Origin: a virus
Virus record (IMG/VR): IMGVR_UViG_3300045912_000118
Coordinates: 1 to 36,768 of that record
DNA: 36,768 nt
Direction: 5' to 3' (one strand)
The notes under the pieces were generated by a model. That model had not been told where the DNA came from, ran no database searches, and was given only the letters and a program-made list of their open reading frames with translations. Shown here piece after piece: positions 1 through 36,768 of this stretch (the stretch's first letter is position 1; every line of letters starts with the position of its first letter). The position numbers were made by a program, and so were the translations under genes.

Positions 1-59
1 GGCGGCACTTAGGTTCGCGAGGACCTGGGCCTGCGGCTCGAGCTCGAACGATCGCTTTT
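1..59. other. Variant tip at the contig start
   Basis: These 59 bases align without gaps to 36583-36641 but differ at positions 9, 10, 57, 58 and 59. Each is T here and C in the right-hand copy, and all lie in two CCC runs followed by AGG. The changes turn a Trp codon of the TPR-glycosyltransferase gene into a stop. The right-hand copy gives an open frame and is taken as the true sequence. This stretch is best read as a minor variant or damaged read path that the assembler attached to the end, and it is not extra genome. Confidence 0.75.
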
Positions 60-246
60 AGGCCAGGGCTGCGGTCGCCTTGCGGCCCACGGCGTTCAGG
101 GCGTAGCCGTAGAAGAACCAGAGGGCGGGGTTGTGGGGATACTGGTTGAGCGCCGGCTCGAGGAGTTGGATCGACTCGGCTGGCCGGCCTTCCTTGAGGA
201 AGGCCTGCGACCGGGCGATGACATCGCCCAGGGCGACCTGTTGCAT
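58..246 (-). CDS. TPR-glycosyltransferase, N-terminal part (gene crosses the contig join)
   Basis: First 62 codons of a 467-residue protein that continues at 36641 and ends at 35425. The two pieces (246 to 60, then 36641 to 35425) join in frame at 1,404 nt. ATG at 246 is preceded on the minus strand by GGAGG seven bases upstream. A TTG further upstream is possible but has no such site. The residues form a tetratricopeptide-type helix pair (aliphatic and Ala positions, then GYALNAVGR). The stop at 58-60 arises only from the C-to-T differences in the first 59 bases and is treated as an artefact. The gene lies directly behind a terminator, so it probably depends on read-through from the capsid operon. 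Confidence 0.8.
   Translation of the reverse strand: MQQVALGDVIARSQAFLKEGRPAESIQLLEPALNQYPHNPALWFFYGYALNAVGRKATAALA
60..186. repeat. Left copy of 127-bp exact terminal repeat
   Basis: Identical base for base to 36642-36768. The length of exactly 127 bases equals a common largest assembler k-mer, so the repeat most likely marks circular closure of the assembly graph. That implies a circularly permuted or terminally redundant genome and does not show a biological 127-bp terminal repeat. Confidence 0.9.
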
Positions 247-259
247 GTTGCCTCCGCGC

Positions 260-289
260 AAAAGACAGGGGCCCCTCGCGGGGCCCCTG
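260..289 (-). terminator. Intrinsic terminator after the capsid genes
   Basis: Perfect 10-bp stem (266-275 with 280-289, CAGGGGCCCC paired to GGGGCCCCTG) with a TCGC loop, followed on the minus strand by TCTTTT (265-260). It lies between the head-protein gene ending at 321 and the TPR-glycosyltransferase start at 246. A weaker 7-bp hairpin (297-303 with 311-317) lies just before it. The downstream gene's ribosome site begins only a few bases past the T tract, so this may act as a partial terminator that lowers glycan-gene expression relative to capsid protein. Confidence 0.8.
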
Positions 290-320
290 CATCCTACGCC
301 GGCGGCGCTGGCCGGCGCAA

Positions 321-764
321 TTACTGGATGTCGTCGAGCACGTACTCGAGGAAAACATCGCCGACCGCGCCGACCGTGACGCCCGCCGAGGGGGTGAACG
401 TCACGTCGATGAAGCGGACCAGGCGCTCATCCGAGAGCGACAGGTTGCCATTCGCGTTGCCGAAGCAATTCCCGCGCGAGCCGGTCACGATCGCGGCCGA
501 GTAGGTGGCCGAGCCGAAGATCGCGTCCTCGGACAGCGAATTGCCGTTGAGGCCGACCTTGAACACGCCCACGCCCGAGGCCGCGGGGCCCGGAATCCAC
601 ACCGCCCGGACGAGCTTGGCGCGGTGCGGGAGCTTGCCGATGAAGTACACGTCCCCGGCCGAGAACGTCGCCGACAGCGACACGCGGCAGAGGAGCCCAT
701 TCACGCCCGACTCGACGGCCTTGGCCTGCGAGTTGAGGTATCCAGCGGTCCTATTCGTAGCCAT
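321..764 (-). CDS. Putative head decoration or capsid-associated protein
   Basis: A 147-residue protein encoded immediately after the major capsid gene (10-nt gap). The ATG at 764 has AAGGAG upstream. It is mostly short beta-prone stretches rich in Gly, Ser, Val and Phe, with no signal peptide or membrane segment. Two stretches resemble the small beta proteins often encoded behind N4-type capsid genes: one around residues 25-60 (VYFIGKLPHRAKLVRAVWIP) and a C-terminal FLEYVLDD. The role as decoration or head-completion protein is inferred from position and size. I recognise no named family and no catalytic motif. It is the last gene before the terminator at 260-289. Confidence 0.7.
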   Translation of the reverse strand: MATNRTAGYLNSQAKAVESGVNGLLCRVSLSATFSAGDVYFIGKLPHRAKLVRAVWIPGPAASGVGVFKVGLNGNSLSEDAIFGSATYSAAIVTGSRGNCFGNANGNLSLSDERLVRFIDVTFTPSAGVTVGAVGDVFLEYVLDDIQ

Positions 765-774
765 GTCAGTCTCC

Positions 775-1833
775 TTAGACCGCGTTGTCGTAGGACGGGA
801 CCACGATGACGCCGAAGTCCGAACCGTTGAAGCGGTTCTTCTTCAGTCCACCGATGCATCCCGAGCTCACGCCCAACTGGTTGCCGTAGTCGAATGCCTT
901 CTCGGTCCAGGTGAAGATACCCTTCCCGTAGCCCTTGCCGAAGGACATCGAGAGCGCCTGGGCGCCGCACAGGGCCGCGCGTCGCACGGATGCCGCCAGT
1001 CCCGGAGAGCTCGGGATGCGGGTCGATTCGTGCAGGATGACGTTGTTGTAGACGCCGAGCGCGCCGGTGAAGATCGGGCTGCTGTCGACCTTGCCGCCGC
1101 TCATCGCCGCCTTCTGGATGTCGAGCCACTGGCCGGTCGAGGTGTTCGTCCGCAGGCTCGTCACCTGGGCCGGGTGCAGGAACATGACCCAATGGCGCTT
1201 GTTGCCGATGCTGATGGGCCGGAGCGCGTTCTTGAGGGTCTTGGCCTTTTCCACCGCGGCGTCGATGAAGGCCAGGTTGAACCGGGCCACGCTGGTATTC
1301 GACAGCGAAACCTCGGCCGTCGAGCCGGTGGCCGCGCCGATGACCACGTGGTCCGTGTCGGGGGCGATCGCCCCCTGCATACCCGTGAAGCGGACATCCG
1401 TCGCGCCGGTGTTGCCGGTAATCTGGTTGAAGAACCAGGTGTCGATGCGATCGCTCCACCAGTCGACCAGGCCGTCCTTCGCTTCCGCGCGGACGGAGAA
1501 CGGGACGCGCTGCTCGCTCATCTTGCCGCGGCTGCGCACCGCATGGCGAAGCTGGTCGATGAACACGTCGTCGAAGTAGATTTCGAGGTTTTCCTCGTTG
1601 CCCTCGAGGGTGTCGTCACCCTGGACGCCGGCGCCGCCCAACTGCATCCGCAGGTTGTGGCGGATTCGGTCGCCCGCGTCCTTCGACAGGTCGCTCTTGA
1701 TTTGGCACAGGGCGTTGGTGTCGCCGCCCATGAACTGCATTGCGTAGGTCGCCTTGAGGGCTTCCTTCGCGACCACGCTCGACCAGTGCTTCTTGGCGAG
1801 CGGGTGATTGACGGGATAGTCGGTTCCGGCCAT
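775..1833 (-). CDS. Major capsid protein, N4-gp56 family
   Basis: A 352-residue protein that should form the icosahedral head shell. The start is the ATG at 1833 (MAGTDYPVNHPLAKKHW), with AGGAGA six bases upstream. An upstream in-frame extension of 21 residues to 1896 lacks a ribosome site. Features typical of the N4-gp56/DUF4043 capsid family are visible: an early stretch on a potassium-type glycine loop (IKSDLSKDAGDRIRHNLR), the LEGNEENLEIYFDDVFIDQLRHAV region, a central MFLHPAQVTSLR and a late FDYGNQLGVSSGCIGGLKK. Position after portal and scaffold agrees. The family assignment is by motif memory and not by a search. Confidence 0.9.
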   Translation of the reverse strand: MAGTDYPVNHPLAKKHWSSVVAKEALKATYAMQFMGGDTNALCQIKSDLSKDAGDRIRHNLRMQLGGAGVQGDDTLEGNEENLEIYFDDVFIDQLRHAVRSRGKMSEQRVPFSVRAEAKDGLVDWWSDRIDTWFFNQITGNTGATDVRFTGMQGAIAPDTDHVVIGAATGSTAEVSLSNTSVARFNLAFIDAAVEKAKTLKNALRPISIGNKRHWVMFLHPAQVTSLRTNTSTGQWLDIQKAAMSGGKVDSSPIFTGALGVYNNVILHESTRIPSSPGLAASVRRAALCGAQALSMSFGKGYGKGIFTWTEKAFDYGNQLGVSSGCIGGLKKNRFNGSDFGVIVVPSYDNAV

Positions 1834-1919
1834 GGTGGCTTCTCCTGACGGGTTGATGGAACGATGCCCCGCAGTACGCCGCGGCGCGCGATCCACCAGG
1901 TTGCGGCCCTGGAGAAGCC

Positions 1920-1943
1920 GGGGACGCTATGCGGCGCGTCCCC
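1920..1943. other. Hairpin in the scaffold-capsid gap
   Basis: The 147-base gap 1834-1980 between the scaffold stop and the capsid start holds no gene. It contains an 8-bp perfect stem GGGGACGC/GCGTCCCC (1920-1927 with 1936-1943). No T tract follows on the minus strand, so it is not a convincing terminator. It could instead be a leader structure that stabilises or processes the capsid message. Confidence 0.4.
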
Positions 1944-1980
1944 TCCCGAATCGCCCGGAGTCGGCCGGGCGGCCCGCTTG

Positions 1981-2904
1981 TTACCTGGCGCGGCCGAATC
2001 GCTCGGCGCGTGCGGCCAGGAACTCAGCGGGGAGGCTATCGGTCACCTCGGATTCCGTCAAGTCCTCCCGATTGGCGCCGCCGTCCGGCAGGCCGCGGGC
2101 GAGGTCACGGTTTGGCGCTGGACGTTGGGCACCGGCCTGCCCATTGGGCGCCGCCTGGCCGCCGGTGAATCCCCAGGCCTTGGCGATCTTGTAGACCGCC
2201 TCGGCCGGATTGAGTCCGCGCTGCATCGCCTGGGCGGCCACGCCGAGCTCGCGCCGGGTGAGTTCCTGGATCACCTGCTGCTGAGTGACCTCGACCCCGA
2301 GGGCTTCCGCGTTGGCGATGATGTCCTGGGCGGCGCGCTGCCGGGCGAATGCGAGCGCCTGATGGTAGTCGGGCGCGGTCTGGACGAAGTTCTGCTCGGC
2401 GGCCTGGATGTTCTGCGTGAACTCCTGGAACTGGCGTGCCTCGGCGGTCTGCTGCTCGTAGGTCTGCGCCTTCTGCTTGAGGGCCTCGACCTCGCGCGCC
2501 TGCTGGCGGATTTTCCATTCCGTCCAGGCCTTCGGGTCGTCCAGATAGTCGGGCTCGGCGTCCTCGGGCTCCGGCTTGGCCTCGGGCTGCTGCCGGGCCT
2601 GCTCGAGGGCTTCGAGCCGGCGCTGCAATTCCTGGCGGGCCTTGCGCTCGGCGACGAGCTCGGCCAGCGGGACGCGCTTGTCCTCCTGCGATTCGCCGCG
2701 CCGATCGCCGCGGTTTCCGGCGGGGTCCTCGTCGCGCTCGTCGTACTCGTCCGGATCGGGCTTGGTGACCTTGGCCTCGGCTTCCAGGTCGTCCTCAATC
2801 TGGCCCTGTTCCTCGAGTTGGGCGGGCGTGCGCTCGTCCTCGCCGCCGAATCCGGCAATCTCGTCGAGGAAACTCTGGTCGTCGTTTGTGGGGGTCCCCG
2901 GCAT
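1981..2904 (-). CDS. Scaffolding-type head assembly protein
   Basis: A 307-residue, very acidic and Gln/Glu/Ala-rich protein between portal and capsid genes, the usual place for a capsid scaffold. Residues 1-80 are charged and probably disordered, with several Asp/Glu runs. Residues about 85-230 look like long alpha-helical coiled coil (repeated EARQ, ALEQARQQ, QQTAEARQFQ). The C-terminus is Arg-rich, as in scaffolds that bind capsid electrostatically. ATG at 2904 lies one base after the portal stop (TGA-C-ATG) with GGAG upstream, so translation is probably coupled. There is no clear protease motif, so a protease-scaffold fusion is not supported. Confidence 0.8.
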   Translation of the reverse strand: MPGTPTNDDQSFLDEIAGFGGEDERTPAQLEEQGQIEDDLEAEAKVTKPDPDEYDERDEDPAGNRGDRRGESQEDKRVPLAELVAERKARQELQRRLEALEQARQQPEAKPEPEDAEPDYLDDPKAWTEWKIRQQAREVEALKQKAQTYEQQTAEARQFQEFTQNIQAAEQNFVQTAPDYHQALAFARQRAAQDIIANAEALGVEVTQQQVIQELTRRELGVAAQAMQRGLNPAEAVYKIAKAWGFTGGQAAPNGQAGAQRPAPNRDLARGLPDGGANREDLTESEVTDSLPAEFLAARAERFGRAR

Positions 2905-2905
2905 G

Positions 2906-4813
2906 TCAATCTCCTGCTTGTGCGGCGCCGGCCTCGGCTGCCGTCTTGAGCGCCACGAACGGCGCGTTCTGAGTGATATGCTGCGCCTTCGCCTGGTTGA
3001 GCTCGGCGGTACTCCTGTCCTTCATGATCCCGGCTTCCTTGATCGCGGCCTCGAGTTCGGCCATGCGTTTCTGCATTTCCTGAACCTCGGGGTTTGGCTT
3101 GAGCTCCTCCTTCCAGGCATTCGAGAGCTCCGTCGGGATGGGCATGTAGTCGAGGATTTTCTTCGGGATCGGCGCCTGGGCGGCCTGGGCGATCGGGATG
3201 ACCTCGCGCAGCACGGCCCAGGTGCGTTCGCGCATGTTGGTCGAGGTCGGTGCCTCGTCGACGATTACGTCGAAGGTCCCGGCAAGTTTGTCGCGCAGGA
3301 GCGGTATGTACTTCGCGCCGTCGTCGCCGGTGATGCGGATGATGCGCTCGTCGCTCATGAACTCGCGGATGAGCTCGAGGAGGAGCTTGCCGGACGTGCG
3401 GTAGTAGCGGCGCATCGAGTCGAATGCCCAGGCAATAATCGCCATGGCGGACTGCTTGCGCTGCGCCTCAAGCACGCCGGCCTGCTGGCGGTCGGCGAGC
3501 CCCATGAGCTCCAGGTTGAGGCCAGACACGGCCGGGAGCGCCTCGAGCGAGAACGCCATGAGCCGGTCCATGCCCTGCGGGTACTGTCCGGCGGGCTTTT
3601 CCTTGACCTTGCCCTCGGACAGGGCGCCATCCTCGAGGAAGGTGATCTTCGACGGGTCGGCCCAGGATTCTTCCGCCTTGCGCGGGTCATCAAACGCACC
3701 GCGTTCGGCCAGGAGCCCGCCCTTCGGGTTGACCGAGAGTTGCCACAGGATCGAGGAGAAGAACTTGTTGCCCCACAGGTTCGGGTCCTTGATGTTGCGG
3801 CCGATGCCGCGCCAGGTGCCCGTGTTGCGGTCGCGCTTGCCGGTGATCGTCTGGATCATCATTCCGGCCTGCGCCGGACTGCGGTCGTGGGCGTGAACCT
3901 TGTCGCCGCAAATGATCGCGGTGTAGTAGACGCGGCGCTTGGTCTTGGTCGCCTGGTAGGGGATGCTGTTCGCCTTGAGGGCCGCCTCGAGCTTCGCCCA
4001 GGTTTCGGGCTCAAGCTCCTGGTCGAACGGCTCGGACTGTAGGGTCTGCGGGTTGGGGATCATCGCCTTGACTTGGACCCGGCTCTCGCGGCGGACGTAC
4101 TGGTAATGCGCGACCCGGACCTTGCGCTTGGCGCCCGGCTGGTTCGCGATCGAATCCTCCTCGTAGTCCTCGGGCTCGTGGACTATCTCGATGCCGTGGT
4201 CCTCGGAGTGCTCGGCGTCGGCATCGGCGATCGCCTGCGCCTCGGTCTCGTCGACCTCGTACAGTTCGGCGTACTCCTCCGGCGAATACGGCTTGAGCCG
4301 GATGAAGTACCTGGCATCCAGGAGGTTGCGCTTCCGGGCCTGGTGGTCCGGGTAGCATTCCATCGGGTCGACCCGGCACTGAGCGATATGCTCGCCGTCG
4401 GCGCCCTCGTCATCGAGGCGGTGTTCCATGAACCCCATGCCCGTGAGGATCATGTCATAGAACGCTTCCGACTCCTCGGCCTCGGCGTCCGACAGGTCGC
4501 GGGTCCATTCGGCCGCGCCGGTGGCGAGCTCGTTCACCGCGGCGTCGCCGACTTCCCGTGGGAAGTAGCGAATCTCCTGCCGGTTGTTGATTTGCAGGCC
4601 GGCCACGGCGTCGATGAACTTGTCGGCGACGTTGAACGTCACGGCCGGCCGGCGCTGATCTTCCATGAGGGCCAGGTCCTCGGGGTCCCACTGACGGCCG
4701 GCGACGAACTCGTACAGGTCGCGCGCCTCCTGTCGCCAGTCTTTCCAGTGGTGTTTCGCCGCCTTGAAGTCGCGGCGGAATTGCTTGAGGAGCTCGTCGT
4801 CGGTGAGTTTCAT
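2906..4813 (-). CDS. Portal protein, P22-type
   Basis: A 635-residue dodecameric portal through which DNA is packaged and ejected. Start chosen at ATG 4813 because it overlaps the terminase stop as ATGA. A GTG four codons upstream is less likely. The N-terminus (DLYEFVAGRQWDPEDL, RRPAVTFNVADKFIDAVAGL) and the middle (MILTGMGFMEHRL, CRVDPMECYPD) match the P22-like portal family pattern. A charged helical C-terminus (residues about 570-620) resembles a short barrel region. The length is between that of siphovirus portals and P22 gp1 (about 725 residues). It sits in the normal order terminase, portal, scaffold, capsid. Confidence 0.9.
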   Translation of the reverse strand: MKLTDDELLKQFRRDFKAAKHHWKDWRQEARDLYEFVAGRQWDPEDLALMEDQRRPAVTFNVADKFIDAVAGLQINNRQEIRYFPREVGDAAVNELATGAAEWTRDLSDAEAEESEAFYDMILTGMGFMEHRLDDEGADGEHIAQCRVDPMECYPDHQARKRNLLDARYFIRLKPYSPEEYAELYEVDETEAQAIADADAEHSEDHGIEIVHEPEDYEEDSIANQPGAKRKVRVAHYQYVRRESRVQVKAMIPNPQTLQSEPFDQELEPETWAKLEAALKANSIPYQATKTKRRVYYTAIICGDKVHAHDRSPAQAGMMIQTITGKRDRNTGTWRGIGRNIKDPNLWGNKFFSSILWQLSVNPKGGLLAERGAFDDPRKAEESWADPSKITFLEDGALSEGKVKEKPAGQYPQGMDRLMAFSLEALPAVSGLNLELMGLADRQQAGVLEAQRKQSAMAIIAWAFDSMRRYYRTSGKLLLELIREFMSDERIIRITGDDGAKYIPLLRDKLAGTFDVIVDEAPTSTNMRERTWAVLREVIPIAQAAQAPIPKKILDYMPIPTELSNAWKEELKPNPEVQEMQKRMAELEAAIKEAGIMKDRSTAELNQAKAQHITQNAPFVALKTAAEAGAAQAGD

Positions 4814-6375
4814 GCGGACATCCACGACCCGCGAGGGCGGTCCTCGGCGTAGGCGTCCCGCTTCTCGTCGGCGCCGCGCGGCCAGGACAGGTTCACGTCG
4901 AACACCCTGGCGATTGCGTCGAGGAGGTCGTCATGCAGCGGGACGGGCCAGGGCATGAGCTCCTCCTCGACCAGGACGCGCGCCAGGTCAACAGTCTGCC
5001 CGTCCGAAGTGGTCCGGTAAAGGGATTCTGGCATCCAGAACTTGCCCTGGGCGAAGTAGGGGATGAGCCGATTCACGCGATCCGCCTTCGACATCGACCC
5101 GCCGACCTCGGTCACGGCGAAGCGGTAGTTCTCCTGGTCCTGGATCATCTTCAGGGCGTCGGTGTCGGCGTCCTTGCCGTATTTCTCCCAGGCGGTGACC
5201 TTCGGCTTCCAGACCCGATGCAGGCGGATCGCCTCGAGGCATCGCTCCTGGAGGTTGAGCCGGTCGCGCACCGCATCGACCAGGTAGAGGTTGCCGTCCT
5301 GCCCCTTCCCGATGACGGCCATGGCGGTGTAATCAGAGCCCTTCTTCTTCTCGTTGGCGGGGTCCACGAGGAGGGCCAGGTTGGCGGAGCGGCGCCATTC
5401 ATCCGGGCGCTTGGTCTTGAAGGTGCGGAGCCATTCGCGCCTGAAGGTCTGAAGCGAGTCGGCGATTGGGTTCTGCATGAGTTGGGCGGATGCGGTGTAG
5501 GGACCCATTTCGCGCACCTTCTGCTCGAGCTCGGCCCGCGTCAAGAGGACCGGCTCGCCGGTGAGGGTGCCGTCCGCGGTGGCCGGGTGCAGCCTGGGGG
5601 TGGCTGCGCCGCGCTTCATGATGTCCTGGTAGGTGTCGGCGAAGTGATACCGGGTCCCGATGATGCGCTTCCTTGGGGCGCGGTTGCCCAGGTTGAGCGA
5701 GAGCTCCCAGGCCTGCGTTGTCTTGCGGATCATGTCCGGGTTGGTGACTGACTCGCGGGTCACGGTGTCGTCCCACACCAGGACGGAGAAATGCTTGGAG
5801 GTCGGCTGGCCGTCGACCAGTCCCCAGGCCTCGACCGTGGCCTCTTTTGGATTCGAGCGCCGGCGGACCACGAGCCCGTCATTCTCCGACCATTTTGGCG
5901 CCTGGGCGTTGGGCTTGTCGTAGAGCACGTCCGGGAATAGTTCCTTGAGGACGCGGTTGCCCTCTAGCTCGAACTTGATTTGACGGAGGAACGCCTTCGC
6001 GATCGGCCGGGTGTGGCTGAAGATCGCGATTGTGGCCTCGAGGCCGCCCCATTCCGGGAGCGGGTCCTCGCCGTGGCTGGCGAGGATGTCTTGAATCGTG
6101 CGAGCGAACGTGATGATGGTGGACTTGTAGTGACCTCGAGCCCATAGGTCCAGGTGGCCGTCAGGGCTCTCCTGAACCTCCCTGATCCGCTGGAACAGCC
6201 AGGGGTGTTCCACGTCCGTCCTCATCAGGAGGTAGCGCAGGAGGAAATACAGGTCCGTCCTCGCCAGTCCCCGCGCCATGATTCGCTTTTCGGGCGGCGT
6301 TAAACCGGACAAGTAGCGCATCAAACTCGGGTAGTCCGACAACTTGAGTTCCCGGGACGGGGGTGATTCCGGCAT
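4810..6375 (-). CDS. terL: Terminase large subunit
   Basis: A 521-residue packaging ATPase and nuclease. The P-loop is the variant ARGHYKST (Gly81 to Thr86), and the Walker B is VLVWDD (Asp202, Asp203). A RuvC-like nuclease domain follows, with Asp338 in LALLVDPAN, Asp367 in LYLVDAV and the late LHDDLLDAIAR acidic patch. ATG at 6375 has AGAGG upstream. A shorter start at codon 19 (MRYLSGLTPPEK) is possible. The conserved-looking LARTDLYFLLRYLLMR segment lies inside the 215-nt overlap with the small-subunit frame. The 3' end overlaps the portal start as ATGA. Headful or site-specific packaging cannot be told from the sequence alone. Confidence 0.93.
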   Translation of the reverse strand: MPESPPSRELKLSDYPSLMRYLSGLTPPEKRIMARGLARTDLYFLLRYLLMRTDVEHPWLFQRIREVQESPDGHLDLWARGHYKSTIITFARTIQDILASHGEDPLPEWGGLEATIAIFSHTRPIAKAFLRQIKFELEGNRVLKELFPDVLYDKPNAQAPKWSENDGLVVRRRSNPKEATVEAWGLVDGQPTSKHFSVLVWDDTVTRESVTNPDMIRKTTQAWELSLNLGNRAPRKRIIGTRYHFADTYQDIMKRGAATPRLHPATADGTLTGEPVLLTRAELEQKVREMGPYTASAQLMQNPIADSLQTFRREWLRTFKTKRPDEWRRSANLALLVDPANEKKKGSDYTAMAVIGKGQDGNLYLVDAVRDRLNLQERCLEAIRLHRVWKPKVTAWEKYGKDADTDALKMIQDQENYRFAVTEVGGSMSKADRVNRLIPYFAQGKFWMPESLYRTTSDGQTVDLARVLVEEELMPWPVPLHDDLLDAIARVFDVNLSWPRGADEKRDAYAEDRPRGSWMSA

Positions 6376-6664
6376 CCTCGATCCTCTTGCGGTCGATCTG
6401 CTCGGCGATGATCTTGAGCGTGCCGACCATAGCCCTGCCGCGCTCGACCCCGATGTCGCCGACCCGCATCGCGCGGTAGACCTTGGTCAATTCCTGGAGC
6501 ACGGTGGCGTGGCTGGCGAGCTTCTGGCGCCGCCAGTAGTTGCCCAGGAGCTCGCGGTCGAGCGGCTTGTCCCGGTTCGCCCGGACGGTGGCATCATCGA
6601 GCGCGGCGCGGACGGGCACAAGGCGTTGATTCTCTGCGACCGACTCCTGGGGTTCTTCACTCAT
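6161..6664 (-). CDS. terS: Putative terminase small subunit
   Basis: A 167-residue protein just upstream of terL. The start is ATG 6664 (MSEEPQESVAENQR). The N-terminal two-thirds is helical and charged, with a plausible oligomerisation helix (LGNYWRRQKLASHATVLQEL). The last 60 or so residues are Pro/Gly-rich and are read from sequence that also encodes the terL N-terminus in another frame, an unusually long 215-nt overlap. The annotation rests on position and on the conserved-looking helical core. I see no clear HTH. There is no Shine-Dalgarno, and a promoter-like element ends only six bases before the ATG, which suggests a leaderless message. Confidence 0.65.
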   Translation of the reverse strand: MSEEPQESVAENQRLVPVRAALDDATVRANRDKPLDRELLGNYWRRQKLASHATVLQELTKVYRAMRVGDIGVERGRAMVGTLKIIAEQIDRKRIEDAGITPVPGTQVVGLPEFDALLVRFNAARKANHGAGTGEDGPVFPPALPPDEDGRGTPLAVPADQGGSGEP

Positions 6665-6670
6665 GCCGGG

Positions 6671-6699
6671 AGGGTAGGGTCGCCGAGCGTGGCGGTCAA
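6671..6699 (-). promoter_or_regulatory. Candidate promoter for the packaging/capsid operon
   Basis: On the minus strand, TTGACC (6699-6694), 17 bases, then TACCCT (6676-6671). Expected initiation falls at or next to the terS ATG (6664). The -35 is a five-of-six match and the -10 is weak, so this is a suggestion only. Confidence 0.35.
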
Positions 6700-6990
6700 C
6701 CGTTCGTGAGCCGATCCAAGAGGCCGACCGAGGGGACCAGGGGCGGAGGACCCTGGGGCCGGGGAAGCATCCCCCCGGCCGGCCAGGGCGACCACAGTAC
6801 CGATTTCGGCGGGGCGTGGCTATGCCTATCCGCCGAGTGCCGGCCACGAGGGTTGGAGGGGGCCGCGCCTAGACGCGGAACGCTTTCCCTCTGCCGGCGG
6901 TCGCGGTTGCTTGTCGTCGGGTGACTCACGACTGAAACCCGTCCAGGCATTACCCCAGGCATTCCTGGGGCCCCCGCCCTGGCTGCGGTG
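6700..6990. other. Gene-free structured region upstream of terS
   Basis: About 290 bases with no convincing gene on either strand. It contains a large hairpin at 6751-6788: CCCTGG plus GGCCGGGG pair with CCCCGGCC and CCAGGG, with a two-base bulge. A second perfect hairpin lies at 6953-6970, and a 9-base direct repeat (CCAGGCATT at 6943 and 6955) is present. Its place immediately before the terminase genes makes it a candidate for a packaging recognition site or for termination of the leftward accessory cluster. Confidence 0.5.
6953..6970 (-). terminator. Possible terminator hairpin after the leftward accessory cluster
   Basis: CCCCAGG and CCTGGGG form a perfect 7-bp stem with a four-base loop about 20 bases past the stop of the 6991-7200 gene. 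No T tract follows on the minus strand, so intrinsic termination is uncertain. Confidence 0.4.
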
Positions 6991-7200
6991 TTAGTGGGGC
7001 TGCACCTTGCGCCTGACGAGTCCGTGGTTCCACAGGTAGAGGCGCCAGAGTCCGGATTCGGTGACGTAAATCCATCGGTTGAACCTGGCGGGGAACAGGC
7101 CCAGGCTGGCGACGTTGCCGACGGTCGGGATGCGGAGTTCTGGCACGCCATCGAGGTCGGAGTCGGTGGCGAATCGTAGGCGGTCTGCGGTCTCATTCAT
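6991..7200 (-). CDS. Small protein of unknown function
   Basis: A 69-residue protein, MNETADRLRF at its start, with an aromatic and basic C-terminus (RWIYVTESGLWRLYLWNHGLVRR). It starts at ATG 7200, overlapping the stop of the preceding gene as ATGA, which decides the start over a longer upstream frame. No signal peptide, zinc motif or recognised domain. It is the last gene of the leftward accessory cluster. Confidence 0.6.
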   Translation of the reverse strand: MNETADRLRFATDSDLDGVPELRIPTVGNVASLGLFPARFNRWIYVTESGLWRLYLWNHGLVRRKVQPH

Positions 7201-7409
7201 CGCCTGATAGCCTTTCCACGATACGGCTTGGAAACGTCCTGCCGGCAAGACGACTGCGTTTCGTCTTTCGATTGAGCCGGGAAGGGATCGAACCTGCCAT
7301 TGAGCCAATCATCGTACTCGCGCATCGTCATGGGTGGACCGATGGCGATGGGGAACCTCTTGCCAGGTTTGAGCTTCGTCCATTTCGGTTTCTGGTCGCC
7401 TTCAGGCAT
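7197..7409 (-). CDS. Small protein of unknown function
   Basis: A 70-residue basic protein beginning MPEGDQKPKW, with a Lys/Pro-rich N-terminal half and a polar C-terminus with a single Cys. ATG 7409 has AAGG upstream and lies within the end of the T5orf172-type gene. The 3' end overlaps the next start as ATGA. Coupled translation with both neighbours supports it as real. Function not recognised. Confidence 0.6.
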   Translation of the reverse strand: MPEGDQKPKWTKLKPGKRFPIAIGPPMTMREYDDWLNGRFDPFPAQSKDETQSSCRQDVSKPYRGKAIRR

Positions 7410-7803
7410 TGGCCGCCTTCGCGTTGCTTCTGGCCTCACGCCTGCGGTTGATTCGATCGACTCGCATCTGGTGACGCGCCGCTTTGCTCTGACCCAGGAG
7501 CTTTTCAATCCCACCGATTCGGTCGAGGATCGCGGTCTCCTCGGTCAACAGGCGATGAATCGCGAGCCGCTCGAGGTCGCCGAGGCGGAACCATTCACCC
7601 CAGGTATGAGCTGGCCTGAATGCATCGTGCAGCCTCCGCTCGGCGAGCTTCGCGAGCTCAACGGAGCCGCAGTCAAGGACGCCGATAATCCACAGCCTTA
7701 CCGGGCATCCAATCTGCAGTTCGGCCACCCGATTAGACACGTCGGACGACCATCCGATCTTCACCCTCTTGATCTGACCAGGACGAAGAAAGTAGATGTT
7801 CAT
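7402..7803 (-). CDS. T5orf172/GIY-YIG-type nuclease-domain protein
   Basis: A 133-residue protein whose first 75 residues match the T5orf172 (Mug113) branch of the GIY-YIG fold. MNIYFLRPGQ is followed by VKIGWSSDVSNRVAELQ (residues 14-30), a Cys-Pro turn, a Glu-containing helix (ELAKLAERRLHDAF, about 49-62) and GEWF (69-72). In this fold the Tyr/Gly strands, the Arg on the first helix (Arg25) and the later Glu (Glu55) are the expected active-site elements. The tail is Arg/Ala-rich and may bind DNA. ATG 7803 has AGGA upstream. The 5' end overlaps the neighbouring gene by 71 nt. Such proteins occur as free-standing phage nucleases, and the substrate cannot be told. Confidence 0.75.
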   Translation of the reverse strand: MNIYFLRPGQIKRVKIGWSSDVSNRVAELQIGCPVRLWIIGVLDCGSVELAKLAERRLHDAFRPAHTWGEWFRLGDLERLAIHRLLTEETAILDRIGGIEKLLGQSKAARHQMRVDRINRRREARSNAKAANA

Positions 7804-8206
7804 GGGTTCCTGCTTGGCGAGCCCGGATTACGGTGATTCCCTGAAAGGGCCGATCGTCACTTTTGTCGCAATCTACCCCGCTCTCGCGAAGCACGATGAT
7901 GCGGTGATGCCAGGGGAAGCTATGAAGTTTATGGGCCGACTTCCATCGTGGAGTCTTGCGATCAATCTCGAGCCCGACCGAGACCGTTCCCTTCGCGAGG
8001 CCAAGGTCAACGCGGCCAGTCCTGCCATCCCCGCGGGATGCAACCCTAACCTCGGTCTCGGCCCGCCATCCCAATTTCGTCACAACCCCAAGGACTACGT
8101 TCCTGAACGCTTTAGCGTCTACGTTTGGAGGAGCCTGGATGTTTCTGAGAGCATCTTCCAGCTCCTGAATATCCGAAATCCAATTCATGTTCCCGTCGAT
8201 CCCCAT
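7733..8206 (-). CDS. Putative restriction-endonuclease-fold protein
   Basis: A 157-residue protein (ATG 8206, with a G-rich site upstream; ATG 8188 is an alternative). The central part reads GRVDLGL (about residue 80), then VGLEIDRKTPRWKS, then RIIVLRESG. The spacing Asp, Glu-X-Asp, then Arg/Lys resembles the core beta-hairpin of PD-(D/E)XK nuclease-like proteins, but the catalytic Lys is not in the exact E-X-K position. I therefore call the fold and not activity. Its 3' end runs 71 nt into the T5orf172-type gene, so the two may be expressed as a coupled pair. Confidence 0.55.
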   Translation of the reverse strand: MGIDGNMNWISDIQELEDALRNIQAPPNVDAKAFRNVVLGVVTKLGWRAETEVRVASRGDGRTGRVDLGLAKGTVSVGLEIDRKTPRWKSAHKLHSFPWHHRIIVLRESGVDCDKSDDRPFQGITVIRARQAGTHEHLLSSSWSDQEGEDRMVVRRV

Positions 8207-8487
8207 AGAGCCCCCGCCCCACAGCGTTCGCTGAAGGGAAGGGGCCACGGTTATGCCCCCGTTCGAGAGCCCCGTAGCCATCCGCACCTGTTACCCCCTG
8301 CGGAAATGGCGTTAGCCCTAGGGGCGCCAGATATTCAGGTCCATAGCGAGGGACCGCGCCCTCGGGGCCCGGCTTGCAGTTTCTGGTGGCGGGAGTAGAC
8401 TTGGAGGTGTCTGCCGTCACAGACCGCGCTCGAAACCTTGTCGGGTTGTCGAGCACCGAGCCCCTCCTTGCGAGGGGCTCGTCATTT
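8207..8487. other. Gene-free gap with tandem hairpins
   Basis: About 280 bases with no supported gene. Two adjacent hairpins lie at 8428-8454 (GCTCGAAACC with GGTT-G-TCGAGC) and 8458-8480. The remainder up to 8428 is GC-rich with no clear promoter. A small non-coding RNA cannot be excluded. Confidence 0.45.
8458..8480 (-). terminator. Hairpin just after the 8488-8802 gene
   Basis: Perfect 9-bp stem GAGCCCCTC/GAGGGGCTC with a 5-base loop, eight bases past the TAG stop of the leftward gene. No U-rich tract follows on the minus strand. A second bulged hairpin comes next. It may cause partial termination or protect the 3' end. Confidence 0.45.
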
Positions 8488-8802
8488 CTACGCCTCGGCG
8501 CGGCGCGCGTCAAGCCTCAGTCGGCGTTCTTTCTCCCGGATGCTCCTCGGGAGGACCGCCAGGCGGTTGCGTTCCTCGAAGGCGCGCAGCCGCTCGATGA
8601 TGCGCTCGAGGTCGCGGGCCGCGCGGGTGTTGCGCCAGCCGACGAGGAGCGGGAGCGCCTCGGTCTCGAGCATGGTTCCCGCTGCGCCGGCGATCTTCGC
8701 GGCCTCGATCCGCCCCACTATCTGCCGACCGTTTCGCACGTCGCGCGAGGGCACCGTGGCGCTGTAGTCGCGCAAGAGTCCCGATCGGTTGCGGGTTTTC
8801 AT
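8488..8802 (-). CDS. Arg-rich protein of unknown function
   Basis: A 104-residue basic protein starting MKTRNRSGLLRDYS at ATG 8802, which overlaps the previous stop as ATGA and has GGAGG nine bases upstream. The middle is a Gly/Ala helix region and the C-terminal 40 residues are a highly charged helix (ERIIERLRAFEERNR, then RREK-type). This resembles small nucleic-acid-binding proteins, but no family is recognised. Confidence 0.6.
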   Translation of the reverse strand: MKTRNRSGLLRDYSATVPSRDVRNGRQIVGRIEAAKIAGAAGTMLETEALPLLVGWRNTRAARDLERIIERLRAFEERNRLAVLPRSIREKERRLRLDARRAEA

Positions 8803-9200
8803 CGCGTGGCCTCCTCCATCAGGTCGTCGAAGTCGATCTGCTCGTAGACCGGGCAATGCGTGCAGCGCCTGCCTGAGTTCAGGAGGTAGGGCCTATATCC
8901 GCACCGCACCCCCTCGCTGTACCCCTCGCCGCATCGCTGCCGCAACTGAGCGTTGTGCAACTGTACGCGCGCGATGGCCCTGCGCTGCCAGTCGCGAAGG
9001 CGTTCCCGCTCGTTCGTAATCGCGTCCACCGTCTGCTGCGAGTAGCCAGTGCCCGCCTCCGCCAGTTCCGCGACCTGCTTGCGCAGGCGCTCGATCTCAG
9101 CAGCGGCCTCTGGTCCGTCGGGGTTGCGGTAGTGGCAGGTGCTGTGCTCTGGGTCGCCGCTCGACTCGATGCGCATTAGGCGGTCGATTAGGTCGCTCAT
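8799..9200 (-). CDS. Coiled-coil protein with a C-terminal Cys cluster
   Basis: A 133-residue protein. Residues about 30-90 form a charged coiled coil (EAAAEIERLRKQVAELAEAG and NERERLRDWQRRA). The C-terminus has Cys residues in CGYRP and CTHCP, with another Cys-Gly-Glu before them, consistent with a small metal-binding knuckle. ATG 9200 has GAGGCG upstream. The stop overlaps the next gene as ATGA. Function unknown. Confidence 0.6.
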   Translation of the reverse strand: MSDLIDRLMRIESSGDPEHSTCHYRNPDGPEAAAEIERLRKQVAELAEAGTGYSQQTVDAITNERERLRDWQRRAIARVQLHNAQLRQRCGEGYSEGVRCGYRPYLLNSGRRCTHCPVYEQIDFDDLMEEATR

Positions 9201-9209
9201 GGCTTCGCC

Positions 9210-9392
9210 TCACTCCTCTACTGGGTAGCCATTCCATCGTTCAATGGTGTACCCACGTTTCTGAAATTCCTCCCACGATGTGTAAGGCATGTGCGCAGCA
9301 TCTTCGAGTAACCGCTCGATGGCCTGCTTTTCTGTCTTGGAGGCCAACCAAGTACACGGAGTGCCAGCCGGGGTAACGGGTACGTAGCTCAT
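9210..9392 (-). CDS. Small protein of unknown function
   Basis: A 60-residue acidic protein. ATG 9392 has AGAGGTG upstream and overlaps the preceding stop as ATGA. It contains a helix (KQAIERLLEDAAHM) followed by aromatic residues ending WNGYPVEE. No recognised domain. Confidence 0.55.
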   Translation of the reverse strand: MSYVPVTPAGTPCTWLASKTEKQAIERLLEDAAHMPYTSWEEFQKRGYTIERWNGYPVEE

Positions 9393-9580
9393 GGCTTCAC
9401 CTCTGCAAAGAGCTCGGCTACGTCCGCGCTTGAGACCTGGCGCCCGTCATGGAGCGCGAGGATTGCCTTGTCCTTGCCGGCGATGACGAGACTCACCATG
9501 TAGACCTTGAACTCGCCGAACAAGCGAACGTAGTCGCCGGCCTGGAAGTCATGGGGATCGAAACCCCTGCCAATCATCAT
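9389..9580 (-). CDS. First leftward gene, small protein of unknown function
   Basis: A 63-residue protein beginning with two Met codons (MMIGRGFDPHDFQAGDYVRL). AAGGAGG upstream of ATG 9580 is one of the best ribosome sites in the window. Short beta strands (GDYVRLFGEFKVYMVSLVI, AILALHDGRQV) suggest a small SH3-like barrel, but this is only a guess. It opens the leftward accessory cluster at the divergent control region. Confidence 0.6.
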   Translation of the reverse strand: MMIGRGFDPHDFQAGDYVRLFGEFKVYMVSLVIAGKDKAILALHDGRQVSSADVAELFAEVKP

Positions 9581-9603
9581 GGGGTCCTCCTTTTTTCCTC
9601 AGA

Positions 9604-9619
9604 AGTGAATTTCTTCACT
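9604..9619. promoter_or_regulatory. Operator-like inverted repeat
   Basis: AGTGAA-TTTC-TTCACT, a perfect 6-bp inverted repeat with a 4-base centre, between the divergent gene blocks and close to the leftward start at 9580. It fits a dimeric repressor or activator site. No cognate regulator is identified. Confidence 0.45.
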
Positions 9620-9712
9620 GAACCTCCGATTGAAACCCCGGGAGAGCCCGCACCATGCCGCTGCTCTCCTCCTCTTTCCCTACGTCGCGAAGTATCTCAC
9701 GTCCGCAGCCCT

Positions 9713-9748
9713 ATTGCAAGACGCGCATCACGTGTTGGGTGTTGCAAT
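9713..9748. promoter_or_regulatory. ATTGCAA / TTGCAAT inverted repeat
   Basis: ATTGCAA at 9713-9719 and TTGCAAT at 9742-9748 are exact reverse complements 22 bases apart. The right arm coincides with the -35 box of the rightward promoter. This is an arrangement expected for a regulator that covers the early promoter. Confidence 0.4.
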
Positions 9749-9770
9749 ATACGGAGTTTGGGAGTATGCT
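9742..9770 (+). promoter_or_regulatory. Candidate early rightward promoter
   Basis: TTGCAA (9742-9747), 17 bases, then TATGCT (9765-9770), each matching four of six sigma70 positions with ideal spacing. Expected initiation near 9777 gives a short leader to AAGGAGG (9787-9793) and the ATG at 9802. It is the best promoter for the whole early block. Confidence 0.65.
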
Positions 9771-9801
9771 TCCGGACGTGGGAAACAAGGAGGACGTGAC
9801 G

Positions 9802-10422
9802 ATGACCAAGTACCTATCCTGCGCCGAGACTGCGAAGCTGGTCCGGCAGGCGCTGAAAGAGTCGTTTCCCGGCGTGAAGTTCTCGGTGAAGTCCAAGAAC
9901 TACGCGGGCGGCGGCTCGATTAATGTCAAATGGATGGACGGCCCGCTGTCGTCCCAGGTGAAGGCGATCACGGATGCCTTTGAGGGCGCCTACTTCGACG
10001 GGATGATCGACTGGCAGGGTTCCAGCTACGCAACGCTCGACGGCGAGCGGGTGCGGTTCGGGGCGGATTTCATCTTCGAGGATCGGGACTATTCGGACGA
10101 GCTCCTCGCGCGGGGCATCGCGGCGGTCTCCAACGGCTACGGTGGGAACAAGCCGATCACGGGCGCCGAATGGCGCAACGGCGCCGGCCACTACTGGTAC
10201 AACGATGGCGGGTGCGACCTCGGCCGGGCCCTGACCCTCTGGCTCTCCGGCAAGGCCGAGCTCGATTCGATCGTCCCTGACCGGGGGATCGAGGCCAAAC
10301 CCTCGGCGACCATGGCGCGGGTCAAGTTCGCCGGGGATGACGGCTACGGCGCCGGGACGGTCGGGCGGGACCCCAAGAATCCGAACGGCGAACAGGCGTA
10401 CAAGGCGGTGGGGTCTTGGTAA
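9802..10422 (+). CDS. LPD29-domain protein, first early gene
   Basis: A 206-residue protein. Residues about 6-70 (CAETAKLVRQALKESFPGVKF, then YAGGGSINVKW, then FEGAYFDGMIDWQG) match the pattern of LPD29, one of the large-polyvalent-protein-associated domains described in phage and plasmid polyvalent proteins. The C-terminal half has a Gly/Asp-rich stretch and a final basic tail. ATG 9802 has AAGGAGG at optimal spacing. As the first gene after the early promoter it may act early against host defences or metabolism, but no activity is established. A domain usually found inside polyvalent proteins here stands alone, while the giant polyvalent gene lies in the late region. Confidence 0.7.
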   Translation: MTKYLSCAETAKLVRQALKESFPGVKFSVKSKNYAGGGSINVKWMDGPLSSQVKAITDAFEGAYFDGMIDWQGSSYATLDGERVRFGADFIFEDRDYSDELLARGIAAVSNGYGGNKPITGAEWRNGAGHYWYNDGGCDLGRALTLWLSGKAELDSIVPDRGIEAKPSATMARVKFAGDDGYGAGTVGRDPKNPNGEQAYKAVGSW

Positions 10423-10440
10423 ATCCTCGACTAGAGGATT
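10422..10440. other. Small hairpin after the LPD29 gene
   Basis: AATCCTC-GACTA-GAGGATT, a perfect 7-bp stem directly behind the stop codon. No T tract follows, so it more likely separates or stabilises messages than terminates. Confidence 0.4.
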
Positions 10441-10464
10441 GGGGGCGTGGAACAGGAGGCAGGC

Positions 10465-10728
10465 ATGACCAGGAAAGACAAGGCGCTCGAAGTTCTGAGG
10501 AATGGCGGGTATTTCCGGAAGGCGCTCGAGACTCAGTACCGGGGCAGCGAAAAGCTCGTGACCCGGCTGCGGGACAAGGGCGGGAACGTCGTCGGGGGTA
10601 TCGGCTACAAGACTTGGGCCGAACTTTACGATGCCGGCCTGTTGTCCTGGCGACAGGCCCCGAAGTCAACCACTTGGCCGAGCGAGTACGTTCTCTCGGC
10701 CAAGGGCGCGGCGGAGTTCGGGGCATGA
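10465..10728 (+). CDS. Small protein of unknown function, possible winged helix
   Basis: An 87-residue protein (MTRKDKALEVLRNGGYFRKA). ATG 10465 follows AGGAGG and is preferred to a GTG at 10447. The pattern of short helices, a Gly turn and a C-terminal beta pair (WPSEYVLSAKG) is compatible with a small winged-helix DNA-binding protein, but I recognise no family. It overlaps the next start as ATGA. Confidence 0.6.
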   Translation: MTRKDKALEVLRNGGYFRKALETQYRGSEKLVTRLRDKGGNVVGGIGYKTWAELYDAGLLSWRQAPKSTTWPSEYVLSAKGAAEFGA

Positions 10729-10997
10729 AGTCGTGGCGGTGTGCCGACTGCGGCGCCCGATTTGAGGAGCCCGTCCGCGTGCCGGACGGGCAGCGCCTCG
10801 AGTATTGGGGCCGCATGATTTGGAAGGACGACTCCTACGATGGCTGTCCGGAGTGTGACTCATGGGACATCGAGGAGCGGGTGGCGTGCGCCGAGTGTGA
10901 GGATGCCGACCCTGCCGCTGGCGACGACTACTGTCCGGCGTGCCGGGCGAGGCTGGACGCAGAGGAACCAAATTGGCTCAGGCCGCAGGCCTGGTAG
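10725..10997 (+). CDS. CxxC-rich zinc-ribbon-like protein
   Basis: A 90-residue acidic protein with four CxxC knuckles: CADC near residue 6, CPEC near 42, CAEC near 55 and CPAC near 70. These could bind two zinc ions in a ribbon or treble-clef arrangement. ATG 10725 overlaps the preceding stop as ATGA. Small zinc proteins of this type in early phage blocks often bind nucleic acid or host proteins. The target is not known. Confidence 0.65.
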   Translation: MKSWRCADCGARFEEPVRVPDGQRLEYWGRMIWKDDSYDGCPECDSWDIEERVACAECEDADPAAGDDYCPACRARLDAEEPNWLRPQAW

Positions 10998-11006
10998 GAG
11001 GAACGG

Positions 11007-11315
11007 ATGCTTCGAGCGATTGCGATGGTAGCGGCCCTGGCCGCCGCGGCGCCGGCCCAGGCCGGTGAGCTTATGGGCAAGGTCCGCAACAACGCGGGCG
11101 GGTTCATTACGTTCTACACGCGCCAGGCGACCATGTGCGGCGAGCACTTCCTGGTAATCACCAAGGCGAAGAACGGATCGGCGACCACGGGCTGCTGGAA
11201 CTTCATCGGCCGCGATGTCGTCGTGGTCTGGTCTGACGGCGGGGTGTCGTCCTTCGAGTTCGACGACATCACGTTCGATCCTGACTTCCTCAACACCTTG
11301 CGGAGCGGGTCATGA
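11007..11315 (+). CDS. Early secreted (periplasmic) small protein
   Basis: A 102-residue protein with a clear Sec signal peptide: a short basic start, then an Ala-rich hydrophobic core ending AAPAQA, probably cleaved after residue 19. The mature part is small, beta-prone and has two Cys (in MCGEH and TGCWN) that could form a disulfide. ATG 11007 has GGAGG upstream. A periplasmic protein made early suggests superinfection exclusion or envelope modification, but that is inference from timing and location. No family recognised. Confidence 0.65.
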   Translation: MLRAIAMVAALAAAAPAQAGELMGKVRNNAGGFITFYTRQATMCGEHFLVITKAKNGSATTGCWNFIGRDVVVVWSDGGVSSFEFDDITFDPDFLNTLRSGS

Positions 11316-11539
11316 TGGTAAAGATCGGCGACCGGATCGACTACTGGCGCGGGTCCATCCTGGCCGAGGGCATCGTCAAGCGGATCGAGCTCGCGCCCGA
11401 ACCGGAATGGAAAAGCCAGGAGCTCCTCGCGGACGGTCTGGTTCTGTGCGCGGCGAACGGGGCGCATTTCGTGGACCTCGAGGATGGCCGGTGGACCTAC
11501 GCGGATCGCATCGTTGCGGTCAACGGCGTGAGGGTGTAG
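11312..11539 (+). CDS. Small protein of unknown function
   Basis: A 75-residue protein (MMVKIGDRIDYWRG), beta-prone with an acidic middle. The ATG overlaps the previous stop (ATGATG) and a GGAG lies upstream. The N-terminal KIGDRIDYW and the late GRWTYADRIVAV resemble small KOW/SH3-like folds. No named family. Confidence 0.55.
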   Translation: MMVKIGDRIDYWRGSILAEGIVKRIELAPEPEWKSQELLADGLVLCAANGAHFVDLEDGRWTYADRIVAVNGVRV

Positions 11540-11568
11540 CATGGCAGCCGCCGTGCTAGGAGTTCAAC

Positions 11569-11781
11569 ATGGACGAGTTGCGTACCGTCGCATTCAAGCA
11601 TCGGGGCCGGGTCTACCTGGCGCCCGCGGCCGACTACTGCAACGCCGTCCGGGGTGAGGTCGGGGACCTCGGAGGTTTCGATGTATCGAATGCAGATAGT
11701 GGTTCCGGATTCCGCTGCCGCCATTGCGGCGCTGAGGAAGGCGAAAATCCAGGCGAAGGTCGAGTTCAGCCAACCCATTGA
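11569..11781 (+). CDS. Possible small CxxC protein, overlapped by the next gene
   Basis: A 70-residue frame (MDELRTVAFKHRGRVYLAP) with AGGAG upstream of ATG 11569 and a CRHC pair near residue 50. Its last 33 codons are shared, in another frame, with the HTH gene that starts at 11681. The N-terminal half looks protein-like. The tail is Gly/Glu-rich and less convincing. Either a genuine overlapping gene or a shortened remnant. Confidence 0.4.
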   Translation: MDELRTVAFKHRGRVYLAPAADYCNAVRGEVGDLGGFDVSNADSGSGFRCRHCGAEEGENPGEGRVQPTH

Positions 11782-11974
11782 GTTGCGCGGGACGCAGAAG
11801 GACCCAGCGATTCCGGCTCGAATCTTCGAGCTCGCCGAGGATGGCTGGACCTATCAGTCGATCGCGGAAAAGACCGGCGTGAGTTACGCGACCGTGTTGC
11901 GCGTCGTCCAGGCGCCTGACCGTTACGGGCTCAATGGCAAGAAGCCGATCCGTCGAATCAACTGGCGCCGCTAG
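11681..11974 (+). CDS. Helix-turn-helix protein, likely early regulator
   Basis: A 97-residue protein. The start is ATG 11681, preceded by GGAGG five bases upstream, rather than a longer frame from 11654. Residues about 55-80 (ARIFELAEDGWTYQSIAEKT, then GVSYATVLRVV) form a classic resolvase/HTH_23-type helix-turn-helix, with the Gly-Val-Ser turn and a Thr-Val-containing recognition helix. The N-terminal strand region may dimerise. It lies just ahead of the recombination genes and is the best candidate for a phage regulator of the divergent control region. Confidence 0.7.
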   Translation: MYRMQIVVPDSAAAIAALRKAKIQAKVEFSQPIELRGTQKDPAIPARIFELAEDGWTYQSIAEKTGVSYATVLRVVQAPDRYGLNGKKPIRRINWRR

Positions 11975-11997
11975 GCGCCCCTACGCGGAGGTAGGGC

Positions 11998-12714
11998 ATG
12001 AACCAGGAAACAAGCGGGGCGCTCGTCGCCCCAGGGGATTTTCTCGCCACGCTCGAGCGGGTGGCGCTCAATCCGGAGGTCTCCGTCGACAAGATGGAGC
12101 GCCTCCTCGACATGCAGGAGCGGGTCCAGGCGAAGCGGGCTGAGGCGGAGTTCAACGCCGCCATGGCCCGCGTCCAGGGCGAGCTCCCTCGCATCCTCAA
12201 GAACGCCGCGAACGAAACGACCCGCTCGACCTATGCGAATCTCGAGGCGGTCAACCGGGCGATCACGCCGGTCTACACGCGCGAGGGGTTCGCGCTGTCG
12301 TTCAACAACCCAGGCGGGGCGCCTGACGGGTTCTATCGGGTGACGTGTACGGTCATGCACCGCGCCGGGCATTCCCGCGAGTACCAGGTGGACGTGCCGG
12401 CCGATTCGGTCGGCATGAAGGGGACGGTCAACAAGACGCCGACCCACGCCTTCGGCTCCTCGATGAGCTACGGCCGCCGCTACCTGACCATGCTGATCTT
12501 CAACCTCACGACCACCAATGAGGACGATGACGGCCAGGCGGCCGCGGTCATTACCGAGGCCCAGGTCGCCGACCTTGAGGCGCTCCTGACTGAGGTCAAG
12601 GCGGATCGCGAGGGGTTCCTGCGGTACTGCAAGGTGGATGATCTTGCGGACCTGCCAGCCATTAAGTTCCGGGCCGCAGTCGCGGCGCTCGAGGCCAAGA
12701 GGGCGCGCGCATGA
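11998..12714 (+). CDS. erf: ERF-family single-strand annealing protein
   Basis: A 238-residue protein that anneals complementary single strands during phage recombination and genome circularisation. ERF-family signatures are visible: a helical lead with FNAAMARVQGELPRILKNA, then TRSTYANLEAVNRAITPVY, GFALSFNN, CTVMHRAGHSREYQV, and the conserved GSSMSYGRRYLTMLIFNL core. The C-terminus is a helical tail. ATG 11998 has GGAGG upstream. The stop overlaps the exonuclease start as ATGA, which fixes the two as a functional pair like lambda Bet-Exo. Confidence 0.9.
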   Translation: MNQETSGALVAPGDFLATLERVALNPEVSVDKMERLLDMQERVQAKRAEAEFNAAMARVQGELPRILKNAANETTRSTYANLEAVNRAITPVYTREGFALSFNNPGGAPDGFYRVTCTVMHRAGHSREYQVDVPADSVGMKGTVNKTPTHAFGSSMSYGRRYLTMLIFNLTTTNEDDDGQAAAVITEAQVADLEALLTEVKADREGFLRYCKVDDLADLPAIKFRAAVAALEAKRARA

Positions 12715-13328
12715 GGACGTACATCGAGGTCGAACAGGGCTCCCCGGAATGGTTTGCGGCCCGGCTCGGCATTCCGACCGCGAGCGAGGCGGATACCGTG
12801 CTTGCGCAGAAAGGACCTCGGGGAGGAGAACCGAAGGGCCGGCGGACCTACATGCTGACGCTGTTGGGCGAGCGCATGACCGGCCAGCGGGTCGAGTCCT
12901 ACTCGAATGCCCATATGGAGCGCGGCAAGGTCATGGAGGCCGAGGCGCGCGACCTGTACGCGCTGCTGACCGACGAGCCCGTGGCGCCTTCCGGGTTCTG
13001 GACGCTTGAGATTGAGCACGGCAGGATCGGCGCGTCGCCTGACTCGACGGTCGGCGAGCATGGGCTGCTCGAAATCAAGACCAAGCTGCCGCACCTGCAT
13101 CTCGACTGCCTGCTGCGGGACGAGATTCCGGCCGAGCACGTCAAACAAATCATGACGCAAATGCTCGTGACCGGCCGGGAATGGTGCGACTTCATGAGCT
13201 ACTGGCCCGGGCTGCCGCCGTTCATCAAGCGGATGCACGCCCCGGATGCGATGACCGAAATCAGGGACGGTTTCAACCTGTTCCTGGCCGAGTTGAATGA
13301 ACTCGATCGCATGGTGAGGTCACTATGA
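12711..13328 (+). CDS. YqaJ/lambda-Exo-type exonuclease
   Basis: A 205-residue alkaline exonuclease that would resect double-strand ends for the ERF protein. The fold signature is complete: GSPEWFAARLGIPTAS (residues 10-25), the helix with Glu70, Glu76 and Glu78 ahead of ARDLY, then GASPDS with Asp111 and LEIKTK with Glu121 and Lys123 as the PD-(D/E)XK metal site. KQIMTQMLVTG with YWPG follows and completes the core. ATG 12711 overlaps the erf stop (ATGA). Confidence 0.9.
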   Translation: MRTYIEVEQGSPEWFAARLGIPTASEADTVLAQKGPRGGEPKGRRTYMLTLLGERMTGQRVESYSNAHMERGKVMEAEARDLYALLTDEPVAPSGFWTLEIEHGRIGASPDSTVGEHGLLEIKTKLPHLHLDCLLRDEIPAEHVKQIMTQMLVTGREWCDFMSYWPGLPPFIKRMHAPDAMTEIRDGFNLFLAELNELDRMVRSL

Positions 13329-13537
13329 GCCAGAAAGACCGCATTCGACAGGCGCTCGTGGAGGGCCATAGTCTCACCCCGCTGGCGGCGCTCGCGCGCT
13401 TCGGCTGCTTCCGGCTCGCGGCCAGAATCAAGGAACTTCGCGACCAGGGTATGCCGATCCGGACGACTCTCGCCAGGACCACCGACGGCAAGCGGGTCGC
13501 CACCTATTGGCTTGGCCATGCGCGCCGTACCTCGTAG
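13325..13537 (+). CDS. Small HTH protein
   Basis: A 70-residue protein built as a winged helix-turn-helix: KDRIRQALVEGHSLTPLAAL, FGCFRLAARIKELRDQG, then a wing that reads KRVATYWLG. It resembles the small helix-turn-helix proteins (HTH_68 type) commonly seen in phage early regions. ATG 13325 overlaps the exonuclease stop as ATGA. It probably regulates or accompanies replication and recombination, with no direct evidence. Confidence 0.7.
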   Translation: MSQKDRIRQALVEGHSLTPLAALARFGCFRLAARIKELRDQGMPIRTTLARTTDGKRVATYWLGHARRTS

Positions 13538-13715
13538 CTATCGCGAGCGGACGACCGAGCTTGGGATGCGGGTGCGCTCCCGGTTCGAGGACGGCTCGCA
13601 GGGGCAGACCATCGAGCGGATCATCCTCGATTGCCCCGGGCTGTCGCTGCTACCGGCGGAGCGGATTGGCAACGGACGGAACTCGGCGGTCGAGTTCCGG
13701 CATTGTGAGGAGTAG
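13518..13715 (+). CDS. Small protein of unknown function
   Basis: A 65-residue basic protein (MRAVPRSYRERTTELGMR), starting at ATG 13518 inside the end of the HTH gene (20-nt overlap). The ribosome site is weak. One Cys near the middle (LDCPG) and one in the C-terminal HCEE. No recognised family. Confidence 0.5.
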   Translation: MRAVPRSYRERTTELGMRVRSRFEDGSQGQTIERIILDCPGLSLLPAERIGNGRNSAVEFRHCEE

Positions 13716-13718
13716 ACG

Positions 13719-13937
13719 ATGACGACAATCTGGAAGGTACGAGTCGGCGAGGCAACATCCTGGCAGCCGACGATCAAGGCGGCGAAGCGATGGTCGAGTG
13801 ATCGGCTCCCGATCCTGGGATCGGTCGATCTGGAGTTCGAGGAGTACGACAAGCCTGGCACCGCCGCCGAGTTCTGCCGGTTTCTCGAGGCGCCGGAGGA
13901 TTTTCGCGTGCTGCACGATGGCGGGCCGCCGGCATGA
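13719..13937 (+). CDS. Small protein of unknown function
   Basis: A 72-residue protein (MTTIWKVRVGEATSWQPTIK) with GAGGAG upstream of ATG 13719. It has two possible beta strands and an acidic C-terminal helix. It overlaps the next start as ATGA. Function not recognised. Confidence 0.55.
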   Translation: MTTIWKVRVGEATSWQPTIKAAKRWSSDRLPILGSVDLEFEEYDKPGTAAEFCRFLEAPEDFRVLHDGGPPA

Positions 13938-14113
13938 ATAACACGGGCCAGTTCCTCCTGCTGCCGCCCTCGCTGCCGCTCGGCGACCCGGAGCTCATGG
14001 AGCGCCTGGCGTACCGCCAGGTGGCCGTCTTGCGACGACTGCGGGAGGAAGGGCCGCCGTCCCAATGGCGGGATTCCCCGCCAGCCGACGGGCGGATCGT
14101 CGCGGGTGGCTAG
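13934..14113 (+). CDS. Small 59-residue protein of unknown function
   Basis: ATG 13934 overlaps the previous stop as ATGA and the frame runs to TAG at 14111-14113, inside the start of the DUF1367 gene. The protein (MNNTGQFLLLPPSLPLGDPE, then an Arg-rich helix, then a Pro/Asp tail) is short and without a known domain. The overlaps at both ends and the early-block packing support translation. Confidence 0.5.
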   Translation: MNNTGQFLLLPPSLPLGDPELMERLAYRQVAVLRRLREEGPPSQWRDSPPADGRIVAGG

Positions 14114-14528
14114 GGAGGTCCTGCTTCGCCGCTCGGTGTCCGGGTTCGTTGCAGAGGGCCCGGACGCCGAGGCCTACCTCAAGACCATTCCGATCGGGAC
14201 GGTCATGAAGGTCGAGGTCCGCAAGCCCAGGAGCGGGCTGCATCATCGGAAGTATTGGGCGCTGTGCGGCCTCGTGGCACAGAACCACGCGACCCTTGAG
14301 ACCGCCCGCCAGGTCGACCAGGCGATCAAGATGCTGTCGGGACACGTTGACCTGGTGCGGGTGCAGGATGAAGTATTCCGCATCCCGGCCTCGATCAGTT
14401 TCGCGGCCATGGACCAGGACCAGTTTGCCGAGTTCTACAACCGCGCCTGCGATGTCGTCGTCAGAGAGCTCCTCCCTGGGGTGTCGCTGCGCGAAGTGCA
14501 GGACGAGGTACTGAGGATGTGCTCATGA
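14106..14528 (+). CDS. DUF1367-family protein
   Basis: A 140-residue protein starting with GTG 14106 inside the end of the previous gene. Residues about 25-60 (TIPIGTVMKVEVRKPRSGLH, then HRKYWALCG) and the C-terminal FAEFYNRACDVVVREL, then GVSLREVQDEVLRM match the DUF1367 pattern found in the recombination and early regions of lambdoid and other phages. The biochemical role of this family is not established. The GTG start is chosen because the conserved region begins close behind it and no ATG lies in range. Confidence 0.75.
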   Translation: MAREVLLRRSVSGFVAEGPDAEAYLKTIPIGTVMKVEVRKPRSGLHHRKYWALCGLVAQNHATLETARQVDQAIKMLSGHVDLVRVQDEVFRIPASISFAAMDQDQFAEFYNRACDVVVRELLPGVSLREVQDEVLRMCS

Positions 14529-14989
14529 CGAAGGTTGCCCTCGAATCTAGGTACTGGAAGGCGCCAGAACCGTTGCAGCGGTTGCACGCGCTCAGGATCG
14601 CGCTGGATTCTATCTGGAAGCTACCCGAACTTTGGAAGGCCGACGAGGCGGCCGGCGTCGTCCGCTGCGGCTCGCTTGAGGTCGGGCTCGAGGCGGGGCT
14701 GTTCCGTGCCAACATCTACCGGATGGAGCCGCACACGTACCGCCTGTTTTCGATCATCGACGCGCAGCATGGGATCGGTCTGCCGCTCGCTACCTTCAAG
14801 CGCCTGACGCATTCCGGCATGGACGGCCAGGAGCGCGATGCCTTCCACAAGCGCATCGCCGACCTCGAGGCCGAGGTCACGCGCCGGGTTGAGCTCCATG
14901 CCGCCGATCGCCTCGAGTCTGAGGCGAGGATCGAGGCCCTCAAGGCGAAGATCAAGGCGATGCGCGAGGCCGAGCGTGCGGCGCGATGA
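14525..14989 (+). CDS. Early protein of unknown function with coiled-coil tail
   Basis: A 154-residue protein. ATG 14525 overlaps the previous stop as ATGA, with GAGG upstream. The N-terminal 100 residues are mixed alpha/beta without a recognised motif. Residues about 100-154 form a charged coiled coil (KRIADLEAEVTRRVELHA, then EARIEALKAKIKAMREAE). The end overlaps the Ref-like gene. Confidence 0.6.
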   Translation: MTKVALESRYWKAPEPLQRLHALRIALDSIWKLPELWKADEAAGVVRCGSLEVGLEAGLFRANIYRMEPHTYRLFSIIDAQHGIGLPLATFKRLTHSGMDGQERDAFHKRIADLEAEVTRRVELHAADRLESEARIEALKAKIKAMREAERAAR

Positions 14990-15290
14990 GCGGTTCCGGC
15001 GATTGCGGGAGCTCGGCTGTATCGCCTGCCGGAAGATGGGGAAATTCTCGGAGCCGGACATCCATCATCTGAACCTGGGCGGACACGCCGGCCAGAAGCG
15101 TCGCGGTGACGACTTCACCATTCCGTTGTGCCCGGCCCATCATCGCGGGGTGTTCTGGCGGGAGGAGGACCACGGGCCGACCCTGGCGATCCACCCTGCC
15201 CGATTCCGCCGGGAGTTCGGGGCCGATGACGCGCTGCTGGCCGAGGTCAATGCGTTGATCGGCGCCAGCCAGGAGGAGGCGGATGTCTGA
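14976..15290 (+). CDS. Ref-like HNH nuclease
   Basis: A 104-residue protein from GTG 14976, with GAGG seven bases upstream. The motifs CIAC (Cys15, Cys18), DIHHLNLGG (His30, His31), a KRRGDD basic stretch and LCPAHHRG (Cys52, His55, His56) give the zinc-supported HNH fold seen in P1 Ref, a RecA-dependent nuclease, and in many phage relatives. It sits behind ERF and the exonuclease and probably supports recombination. The substrate in this phage is unknown. There is no ATG near the conserved start, so GTG is chosen. Confidence 0.8.
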   Translation: MRRDERFRRLRELGCIACRKMGKFSEPDIHHLNLGGHAGQKRRGDDFTIPLCPAHHRGVFWREEDHGPTLAIHPARFRREFGADDALLAEVNALIGASQEEADV

Positions 15291-15627
15291 GTCGATGACG
15301 GTCTACAAGGGGGCGCCGCTCAAGCCTGGCACGGTGCGCCCGGTGAGGGTCGGCCTGCAAATGACCGAGCGCGAGATGAGGGTGCGCGAGCGGATGCCGA
15401 AGTGCAACGGGCTGCTGATGGACCCCGCCTATGCTCCCATCCCGGCGCGCCGGGCCTACGAGGCTGCCCTCGCCGACTGGTGCGCGCGAGCCGGGAATTG
15501 CCTGGCCGACTGGCCGGCGTGGCTCGCGGACTGGTGGAAAAAAAAGGCCCCGCTCGAGGCGGGGCCAGGCACGCATGGAAGGGATGCGCGAGGAGAATCT
15601 AGGGAGCCTCCCGCGCCCTCGCGATAG
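15283..15627 (+). CDS. Last early gene, protein of unknown function
   Basis: A 114-residue basic protein (MSESMTVYKGAPLKPGTVRP). AGGAGGAGG lies upstream of ATG 15283, overlapping the nuclease stop. The middle has a Trp-rich helix (ADWCARAGNCLADWPAWLAD). The C-terminal 30 residues (from KKKAPLEAG onward) are read from the leftward terminator and end 29 nt inside the convergent lysis-block gene, so the real protein may be shorter in function. Confidence 0.5.
   Translation: MSESMTVYKGAPLKPGTVRPVRVGLQMTEREMRVRERMPKCNGLLMDPAYAPIPARRAYEAALADWCARAGNCLADWPAWLADWWKKKAPLEAGPGTHGRDARGESREPPAPSR
15538..15566 (-). terminator. Terminator of the leftward late/lysis transcript
   Basis: Perfect 8-bp stem (15546-15553 GGCCCCGC with 15559-15566 GCGGGGCC), loop TCGAG, followed on the minus strand by eight T residues (15545-15538). 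It ends leftward transcription just after the 15599-15793 gene. It lies inside the 3' part of the rightward gene 15283-15627. Confidence 0.9.
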
Positions 15628-15793
15628 CCGCGGCCAGCCGGGCGCGGGCAGCATCATTTTCCGCCACGATGGCGTCCAGTTCCTGGTCGGTCAGGTTCCG
15701 CCCCTGAGCCTGCGCCTGGCGGATCAGGTCGGCAATCTGCTGCGCGCGGACCATGAGGGAAATCACGAGGTCGAGAGCTACGAGGGCGTTCAT
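15599..15793 (-). CDS. Small helical protein at the end of the lysis block
   Basis: A 64-residue, mostly helical protein (MNALVALDLVISLMVRAQQI) with an acidic C-terminal half rich in Ala, Asp, Glu and Arg. The hydrophobic N-terminus might associate with the membrane, but it is weak. ATG 15793 overlaps the preceding stop (ATGA). A small protein of this type is common after lysis genes in such phages. Role unknown. Confidence 0.6.
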   Translation of the reverse strand: MNALVALDLVISLMVRAQQIADLIRQAQAQGRNLTDQELDAIVAENDAARARLAAAIARAREAP

Positions 15794-16146
15794 CGTTGGC
15801 CTCCCTTGGACCTGAGATAGGCCTGTAGCTGTTGCAGGAGGCCGGTCGCCAGCACAAGCCGGGCCTCGGCGGTGTCGAGGTCACCGGCCCGCCAAGCGAG
15901 CCGGGCCCCGTCCAGGATGATCCGGCTTTCATCGGCGAGCTCAAGCACGGCGGTCCCGTCTTGGGCAGACAGGTCTCCGGCCCCGACCGAGGTCGTGGCA
16001 GCATCCAGGACGGCCGTATGCGCCCCGTAGGCGTATGCCAGCCGCTCCTCAAAGGACTGCGGGGGCGCCAGGCCGATCCCGCTGCACGCCGCCAGGAAGG
16101 CGCTGACGAGGACCAGGAAGGCGAGCGGCTGGATTCTGGCCCTCAT
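15790..16146 (-). CDS. Lipoprotein in the lysis block
   Basis: A 118-residue protein with a type II signal peptide: MRARIQPLAFLVLVSAFLAA then Cys21, with a LAAC lipobox. The mature part is helical with an Ala-rich pattern (LAYAYGAHTAVLDAA). It lies after the holin-like gene, so it may play the part of an outer-membrane spanin, but it lacks the short Pro-rich form of typical Rz1 proteins. Function not established. Confidence 0.7.
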   Translation of the reverse strand: MRARIQPLAFLVLVSAFLAACSGIGLAPPQSFEERLAYAYGAHTAVLDAATTSVGAGDLSAQDGTAVLELADESRIILDGARLAWRAGDLDTAEARLVLATGLLQQLQAYLRSKGGQR

Positions 16147-16361
16147 ACCTGGGTGTCCTTCTTGAAGATCGGCGTGGTCGTGAAGGCGCGCAGGATCAGG
16201 TTGCCGATCAGGGTCACGGCCAGGATGACCTGCTCGGTGGCAGCGAGCGCGCTGTCGACGGTGGCGCCATCCGGAACCTCGGCGTCCGGGAAAATGGCCT
16301 TCACAATGACGATAAGCGCCATCGCGACGTTGAAAATGATGGTCCTGTATCCCTTGAACAT
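16143..16361 (-). CDS. Holin-like membrane protein
   Basis: A 72-residue protein with two hydrophobic segments: about residues 8-24 (IIFNVAMALIVIVKAIF) and about 44-61 (VILAVTLIGNLILRAF), separated by an acidic loop and ending in a Lys-containing tail. Size and layout suit a two-helix holin that lets the endolysin reach the periplasm or collapses the membrane potential. ATG 16361 has GAGGAG upstream. No sequence family recognised. Confidence 0.7.
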   Translation of the reverse strand: MFKGYRTIIFNVAMALIVIVKAIFPDAEVPDGATVDSALAATEQVILAVTLIGNLILRAFTTTPIFKKDTQV

Positions 16362-16371
16362 GGTGGGCTCC

Positions 16372-16788
16372 TCAGTTGACGGTCAGGACGGGCGGGTTGG
16401 GCGGCGCGACCAGGGTCTTGCACGCCGTATTGGACGGGGCCGACTCGAGTCCGTTGGTGTCGATCGTGACGGCGGTGTAGCAGCGGGTCCCGTAGCCCGT
16501 GCGGCCAATGGTGACGGTGGTCACGGTGCCGGGGACAATTTCCTGCCCGACGTTGAACGGCCCCGATGGGTTGGTGCCCCACTGAATGCGGTAGTTCGCA
16601 ATCTGCGCCGCCGGCAAGGCGCTGCCATCGGTGCGTTGCGTCGGCGCCGTCCAGGTAAGGACATCGCCGGGAATCTGCGACTCGGCCGGCTGGCAGCCTG
16701 CCAGTAGCACGGTCAGGGCCAGCAGCCCGAAGGCGGCGAGAGTGCCGGCGACCAGGTGCCCGGCCGACTCGAGGAATCTGCGGATCAT
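16372..16788 (-). CDS. Fibronectin-type III lipoprotein in the lysis block
   Basis: A 138-residue lipoprotein. The signal peptide ends in a LAGC lipobox (Cys32). The mature part from about residue 42 has Fn3 features: LTWTAPTQRTDGSALPA, ANYRIQWGTNPSGPF, TVTIGRTGYGTRCYTAVTID, then NGLESAPSN. Two Cys in that region could form a disulfide. ATG 16788 has AGGAGG upstream and overlaps the endolysin stop. Its place between endolysin and holin-like gene is unusual. It may act in lysis, adsorption block or surface display. Confidence 0.7.
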   Translation of the reverse strand: MIRRFLESAGHLVAGTLAAFGLLALTVLLAGCQPAESQIPGDVLTWTAPTQRTDGSALPAAQIANYRIQWGTNPSGPFNVGQEIVPGTVTTVTIGRTGYGTRCYTAVTIDTNGLESAPSNTACKTLVAPPNPPVLTVN

Positions 16789-17237
16789 GGGGTGTCCTCC
16801 TGAATGCCCGGAAGATACCGGGTTTTTCCTTTCACCTTCCGCGCCGTGAGCGCCTGGCGCCGGTGCGCGGGACTATACGAAACGTGAACCCAACGGTCGA
16901 ACTCGAGGATCAACTGGTCGAACGGAAGTTCGAGCGCCATGATCCGACGACAGGCCTGGATCGGTGTCATGCCAGATACCACGAAGTCGGCCGCCTGGCC
17001 GACCATGTGCTGCGACATGGCGGACCCGCCGACCTTGCGGTTCAACCACAGCGGGCGGTAGCCGGACAGGATGAACACCGCGCGCTTCACGTCAACCCGG
17101 AACGGCTCGAGGATGTTCACGCAAAGGGCGCGAATGTCGGGGATGAAGTGGTCGGGAATCTCAATCTCCCGGCCCATGCGCGCAGCCGTCTCGCTCCTGG
17201 CGAACTCGCTCAGAAGAAAGTGCTGCGTCAGTTTCAT
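16785..17237 (-). CDS. Peptidase M15 endolysin
   Basis: A 150-residue L-alanyl-D-glutamate or D-Ala-D-Ala-type peptidase of the M15 family (Peptidase_M15_3 pattern). The zinc site is visible: SQHMVGQAADF gives His77 and Asp84, and WVHVS gives His118. The ILSGYRPLWLNRKVGG segment is typical. No signal peptide, so it depends on the neighbouring holin-like protein. ATG 17237 overlaps the preceding stop as ATGA, with AAGGGG upstream. Confidence 0.88.
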   Translation of the reverse strand: MKLTQHFLLSEFARSETAARMGREIEIPDHFIPDIRALCVNILEPFRVDVKRAVFILSGYRPLWLNRKVGGSAMSQHMVGQAADFVVSGMTPIQACRRIMALELPFDQLILEFDRWVHVSYSPAHRRQALTARKVKGKTRYLPGIQEDTP

Positions 17238-17542
17238 TCTGGCCCCTTGCGGATCGCGCCGATCAGGAGCTTGATGTCCTCGCGGAGTTCGTTGCGGAGC
17301 TCGCTCATCCGCTCCCCGCTCTCGCTGCGGTGCTGCTCGACCAGGTGCGCTACCCGGTCGATGGCGGTTTGAAGGCTTTGGGCATTCGATACCCGGTTCC
17401 GCATCTCGGATTCGAGGAGTTCCACCCGGCTCGCGTGCTTGTGCATTACCGCCTCGATTCGCCAGATATAGGCGACCACGCCGAGAATGATGGCCCACGC
17501 CCAATCCAGCGCCTTTCCAGCCAGCAGGGCGTGCCAGTCCAT
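17234..17542 (-). CDS. Single-span membrane protein with coiled coil, possible i-spanin
   Basis: A 102-residue protein with one hydrophobic span (about residues 14-28, AWAIILGVVAYIW) followed by a long charged coiled coil (RVELLESEMRNRV, then ERMSELRNELREDIK). This matches the N-in, coil-out layout of inner-membrane spanins, though some holin-accessory proteins look alike. ATG 17542 with AAGGGG upstream. It is the first gene of the lysis block behind the giant virion gene. Confidence 0.65.
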   Translation of the reverse strand: MDWHALLAGKALDWAWAIILGVVAYIWRIEAVMHKHASRVELLESEMRNRVSNAQSLQTAIDRVAHLVEQHRSESGERMSELRNELREDIKLLIGAIRKGPE

Positions 17543-17554
17543 ATTAAGACCCCT

Positions 17555-20500
17555 TTACTGCAATTCATAGGACAGCGCGGTCGGAGACCGTACTCGCTTC
17601 TTGGGATCGGTGAGTACCTGGGGGTTCCTCATGATCCAGGCCATGCGCGCCTGCCGGCCGACCTCATCGTACTGCCGCTCGAGGAGCGCCTGCGCCGCGA
17701 GCGGGTTCTGCGCTTTCAACGCCCTGAATTGTGGGGAGTTCACTACCGGAGTCAACACGTTCCAGCGTGCCTTTTGGACATATCCCTTGTAGCTCTCATA
17801 ATCGGCGCCCTCGAGTTCGTAGGACTGCCCGCCGACCGCCAGGCGGCGCGAGACTGCGTTCTTCTGGACGCCGAGCTCGAGCATGGCGCGCGCCAGCGCG
17901 TCCTCGCGCGGCGCCGATACCTGAAACGGATTGCCGGGCGCCCCCGAATCCCGCTGGATCGGCTCGCCGGCCAGGTCGAGCCGCTTGGCAAGCTGCTCGC
18001 TCGCCCCTGGCAGCCGCGACTTGATGGTGTCCATCATCGAGCGGGCTTCACGCTGGTACGGGTCGAGCCAGCGGGTGGTCTGCGCGATGACGTTCGGGAT
18101 CGGGCTCGCCAGCATTCCCTGCGCCCACCGCTCCATGTACCGCTGCGGGTCGGAGTAGGCCGAGGCGAAGTCAGTGATCCCGCGGAGAAACGTCTTGTCG
18201 CCCAGGTTGGACGCCAGGGACGTGACCAGCATCGAGGCGATGGCGTCGTACTCGCCCGCGTTCATCGCGCCGGCGAGCTCGCTCATGTCCGCAGCCAGGC
18301 CGAGGAGCATTCCCGTGGGCTCGAATCGGTTGTACTTGACCCACCCCAGGCCGGGAATCTTGACCGAGTAGGGGCGCCATCCCTGCCGCATGAGTTGCGC
18401 GCGCTCGGCCTCGTCGTCCGGCCCGGCACCGGATACGAGCCCCTGGGCGGCCAGCGCCGCCACGCCGACCATGATGCTCGAGCCGACCGCCATCCTCGAC
18501 CAGGCCATCGCCTCGTCACGCCCGCCGCCGGCAAGCTGCGCGCGGACCTCGGCGAATGCCGGCGCCGCGGGGGTGTACTCGAGGGCCCGCTTGAGGATGT
18601 TGGTCGGGGTGCGAACGAAGGGCACGATCAACCGGCCGACCTTGGAACGGTTGAGGACATTCGTCACCGCCTGGCCGATCGGGCCGAGGGGCGTCGTGAA
18701 AGTGACGCGCGCCGCCTGGTCCTTCGCCTTCCGGATGAGGTCTGGACGACCGAGGATGTTGCCCATGATCCGGGCGTGCTCGTCCATCGGGTCGGCCTTG
18801 TTCTTGCGGACGGCCTCGTCCATGGCGAGCGCAGACAGTGCGCCCTGGTAGGCGATCGCCTTGAAGAACTCGTCCTCGGCCTGTAGCGCCCGTCCGGGGG
18901 TGCGAATGACCTTTCCAAGCGTTCCGCCGATCGCGTGCCGATCGCTCTCGAGCTTGTCCTCCGGAGTCAGGACGGCGCGTTCCTCAACCCAGGCGGTGCG
19001 GGCGTTCTTGAGCCCCAGGGTAACGCCATGCGGGACCGAGGCCAGGCGCGCCGCGGCGGAGCGTGCGTCGACACGCCCGACTGCCGCCGCGCCGAGTTCC
19101 GCCACGCTCTCGAGTACCTGGAACATCGCATTCGACACGATGTTGACTGAGTGCGTGGTCGGGCCCGACAGGATGCCGTTGATCCAATACTCGTAGAACT
19201 TGTCCCACCAGGTCGGGGTGTAGCTGGCGCGAGTGATTCCCACCACCTTGTTGATGTCGCCCTCGGCCTCGATCACACGCTTGGCGAAGTCCTTGAGCGT
19301 GTTCTCGGACCCGTCGCCCAGGCGCGCGAGCACGTCGTCGGCGGTGCGTAGGTCGCCGGCCACCTTGCGCAGGATGTTGAGCGCCCGTCCCGCCTCGGTC
19401 GCGTAGCCCATGGCGGGCGCCAGCATCATGCCCAAGCGTTCGCGAAGCTGCGCGAGCTCGGCCAGGTCCTCGCTCGAGGGGTTGCGGGTGGCGGCAATCC
19501 GCTGCGCGACCTGGGTGACCTGTCGGTTCAGTTTCACGATGACCTGGGCATAGGCCTCGAGTTGCGAGGCGTTCGCCGTGCTGCCGGGCTTGCGGTTGAC
19601 CAGGGAGTCGAGCACGAGCCCGGTCTGGTTGCGAATCAAGTCGAGCGCCTGGCGCTCGGTGGCGTCCCAGGTCTGCGGCTCGCGCCCGCCACGCTCGCCC
19701 TCGATGCGGCCTTCCATGTCGCGCATGACGGATTGCAGGACGTTCATTTCCTGGTCGGTCAGGCGGCCGTACTGCGCCAGCGAGTAGGAGCCACCGCCCA
19801 CGTCGATTCCGCGGTCGCCGGGAGGAGGCGCCGCGGCAGTCGCGCCGGGGGGCCCCTGGAAACCCATGCCGGTCGGGCCGGCGGGACCTTCCGGCCTCGA
19901 CGCGAACAGCCTGGCCTGACTCGGCGGGTTGACTTGGCCCTCCGGCCGCTCGAGTGCGAAGTCCGGTGCCTGCTGCGGACGCTGCTCGCCGGTGTCGAGT
20001 CCTTGGATGTCCTGCTGCCCCTCGGGGATCGGCCGGCCGAACTGGTCGACCCGCCCTCCGGTGGGCAGGGCCTTGCCGTCGCGCTCGCCCCTGCTTGCGA
20101 ATCGCGAGTTCATCGCATCGACGCGCGGCGAGCGGTAAGTCAGGTTTCCATCGCGCGGGCCCTTGTAGCCGCCGCCGGCCGGGTCCTTCATCGCATCCGC
20201 GGCGCGGCGGATGAGGTAGACCATATCGTTCCGCGACAGGTTGACCTTGAACCCCATCCGCCGCAGGAGGTCGCGGAAGGCGGCGACGATGCGCTTCGCG
20301 AACGGGTGCTTCGGGCGGGTCTCGGCGACGTGGGCGACGATTTCAGCGGCGAGGTGATCGCGCTGGAGCTTCGGGTAGCGGCGGAGGATGTCGTCGCGGA
20401 CCCGCTTGATCGAACCGTCCTGGTCGGCCAGGCGGATGATGTCCTCGACCAGTTTCGGCCAGCGTTCGCCCCACAGGCGCATGAACCCATAATGACCGAT

Positions 20501-23500
20501 GACCTCGTGAATGATGACCCGCTCGGCATCCTCGATTGAGCGGAGGTTGTCCGCCACCAGGTAGACGACCCCGTTGTCGATGTCGGTCGCGCCGTTGATG
20601 TCCGGGCCCAGGGCGGCCAGGACGTTCTGCGGCAGGTCGCCGGCGGACTGGACGATCCGGACGGCCGGCACGAGGTCCGGATTCCACTTGTCCATCATGC
20701 GCGCGAGGGTCTGGTTGACCGCCCAGGCCTGCAAGCCGCCCGGCTTCGGCCAGGTCGAGCGCGCGGCCACGAATTGCCCGTCCTTGCCGATGTCGGAGCG
20801 GGCATCGTTGCGCCCAATCAGGTTCACCGCGTTCCTGGCGATGTCGGCCGGCGGTACGCGCTCGTCGAAGAACGAGCCCTGGTCGGTGCGCTGCGCCGCG
20901 GCCTGCTGCGCGGTGTAGATCAGTTGCGCGGCGATGACCTCGGTCGGCTGCTCCTTGCCGTCCGCCTTGTAGAAGGCGTCCACGAATGCCGCCCGCTCGG
21001 GCGTCATGGTGAGGTCGCCCTGCGCCTGAATCTGCTGCGCGGTGAGCCCCTTGAGCCGACCCTCGCGCACCTGGTTGTAGGCCAGCATGAGCTCGCCGGA
21101 CAGGTCGTAGTCCGGGGTGACGATGCCGTTCTCGAGCGCCAGGCGGAGCTCGGCCCACCGGAACGAGGCCAGCTTCAATGCGTTGGTGATCCGCCGCACA
21201 CCCTCGTCGGCGGTTTCATAGAGCCGGTCGAGGAGCTCCGAGACCTCGCCCCGGTCGGCGCCGTAGGCCTTGGCGACGATCGCCGCCTCGGCGCGCTCGA
21301 TGGCCTGGGCATTCGCCTTGCCCCTGGCGTCGAGGAGCGACTGGCCGTTGGGAATCCTGGCGAGGAACTCCGCCATGAAGTCCTGGTTTTGGGCCTGGGA
21401 CAGGTCGCCGGATCGCAGGAGCGTGAGCATTTCCGGGGACAGAACGGTCGAGTCCGCTCGGGCGAGCTCGGTTGGCGACATCGACGCCTTCTCGTCGCGG
21501 TTCGCGTCGATGGTGAAGTCGACGACCTCTTGGGGCTCGAGGGCGGTCATGCGCTCCTGGACCAAGATCGGGGACCTCATGCCCGAGACATCGGCGCCCA
21601 GGCGCTCGGCCTCGGCCCTGACCCAGGCCTGGTATTCGGCGAAGTTCTCCGGGAATTGCTCGCGCGCCAAGCGGAGCGCCAGGGTGCGGCCGTTGCCCGA
21701 TTCGACCAGGTTGCCGGGCCCGACGATCGGCGCGCCCGATCCGGTCGAGTTCGAGACTCCCAGGAGCCAGGGCGTGAGTTCGCGGGCGATCTTCTGCACC
21801 TGGGCGGACAGTCCCGCCCGCTTGCCACGCTCGCGCGGCTGGAATTGCGCCGGGTATCCATCCATGTCCGAGGTCAGGAGCGCGTCCATCTCGACAAAGA
21901 CCGGCCGGGCCTCGATGATTCGCCCGGACGGGGCGGCGATCTTGTGCGGTGCGATATTTGTTGCTACAATTCCGCCTGTGATAGAGGAGGGCGAAATGGC
22001 AGAGAAGGAGTTCTTCAACGTCGACGGGTCGCCGGCGGTCATCTCCGGGCTCGTGGCGTTCAAGGCGGACGATTCCGGGGTGTTCATTCCGGTGACGCCC
22101 TCGTCGGTGCGCGCCGAGGGCGAGGCCATCTCCGAGGCTGCCTGGCGCGCACTCTGCGCCGAGGACGCAAAGAAGCGTTCCCAGGCCTGACCGTAGGCGG
22201 TTTGGCTTTGCCCGTACAAGGTCTGCATGGTGGCATCGCGCCCGCGGAACATCTTGACCGCGGCGTCCACCGCCCGCAGCACGTCATCCGGTGAAGCCGT
22301 CGACAGGCGCCGCCCGACGATCTTCTTCAGGGCATCCCGGACCTTCCCTTCGCGCTCGCGGCCGGCCTCATACAGGTCATGACCGGGACCGTTTTCCTTC
22401 GCGTCAAACAGGCCCGGCGTCGTAATCTGGACCTCGTAGACGCGCCCGTTCGGGCCGTTCACGTTGACCTTGATGTCCCCGTAGCCGTAGGGGTCCATCG
22501 CCTTCACGTCGTCGAATGAATTGGCGTCGAGGAGCGAGCGGCGAATCTTCGTTCCCGGGGCCTGGCCGAATGCCTCGAGCACGGCATCGAGGGCCTGCTG
22601 CGCCTGCTCCTTGTTCTCGACCAGGATGGTCGCCCGCGCCATGTCCTTCAGGTTGCGCCAGTTGCCGCCGTCCTCGGCGACGACCTTCTCGGCAATCCGG
22701 TCCCATCCCTTGCTCCCGTTCGATTTGATCTTGGGGACCAGGGCGCCGACCGTTTTCGTGTTCGATGCCCGCGTGCCGGTGACGGCCTCGGCAATGTTCT
22801 CGAGGGTTTGACGGAACTCCGGGAGGTAAGCCTCGGCATCGCGCGCCAGGCGCGAGAGCTCGACGCGAGCCTCGGGCGTCAGTCGCCGCTCGTAGGCCTT
22901 GCCCTTCGGGGTAGTGGTCGTGAGCTCGATGTCGGCGGGGACCTGGGGGAACTTGAGGAACTTCGAGGCGCCCAGGGTGCCGTTGCCGTCCTCGACGAGC
23001 ATCTTGCCGGTGCCGTCGACCCTGACCTTGAGCGGGGCGTGCTTCGGCGCCTCGCCCAGGCCGGTCGCCTGCATGAACTTGAGGGCGCCGCTCGAGGTCC
23101 GTCGCTCCTTGGTCGGGACGAGCTCCTCGACCGGGACCAGGGCCGAGGTCTCCGTGGTCTCGAACAGCCGGTCGATGTCCTGGGGAATCTCTGGCCTTGG
23201 CGGGATCGGCCGGGCGCGGACCTGCTCCTCAAAGCGGCGACGAGCCTCCTCGGGGTCGGTGCGCCGCAGGAGCTCCTCCTCGCCTAGGGCCTTGAACGGG
23301 GACTGGTCCTCGTTCTCGATGATCCGCTGGCGGCGCGCGAGGGCCTCCTGGGCGGTGACGACACGGGTCGGGACCTTGAGCTCTGCCCCCATGCGCTTCG
23401 CGGTCGCCTCGGCCTCGGCCTCGGGGACCACGGTCTCGCGGATGACGGCGCCGTTGCGGATCGCCTGGACGACCCGGGCATTCGGGTCGAGGGGCTTGCC

Positions 23501-24685
23501 GGCGCCGGCGCCCGTCCACTTGCCGATGACCGCCTGACGGGTGGCTTCGTCGGTCGCGCCGGCGAGCTCGGCCTGGGCCGCCGGGGCGTCCTCCTCGCGG
23601 ACCAGGAGCGCACCGCCGTCCGGGGTCTCGAGCTCGACCAGGTTGGGGACAGTGAAGCCCCGGTTCGCAGGGCTCACGTAGACGCCGCCGCGGCTCTTGC
23701 CGACCTCCTTGACCTGCGCCTCGAGGTCGCGCAAGGGCTCCGGCCCGGCGCGGTCTGGCGCCGTCGGTGTTTCACGTGGAACGCCCTCGTCAAGACCGGC
23801 CTCCCTGGCGAAGTCGTCGGCGGCCCGGGTCCGCTGGCGACCACTCGGAGCCAGGATCGCGGCGGCCAGGAAGGCGGGGAGCCCCTCCTTGGTGACAGTC
23901 TCGCCGATGTTCTCGAGGGCCGGCTCGTCCGCGGCGACGTTGCGCGCGACTCCCTGGGCGATTTCGGTCGCGGCCTCCTGCGCGCCGGCCTTGATCCTGC
24001 CGGGCAGCCGGGTCGGCATGAGCCGCCCCAGGCCAGTCCGCTCGAGGCCGCCCGAGACCATGGCGTAGGTGATCGCGCGGGTCCGGGCTTCGGCGGGGGA
24101 CATCCCGGGGTTGTCGCGGAGGATTTCCTCCTCGAGGCGCGCGGCTTCATCCAATTGCAGCGCGACAATGCCGCTGCCGCCGGTACCAATCTGCGCGAGC
24201 ATCTGCCCCAGGGCGCCGGTCGTGTTGACCGTCAGGCCGCGCGGCGAGTACCAGGGTCGGCTTTGAAGGTCGGCCGATGGCGCATTCAGCCTGCCGGCTT
24301 CCTCGCCGTAGTTGAACAGCGCCTCGCCAGCGCGATCGAACAGGCCGGTCCCGGGGACATCGCCGAACAGGCGGTCGAGTCCGCCGAGGATCGCCCCGGT
24401 GCCGCGCGCCGCGGGGGCGACGACCTGGGAGGTCAGGGTGCGCTTGAGCTCGGTACCGAACCCGGCGCCGTACTTCGCTTCGTAGGCCTGGCTGATTTGG
24501 TCGTCGGAAATGTCCGGGTACTTGGCCCGAGCGCGAGCGGCGTACTCGTCCCGGGTGGGGCCCTGGCTGCGAACCGGCGCGCGGTTGTACTTGGCCTGGT
24601 AGGCCTCGCGAATCTGCGCCTCGCCGATCCCCGGATACTTGGCCGAGGCTCGCGCTGCATATTCGTCGAACGTCGGCGCAACCAT
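17555..24685 (-). CDS. Giant polyvalent virion protein with RelA/SpoT-like, DdrB/ParB-like and zincin regions
   Basis: A 2,376-residue protein, a fifth of the genome. Start ATG 24685 with GAGG upstream. Layout by residue: two tandem 39-residue repeats with DEYAARA and AKYP cores (4-73); a linker holding a parS-like DNA site (about 301-306); a RelA/SpoT-like region (about 640-800: LKDMARATILVEN, YGYGDIKVNV, EVQITTPGLFD, GHDLYE); a Ser/Thr-rich linker (about 830-910); a DdrB/ParB-superfamily region (about 925-1260: VFVEMDALLTSD, GAPIVGPGNLVESGNGRTLA); a zincin with HEVIGH (His about 1393) and AAEIVAHVAE; and a C-terminal helical part (INGILSGPTTHSVN about 1830, hydrophobic stretch near 2065-2085). 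Polyvalent proteins of this kind are thought to be delivered with DNA to counter host defences. Position between ejection proteins and lysis genes agrees. Individual activities are inferred. Confidence 0.85.
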   Translation of the reverse strand: MVAPTFDEYAARASAKYPGIGEAQIREAYQAKYNRAPVRSQGPTRDEYAARARAKYPDISDDQISQAYEAKYGAGFGTELKRTLTSQVVAPAARGTGAILGGLDRLFGDVPGTGLFDRAGEALFNYGEEAGRLNAPSADLQSRPWYSPRGLTVNTTGALGQMLAQIGTGGSGIVALQLDEAARLEEEILRDNPGMSPAEARTRAITYAMVSGGLERTGLGRLMPTRLPGRIKAGAQEAATEIAQGVARNVAADEPALENIGETVTKEGLPAFLAAAILAPSGRQRTRAADDFAREAGLDEGVPRETPTAPDRAGPEPLRDLEAQVKEVGKSRGGVYVSPANRGFTVPNLVELETPDGGALLVREEDAPAAQAELAGATDEATRQAVIGKWTGAGAGKPLDPNARVVQAIRNGAVIRETVVPEAEAEATAKRMGAELKVPTRVVTAQEALARRQRIIENEDQSPFKALGEEELLRRTDPEEARRRFEEQVRARPIPPRPEIPQDIDRLFETTETSALVPVEELVPTKERRTSSGALKFMQATGLGEAPKHAPLKVRVDGTGKMLVEDGNGTLGASKFLKFPQVPADIELTTTTPKGKAYERRLTPEARVELSRLARDAEAYLPEFRQTLENIAEAVTGTRASNTKTVGALVPKIKSNGSKGWDRIAEKVVAEDGGNWRNLKDMARATILVENKEQAQQALDAVLEAFGQAPGTKIRRSLLDANSFDDVKAMDPYGYGDIKVNVNGPNGRVYEVQITTPGLFDAKENGPGHDLYEAGREREGKVRDALKKIVGRRLSTASPDDVLRAVDAAVKMFRGRDATMQTLYGQSQTAYGQAWERFFASSAQSARQAASEMASPSARTDEGVTGMNTPESSALNATSPEMTAGDPSTLKNSFSAISPSSITGGIVATNIAPHKIAAPSGRIIEARPVFVEMDALLTSDMDGYPAQFQPRERGKRAGLSAQVQKIARELTPWLLGVSNSTGSGAPIVGPGNLVESGNGRTLALRLAREQFPENFAEYQAWVRAEAERLGADVSGMRSPILVQERMTALEPQEVVDFTIDANRDEKASMSPTELARADSTVLSPEMLTLLRSGDLSQAQNQDFMAEFLARIPNGQSLLDARGKANAQAIERAEAAIVAKAYGADRGEVSELLDRLYETADEGVRRITNALKLASFRWAELRLALENGIVTPDYDLSGELMLAYNQVREGRLKGLTAQQIQAQGDLTMTPERAAFVDAFYKADGKEQPTEVIAAQLIYTAQQAAAQRTDQGSFFDERVPPADIARNAVNLIGRNDARSDIGKDGQFVAARSTWPKPGGLQAWAVNQTLARMMDKWNPDLVPAVRIVQSAGDLPQNVLAALGPDINGATDIDNGVVYLVADNLRSIEDAERVIIHEVIGHYGFMRLWGERWPKLVEDIIRLADQDGSIKRVRDDILRRYPKLQRDHLAAEIVAHVAETRPKHPFAKRIVAAFRDLLRRMGFKVNLSRNDMVYLIRRAADAMKDPAGGGYKGPRDGNLTYRSPRVDAMNSRFASRGERDGKALPTGGRVDQFGRPIPEGQQDIQGLDTGEQRPQQAPDFALERPEGQVNPPSQARLFASRPEGPAGPTGMGFQGPPGATAAAPPPGDRGIDVGGGSYSLAQYGRLTDQEMNVLQSVMRDMEGRIEGERGGREPQTWDATERQALDLIRNQTGLVLDSLVNRKPGSTANASQLEAYAQVIVKLNRQVTQVAQRIAATRNPSSEDLAELAQLRERLGMMLAPAMGYATEAGRALNILRKVAGDLRTADDVLARLGDGSENTLKDFAKRVIEAEGDINKVVGITRASYTPTWWDKFYEYWINGILSGPTTHSVNIVSNAMFQVLESVAELGAAAVGRVDARSAAARLASVPHGVTLGLKNARTAWVEERAVLTPEDKLESDRHAIGGTLGKVIRTPGRALQAEDEFFKAIAYQGALSALAMDEAVRKNKADPMDEHARIMGNILGRPDLIRKAKDQAARVTFTTPLGPIGQAVTNVLNRSKVGRLIVPFVRTPTNILKRALEYTPAAPAFAEVRAQLAGGGRDEAMAWSRMAVGSSIMVGVAALAAQGLVSGAGPDDEAERAQLMRQGWRPYSVKIPGLGWVKYNRFEPTGMLLGLAADMSELAGAMNAGEYDAIASMLVTSLASNLGDKTFLRGITDFASAYSDPQRYMERWAQGMLASPIPNVIAQTTRWLDPYQREARSMMDTIKSRLPGASEQLAKRLDLAGEPIQRDSGAPGNPFQVSAPREDALARAMLELGVQKNAVSRRLAVGGQSYELEGADYESYKGYVQKARWNVLTPVVNSPQFRALKAQNPLAAQALLERQYDEVGRQARMAWIMRNPQVLTDPKKRVRSPTALSYELQ
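21942..21970 (+). promoter_or_regulatory. Promoter on the + strand inside the giant gene
   Basis: TTGTGC (21942-21947), exactly 17 bases, then TACAAT (21965-21970, five of six matches). It is followed by AGAGGAGG (21983-21990) and an ATG at 21996. The giant gene's own codons here end in A or T almost without a break (TCT, ACA, GGA, ATT, GTA, GCA, ACA, AAT), against strong G/C-ending use on both sides. This suggests the DNA is held to a promoter sequence. Confidence 0.6.
21996..22190 (+). CDS. Antisense 64-residue gene nested in the giant polyvalent gene
   Basis: Encodes a small acidic protein (MAEKEFFNVDGSPAVISGLV, then GVFIPVTPSSVRAEG, then a Trp/Ala/Glu/Lys helix). ATG 21996 has GGAGG five bases upstream and a sigma70-type promoter with 17-base spacing. 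It lies opposite the Ser/Thr-rich linker between the RelA/SpoT-like and ParB-like regions of the giant protein. The third codon positions of both genes coincide, a register in which false frames are common in GC-rich DNA, so the frame alone is weak evidence. The promoter, ribosome site and local composition change carry the call. Could be a cargo (moron-like) gene, possibly early or lysogeny-expressed. No family recognised. Confidence 0.55.
   Translation: MAEKEFFNVDGSPAVISGLVAFKADDSGVFIPVTPSSVRAEGEAISEAAWRALCAEDAKKRSQA
23769..23782. promoter_or_regulatory. parS-like ParB-binding site
   Basis: GTTTCACGTGGAAC fits the degenerate chromosomal parS consensus GTTYCACGTGRAAC at all 14 positions (wider context TGTTTCACGTGGAACG, 23768-23783). 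It lies inside the giant polyvalent gene, in a Pro/Thr linker. By base count a match is expected well under once in a thousand genomes of this size. Whether a host ParB binds it is unknown. Confidence 0.6.
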
Positions 24686-24692
24686 GCGCGCC

Positions 24693-25490
24693 TCAGAGGT
24701 CGGGGTCGAGGAGGAGGGGATTCTGCTGCGGCGTCATGCCGGGCACGCCCGGAGCGCCGAGTCCGCCCTGCATGAACGCCGCCCATGGGTTGAAGGGCTC
24801 GCGTCCGAGCCGGGCGCCGGTCGTGAGCGCGACGAGTTCCTCGAGCTCGTCCGGGCTGATTTGCCCGGCTGCGCGCTTCGCCTCGAGTTCGTCGAGCCGT
24901 CTGACGCGCCGCTCCATGAGGTCGGCTTCCATGTCCGCCTTGCGGCCACGGGCGCGGTCGTCTGACTGGCGCATGGTGCCGACCCGCTCCTGAACATCGA
25001 TCCCGCGCTTCTGCAACCGGAGCCGTTCGCGCGCATCCTCGGCTTCGCGTTGTTCGCGAAGGCGCCGATCGGCAACATCGGCGCCGTACACGGTCTTTTT
25101 CCAGTCAATATCCTCTGCGCGTTCCTGGTCGCGCTTTGCCTCGAGCCGCTTCTGCTCGCGGGCCTGGAAGGCCTTGTCCATGGCGCCCTCGAAGTTCTTC
25201 GACGCCATGCGGTAGGAGTTGAACAGCCCCTCGCCGAGCCCCTGGCCCTGGCTGCCGGCGGCCATCATGCCGAGGCCGAGCTCGAGCATGGCGCGCGTGC
25301 GGGCCGCCTGGTCCTCGGGCGTCGAGGCCTGGCCGAAGATGCCGGTCTGGAGCCGGTCAAAGAACCCCGGAGGCTTGCCCTGCTGCTGCGGCGGGACGAT
25401 GGGAGGGGTGGCACCGGGCGGCATTCCGGTCGGAGTCTGCATCGGCGTTCCGAGCCCGCCCCGGATCGCGTTCAGGATGTCCATGAGCAT
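24693..25490 (-). CDS. Coiled-coil virion (ejection-type) protein
   Basis: A 265-residue protein. A Pro/Gln-rich N-terminus (about residues 15-45) leads to a Gly-rich helix (LELGLGMMAAGSQGQGLGEG) and then a long, highly charged coiled coil (about 100-230, rich in Arg, Glu, Gln and Asp). Start ATG 25490 has AGGAG seven bases upstream. It lies between an Ala/Gly-rich virion protein and the giant polyvalent gene, the place of podovirus internal ejection proteins. Assignment is by composition and context. Confidence 0.6.
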   Translation of the reverse strand: MLMDILNAIRGGLGTPMQTPTGMPPGATPPIVPPQQQGKPPGFFDRLQTGIFGQASTPEDQAARTRAMLELGLGMMAAGSQGQGLGEGLFNSYRMASKNFEGAMDKAFQAREQKRLEAKRDQERAEDIDWKKTVYGADVADRRLREQREAEDARERLRLQKRGIDVQERVGTMRQSDDRARGRKADMEADLMERRVRRLDELEAKRAAGQISPDELEELVALTTGARLGREPFNPWAAFMQGGLGAPGVPGMTPQQNPLLLDPDL

Positions 25491-25500
25491 CGGGGTTCTC

Positions 25501-26475
25501 CTAGATGAACGCCAGGAGGGCGCCGAGGCCGGCCGCTCCGCCCAGGGCGCCGCCGGTCAGGCCCAGGGTCGAGCCGAGTGCCCCGGCCGTTGCCGCGCCA
25601 CCCAGGGCATTGAGCCCGGTGTTGGTCGGCGTGCGCGAGGAGCTCGTCCCGCCGAGGCCCGCCGTGCCGTTGACGATCTGCGAGTACCAGGAGGCCATGT
25701 CCATCGGCTGCCCCTGCTGGTAGTCCCACCGCGCCATGTCCTCGTTGAGTGCCTGCTGCGGGAACTGGCGGCCCCATTCCGAGAACTGACTGGCGAGGAG
25801 TCCGGGGGTTTCGCCGAGCCCGACCATCGAGGGGAACAGGCCGAGCCCGCGGGTCTGGTCGCCGGAGGCGCCGCCCAGGAAGTTGCCGAGCATTCCGAGG
25901 CCGGTCTCTTGCGATTGCAGGGCGCGCAGTCGCTCCTGGTTCAGGATGCTGCCGGCATTGAGTGACATCCGCTCGGCCACGTCCGGCAGGATCTTGTTCA
26001 GCGCCTTGATGCCGCCGGTCTCGTTGTTGAGGAACGTCGCCCGGCTATTCAGGCCGGGGATGATCTCCTGCTCGAGTTGCCGGAGGATCGGCGCGTTGGC
26101 GGCGTCGATGGCGCCTTGTGCCCCGGCGTAGTCCGGGGTGCCAGAGAGCATTCGGGTGAGCGCGTCCTGGCCGCCGGGCAGGCCAGCCTGGGCCAGGGAG
26201 CCCATGCCGCCGCCGGACAGGAGCCCGGACAGGGCATCGGTCGCCTGGCCGAACCGCGGAGCGTTCGCGCCCCCGAACACGCTGTCGGAGTATCCCAGGC
26301 GGGTATCCCATGCGGCCATGTCGCCGGGCGTGGGGCCGACAAAGGTCTGCCCAGGGTAGAATTGCGGCGGGTTCCGGTAGACCTGCTGCGCGCCCCTCAG
26401 CGAATCCAGGACGTAGGGCTGCGCCTGGCTCCATGGTTCGGATACCTGCTTGGTCGTCCCGCCGCCCTTGCTCAT
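25501..26475 (-). CDS. Virion protein with membrane-active C-terminus
   Basis: A 324-residue protein starting at ATG 26475 (MSKGGGTTKQVSEPWSQAQP) with GAGGTGAGG upstream. The middle is Gln/Asn/Gly/Leu-rich without Cys. The C-terminal 40 residues are a Gly/Ala/Leu run (ALGGAATAGALGSTLGLTGG, then ALLAFI) that could insert into a membrane. This is the layout of an ejection protein forming part of a DNA-delivery channel, as with T7 gp14 or P22 gp20 in role. Similarity to these is not claimed. Confidence 0.6.
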   Translation of the reverse strand: MSKGGGTTKQVSEPWSQAQPYVLDSLRGAQQVYRNPPQFYPGQTFVGPTPGDMAAWDTRLGYSDSVFGGANAPRFGQATDALSGLLSGGGMGSLAQAGLPGGQDALTRMLSGTPDYAGAQGAIDAANAPILRQLEQEIIPGLNSRATFLNNETGGIKALNKILPDVAERMSLNAGSILNQERLRALQSQETGLGMLGNFLGGASGDQTRGLGLFPSMVGLGETPGLLASQFSEWGRQFPQQALNEDMARWDYQQGQPMDMASWYSQIVNGTAGLGGTSSSRTPTNTGLNALGGAATAGALGSTLGLTGGALGGAAGLGALLAFI

Positions 26476-26479
26476 GGCC

Positions 26480-26911
26480 TCACCTCGCGTAGATCGAGCC
26501 ACCCCGGAAGCCGTAGCGATCGGCGGGGTTGTTGCCGATCGGAGCCGGGCTTACGGGGTTCGGCAGGATACCGACCGGCGGGGCCGACGGCTGCATCGGC
26601 CCACCGCGCGGCGCCATCTGCGGGATGCCGAAGTTCGGCCGGCCGAGCATTCCGCCGATGTTCGCCATCATGGCTTCGCGGATGTTGGGCATCTGCCCGC
26701 TCATGGCCCCGGTCATGGGTGAGGCCACCGGGCCGAAGTTCTGCCCGATCGGCGGCATCATCGCGTCGCGCACCATGCCGCCGCCCTTGCCGGGGAGGCC
26801 GCCGACCGGCTGCTGCGGCATTCCGGGAATGCCGCCGCCCTTGCCGGGGAGGCCGCCGCCGACGTTTCGCACGAGGTTGGCGATGATGTCAGGGGAAAGC
26901 GTGAATGCCAT
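26480..26911 (-). CDS. Gly/Pro/Met-rich low-complexity virion protein
   Basis: A 143-residue protein (MAFTLSPDIIANLVRNVGGG) whose middle repeats the unit GGLPGKGGG twice and is otherwise rich in Gly, Pro, Met and Asn. It ends four bases before the next start, and its own start overlaps the GNAT-like gene by 23 nt. Probably a flexible structural or ejection component. No known family. Confidence 0.5.
   Translation of the reverse strand: MAFTLSPDIIANLVRNVGGGLPGKGGGIPGMPQQPVGGLPGKGGGMVRDAMMPPIGQNFGPVASPMTGAMSGQMPNIREAMMANIGGMLGRPNFGIPQMAPRGGPMQPSAPPVGILPNPVSPAPIGNNPADRYGFRGGSIYAR
26775..26858. repeat. Pair of 30-bp direct repeats in the Gly/Pro-rich gene
   Basis: Bases 26775-26804 and 26829-26858 are identical over 30 bases, 54 apart, and encode the GGLPGKGGG units. 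They may vary in copy number by slippage or recombination. Confidence 0.75.
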
Positions 26912-27365
26912 GGCCGGGGTTCCTCACGGGTCTCTGCGCCTCGACGACAGGACGAAACCGCCAGTCGTCACTCAAGAGCTTCTGCCACCCCGGCCGCCCT
27001 TGCATCATGATGGTATCGCATCCATGCGCCGAACTCCAAGCGTCCAGGAAGGCCTCGATTTCTACCTGGTGCGCCTTCCAGATTCCCGGCTCACCGCCGA
27101 ACGCCCATACATTCGTCACGAGCTTGGGTCCGGCGTACTGCCGAACCTCGAGCACGAGGGTTCCTAGTGGCTTCGGCCGCTCCGTCCAGCGGACGGTCTG
27201 GTCGTCTCCGTAGAGGAGGGCGAGTTGCGCATGACCGGCGGCGAGCGCCTCGTACACCATGATCCCGGTCATCCAGTCGGGAGCGTGCTCGAGCGCGCGA
27301 TCAATGTGCCCATTCACCATCGGCCAGGCCTCGAGGACGCGGAAGGATGGGACCAGGACGATCAT
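26889..27365 (-). CDS. GNAT-like virion protein
   Basis: A 158-residue protein starting at ATG 27365, overlapping the previous stop as ATGA. A GTG two codons upstream is unlikely. The pattern (YEALAAGHAQLALLYG, TLVLEVRQYAG, then GCDTIMMQGRPGWQKLL) resembles the acetyltransferase-fold proteins found among podovirus internal virion proteins, such as the T7 gp13 group. The conserved GR-GW-K element is present. Acetyltransferase activity is doubtful, because the acetyl-CoA loop is not obvious. Confidence 0.65.
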   Translation of the reverse strand: MIVLVPSFRVLEAWPMVNGHIDRALEHAPDWMTGIMVYEALAAGHAQLALLYGDDQTVRWTERPKPLGTLVLEVRQYAGPKLVTNVWAFGGEPGIWKAHQVEIEAFLDAWSSAHGCDTIMMQGRPGWQKLLSDDWRFRPVVEAQRPVRNPGHGIHAFP

Positions 27366-28405
27366 GTCCACCTCGGCGTGGTGAAGGTCTGGCGAACCCG
27401 GAAAAGGTCGACCAGCATTTGATGATTGACGGCGCCGGCCTGTACGGCGATTTGGATTCCAGGATTGAGGAGCGCGGTCGGCAAGGTGGCCGTGAGGGTG
27501 GCGGCGTAAACGCGCGCGCCGCCCTCCGGCTGAACCGACATGACTGTCGTCAGGTTGCTCGGGTCAATCTCGAGGCGGACGTGATACCAGACATTCGCCG
27601 CCGCCGCGAAGCCGGTATTCGCCAGGACCGCCGCGCTACTGATGAGGACCCCGGGGAGAATGTGAAAGGCGTCGACGCCATTGAGGGAGCTAACACCAAA
27701 CACACTGACCGCATTTGTCGGCGGCCCGTTCAGTTCATCGAAAAGACCCATGCGCGACGTGAACCATGCCGCCAGGGTGCCGACACTCAAGAACCGGACC
27801 AGCGCCTCGTATGTGATGATTCCGCCGCCCAGGCGCAGACCGCCGCTTGAGGTGGATGTGATGTCGATTTGCCTCAACATCCCGGCATAGCCACTACTCG
27901 CCGTCCCCGTTGACAGCTGCACAACGCCCGGATGGCCGTCGAGCACTGAACTGGAACTTGGCGCAGCTACGCTGGAGCCAGTGCCGGATGTCAGAATGTC
28001 GATGCCGCCCTGGCCTGACGTGCCTGGCAGGTAAAGGAGGTCCTCGAGGATGTCGAGTTCATTCGCCGGGTTGAATGGCGCGCCGCCTCCTGACGGTAGT
28101 GCTGGAACTGGAACCTTGACGTGTGCCGAGGCGCTCGGGTCGAAGGCCAGCAGCACGAGGTCCGAGGTCGACGTGCTTTTTTCGGTCAGGCTGCCGACAT
28201 CCAGGAGTATCTGATACGAGCCGGAAACCGACAGCCCAGGGCCATGCGTGACTGGAGCGCCACCACCGCCGCCGCCGCCAGCGTCTATTGCCTCCGCGTA
28301 CTCCTGGAATGCAAAGGCGATCCTGCGCAATTCACGCAGGACGTACTCCGGCAGGTTGCGCTCATTGAGCGGCGCGGGAGCCGGCTCGTAGCGGCGGAGC
28401 GTCAT
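27362..28405 (-). CDS. Tail protein with lectin-like domain
   Basis: A 347-residue protein. After a short N-terminus comes a Gly run, then Ser/Thr-rich beta sequence. From about residue 190 a concanavalin/LamG-like sandwich is suggested (LRLGGGIITYEALVRFLSVG, VWYHVRLEIDPSNLTTVMSV). ATG 28405 overlaps the preceding stop as ATGA. It probably forms part of the tail or fibre complex that touches the cell surface. The domain call is by pattern and the receptor is unknown. Confidence 0.65.
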   Translation of the reverse strand: MTLRRYEPAPAPLNERNLPEYVLRELRRIAFAFQEYAEAIDAGGGGGGGAPVTHGPGLSVSGSYQILLDVGSLTEKSTSTSDLVLLAFDPSASAHVKVPVPALPSGGGAPFNPANELDILEDLLYLPGTSGQGGIDILTSGTGSSVAAPSSSSVLDGHPGVVQLSTGTASSGYAGMLRQIDITSTSSGGLRLGGGIITYEALVRFLSVGTLAAWFTSRMGLFDELNGPPTNAVSVFGVSSLNGVDAFHILPGVLISSAAVLANTGFAAAANVWYHVRLEIDPSNLTTVMSVQPEGGARVYAATLTATLPTALLNPGIQIAVQAGAVNHQMLVDLFRVRQTFTTPRWT

Positions 28406-29952
28406 CTTGGCCCCAGGTGGTCGAACTCGACATCGAACCCCATGAGTCGCAACGGGCCGCTCTCGTTGTGCTCAATCAACAGGTGGATGAACCGGCCGGT
28501 CACGCGGCAGTCGATCTTGCGATCCACCCCGCACACAAACAGGAACGGCCCCTGCATGAGGACAGTGCCCTCCTGATTGTCCGAGGCGCCGACCCTGATC
28601 CGCAGTCGCGTGCCGGGCGCGCCGATCACCTTGGGATATACCCGATGCACGCGCTTGACCTGCGCCACGTCCTTCGACAGCGCCATGTTTTGCCGCAACG
28701 CGAAGGCGCCGATGGTCGCCCCGTCGAATGTCGGCCCGGTGTTGCCCTGTAGTAGCTGCTGGCGGGTGGCCGCAGCCAGCAGGAGCCGTTGCGACCAGGG
28801 GGTGTATTCGTACTCGTCGAACTCGCCGACCGGCCCGGTATCGAACTCGCCAGGGTCGTTATCGAAGGTCACGCCGGCAGCCTCGACGATGCCGCTCGAG
28901 GCGTGCGCCATTTGTTCGCCAAGGTCGCGCACGCTCCAGGAGTTGTCCAGCCAGTTCCAGACAGCGGCCAGGTTCGGGAAGTCCACGCCGACCTCCGGGA
29001 AACAGAACCACATTTCCCGCTCGCGGTAATCGGCGGCCACGAACGAGAACTCGAACCGATCCGGCGAGAGCCGATTGAACAGCCAGCGGCGCATCCGCTT
29101 GTCCACGAGGCTCTGCGCATCGTTGCCGTCGTGGGCAATGATGTCGCTATCCGTCACAGCGAAATGCCTGGGGCCGAAGGCCTTGACGCAACCCTCGGTC
29201 AGGAGCCCCGACTCCTTGAACACCTCCCGGAACGCGAACACGTCGAGCCCGCCGACGTACTGCATGATCCAGGTATGGAAACGCTTGTAGACGATGTTCT
29301 GGTCACGTAGCGGCAGGCAGTCGACGAGCTCGTCGTGGGTCTGCCCGAGCTCGGTGCGGCCGGCCTGGTTGGTCGGATCGGTGAAGTCCCACGAACCCGG
29401 CATCGCGCCGACTGCGGCCCGGTCGCTCCATCGCACCAGGCGCGGGTTGTAGGAGCCGCCTTCGTTCCACCGCAGGCCGACCAGGAAGTCACCGAACGGC
29501 CGAATCACGTCGACGATGTGCGCGGTCGGCCAGTGGCTGATCTCGGCGAAGTCGTTGCCGAGTCCCGGTAACCACACCTGCGGCGGGTTGATTGCATCGT
29601 TCGCGATCATGCGCCCGTGGAAGGCGCCGCCCGTGTAGCCGAGGCGCGCGTCCGCTGAGAACGTCAGGGTCGGCGCGGTCGGGCTCACGAGGGCGTGCAG
29701 CGATCCGTCCGTGGCATAGAGGTACTGCTCGTTGCCGTAGACCCAAAACGTCGTGATCCCGTCCGAAACCGGCTCGACCCATATCGGCGTCGCGGAGGCG
29801 GAACCAAAGACCGACCGCTGCCCCCTGATCTTCTCCACCGCGCCCTCGCGGAAGCGGAAGTTCCTGGCCTCGGTCCAGACTCCATCCTCTGGAATCGGGT
29901 CCGGCAGGTCCGGCATCATGCCGCCGGCCATGTTGTCGATTGGCTTGCGCAT
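28402..29952 (-). CDS. Tail protein, P22 gp10-like (tail hub/stabilisation)
   Basis: A 516-residue protein. ATG 29952 overlaps the fibre gene stop as TGATG with GAGG upstream, so the in-frame TTG upstream is not used. The sequence is beta-rich with aromatic turns (ARNFRFREGAVEKIRGQRS, WVYGNEQYLYATDG, YKRFHTWIMQYVGG, FEFSFVAADYREREMWFCF). This is the pattern of the large DNA-stabilisation or tail-hub proteins of P22-like podoviruses. Such proteins plug the portal and carry fibres. Assigned by pattern and place behind the adaptor and fibres. Confidence 0.7.
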   Translation of the reverse strand: MRKPIDNMAGGMMPDLPDPIPEDGVWTEARNFRFREGAVEKIRGQRSVFGSASATPIWVEPVSDGITTFWVYGNEQYLYATDGSLHALVSPTAPTLTFSADARLGYTGGAFHGRMIANDAINPPQVWLPGLGNDFAEISHWPTAHIVDVIRPFGDFLVGLRWNEGGSYNPRLVRWSDRAAVGAMPGSWDFTDPTNQAGRTELGQTHDELVDCLPLRDQNIVYKRFHTWIMQYVGGLDVFAFREVFKESGLLTEGCVKAFGPRHFAVTDSDIIAHDGNDAQSLVDKRMRRWLFNRLSPDRFEFSFVAADYREREMWFCFPEVGVDFPNLAAVWNWLDNSWSVRDLGEQMAHASSGIVEAAGVTFDNDPGEFDTGPVGEFDEYEYTPWSQRLLLAAATRQQLLQGNTGPTFDGATIGAFALRQNMALSKDVAQVKRVHRVYPKVIGAPGTRLRIRVGASDNQEGTVLMQGPFLFVCGVDRKIDCRVTGRFIHLLIEHNESGPLRLMGFDVEFDHLGPR

Positions 29953-32081
29953 CAGGGGACCTCGTTCGTCCAATCCCAGGCAACGAAGCCGGCAGGCTTG
30001 TACTCAAATGGCCCGGTCGTGTTGATGTAGACGCCAAGATACCGGCTCGCGTCGGTGAAGTTCCCGCCAAATCGCCACGGGCCGAGGCGTGGCCTCGAGA
30101 ATGCTTGGTTCTTTGGCAGCGAGTCATAAAAGTTCAGGGTGCAGAACGCCGACCCGTCGAGGTACATGGTGGCCTCGTTGGCGCTGAAGTCCAGGGCAAA
30201 CCCATAGACGCGGGTGTCTGAAAACGAAAGTTCGCTGGCGAACGTGCCGGTGTAGGTCGAGCTTGGGACCTCGTTGATGACGGCAATCCACCGCAGGCCG
30301 AAGCGCCTGGTGTTGTTTCCGACCGCGCCGACTCCCGGATATCTGCCGAATCCTGACGGCGCCATGAGGCCGAACCACACGTCGCCGTTGTTGGCGCCGC
30401 TGGTGCCCAAGAGTTGCGCCTTGACCTCAAGGTAGTATTTGCCGACCGTCCTGACGGAAGCGCCGGCCGAAGCAAAGTAGTCGCCCCACACCTGGCGATC
30501 AACCTCGGCCATCCCGTAGTCTCCGATGCTCCCCCAGGACCCGCCCACGAATTGCAGACTCGCCGAATCGGATTGCCCGTAGGACCAGAACCCATGCCCG
30601 GCCCGCGGCCACCACAACCTGGATCGCTGATGCTGAACACCGCGCGGCGTGATCGAGAACGCGATGGGCGTGATACTGGTGTATGGCGACCCCTCGATGG
30701 ACGATCGCCACGGAACCGACGAGCCGTGCGCGAGGCGCCTGGACGGGCCCGTTCGTTCCCACGGGAACAGCGTCGGAGTGCATTGAGACCCGTACACCGA
30801 GCACAGCCCGACCATGATGTGAGCGATGTTTTGGTCAATCTGAGTGTTCGTGATTTCCTCTAGAAACCTAGGCGGCGATGACGCATATCTCGCAACCCCG
30901 TACCTGAGTTCGTAGATGCCGGAATCGGTTGCCGTGAACTCACCGCCGAAGATTTTCCTCGCGTTGTACGTGCCGCTTTCTGAGCCGGGCTCGCCGATCG
31001 CGAAGGGCAAGGTGAAAGCCGCCCCCGAGTTCGGCGGGAAGCCGATTCCTGACTGCATGAAGAAATGCCCGACTCTCGAGCTATCCGGGCGGATGACCTG
31101 CAAATACAGGGGGGAGGTGCTGTTTGAGATGCGTCCAGCGGTGAAAAAGACGTACTGCCCGGGGTCAAGGTGAACGGACCTGGAGATGGCCCTCACCATG
31201 GACGTAGACAGCGACGTGTCGGCTTTGAAAAACGGGTAGGTCAACAAGGCCGAGCGCGCGGTCCATGAAAGCGATGCGTTGATCTGTCCCCAGGCTTTGC
31301 CGCCGGTGGGCCCCTTGTTGTAGTAGGGCCTCGTGCCAGTGAGCTCGCCGGGTTCGGAGAACGTGACTTGATCGAAGGCGACGTATTGACAGGAGAACAA
31401 TTCTGCGCCGCTGATCGACGTGTACCGTTCAGCCCAAAACGGCGTGCTGATGAGCGGCTCCGGTCCACGCACGATGCCATATAGTTCGGATGCGCTCAGG
31501 CTTGTCACGCACCCGAAATTGGTGACTTGCAGCGCACCTTGGGCGTGGTGTCGGGTACCGCTCAGGAGTCGCCCGCGATGCCCGAGTACCTTCGGAAAGT
31601 TAACAAGTATCGACATGCTGTCGGTACCGGACATCTCTCGCCCGAAAGACTCTTGGACCGGCATCCCGAGATACACGTAATCGACCGGGACCCTACGATC
31701 GACGTTTTTCAGGAGCCAGAACCGCCCGCAGATTCTCCCGGCAGGGCTGAGGTTCGCGAACGTGAAGGTCTCGTTCGCGGTGTCGTAGAACCCATAAGCC
31801 CAGGTGCAGCACGATCCTGGGGTCGCCGCTGAGGCCGATTCGCTGTTCGGCAGGACCGACTCGTGGATGATGCGCCAGGATGCCGGAATGCTCGCCATTC
31901 CCTCCTGACTCGGGATAAGCTGCGCCAGAATCACGTCGCCGACCTCGGCCACGCTGCCCCATTCCGTTGCCGGACTGACGGTAATCGAAACGCCGCAAAT
32001 GACGCCGCGCGGGTCCGGCGTCACGCCAACCCTGTCGGCGGGCGGGCCTTCGTGCAGATACCAGTCCTGCTGCTGCTGCAT
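29952..32081 (-). CDS. Tail fibre/receptor-binding protein with SPRY-like end
   Basis: A 709-residue protein. Start ATG 32081 (MQQQQDWYLHEGPPADRVG) lies one base after the previous stop. An in-frame TTG 13 codons upstream is less likely. The body is beta-rich with many Ser, Thr and Gly and no helical stretches. From about residue 540 the sequence resembles a B30.2/SPRY-type fold (GKYYLEVKAQLLG, VWFGLMAPSG, VYGFALDFSANEATMYLDGS). The sequence near 31000-31500 has a lower G+C look than the neighbours, as is common for rapidly changing fibres. Probable host-recognition protein. Confidence 0.65.
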   Translation of the reverse strand: MQQQQDWYLHEGPPADRVGVTPDPRGVICGVSITVSPATEWGSVAEVGDVILAQLIPSQEGMASIPASWRIIHESVLPNSESASAATPGSCCTWAYGFYDTANETFTFANLSPAGRICGRFWLLKNVDRRVPVDYVYLGMPVQESFGREMSGTDSMSILVNFPKVLGHRGRLLSGTRHHAQGALQVTNFGCVTSLSASELYGIVRGPEPLISTPFWAERYTSISGAELFSCQYVAFDQVTFSEPGELTGTRPYYNKGPTGGKAWGQINASLSWTARSALLTYPFFKADTSLSTSMVRAISRSVHLDPGQYVFFTAGRISNSTSPLYLQVIRPDSSRVGHFFMQSGIGFPPNSGAAFTLPFAIGEPGSESGTYNARKIFGGEFTATDSGIYELRYGVARYASSPPRFLEEITNTQIDQNIAHIMVGLCSVYGSQCTPTLFPWERTGPSRRLAHGSSVPWRSSIEGSPYTSITPIAFSITPRGVQHQRSRLWWPRAGHGFWSYGQSDSASLQFVGGSWGSIGDYGMAEVDRQVWGDYFASAGASVRTVGKYYLEVKAQLLGTSGANNGDVWFGLMAPSGFGRYPGVGAVGNNTRRFGLRWIAVINEVPSSTYTGTFASELSFSDTRVYGFALDFSANEATMYLDGSAFCTLNFYDSLPKNQAFSRPRLGPWRFGGNFTDASRYLGVYINTTGPFEYKPAGFVAWDWTNEVP

Positions 32082-32082
32082 C

Positions 32083-32727
32083 TCAGCCGTACTTGCGGGG
32101 CGCCGCGAGCCATACGCCAAGCGGCGAGTCCCAAACCATGGTCACGAAGTCGATGGCGCTCGCCGTGCTCGAGGCAGAGAACACGGAGCCATCCGCCCAA
32201 ACGACTGCGGCCGGCCACCCCGCTACGTTGGCACCGCCGGCGCCGTCTTGCTGAAAGCGGATCGAGAACACCTCGCCGTGGCTGGTGGCCTGGCCGAGAC
32301 TGACCGAGGTCACATTCCCCGCCAGGACGACCGAGAAGTAGGCGTAACTGGCCGGCTCCAGGTTGAGGGTGCCGGACAGGGTTCCGAGGTTGAGCCCATA
32401 CCTCGAGCGCATGAACTGGTCCGCGCTCAAGCTGTTCAACATCCTAGCGTTGCCGGCGCTCATGGCGTAGTGGACTGTCCCGGAAACCGAGGCCGAGTCG
32501 AAGATTCCCTTCATCGCGTTGAGTTGCGCCTGGATGTTCCAGGACGCGCTTCTGAGGAAGTTCGCCTCGCCGTGACTGATTGAGACCTCCCCGGCCAGGT
32601 TCGGGAAGGTGCGCGACAGCGCGCCCTTCACGAGCCGATGATGGTCGTCTGACGTGCTGCGCTGATCGGACCCAAGCGGCCAGGTCGTGACCAGCGAATT
32701 GATGTAGGTAGCCGTTTCGAGTGCCAT
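32083..32727 (-). CDS. Tail fibre-type protein
   Basis: A 214-residue protein. The N-terminal region (TYINSLVTTWPLGSDQRSTS, DDHHRLVKGALSRTFPNL) is typical of virion-attached fibre ends in podoviruses. The C-terminus (EVFSIRFQQDGAGGANVAGW, then VWDSPLGVWLAAPR) resembles trimeric fibre tip domains. ATG 32727. It lies between the adaptor and the large fibre gene. Confidence 0.7.
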   Translation of the reverse strand: MALETATYINSLVTTWPLGSDQRSTSDDHHRLVKGALSRTFPNLAGEVSISHGEANFLRSASWNIQAQLNAMKGIFDSASVSGTVHYAMSAGNARMLNSLSADQFMRSRYGLNLGTLSGTLNLEPASYAYFSVVLAGNVTSVSLGQATSHGEVFSIRFQQDGAGGANVAGWPAAVVWADGSVFSASSTASAIDFVTMVWDSPLGVWLAAPRKYG

Positions 32728-32736
32728 GCCTGGGCC

Positions 32737-33381
32737 TCACATACAGGGTTGGATGGTGCCGGAGTGCTGTTGCAGGCGGACCTGGCCGCGCAGCCGGCGA
32801 AGTGCGCTGTCATACATCCGGCTGTATTTTTCCGCCTCGGCCAGGCCTTCCGGCCCGCCGACGTGGGTCGCGTTGACCTCGGCCAGCGAGCCGTACAGCG
32901 TGACCAGGTAGGCGTCGTCGAACCATGGCAGGACTGTCCCGTCCGACCAGGACGAGCTCAGGGAAAAAGCCACGTCGACCAGGCATTGGAGTTGCGCCGA
33001 ATAGGTCTCGTCCGGGACCGGATAGAACCTCAGTTGCTTGTCCTGGCCGTTGCGCTCGAAGGCGAAGTAGATCGGTTCGGACTGGTAGGTCTGGCTCTTG
33101 CGCTCGGCGAGGAGCCAGTTGGGCGTGCGCTCGAACAGGACCTCGAAGGCATTGCCGGAGTCAATGCGGATCGAGTCAATTTCGAGGACCTCGCCCGGCA
33201 GGGTGACGAGCTCGGCGCCGATCATCAGGGCACGCCGCTCCTCGTTGAACCCGAGGCGCTCGGCCCTCAAGAGGTGGATGGTGTTCTGGATCGAGGCGCG
33301 AATGGCCGCGTCGTAGGCTGTCCCGCGGTCCAGGATGCGACGAGCCTCGGCGACGACCTGCGACAGGGTACGGGTCGGCAT
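32737..33381 (-). CDS. Head-tail adaptor protein
   Basis: A 214-residue protein (MPTRTLSQVVAEARRIL). Helical N-terminus, then LVTLPGEVLEIDSIRI, LRFYPVPDETYSAQLQCLVD and a C-terminal helix (AEAEKYSRMYDSALRRLR). This is the layout of the DUF6682-type phage adaptor proteins that join the portal to the tail. ATG 33381 follows a GAGGAC site. First gene of the tail block after the glycan cassette. Confidence 0.75.
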   Translation of the reverse strand: MPTRTLSQVVAEARRILDRGTAYDAAIRASIQNTIHLLRAERLGFNEERRALMIGAELVTLPGEVLEIDSIRIDSGNAFEVLFERTPNWLLAERKSQTYQSEPIYFAFERNGQDKQLRFYPVPDETYSAQLQCLVDVAFSLSSSWSDGTVLPWFDDAYLVTLYGSLAEVNATHVGGPEGLAEAEKYSRMYDSALRRLRGQVRLQQHSGTIQPCM

Positions 33382-33402
33382 GTCATGGTCCTCACCCCCG
33401 GC

Positions 33403-34173
33403 TCAACGCTGCCTTCGATACCTCGCCGTGACCTCGATGGCGTCCTCCGCGACGCCAGACCGTAACCTGTAGCCGATGTCGGCGACCGGGTTCCCGCTGC
33501 CTCCGAGGAGGCTGTCGAGCTCCTGCACCCATTCATCGACGGCCGCCTGGGCCAGGTAGCCGTGCCATGGACCGCCGTCAGTATAGTGAACAAGGGACGG
33601 GGAAGGCGAGACCGCCCGGCGGTCGTGGGTGACGAGCTCATTCCAGGACCCGACGATCGTCCCGATGTTGGCCTCGGTCGTCCAGGAGAATCCGTGCAGG
33701 TCGAGCCCGGCGGCGTGGTTGACGTGCTTGACGGTCAGGGTCCGGGTGTCTGGATGGCTGCAATTCAGGAGCATGAGGCTCGACCAGTTCTTTCTCGGGT
33801 AGCGGGTCTGGATCGCCCCGAGGAACTTGGTCGAGTTGGTCGGGACGTGCTCATGCTTGCGGACCATGACGGCGAACCGTTCGTCGCGCTGATTCCAGAG
33901 TTCCTCGATGTCGTCGAGGCACAGCATGTCGCAGTCCATGAAGATCGCCCACCCCTTGAAGTCGCACAGGGCCGGGACCAGGAAGCGGGCGTTCGAGAAC
34001 TCCGTCGAGTCGTATGGCCCTTTCTCCCGCCACCAGAGAGCGTGCGGGAGGACCGCGTTGCCGACCGGACTGATGGCGACGGGGATCGAGGCGCGGTCGA
34101 TGATCGAGTGCGCGAGAACGTGGTAGGCGATGGTCTCGCGCGAGTCCCACCCGATGAAAATGCGGGCAGTCAT
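33403..34173 (-). CDS. GT8-like glycosyltransferase
   Basis: A 256-residue GT-A-fold enzyme. MTARIFIGWDSRETIAYHVL starts like family 8 transferases, the metal-binding DxD is MDCDM (Asp80, Asp82), and a later HYTDGGPWHG gives the usual His. It should transfer a sugar from a nucleotide-sugar donor. Substrate unknown. ATG 34173 overlaps the preceding stop. Third glycosyltransferase of a four-gene cassette between capsid and tail modules. Confidence 0.8.
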   Translation of the reverse strand: MTARIFIGWDSRETIAYHVLAHSIIDRASIPVAISPVGNAVLPHALWWREKGPYDSTEFSNARFLVPALCDFKGWAIFMDCDMLCLDDIEELWNQRDERFAVMVRKHEHVPTNSTKFLGAIQTRYPRKNWSSLMLLNCSHPDTRTLTVKHVNHAAGLDLHGFSWTTEANIGTIVGSWNELVTHDRRAVSPSPSLVHYTDGGPWHGYLAQAAVDEWVQELDSLLGGSGNPVADIGYRLRSGVAEDAIEVTARYRRQR

Positions 34174-34880
34174 CGGTAGGCCTCCATGAGGTCCTTCCTG
34201 CCGCCCTTGAAGTGCAGGATGACCTTGCCGGTCACGTCCTCGCCGGCCGCCTCCGGGGTGTAGTTGTGGGTGTCGCAGGGCAGCTTCAGGACGTTCAGGC
34301 GGGTATCGCCGGGGTCGGTCAGGGCCCAGGCGATCGGGACCGGCCCGTTGCCCTGGGGGGCGCCCACGAGCTCGGCGAGCGCCATCTGGTTGCCATACCA
34401 GGCCTGATGCTGCGGGTTCATCCGCAGGATGCGGGCGCGCAGCCAGAGAAGCGCCTCGAAGGTGGCCGGGCGCGCGCGGGCGTAAATGACCCCGTAGTTG
34501 TAGGGCATGAACTTGGCGAGGCCTGCGATTTTCTCGTCGCCCCTGACGGCGACGTGATCGCGCCAGGTCACGCCCAGGTCGTAGATCGACGGCAGGACGT
34601 AGCCCTCGCGGATGAGGGTATCGGCGTCGACGAACAGGAACGGCTCGCCAAGGACGGCGCCGGCAAGCGCCCGAATCTGCGCGTCGAGATTCGCGACCAT
34701 TGCCGGCCGGCCGCCGCTGATGATGGCGCGCTGTGCCGGCAGCTTGTAGTCCTGGGCGGGGTCGCCCGACTCGGTGTAGACCAGGACGGTGCAGCCGGGG
34801 TAAGCCTTGCGGGCGGATTCAATCGAGACCTCGGCCATCTTCGCGTGCTCGAGGCCGCGAATCCAGTAGACGATATTCAT
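34170..34880 (-). CDS. GT-A glycosyltransferase-like protein
   Basis: A 236-residue protein starting at ATG 34880, overlapping the methyltransferase stop as ATGA. A nucleotide-sugar-binding start (MNIVYWIRGLEHAKMAEVSI) leads to a DxD motif in FLFVDADTLI (Asp85, Asp87), and the C-terminus ends KVILHFKGGRKDLM, similar to GT8/LgtC-type ends with a late His. Acceptor and sugar unknown. It acts with its neighbours on a phage or host glycan. Confidence 0.7.
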   Translation of the reverse strand: MNIVYWIRGLEHAKMAEVSIESARKAYPGCTVLVYTESGDPAQDYKLPAQRAIISGGRPAMVANLDAQIRALAGAVLGEPFLFVDADTLIREGYVLPSIYDLGVTWRDHVAVRGDEKIAGLAKFMPYNYGVIYARARPATFEALLWLRARILRMNPQHQAWYGNQMALAELVGAPQGNGPVPIAWALTDPGDTRLNVLKLPCDTHNYTPEAAGEDVTGKVILHFKGGRKDLMEAYR

Positions 34881-35437
34881 GCCAGGTCCTCCGCCCTCAT
34901 GACGCTCCACACCGAATCCGGCATGACGCCGACCCGCATGAGCGGGAAGCGGGCGGCCACGGCGCGCATGACGCCGGGGAACTTGTGCTGATAGTCGTGG
35001 CCGCAGAGGAACCCGCCGTCGCGCACGAGCGGCCACCAGGCGTCGATGTCCTCGAGCACGCTCTGATGGTCGTGACCGGCGTCCAGGAACACCAGGTCGA
35101 ACTTCTGGTCGGCGAGCTTTGCCGCCGCCTCGAGCGAGGTCGACCGCAGCATTTCGAGGCGTCCCATATGGCCCTCGACGTTCTGCCAGAACTCCCGCTC
35201 GATCTTGCCGAAGTCCCAATCCTCATAGGTTTCGGCGCCCTCCCCGGAGCGATCCGGGAACGGCCGCCACGGGTCGATCGCGACGACCTTGAGCGCCGGG
35301 AATTGCTTGAGTAGTGCCCCGGTGAGGCGCCCCTCTTTGCAGCCGACTTCGACGAAGGTCCCGAAGTTGTTGGCTTCGATGAGCGAGGCGAGCACGTCCC
35401 ACCGCCTGAGCGGGGAGTTGAACTTCATGGCAGGCAT
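34877..35437 (-). CDS. Class I SAM-dependent methyltransferase
   Basis: A 186-residue protein. ATG 35437 has GGAGG at seven bases and is chosen over ATG 35428, which overlaps the upstream stop but lacks good spacing. Motif I is FVEVGCKEGRLTG (residues about 28-40), then AIDPW and VFLDAGHDHQSVLEDI, as in the Methyltransf_24 group. It probably methylates a sugar, as small methyltransferases of this group often accompany glycan clusters. The gene is embedded between glycosyltransferases. Confidence 0.75.
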   Translation of the reverse strand: MPAMKFNSPLRRWDVLASLIEANNFGTFVEVGCKEGRLTGALLKQFPALKVVAIDPWRPFPDRSGEGAETYEDWDFGKIEREFWQNVEGHMGRLEMLRSTSLEAAAKLADQKFDLVFLDAGHDHQSVLEDIDAWWPLVRDGGFLCGHDYQHKFPGVMRAVAARFPLMRVGVMPDSVWSVMRAEDLA

Positions 35438-36768
35438 TCGAGTACCTCCGCGACGGCCGGCGTCCAATCGTCTCCCTGCTGGCGGTGCAGGGTGGCGTGA
35501 CCGCCAGGGTAGAGATACCAGGGCTCTCCGGAACCGGGGCGGACGCCGTACCGCCAGGCCGGTCTCGAGGGTGTCAGGACGCGGGTCGGGTGGCCCATGG
35601 CGGCCGACAGGTGTGCGACCGACTGGCAGACCGTGATGATGGCGTCGGTCGCCGCCACCAGGGCCGCCTTGTGGTGGTAGTCCCAGGCCCAGGTGATCGA
35701 CGGCACCCACAGGTACTTGTTGGCCCCGTAGGTCTGGCTGATCCACATGGCGATGTCGCTCACGTCGTCGTAGTCGAGCGACACGAACACCAGGTCGTCG
35801 CGCCTGATGATCGGGTCCAGGATCGCCGGGTCGACGGTGCGGTAGGTGCGGGCGGTCTCGAGTGACCCGCCGCGCAGGGACAGGCCGATGACCTTGCGGC
35901 CCTCGGCGAGCTCCGCCAGGTAGCGGCGGTTGATTTGGGCTTCATCGGGGTTCGCCCGGTAGTAGGGCCCGCGCCAGGCGAATGATTCGGCGCTCGTCCG
36001 GTAGAACTGAGCGAGGTCGCCGATCGGGGCGTAGTAGTCGGCCATGCCCTGCTCATACCAGGCCGGCGTCGTCTTGCGGGTCGGGAACCGGGTGACGAAT
36101 GGCGCCCAGGGCGCGGTATCGTGCAGGCCACCGAGGCGCGGATGATGGTCGAAGGTGACCTCGAAATGCCGGCGGATGTCGTCGAGCATGGTCGCGAACA
36201 TGAGCTCGTCGCCGATGCCCTGCTCGCCGTAGACGATGAGCCTCGAGCCCTTGGCGGCCTCGAAGTTGTCCGGCTTGAGCGGCGTGGCGCCGGCGTAGGT
36301 GCGCCGGTCCCTGGCCTCGTGGTGACCCCTGGCGTAGAGCTTGAACCCTTCCGCGAACCGGCCGGCCTCGAGGTGGACGAGCGCCAGGTTGAAGTCGAGT
36401 TGGGGGCTGCCGGCGCCGCCGCGGCCGAGGAACTTTTCGGCGACCTCGATCGCCTCGAGCGGCCGGCCCTCGTTGACGTAGGTGCCGACCAGGTTCGCCA
36501 CGGTCGGGAGGTCGTCCGGAATCAGCGCGAGCGCCTTGCGGAGCACGATCCTGGCGCCTTCCGGGTCGGCCGCGCCGCGCATGGCGGCACCCAGGTTCGC
36601 GAGGACCTGGGCCTGCGGCTCGAGCTCGAACGATCGCTCCCAGGCCAGGGCTGCGGTCGCCTTGCGGCCCACGGCGTTCAGGGCGTAGCCGTAGAAGAAC
36701 CAGAGGGCGGGGTTGTGGGGATACTGGTTGAGCGCCGGCTCGAGGAGTTGGATCGACTCGGCTGGCCG
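35425..36768 (-). CDS. TPR-glycosyltransferase, main part (gene continues at the contig start)
   Basis: C-terminal 400 or so residues of the 467-residue protein whose start is at 246. TPR-type helices (residues about 1-130: LANLGAAMRG, NEGRPLEAIEVAEKFLG, FNLALVHLEAGRFAEGFKLY) are followed by a GT-B/GT9-like region: LIVYGEQGIGDELMF, VIGLSLRGGSLETART, and DAIITVCQSVAHLSAAMG near the end. The joined gene is open throughout (no stop across the join) and overlaps the methyltransferase start. TPR-linked glycosyltransferases often modify proteins or surface glycans. The acceptor is unknown. Confidence 0.8.
   Translation of the reverse strand, partial: RPAESIQLLEPALNQYPHNPALWFFYGYALNAVGRKATAALAWERSFELEPQAQVLANLGAAMRGAADPEGARIVLRKALALIPDDLPTVANLVGTYVNEGRPLEAIEVAEKFLGRGGAGSPQLDFNLALVHLEAGRFAEGFKLYARGHHEARDRRTYAGATPLKPDNFEAAKGSRLIVYGEQGIGDELMFATMLDDIRRHFEVTFDHHPRLGGLHDTAPWAPFVTRFPTRKTTPAWYEQGMADYYAPIGDLAQFYRTSAESFAWRGPYYRANPDEAQINRRYLAELAEGRKVIGLSLRGGSLETARTYRTVDPAILDPIIRRDDLVFVSLDYDDVSDIAMWISQTYGANKYLWVPSITWAWDYHHKAALVAATDAIITVCQSVAHLSAAMGHPTRVLTPSRPAWRYGVRPGSGEPWYLYPGGHATLHRQQGDDWTPAVAEVLECLP
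36642..36768. repeat. Right copy of the 127-bp exact terminal repeat
   Basis: Identical to 60-186. The 59 bases before it (36583-36641) match 1-59 apart from five C/T differences, and this copy carries the version that keeps the TPR-glycosyltransferase gene open. Confidence 0.9.

Follow-up and report, generated by a model that had tools for sequence, protein, structure and literature searches.

The four minus-strand genes at 33403-36768 of the window, a 36,768-nt contig of a short-tailed phage, are present as open reading frames for three glycosyltransferases and a methyltransferase, as the preliminary description had proposed. We read this cassette, with a probability of roughly 0.6, as a virion-glycosylation module, through which a virion protein would be glycosylated in the cytoplasm and acquire a methylated glycan. 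This reading is the best supported because the cassette has a conserved site behind the cement protein gene, a near-universal methyltransferase, exchangeable glycan-type enzymes, products free of membrane segments and an analogue in an unrelated phage record (L026). The earlier proposal, that virion proteins receive methyl-capped sugars, is thus supported in part, with a role at the host surface as its main rival. The gene identities (each at the strength given for it), the synteny, the modularity, the hairpin and the pairing of the bacterial homologues come from the sequences themselves.

The contig ends in a direct repeat of 186 bp (1-186 versus 36583-36768, 181/186 positions identical), and the first cassette gene, tprGT, is cut by the contig end; closed through the overlap, it encodes 467 aa (246-187 joined to 36768-35425). 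On the resulting circular map this TPR protein comes after the capsid genes (Table 1). The placement of the cassette between head and tail genes therefore holds only after closure, and not on the linear contig. The junctions within the cassette had been described as ATGA overlaps and all three are: tprGT/MT (MT ATG at 35428, tprGT stop at 35427-35425, with an alternative in-frame MT start at 35437), MT/GTa (34880-34877) and GTa/GT8-like (34173-34170). A megablast search of INPHARED with positions 20001-36768 returned no near-identical phage, and a promoter scan found none, with few expected by chance.

Table 1. Features of the cassette and its surroundings in the window.
Feature	Coordinates	Strand	Basis or remark
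Direct repeat of contig end	1..186		Overlap closing the map; inside tprGT
tprGT, first 20 residues, ATG at 246	187..246	-	Reached by closing the terminal overlap
Terminator-like hairpin between cement and tprGT	266..289	-	Folding; relatives
147-aa cement (decoration) protein of the capsid; proposed acceptor	321..764	-	Profile and Foldseek
Major capsid protein (MCP), Phage_capsid_3, phrog_334	775..1896	-	Profile matches
P22-like portal	2906..4825	-	Profile matches
Terminase large subunit	4810..6375	-	Profile match
SU10-type adaptor protein, first connector gene past the cassette	32737..33381	-	Profile match
GT8-like glycosyltransferase, phrog_28018, DCD motif	33403..34173	-	PHROG and weak Pfam
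GTa, GT8/GT6-like GT-A glycosyltransferase; DAD motif, C-terminal HxKG	34170..34880	-	Model and alignment
MT, Methyltransf_24-type methyltransferase	34877..35437	-	Pfam; start 35437 or 35428
tprGT, residues 21-467, TPR repeats then GT9-like domain	35425..36768	-	Pfam/profile

The product of tprGT is a fusion of TPR repeats, which are clear (Pfam TPR_14, 6e-9), with a putative GT-B-type domain assigned from weak GT9 matches together with homology to bacterial TPR-glycosyltransferases (TPR-GTs). Of 32 family members, four gave a Pfam Glyco_transf_9 match in this C-terminal domain (E 0.0023 at best), and the window's own domain gave none. The best PDB profile match of the tprGT catalytic domain was heptosyltransferase II (1psw, E 0.019). 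The catalytic profile covers the bacterial TPR-GTs over nearly their full length, and one of these homologs exceeds the Pfam GT9 cut-off. The label TPR-GT9-like is accordingly firm in its first half and weak in its second. A single-sequence scan of IMG/VR with tprGT returned two loci. The layout predicted for tprGT, an N-terminal TPR region and a C-terminal GT-B-type domain, is described for FlmG of Caulobacter crescentus, whose TPR domain binds flagellins (available part of PMC7591256). The likeness is one of domain layout and not of compared sequences: the TPR region has ~170 aa in tprGT versus 313 aa in FlmG, which acts on flagellin with pseudaminic acid as donor. FlmG works in the cytoplasm on a repetitive acceptor that assembles by itself (PMC7591256), and we propose the same for tprGT.

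MT is a member of the Methyltransf_24 family, as first described (PF13578, 3.4e-18; 66.9 bits versus a cut-off of 26.3). That family includes small-molecule O-methyltransferases, which argues against hypermodification of phage DNA, that is, against transferases that glycosylate modified bases and a methyltransferase that acts on DNA. Neither a thymidylate synthase nor a hydroxymethylase or base-modifying enzyme was found among the proteins scanned (small ORFs in part), and the cassette lies among virion genes, away from the genes for replication (approximately 9.6-15.3 kb). We therefore consider DNA hypermodification very improbable, despite the match of MT to phrog_2675, which carries the label DNA methyltransferase, and despite the ability of phage glycosyltransferases to modify DNA (reference cited in the available part of PMC12619734).

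The other two genes had been described as GT-A glycosyltransferases. For GTa, structure prediction bears this out: the AlphaFold model (pLDDT 91) has a GT8/GT6 GT-A fold with a Z-score of 16-17 against glycogenin, and D85 and D87 of the DxD metal motif are invariant in 12 sequences. We name it GT8-like only, since it matched no Pfam family at E<=1 and its best PDB profile match, LgtC, had an E of 0.4; a single-sequence scan of IMG/VR found no relative. The model also aligns with the PBCV-1 capsid glycosyltransferase (PDB 2p73; Z 16.3, rmsd 3.0, 185 residues, 16% identity), a transferase for the major capsid glycan of that eukaryotic algal virus, but glycogenin fits equally well and the fold alone does not reveal function. 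For the GT8-like protein the Pfam GT8 match is weak and under the cut-off (PF01501, 0.0013; 18.8 versus 24.3 bits). The protein matches phrog_28018 (5e-41), its best PDB profile match is WbbM (E 0.0023), and D80 and D82 are invariant in 34 sequences.

GT8 and GT9 enzymes build LPS cores in bacteria, and a surface-polysaccharide role thus fits the same families. The best PDB profile matches of all three transferases (heptosyltransferase II, LgtC and WbbM) are polysaccharide enzymes. All this would suit the main rival, in which the cassette products would remodel LPS or a different envelope glycan late in infection, limiting superinfection or the loss of progeny to debris. We nevertheless regard modification of the host surface as rather unlikely. 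None of the four products has a membrane segment (no 19-residue stretch with a Kyte-Doolittle mean >1.5), so that nothing in them resembles the membrane flippase and lipid-linked glucosyltransferase of serotype-converting gtr operons, and no flippase or lipid-linked transferase was found among the window proteins scanned (small ORFs in part). In addition, the site behind the capsid genes is kept in 36/36 cassette loci among the matches listed, and the TPR fusion, we infer, suits a protein acceptor.

Relatives were drawn mainly from MCP and GT8 scans of IMG/VR, one of which contributed the best 80 of 597 matches; four profiles (p711, p347, p143 and p265) were left out of the counts. Among the matches listed, 70 loci have both MCP and adaptor; in 36 of these the cassette lies between the two genes, a count in which L003 and L047 are one contig, and in the other 34 it is lacking. 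All 36 cassette loci have tprGT and 34 have the GT8-like gene (L090 and L118 do not), again among the matches listed. A methyltransferase is present in at least 33 of the 36: 13 are of the Methyltransf_24 type, 18 belong to a second cluster (Pfam was run on five of these) and those of L007 and L070 were recognized by Pfam; none was found in L103, and the scan covered all loci but L008 and L009. GTa occurs in 13 cassette loci, always together with a Methyltransf_24 gene. Some cassettes include a radical SAM/SPASM enzyme (L063, and also L006, outside the 70 loci), a GDP-mannose dehydratase-like gene (L070) or a sulfotransferase (L124, with a homolog in L125 by BLAST).

This exchange of middle genes is what might be expected if the cassette were neutral or other cargo, made up of bacterial enzymes retained for some unconnected role in metabolism. 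We think such cargo highly unlikely, based on the presence of the core genes in nearly all cassette loci, the conservation of their catalytic-type motifs across loci and their diversification together with the capsid genes: over 30 loci (L047, L008, L009 and L045 having been left out beforehand) the tree distances of cassette genes track those of MCP and cement with r of 0.67-0.86. Partial Mantel tests on these loci did not single out one acceptor, as many gene pairs were significant, adaptor included, and cement was not favoured over MCP or adaptor.

The gene directly upstream of the cassette encodes a capsid cement protein of the GP4/Pam1 type, as judged by homology to two solved cement proteins (profile A3 to PDB 8h89_J, 6.3e-11, and 7eel_H, 1e-10). 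Its predicted model is of moderate quality (pLDDT 65), with 8h89_J as the top Foldseek match (2.2e-4), and INPHARED held no relative. GP4 cement trimers are located on the outer capsid surface (available part of PMC9698820). We expect the acceptor to be most likely a surface virion protein, and propose the cement protein as the first candidate based on its position, its co-inheritance and its exposure in the homologous capsid. The h147-type cement is present in 35/36 cassette rows (the window counted; L047, which duplicates L003, set aside). Cassette-negative loci mostly still have a cement protein, of the h147 type in 9/34 such rows, and the cement protein therefore does not need the cassette. 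Cement type was dropped as a determinant of the cassette because the tree offers 2-4 independent contrasts, too few for significance. Cement of the two types was alike in overall Ser/Thr content (0.208 versus 0.203).

Between cement and tprGT the minus strand can form a strong hairpin of terminator-like type (289-266), with a 10-bp stem and a 4-nt loop followed by TCTTTT; the region 240-330 has a folding MFE z of -3.25. The generic terminator scan did not have this hairpin among its listed sites. Under a rule set after the window's hairpin was seen, a hairpin was found at this junction in 25/34 distinct regions versus 3/170 single-base shuffles, and at the control junctions in 1/47 (MCP-cement), 1/34 (after tprGT), 1/30 (after GT8) and 1/20 (GT8-adaptor). 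It also occurs 3' of cement in cassette-negative loci (4/16 and 2/5), so that some capsid units end at a hairpin without a cassette. The cassette is consequently not in one unbroken run with the capsid genes, which counts against the virion reading. The late operon proposed in the preliminary description therefore needs qualifying: it would be interrupted on its upstream side, whereas on its downstream side most loci have no comparable hairpin between the cassette and the adaptor gene.

In bacteria, a TPR-GT lies within 700 bp of a GT8 homolog in 33/80 loci. Since flagellin is the acceptor of TPR-GT relatives such as FlmG (available part of PMC7591256), the phage enzymes could glycosylate a protein outside the particle, for example a flagellin, a pilin or some other appendage or envelope protein of the host. 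A motif search found flagellin-like genes in the flanks of 2/80 bacterial loci. Most bacterial pairs, however, have no flagellin nearby, Flagellin_N had no match in 3 of 10 genomes searched (those holding L165, L194 and L166, all with the TPR-GT/GT8 pair), and the phage cassette genes are tied to a capsid lineage. A non-particle acceptor is thus improbable, and flagellin was dropped as the general bacterial partner on the same figures.

Under virion glycosylation, the soluble TPR glycosyltransferase would bind the virion protein by its repeats, as FlmG does flagellins, and start the glycan with a sugar taken from one of the host's nucleotide-sugars; GTa and the GT8-like enzyme, GT-A enzymes of the glycogenin/LgtC type, may then lengthen the glycan, which the methyltransferase would cap or decorate. 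This order of reactions and the sugar are conjectural, as is any benefit, such as altered particle recognition or stability. A bacterial gene pair, TPR-GT and GT8, probably gave rise to the module, which would later have been inherited with the capsid genes, and the hairpin probably keeps enzyme levels below those of the shell proteins. A tentative and somewhat doubtful extension is that the whole lineage glycosylates its cement with a modular, methyl-capped glycan, using a captured bacterial TPR-GT/GT8 core, interchangeable enzymes (second glycosyltransferase, sulfotransferase, radical SAM, sugar epimerase) that vary the outer sugar between phages, and a conserved terminator that sets the shell/enzyme ratio. 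If virion glycosylation is correct, an environmental podovirus lineage would have particle sugars as a trait that is both inherited and varied, the acceptor would be testable on one small cement protein, the variable middle enzymes would represent a natural series of predicted glycans, and a TPR-guided, flagellin-style route would have been transferred to the capsid.

Most documentation of virion glycosylation in tailed phages concerns mycobacteriophages; in Che8, Corndog and Myrna, capsid and tail-tube proteins were found to bear glycans (Freeman et al. 2023, cited in the available parts of PMC12363180 and PMC12619734). As in the window, phage-encoded glycosyltransferases are proposed there to modify proteins of the head or tail; those phages are of another type with other genes and detected glycans, whereas the window's predicted system has a TPR-GT, a GT8-like enzyme and a methyltransferase behind a cement gene. 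The open literature searched held no description of such a cassette, most subscription journals being outside its scope. In the unrelated siphovirus-like record L026, portal and protease are followed by sialyltransferase-like, GT8-like and methyltransferase genes and then by tail genes. Podoviridae sp. ctDrO704 (MW202512, Manatee Spring) has MCP, cement-like, TPR, FkbM-type methyltransferase, GT8-like ("galT-like") and adaptor genes in a row that parallels the window's; it differs in that no GTa was found, a 159-aa gene annotated as endonuclease is added and the cassette is annotated without function. A match in RHph_X2_30 was set aside, since the protein is very long and does not belong to a comparable cassette. 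GT8-like homologs also lie beside other transferases in two different phages with gene sets unlike the window's: in Caulobacter phage CcrColossus together with a GT9-labelled gene and not far from a tail gene, and in Pelagibacter phage Mosig in a cluster near nucleotide-metabolism genes and not virion genes.

The 36,768 bases constitute a complete IMG/VR virus record whose two ends have a 186-bp direct repeat in common (181/186 identical). The five mismatched bases are confined to two places close to the outermost part of the left end, which has TT and TTT where the right end has CC and CCC, each a C-to-T difference on the plus strand; the left-end version would introduce a stop in the TPR-glycosyltransferase gene, tprGT, and these differences are probably an end-of-contig artefact. 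With the ends closed, the ORF truncated at the right end encodes a 467-aa protein, and the minus-strand gene order is terminase, portal, probable scaffold (assigned solely from its position between portal and capsid genes), major capsid protein (MCP), a 147-aa gene, tprGT, a methyltransferase (MT), GTa, a GT8-like gene, an SU10-type adaptor and tail-type genes, with three ATGA overlaps connecting the four cassette genes. In GenBank podovirus MW202512 the genes follow the same order from MCP to adaptor, with no GTa found.

The TPR half of tprGT is clear. The other half bears a weak resemblance to GT9: of 32 family members, 4 match Pfam Glyco_transf_9, the best at E 0.0023, and heptosyltransferase II is matched at E 0.019. 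This domain is homologous over its full length to bacterial TPR-GT proteins (37% over 276 aa, 4e-41, against bacterial locus L166), one of which exceeds the Pfam GT9 cut-off. MT is a Methyltransf_24 protein. GTa had no Pfam match, and its model is that of a GT-A transferase, for which glycogenin (Z 16-17) and 2p73, the capsid transferase of PBCV-1 (Z 16.3), score equally well and BoGT6a reaches about 15. The last cassette gene is GT8-like, under the Pfam cut-off, and its DxD is invariant. Judged from sequence, the 147-aa gene upstream is that of a cement protein; its model, of moderate confidence (pLDDT 65), best matches the cement protein of GP4, which is described as forming trimers on the outer capsid surface (PMC9698820).

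The preliminary description had proposed late glycosylation of virion proteins with methyl-capped sugars, and virion glycosylation is still the best fit for the cassette, a well-supported prediction to which we assign a probability of 0.6. A virion protein would be glycosylated in the cytoplasm, with TPR-guided addition of the first sugar, extension by the GT-A enzymes and addition of a methyl cap. FlmG offers a precedent for TPR-guided binding (PMC7591256) and mycobacteriophages one for phage-encoded virion glycosylation (cited in PMC12363180 and PMC12619734). The cement protein is a tentative candidate for the glycan acceptor, about half as probable as virion glycosylation itself. Modification of the host surface, raised earlier as the alternative, is the serious rival, at a lower probability, since the best PDB profile matches of the three glycosyltransferases are polysaccharide enzymes.

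Relatives were gathered via GT8 (41 loci), MCP (best 80 of 597) and tprGT (2), and both MCP and adaptor were scorable in 70 loci, among which L003 and L047 are one contig and there are several more near-duplicates. The cement gene and all four cassette genes occur together in 13 of the 70, cement with tprGT and GT8 in 19, cement with tprGT in 2, and cement alone in 5; 29 have none of the five genes, most of these having another cement, d132-type. Two further loci combine tprGT and GT8 with a cement gene that goes uncounted under the scoring rule (h147-type, overlapping the MCP frame, in L111; d132-type in L099). Where MT and GTa are absent, the middle is usually occupied by a second, Methyltransf_23-like methyltransferase type (18 loci, one BLAST cluster), and in some loci by a radical SAM/SPASM or a GDP-mannose dehydratase-like enzyme. 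A sulfotransferase was found in loci also carrying MT and GTa, and no methyltransferase was found in L103.

Coordinates of features in the window and in related loci
Location	Strand	Feature	Remark
1-186; 36583-36768		Terminal direct repeat	
246, across junction, to 35425	-	tprGT	
321-764	-	Cement gene	
11998-13328	+	ERF-type annealing protein	Adjoins YqaJ exonuclease
16785-17504	-	Peptidase M15 family protein	Likely endolysin
17555-24685	-	2376-aa protein, ~1/5 of genome	Single recognised domain, ddrB-ParB (3.9e-24); likely internal or ejected virion protein
L124:7024-7910		Tandem cement-type genes before cassette	Likewise in L125; sulfotransferase gene further along
L045:9194-11186		tprGT in two ORFs with intervening gap	Possibly broken or interrupted
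L088:8860-10143		Cement without cassette	Large glycine-rich protein (Gly_rich_2) at the site
L089:8482-9807		Cement without cassette	
L194:6138-7973		Bacterial TPR-GT	Above Pfam GT9 cut-off

On the MCP tree (70 rows) 4 changes suffice to explain the cassette label, where shuffled labels need 23 on average: the cassette is passed down with the lineage. Across 30 loci, the correlation of tree distances with those of MCP is 0.86 for tprGT and 0.73 for GT8, and with those of cement 0.80 and 0.67. Adaptor distances correlate as well, and the correlations therefore demonstrate vertical co-inheritance rather than one particular acceptor.

The gap between cement and tprGT in the window contains a hairpin whose 10-bp stem encloses a 4-nt loop and is followed by TCTTTT. 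Of 34 distinct cement-tprGT regions, 25 have a similar hairpin, against 3 of 170 shuffles. At control junctions it occurs once among 47 MCP-cement regions, once among 34 regions that follow tprGT and once among 30 that follow GT8; the stem sequences vary from locus to locus. We infer a terminator or attenuator that would reduce enzyme expression below that of the shell proteins, and the cassette may be read onward together with the adaptor unit.

Among the best 80 of 535 bacterial GT8-like loci, a TPR-GT gene lies within 700 bp of the GT8-like gene in 33 (same strand in 23), so the bookend genes of the cassette are partnered outside phages too; flagellin is nearby in 2 of these 80. Seven bacterial loci (L147, L165, L166, L167, L169, L194 and L200) are arrays in which several consecutive TPR-GT genes flank the GT8-like gene. 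In L026, a record whose portal and head-protease genes belong to a different type, a GT8-like gene stands with sialyltransferase-like and methyltransferase genes before tail genes. CcrColossus has one a few genes downstream of a tail gene; the GT8-like gene cluster of Mosig is not adjacent to virion genes. Six Rhizobium contigs of ~20-22 kb (L139, L144, L145, L160, L198 and L204), perhaps one mobile element, carry a GT8-like gene without TPR-GT; the gene lies ~2-3.3 kb inside one end of the retrieved sequence.
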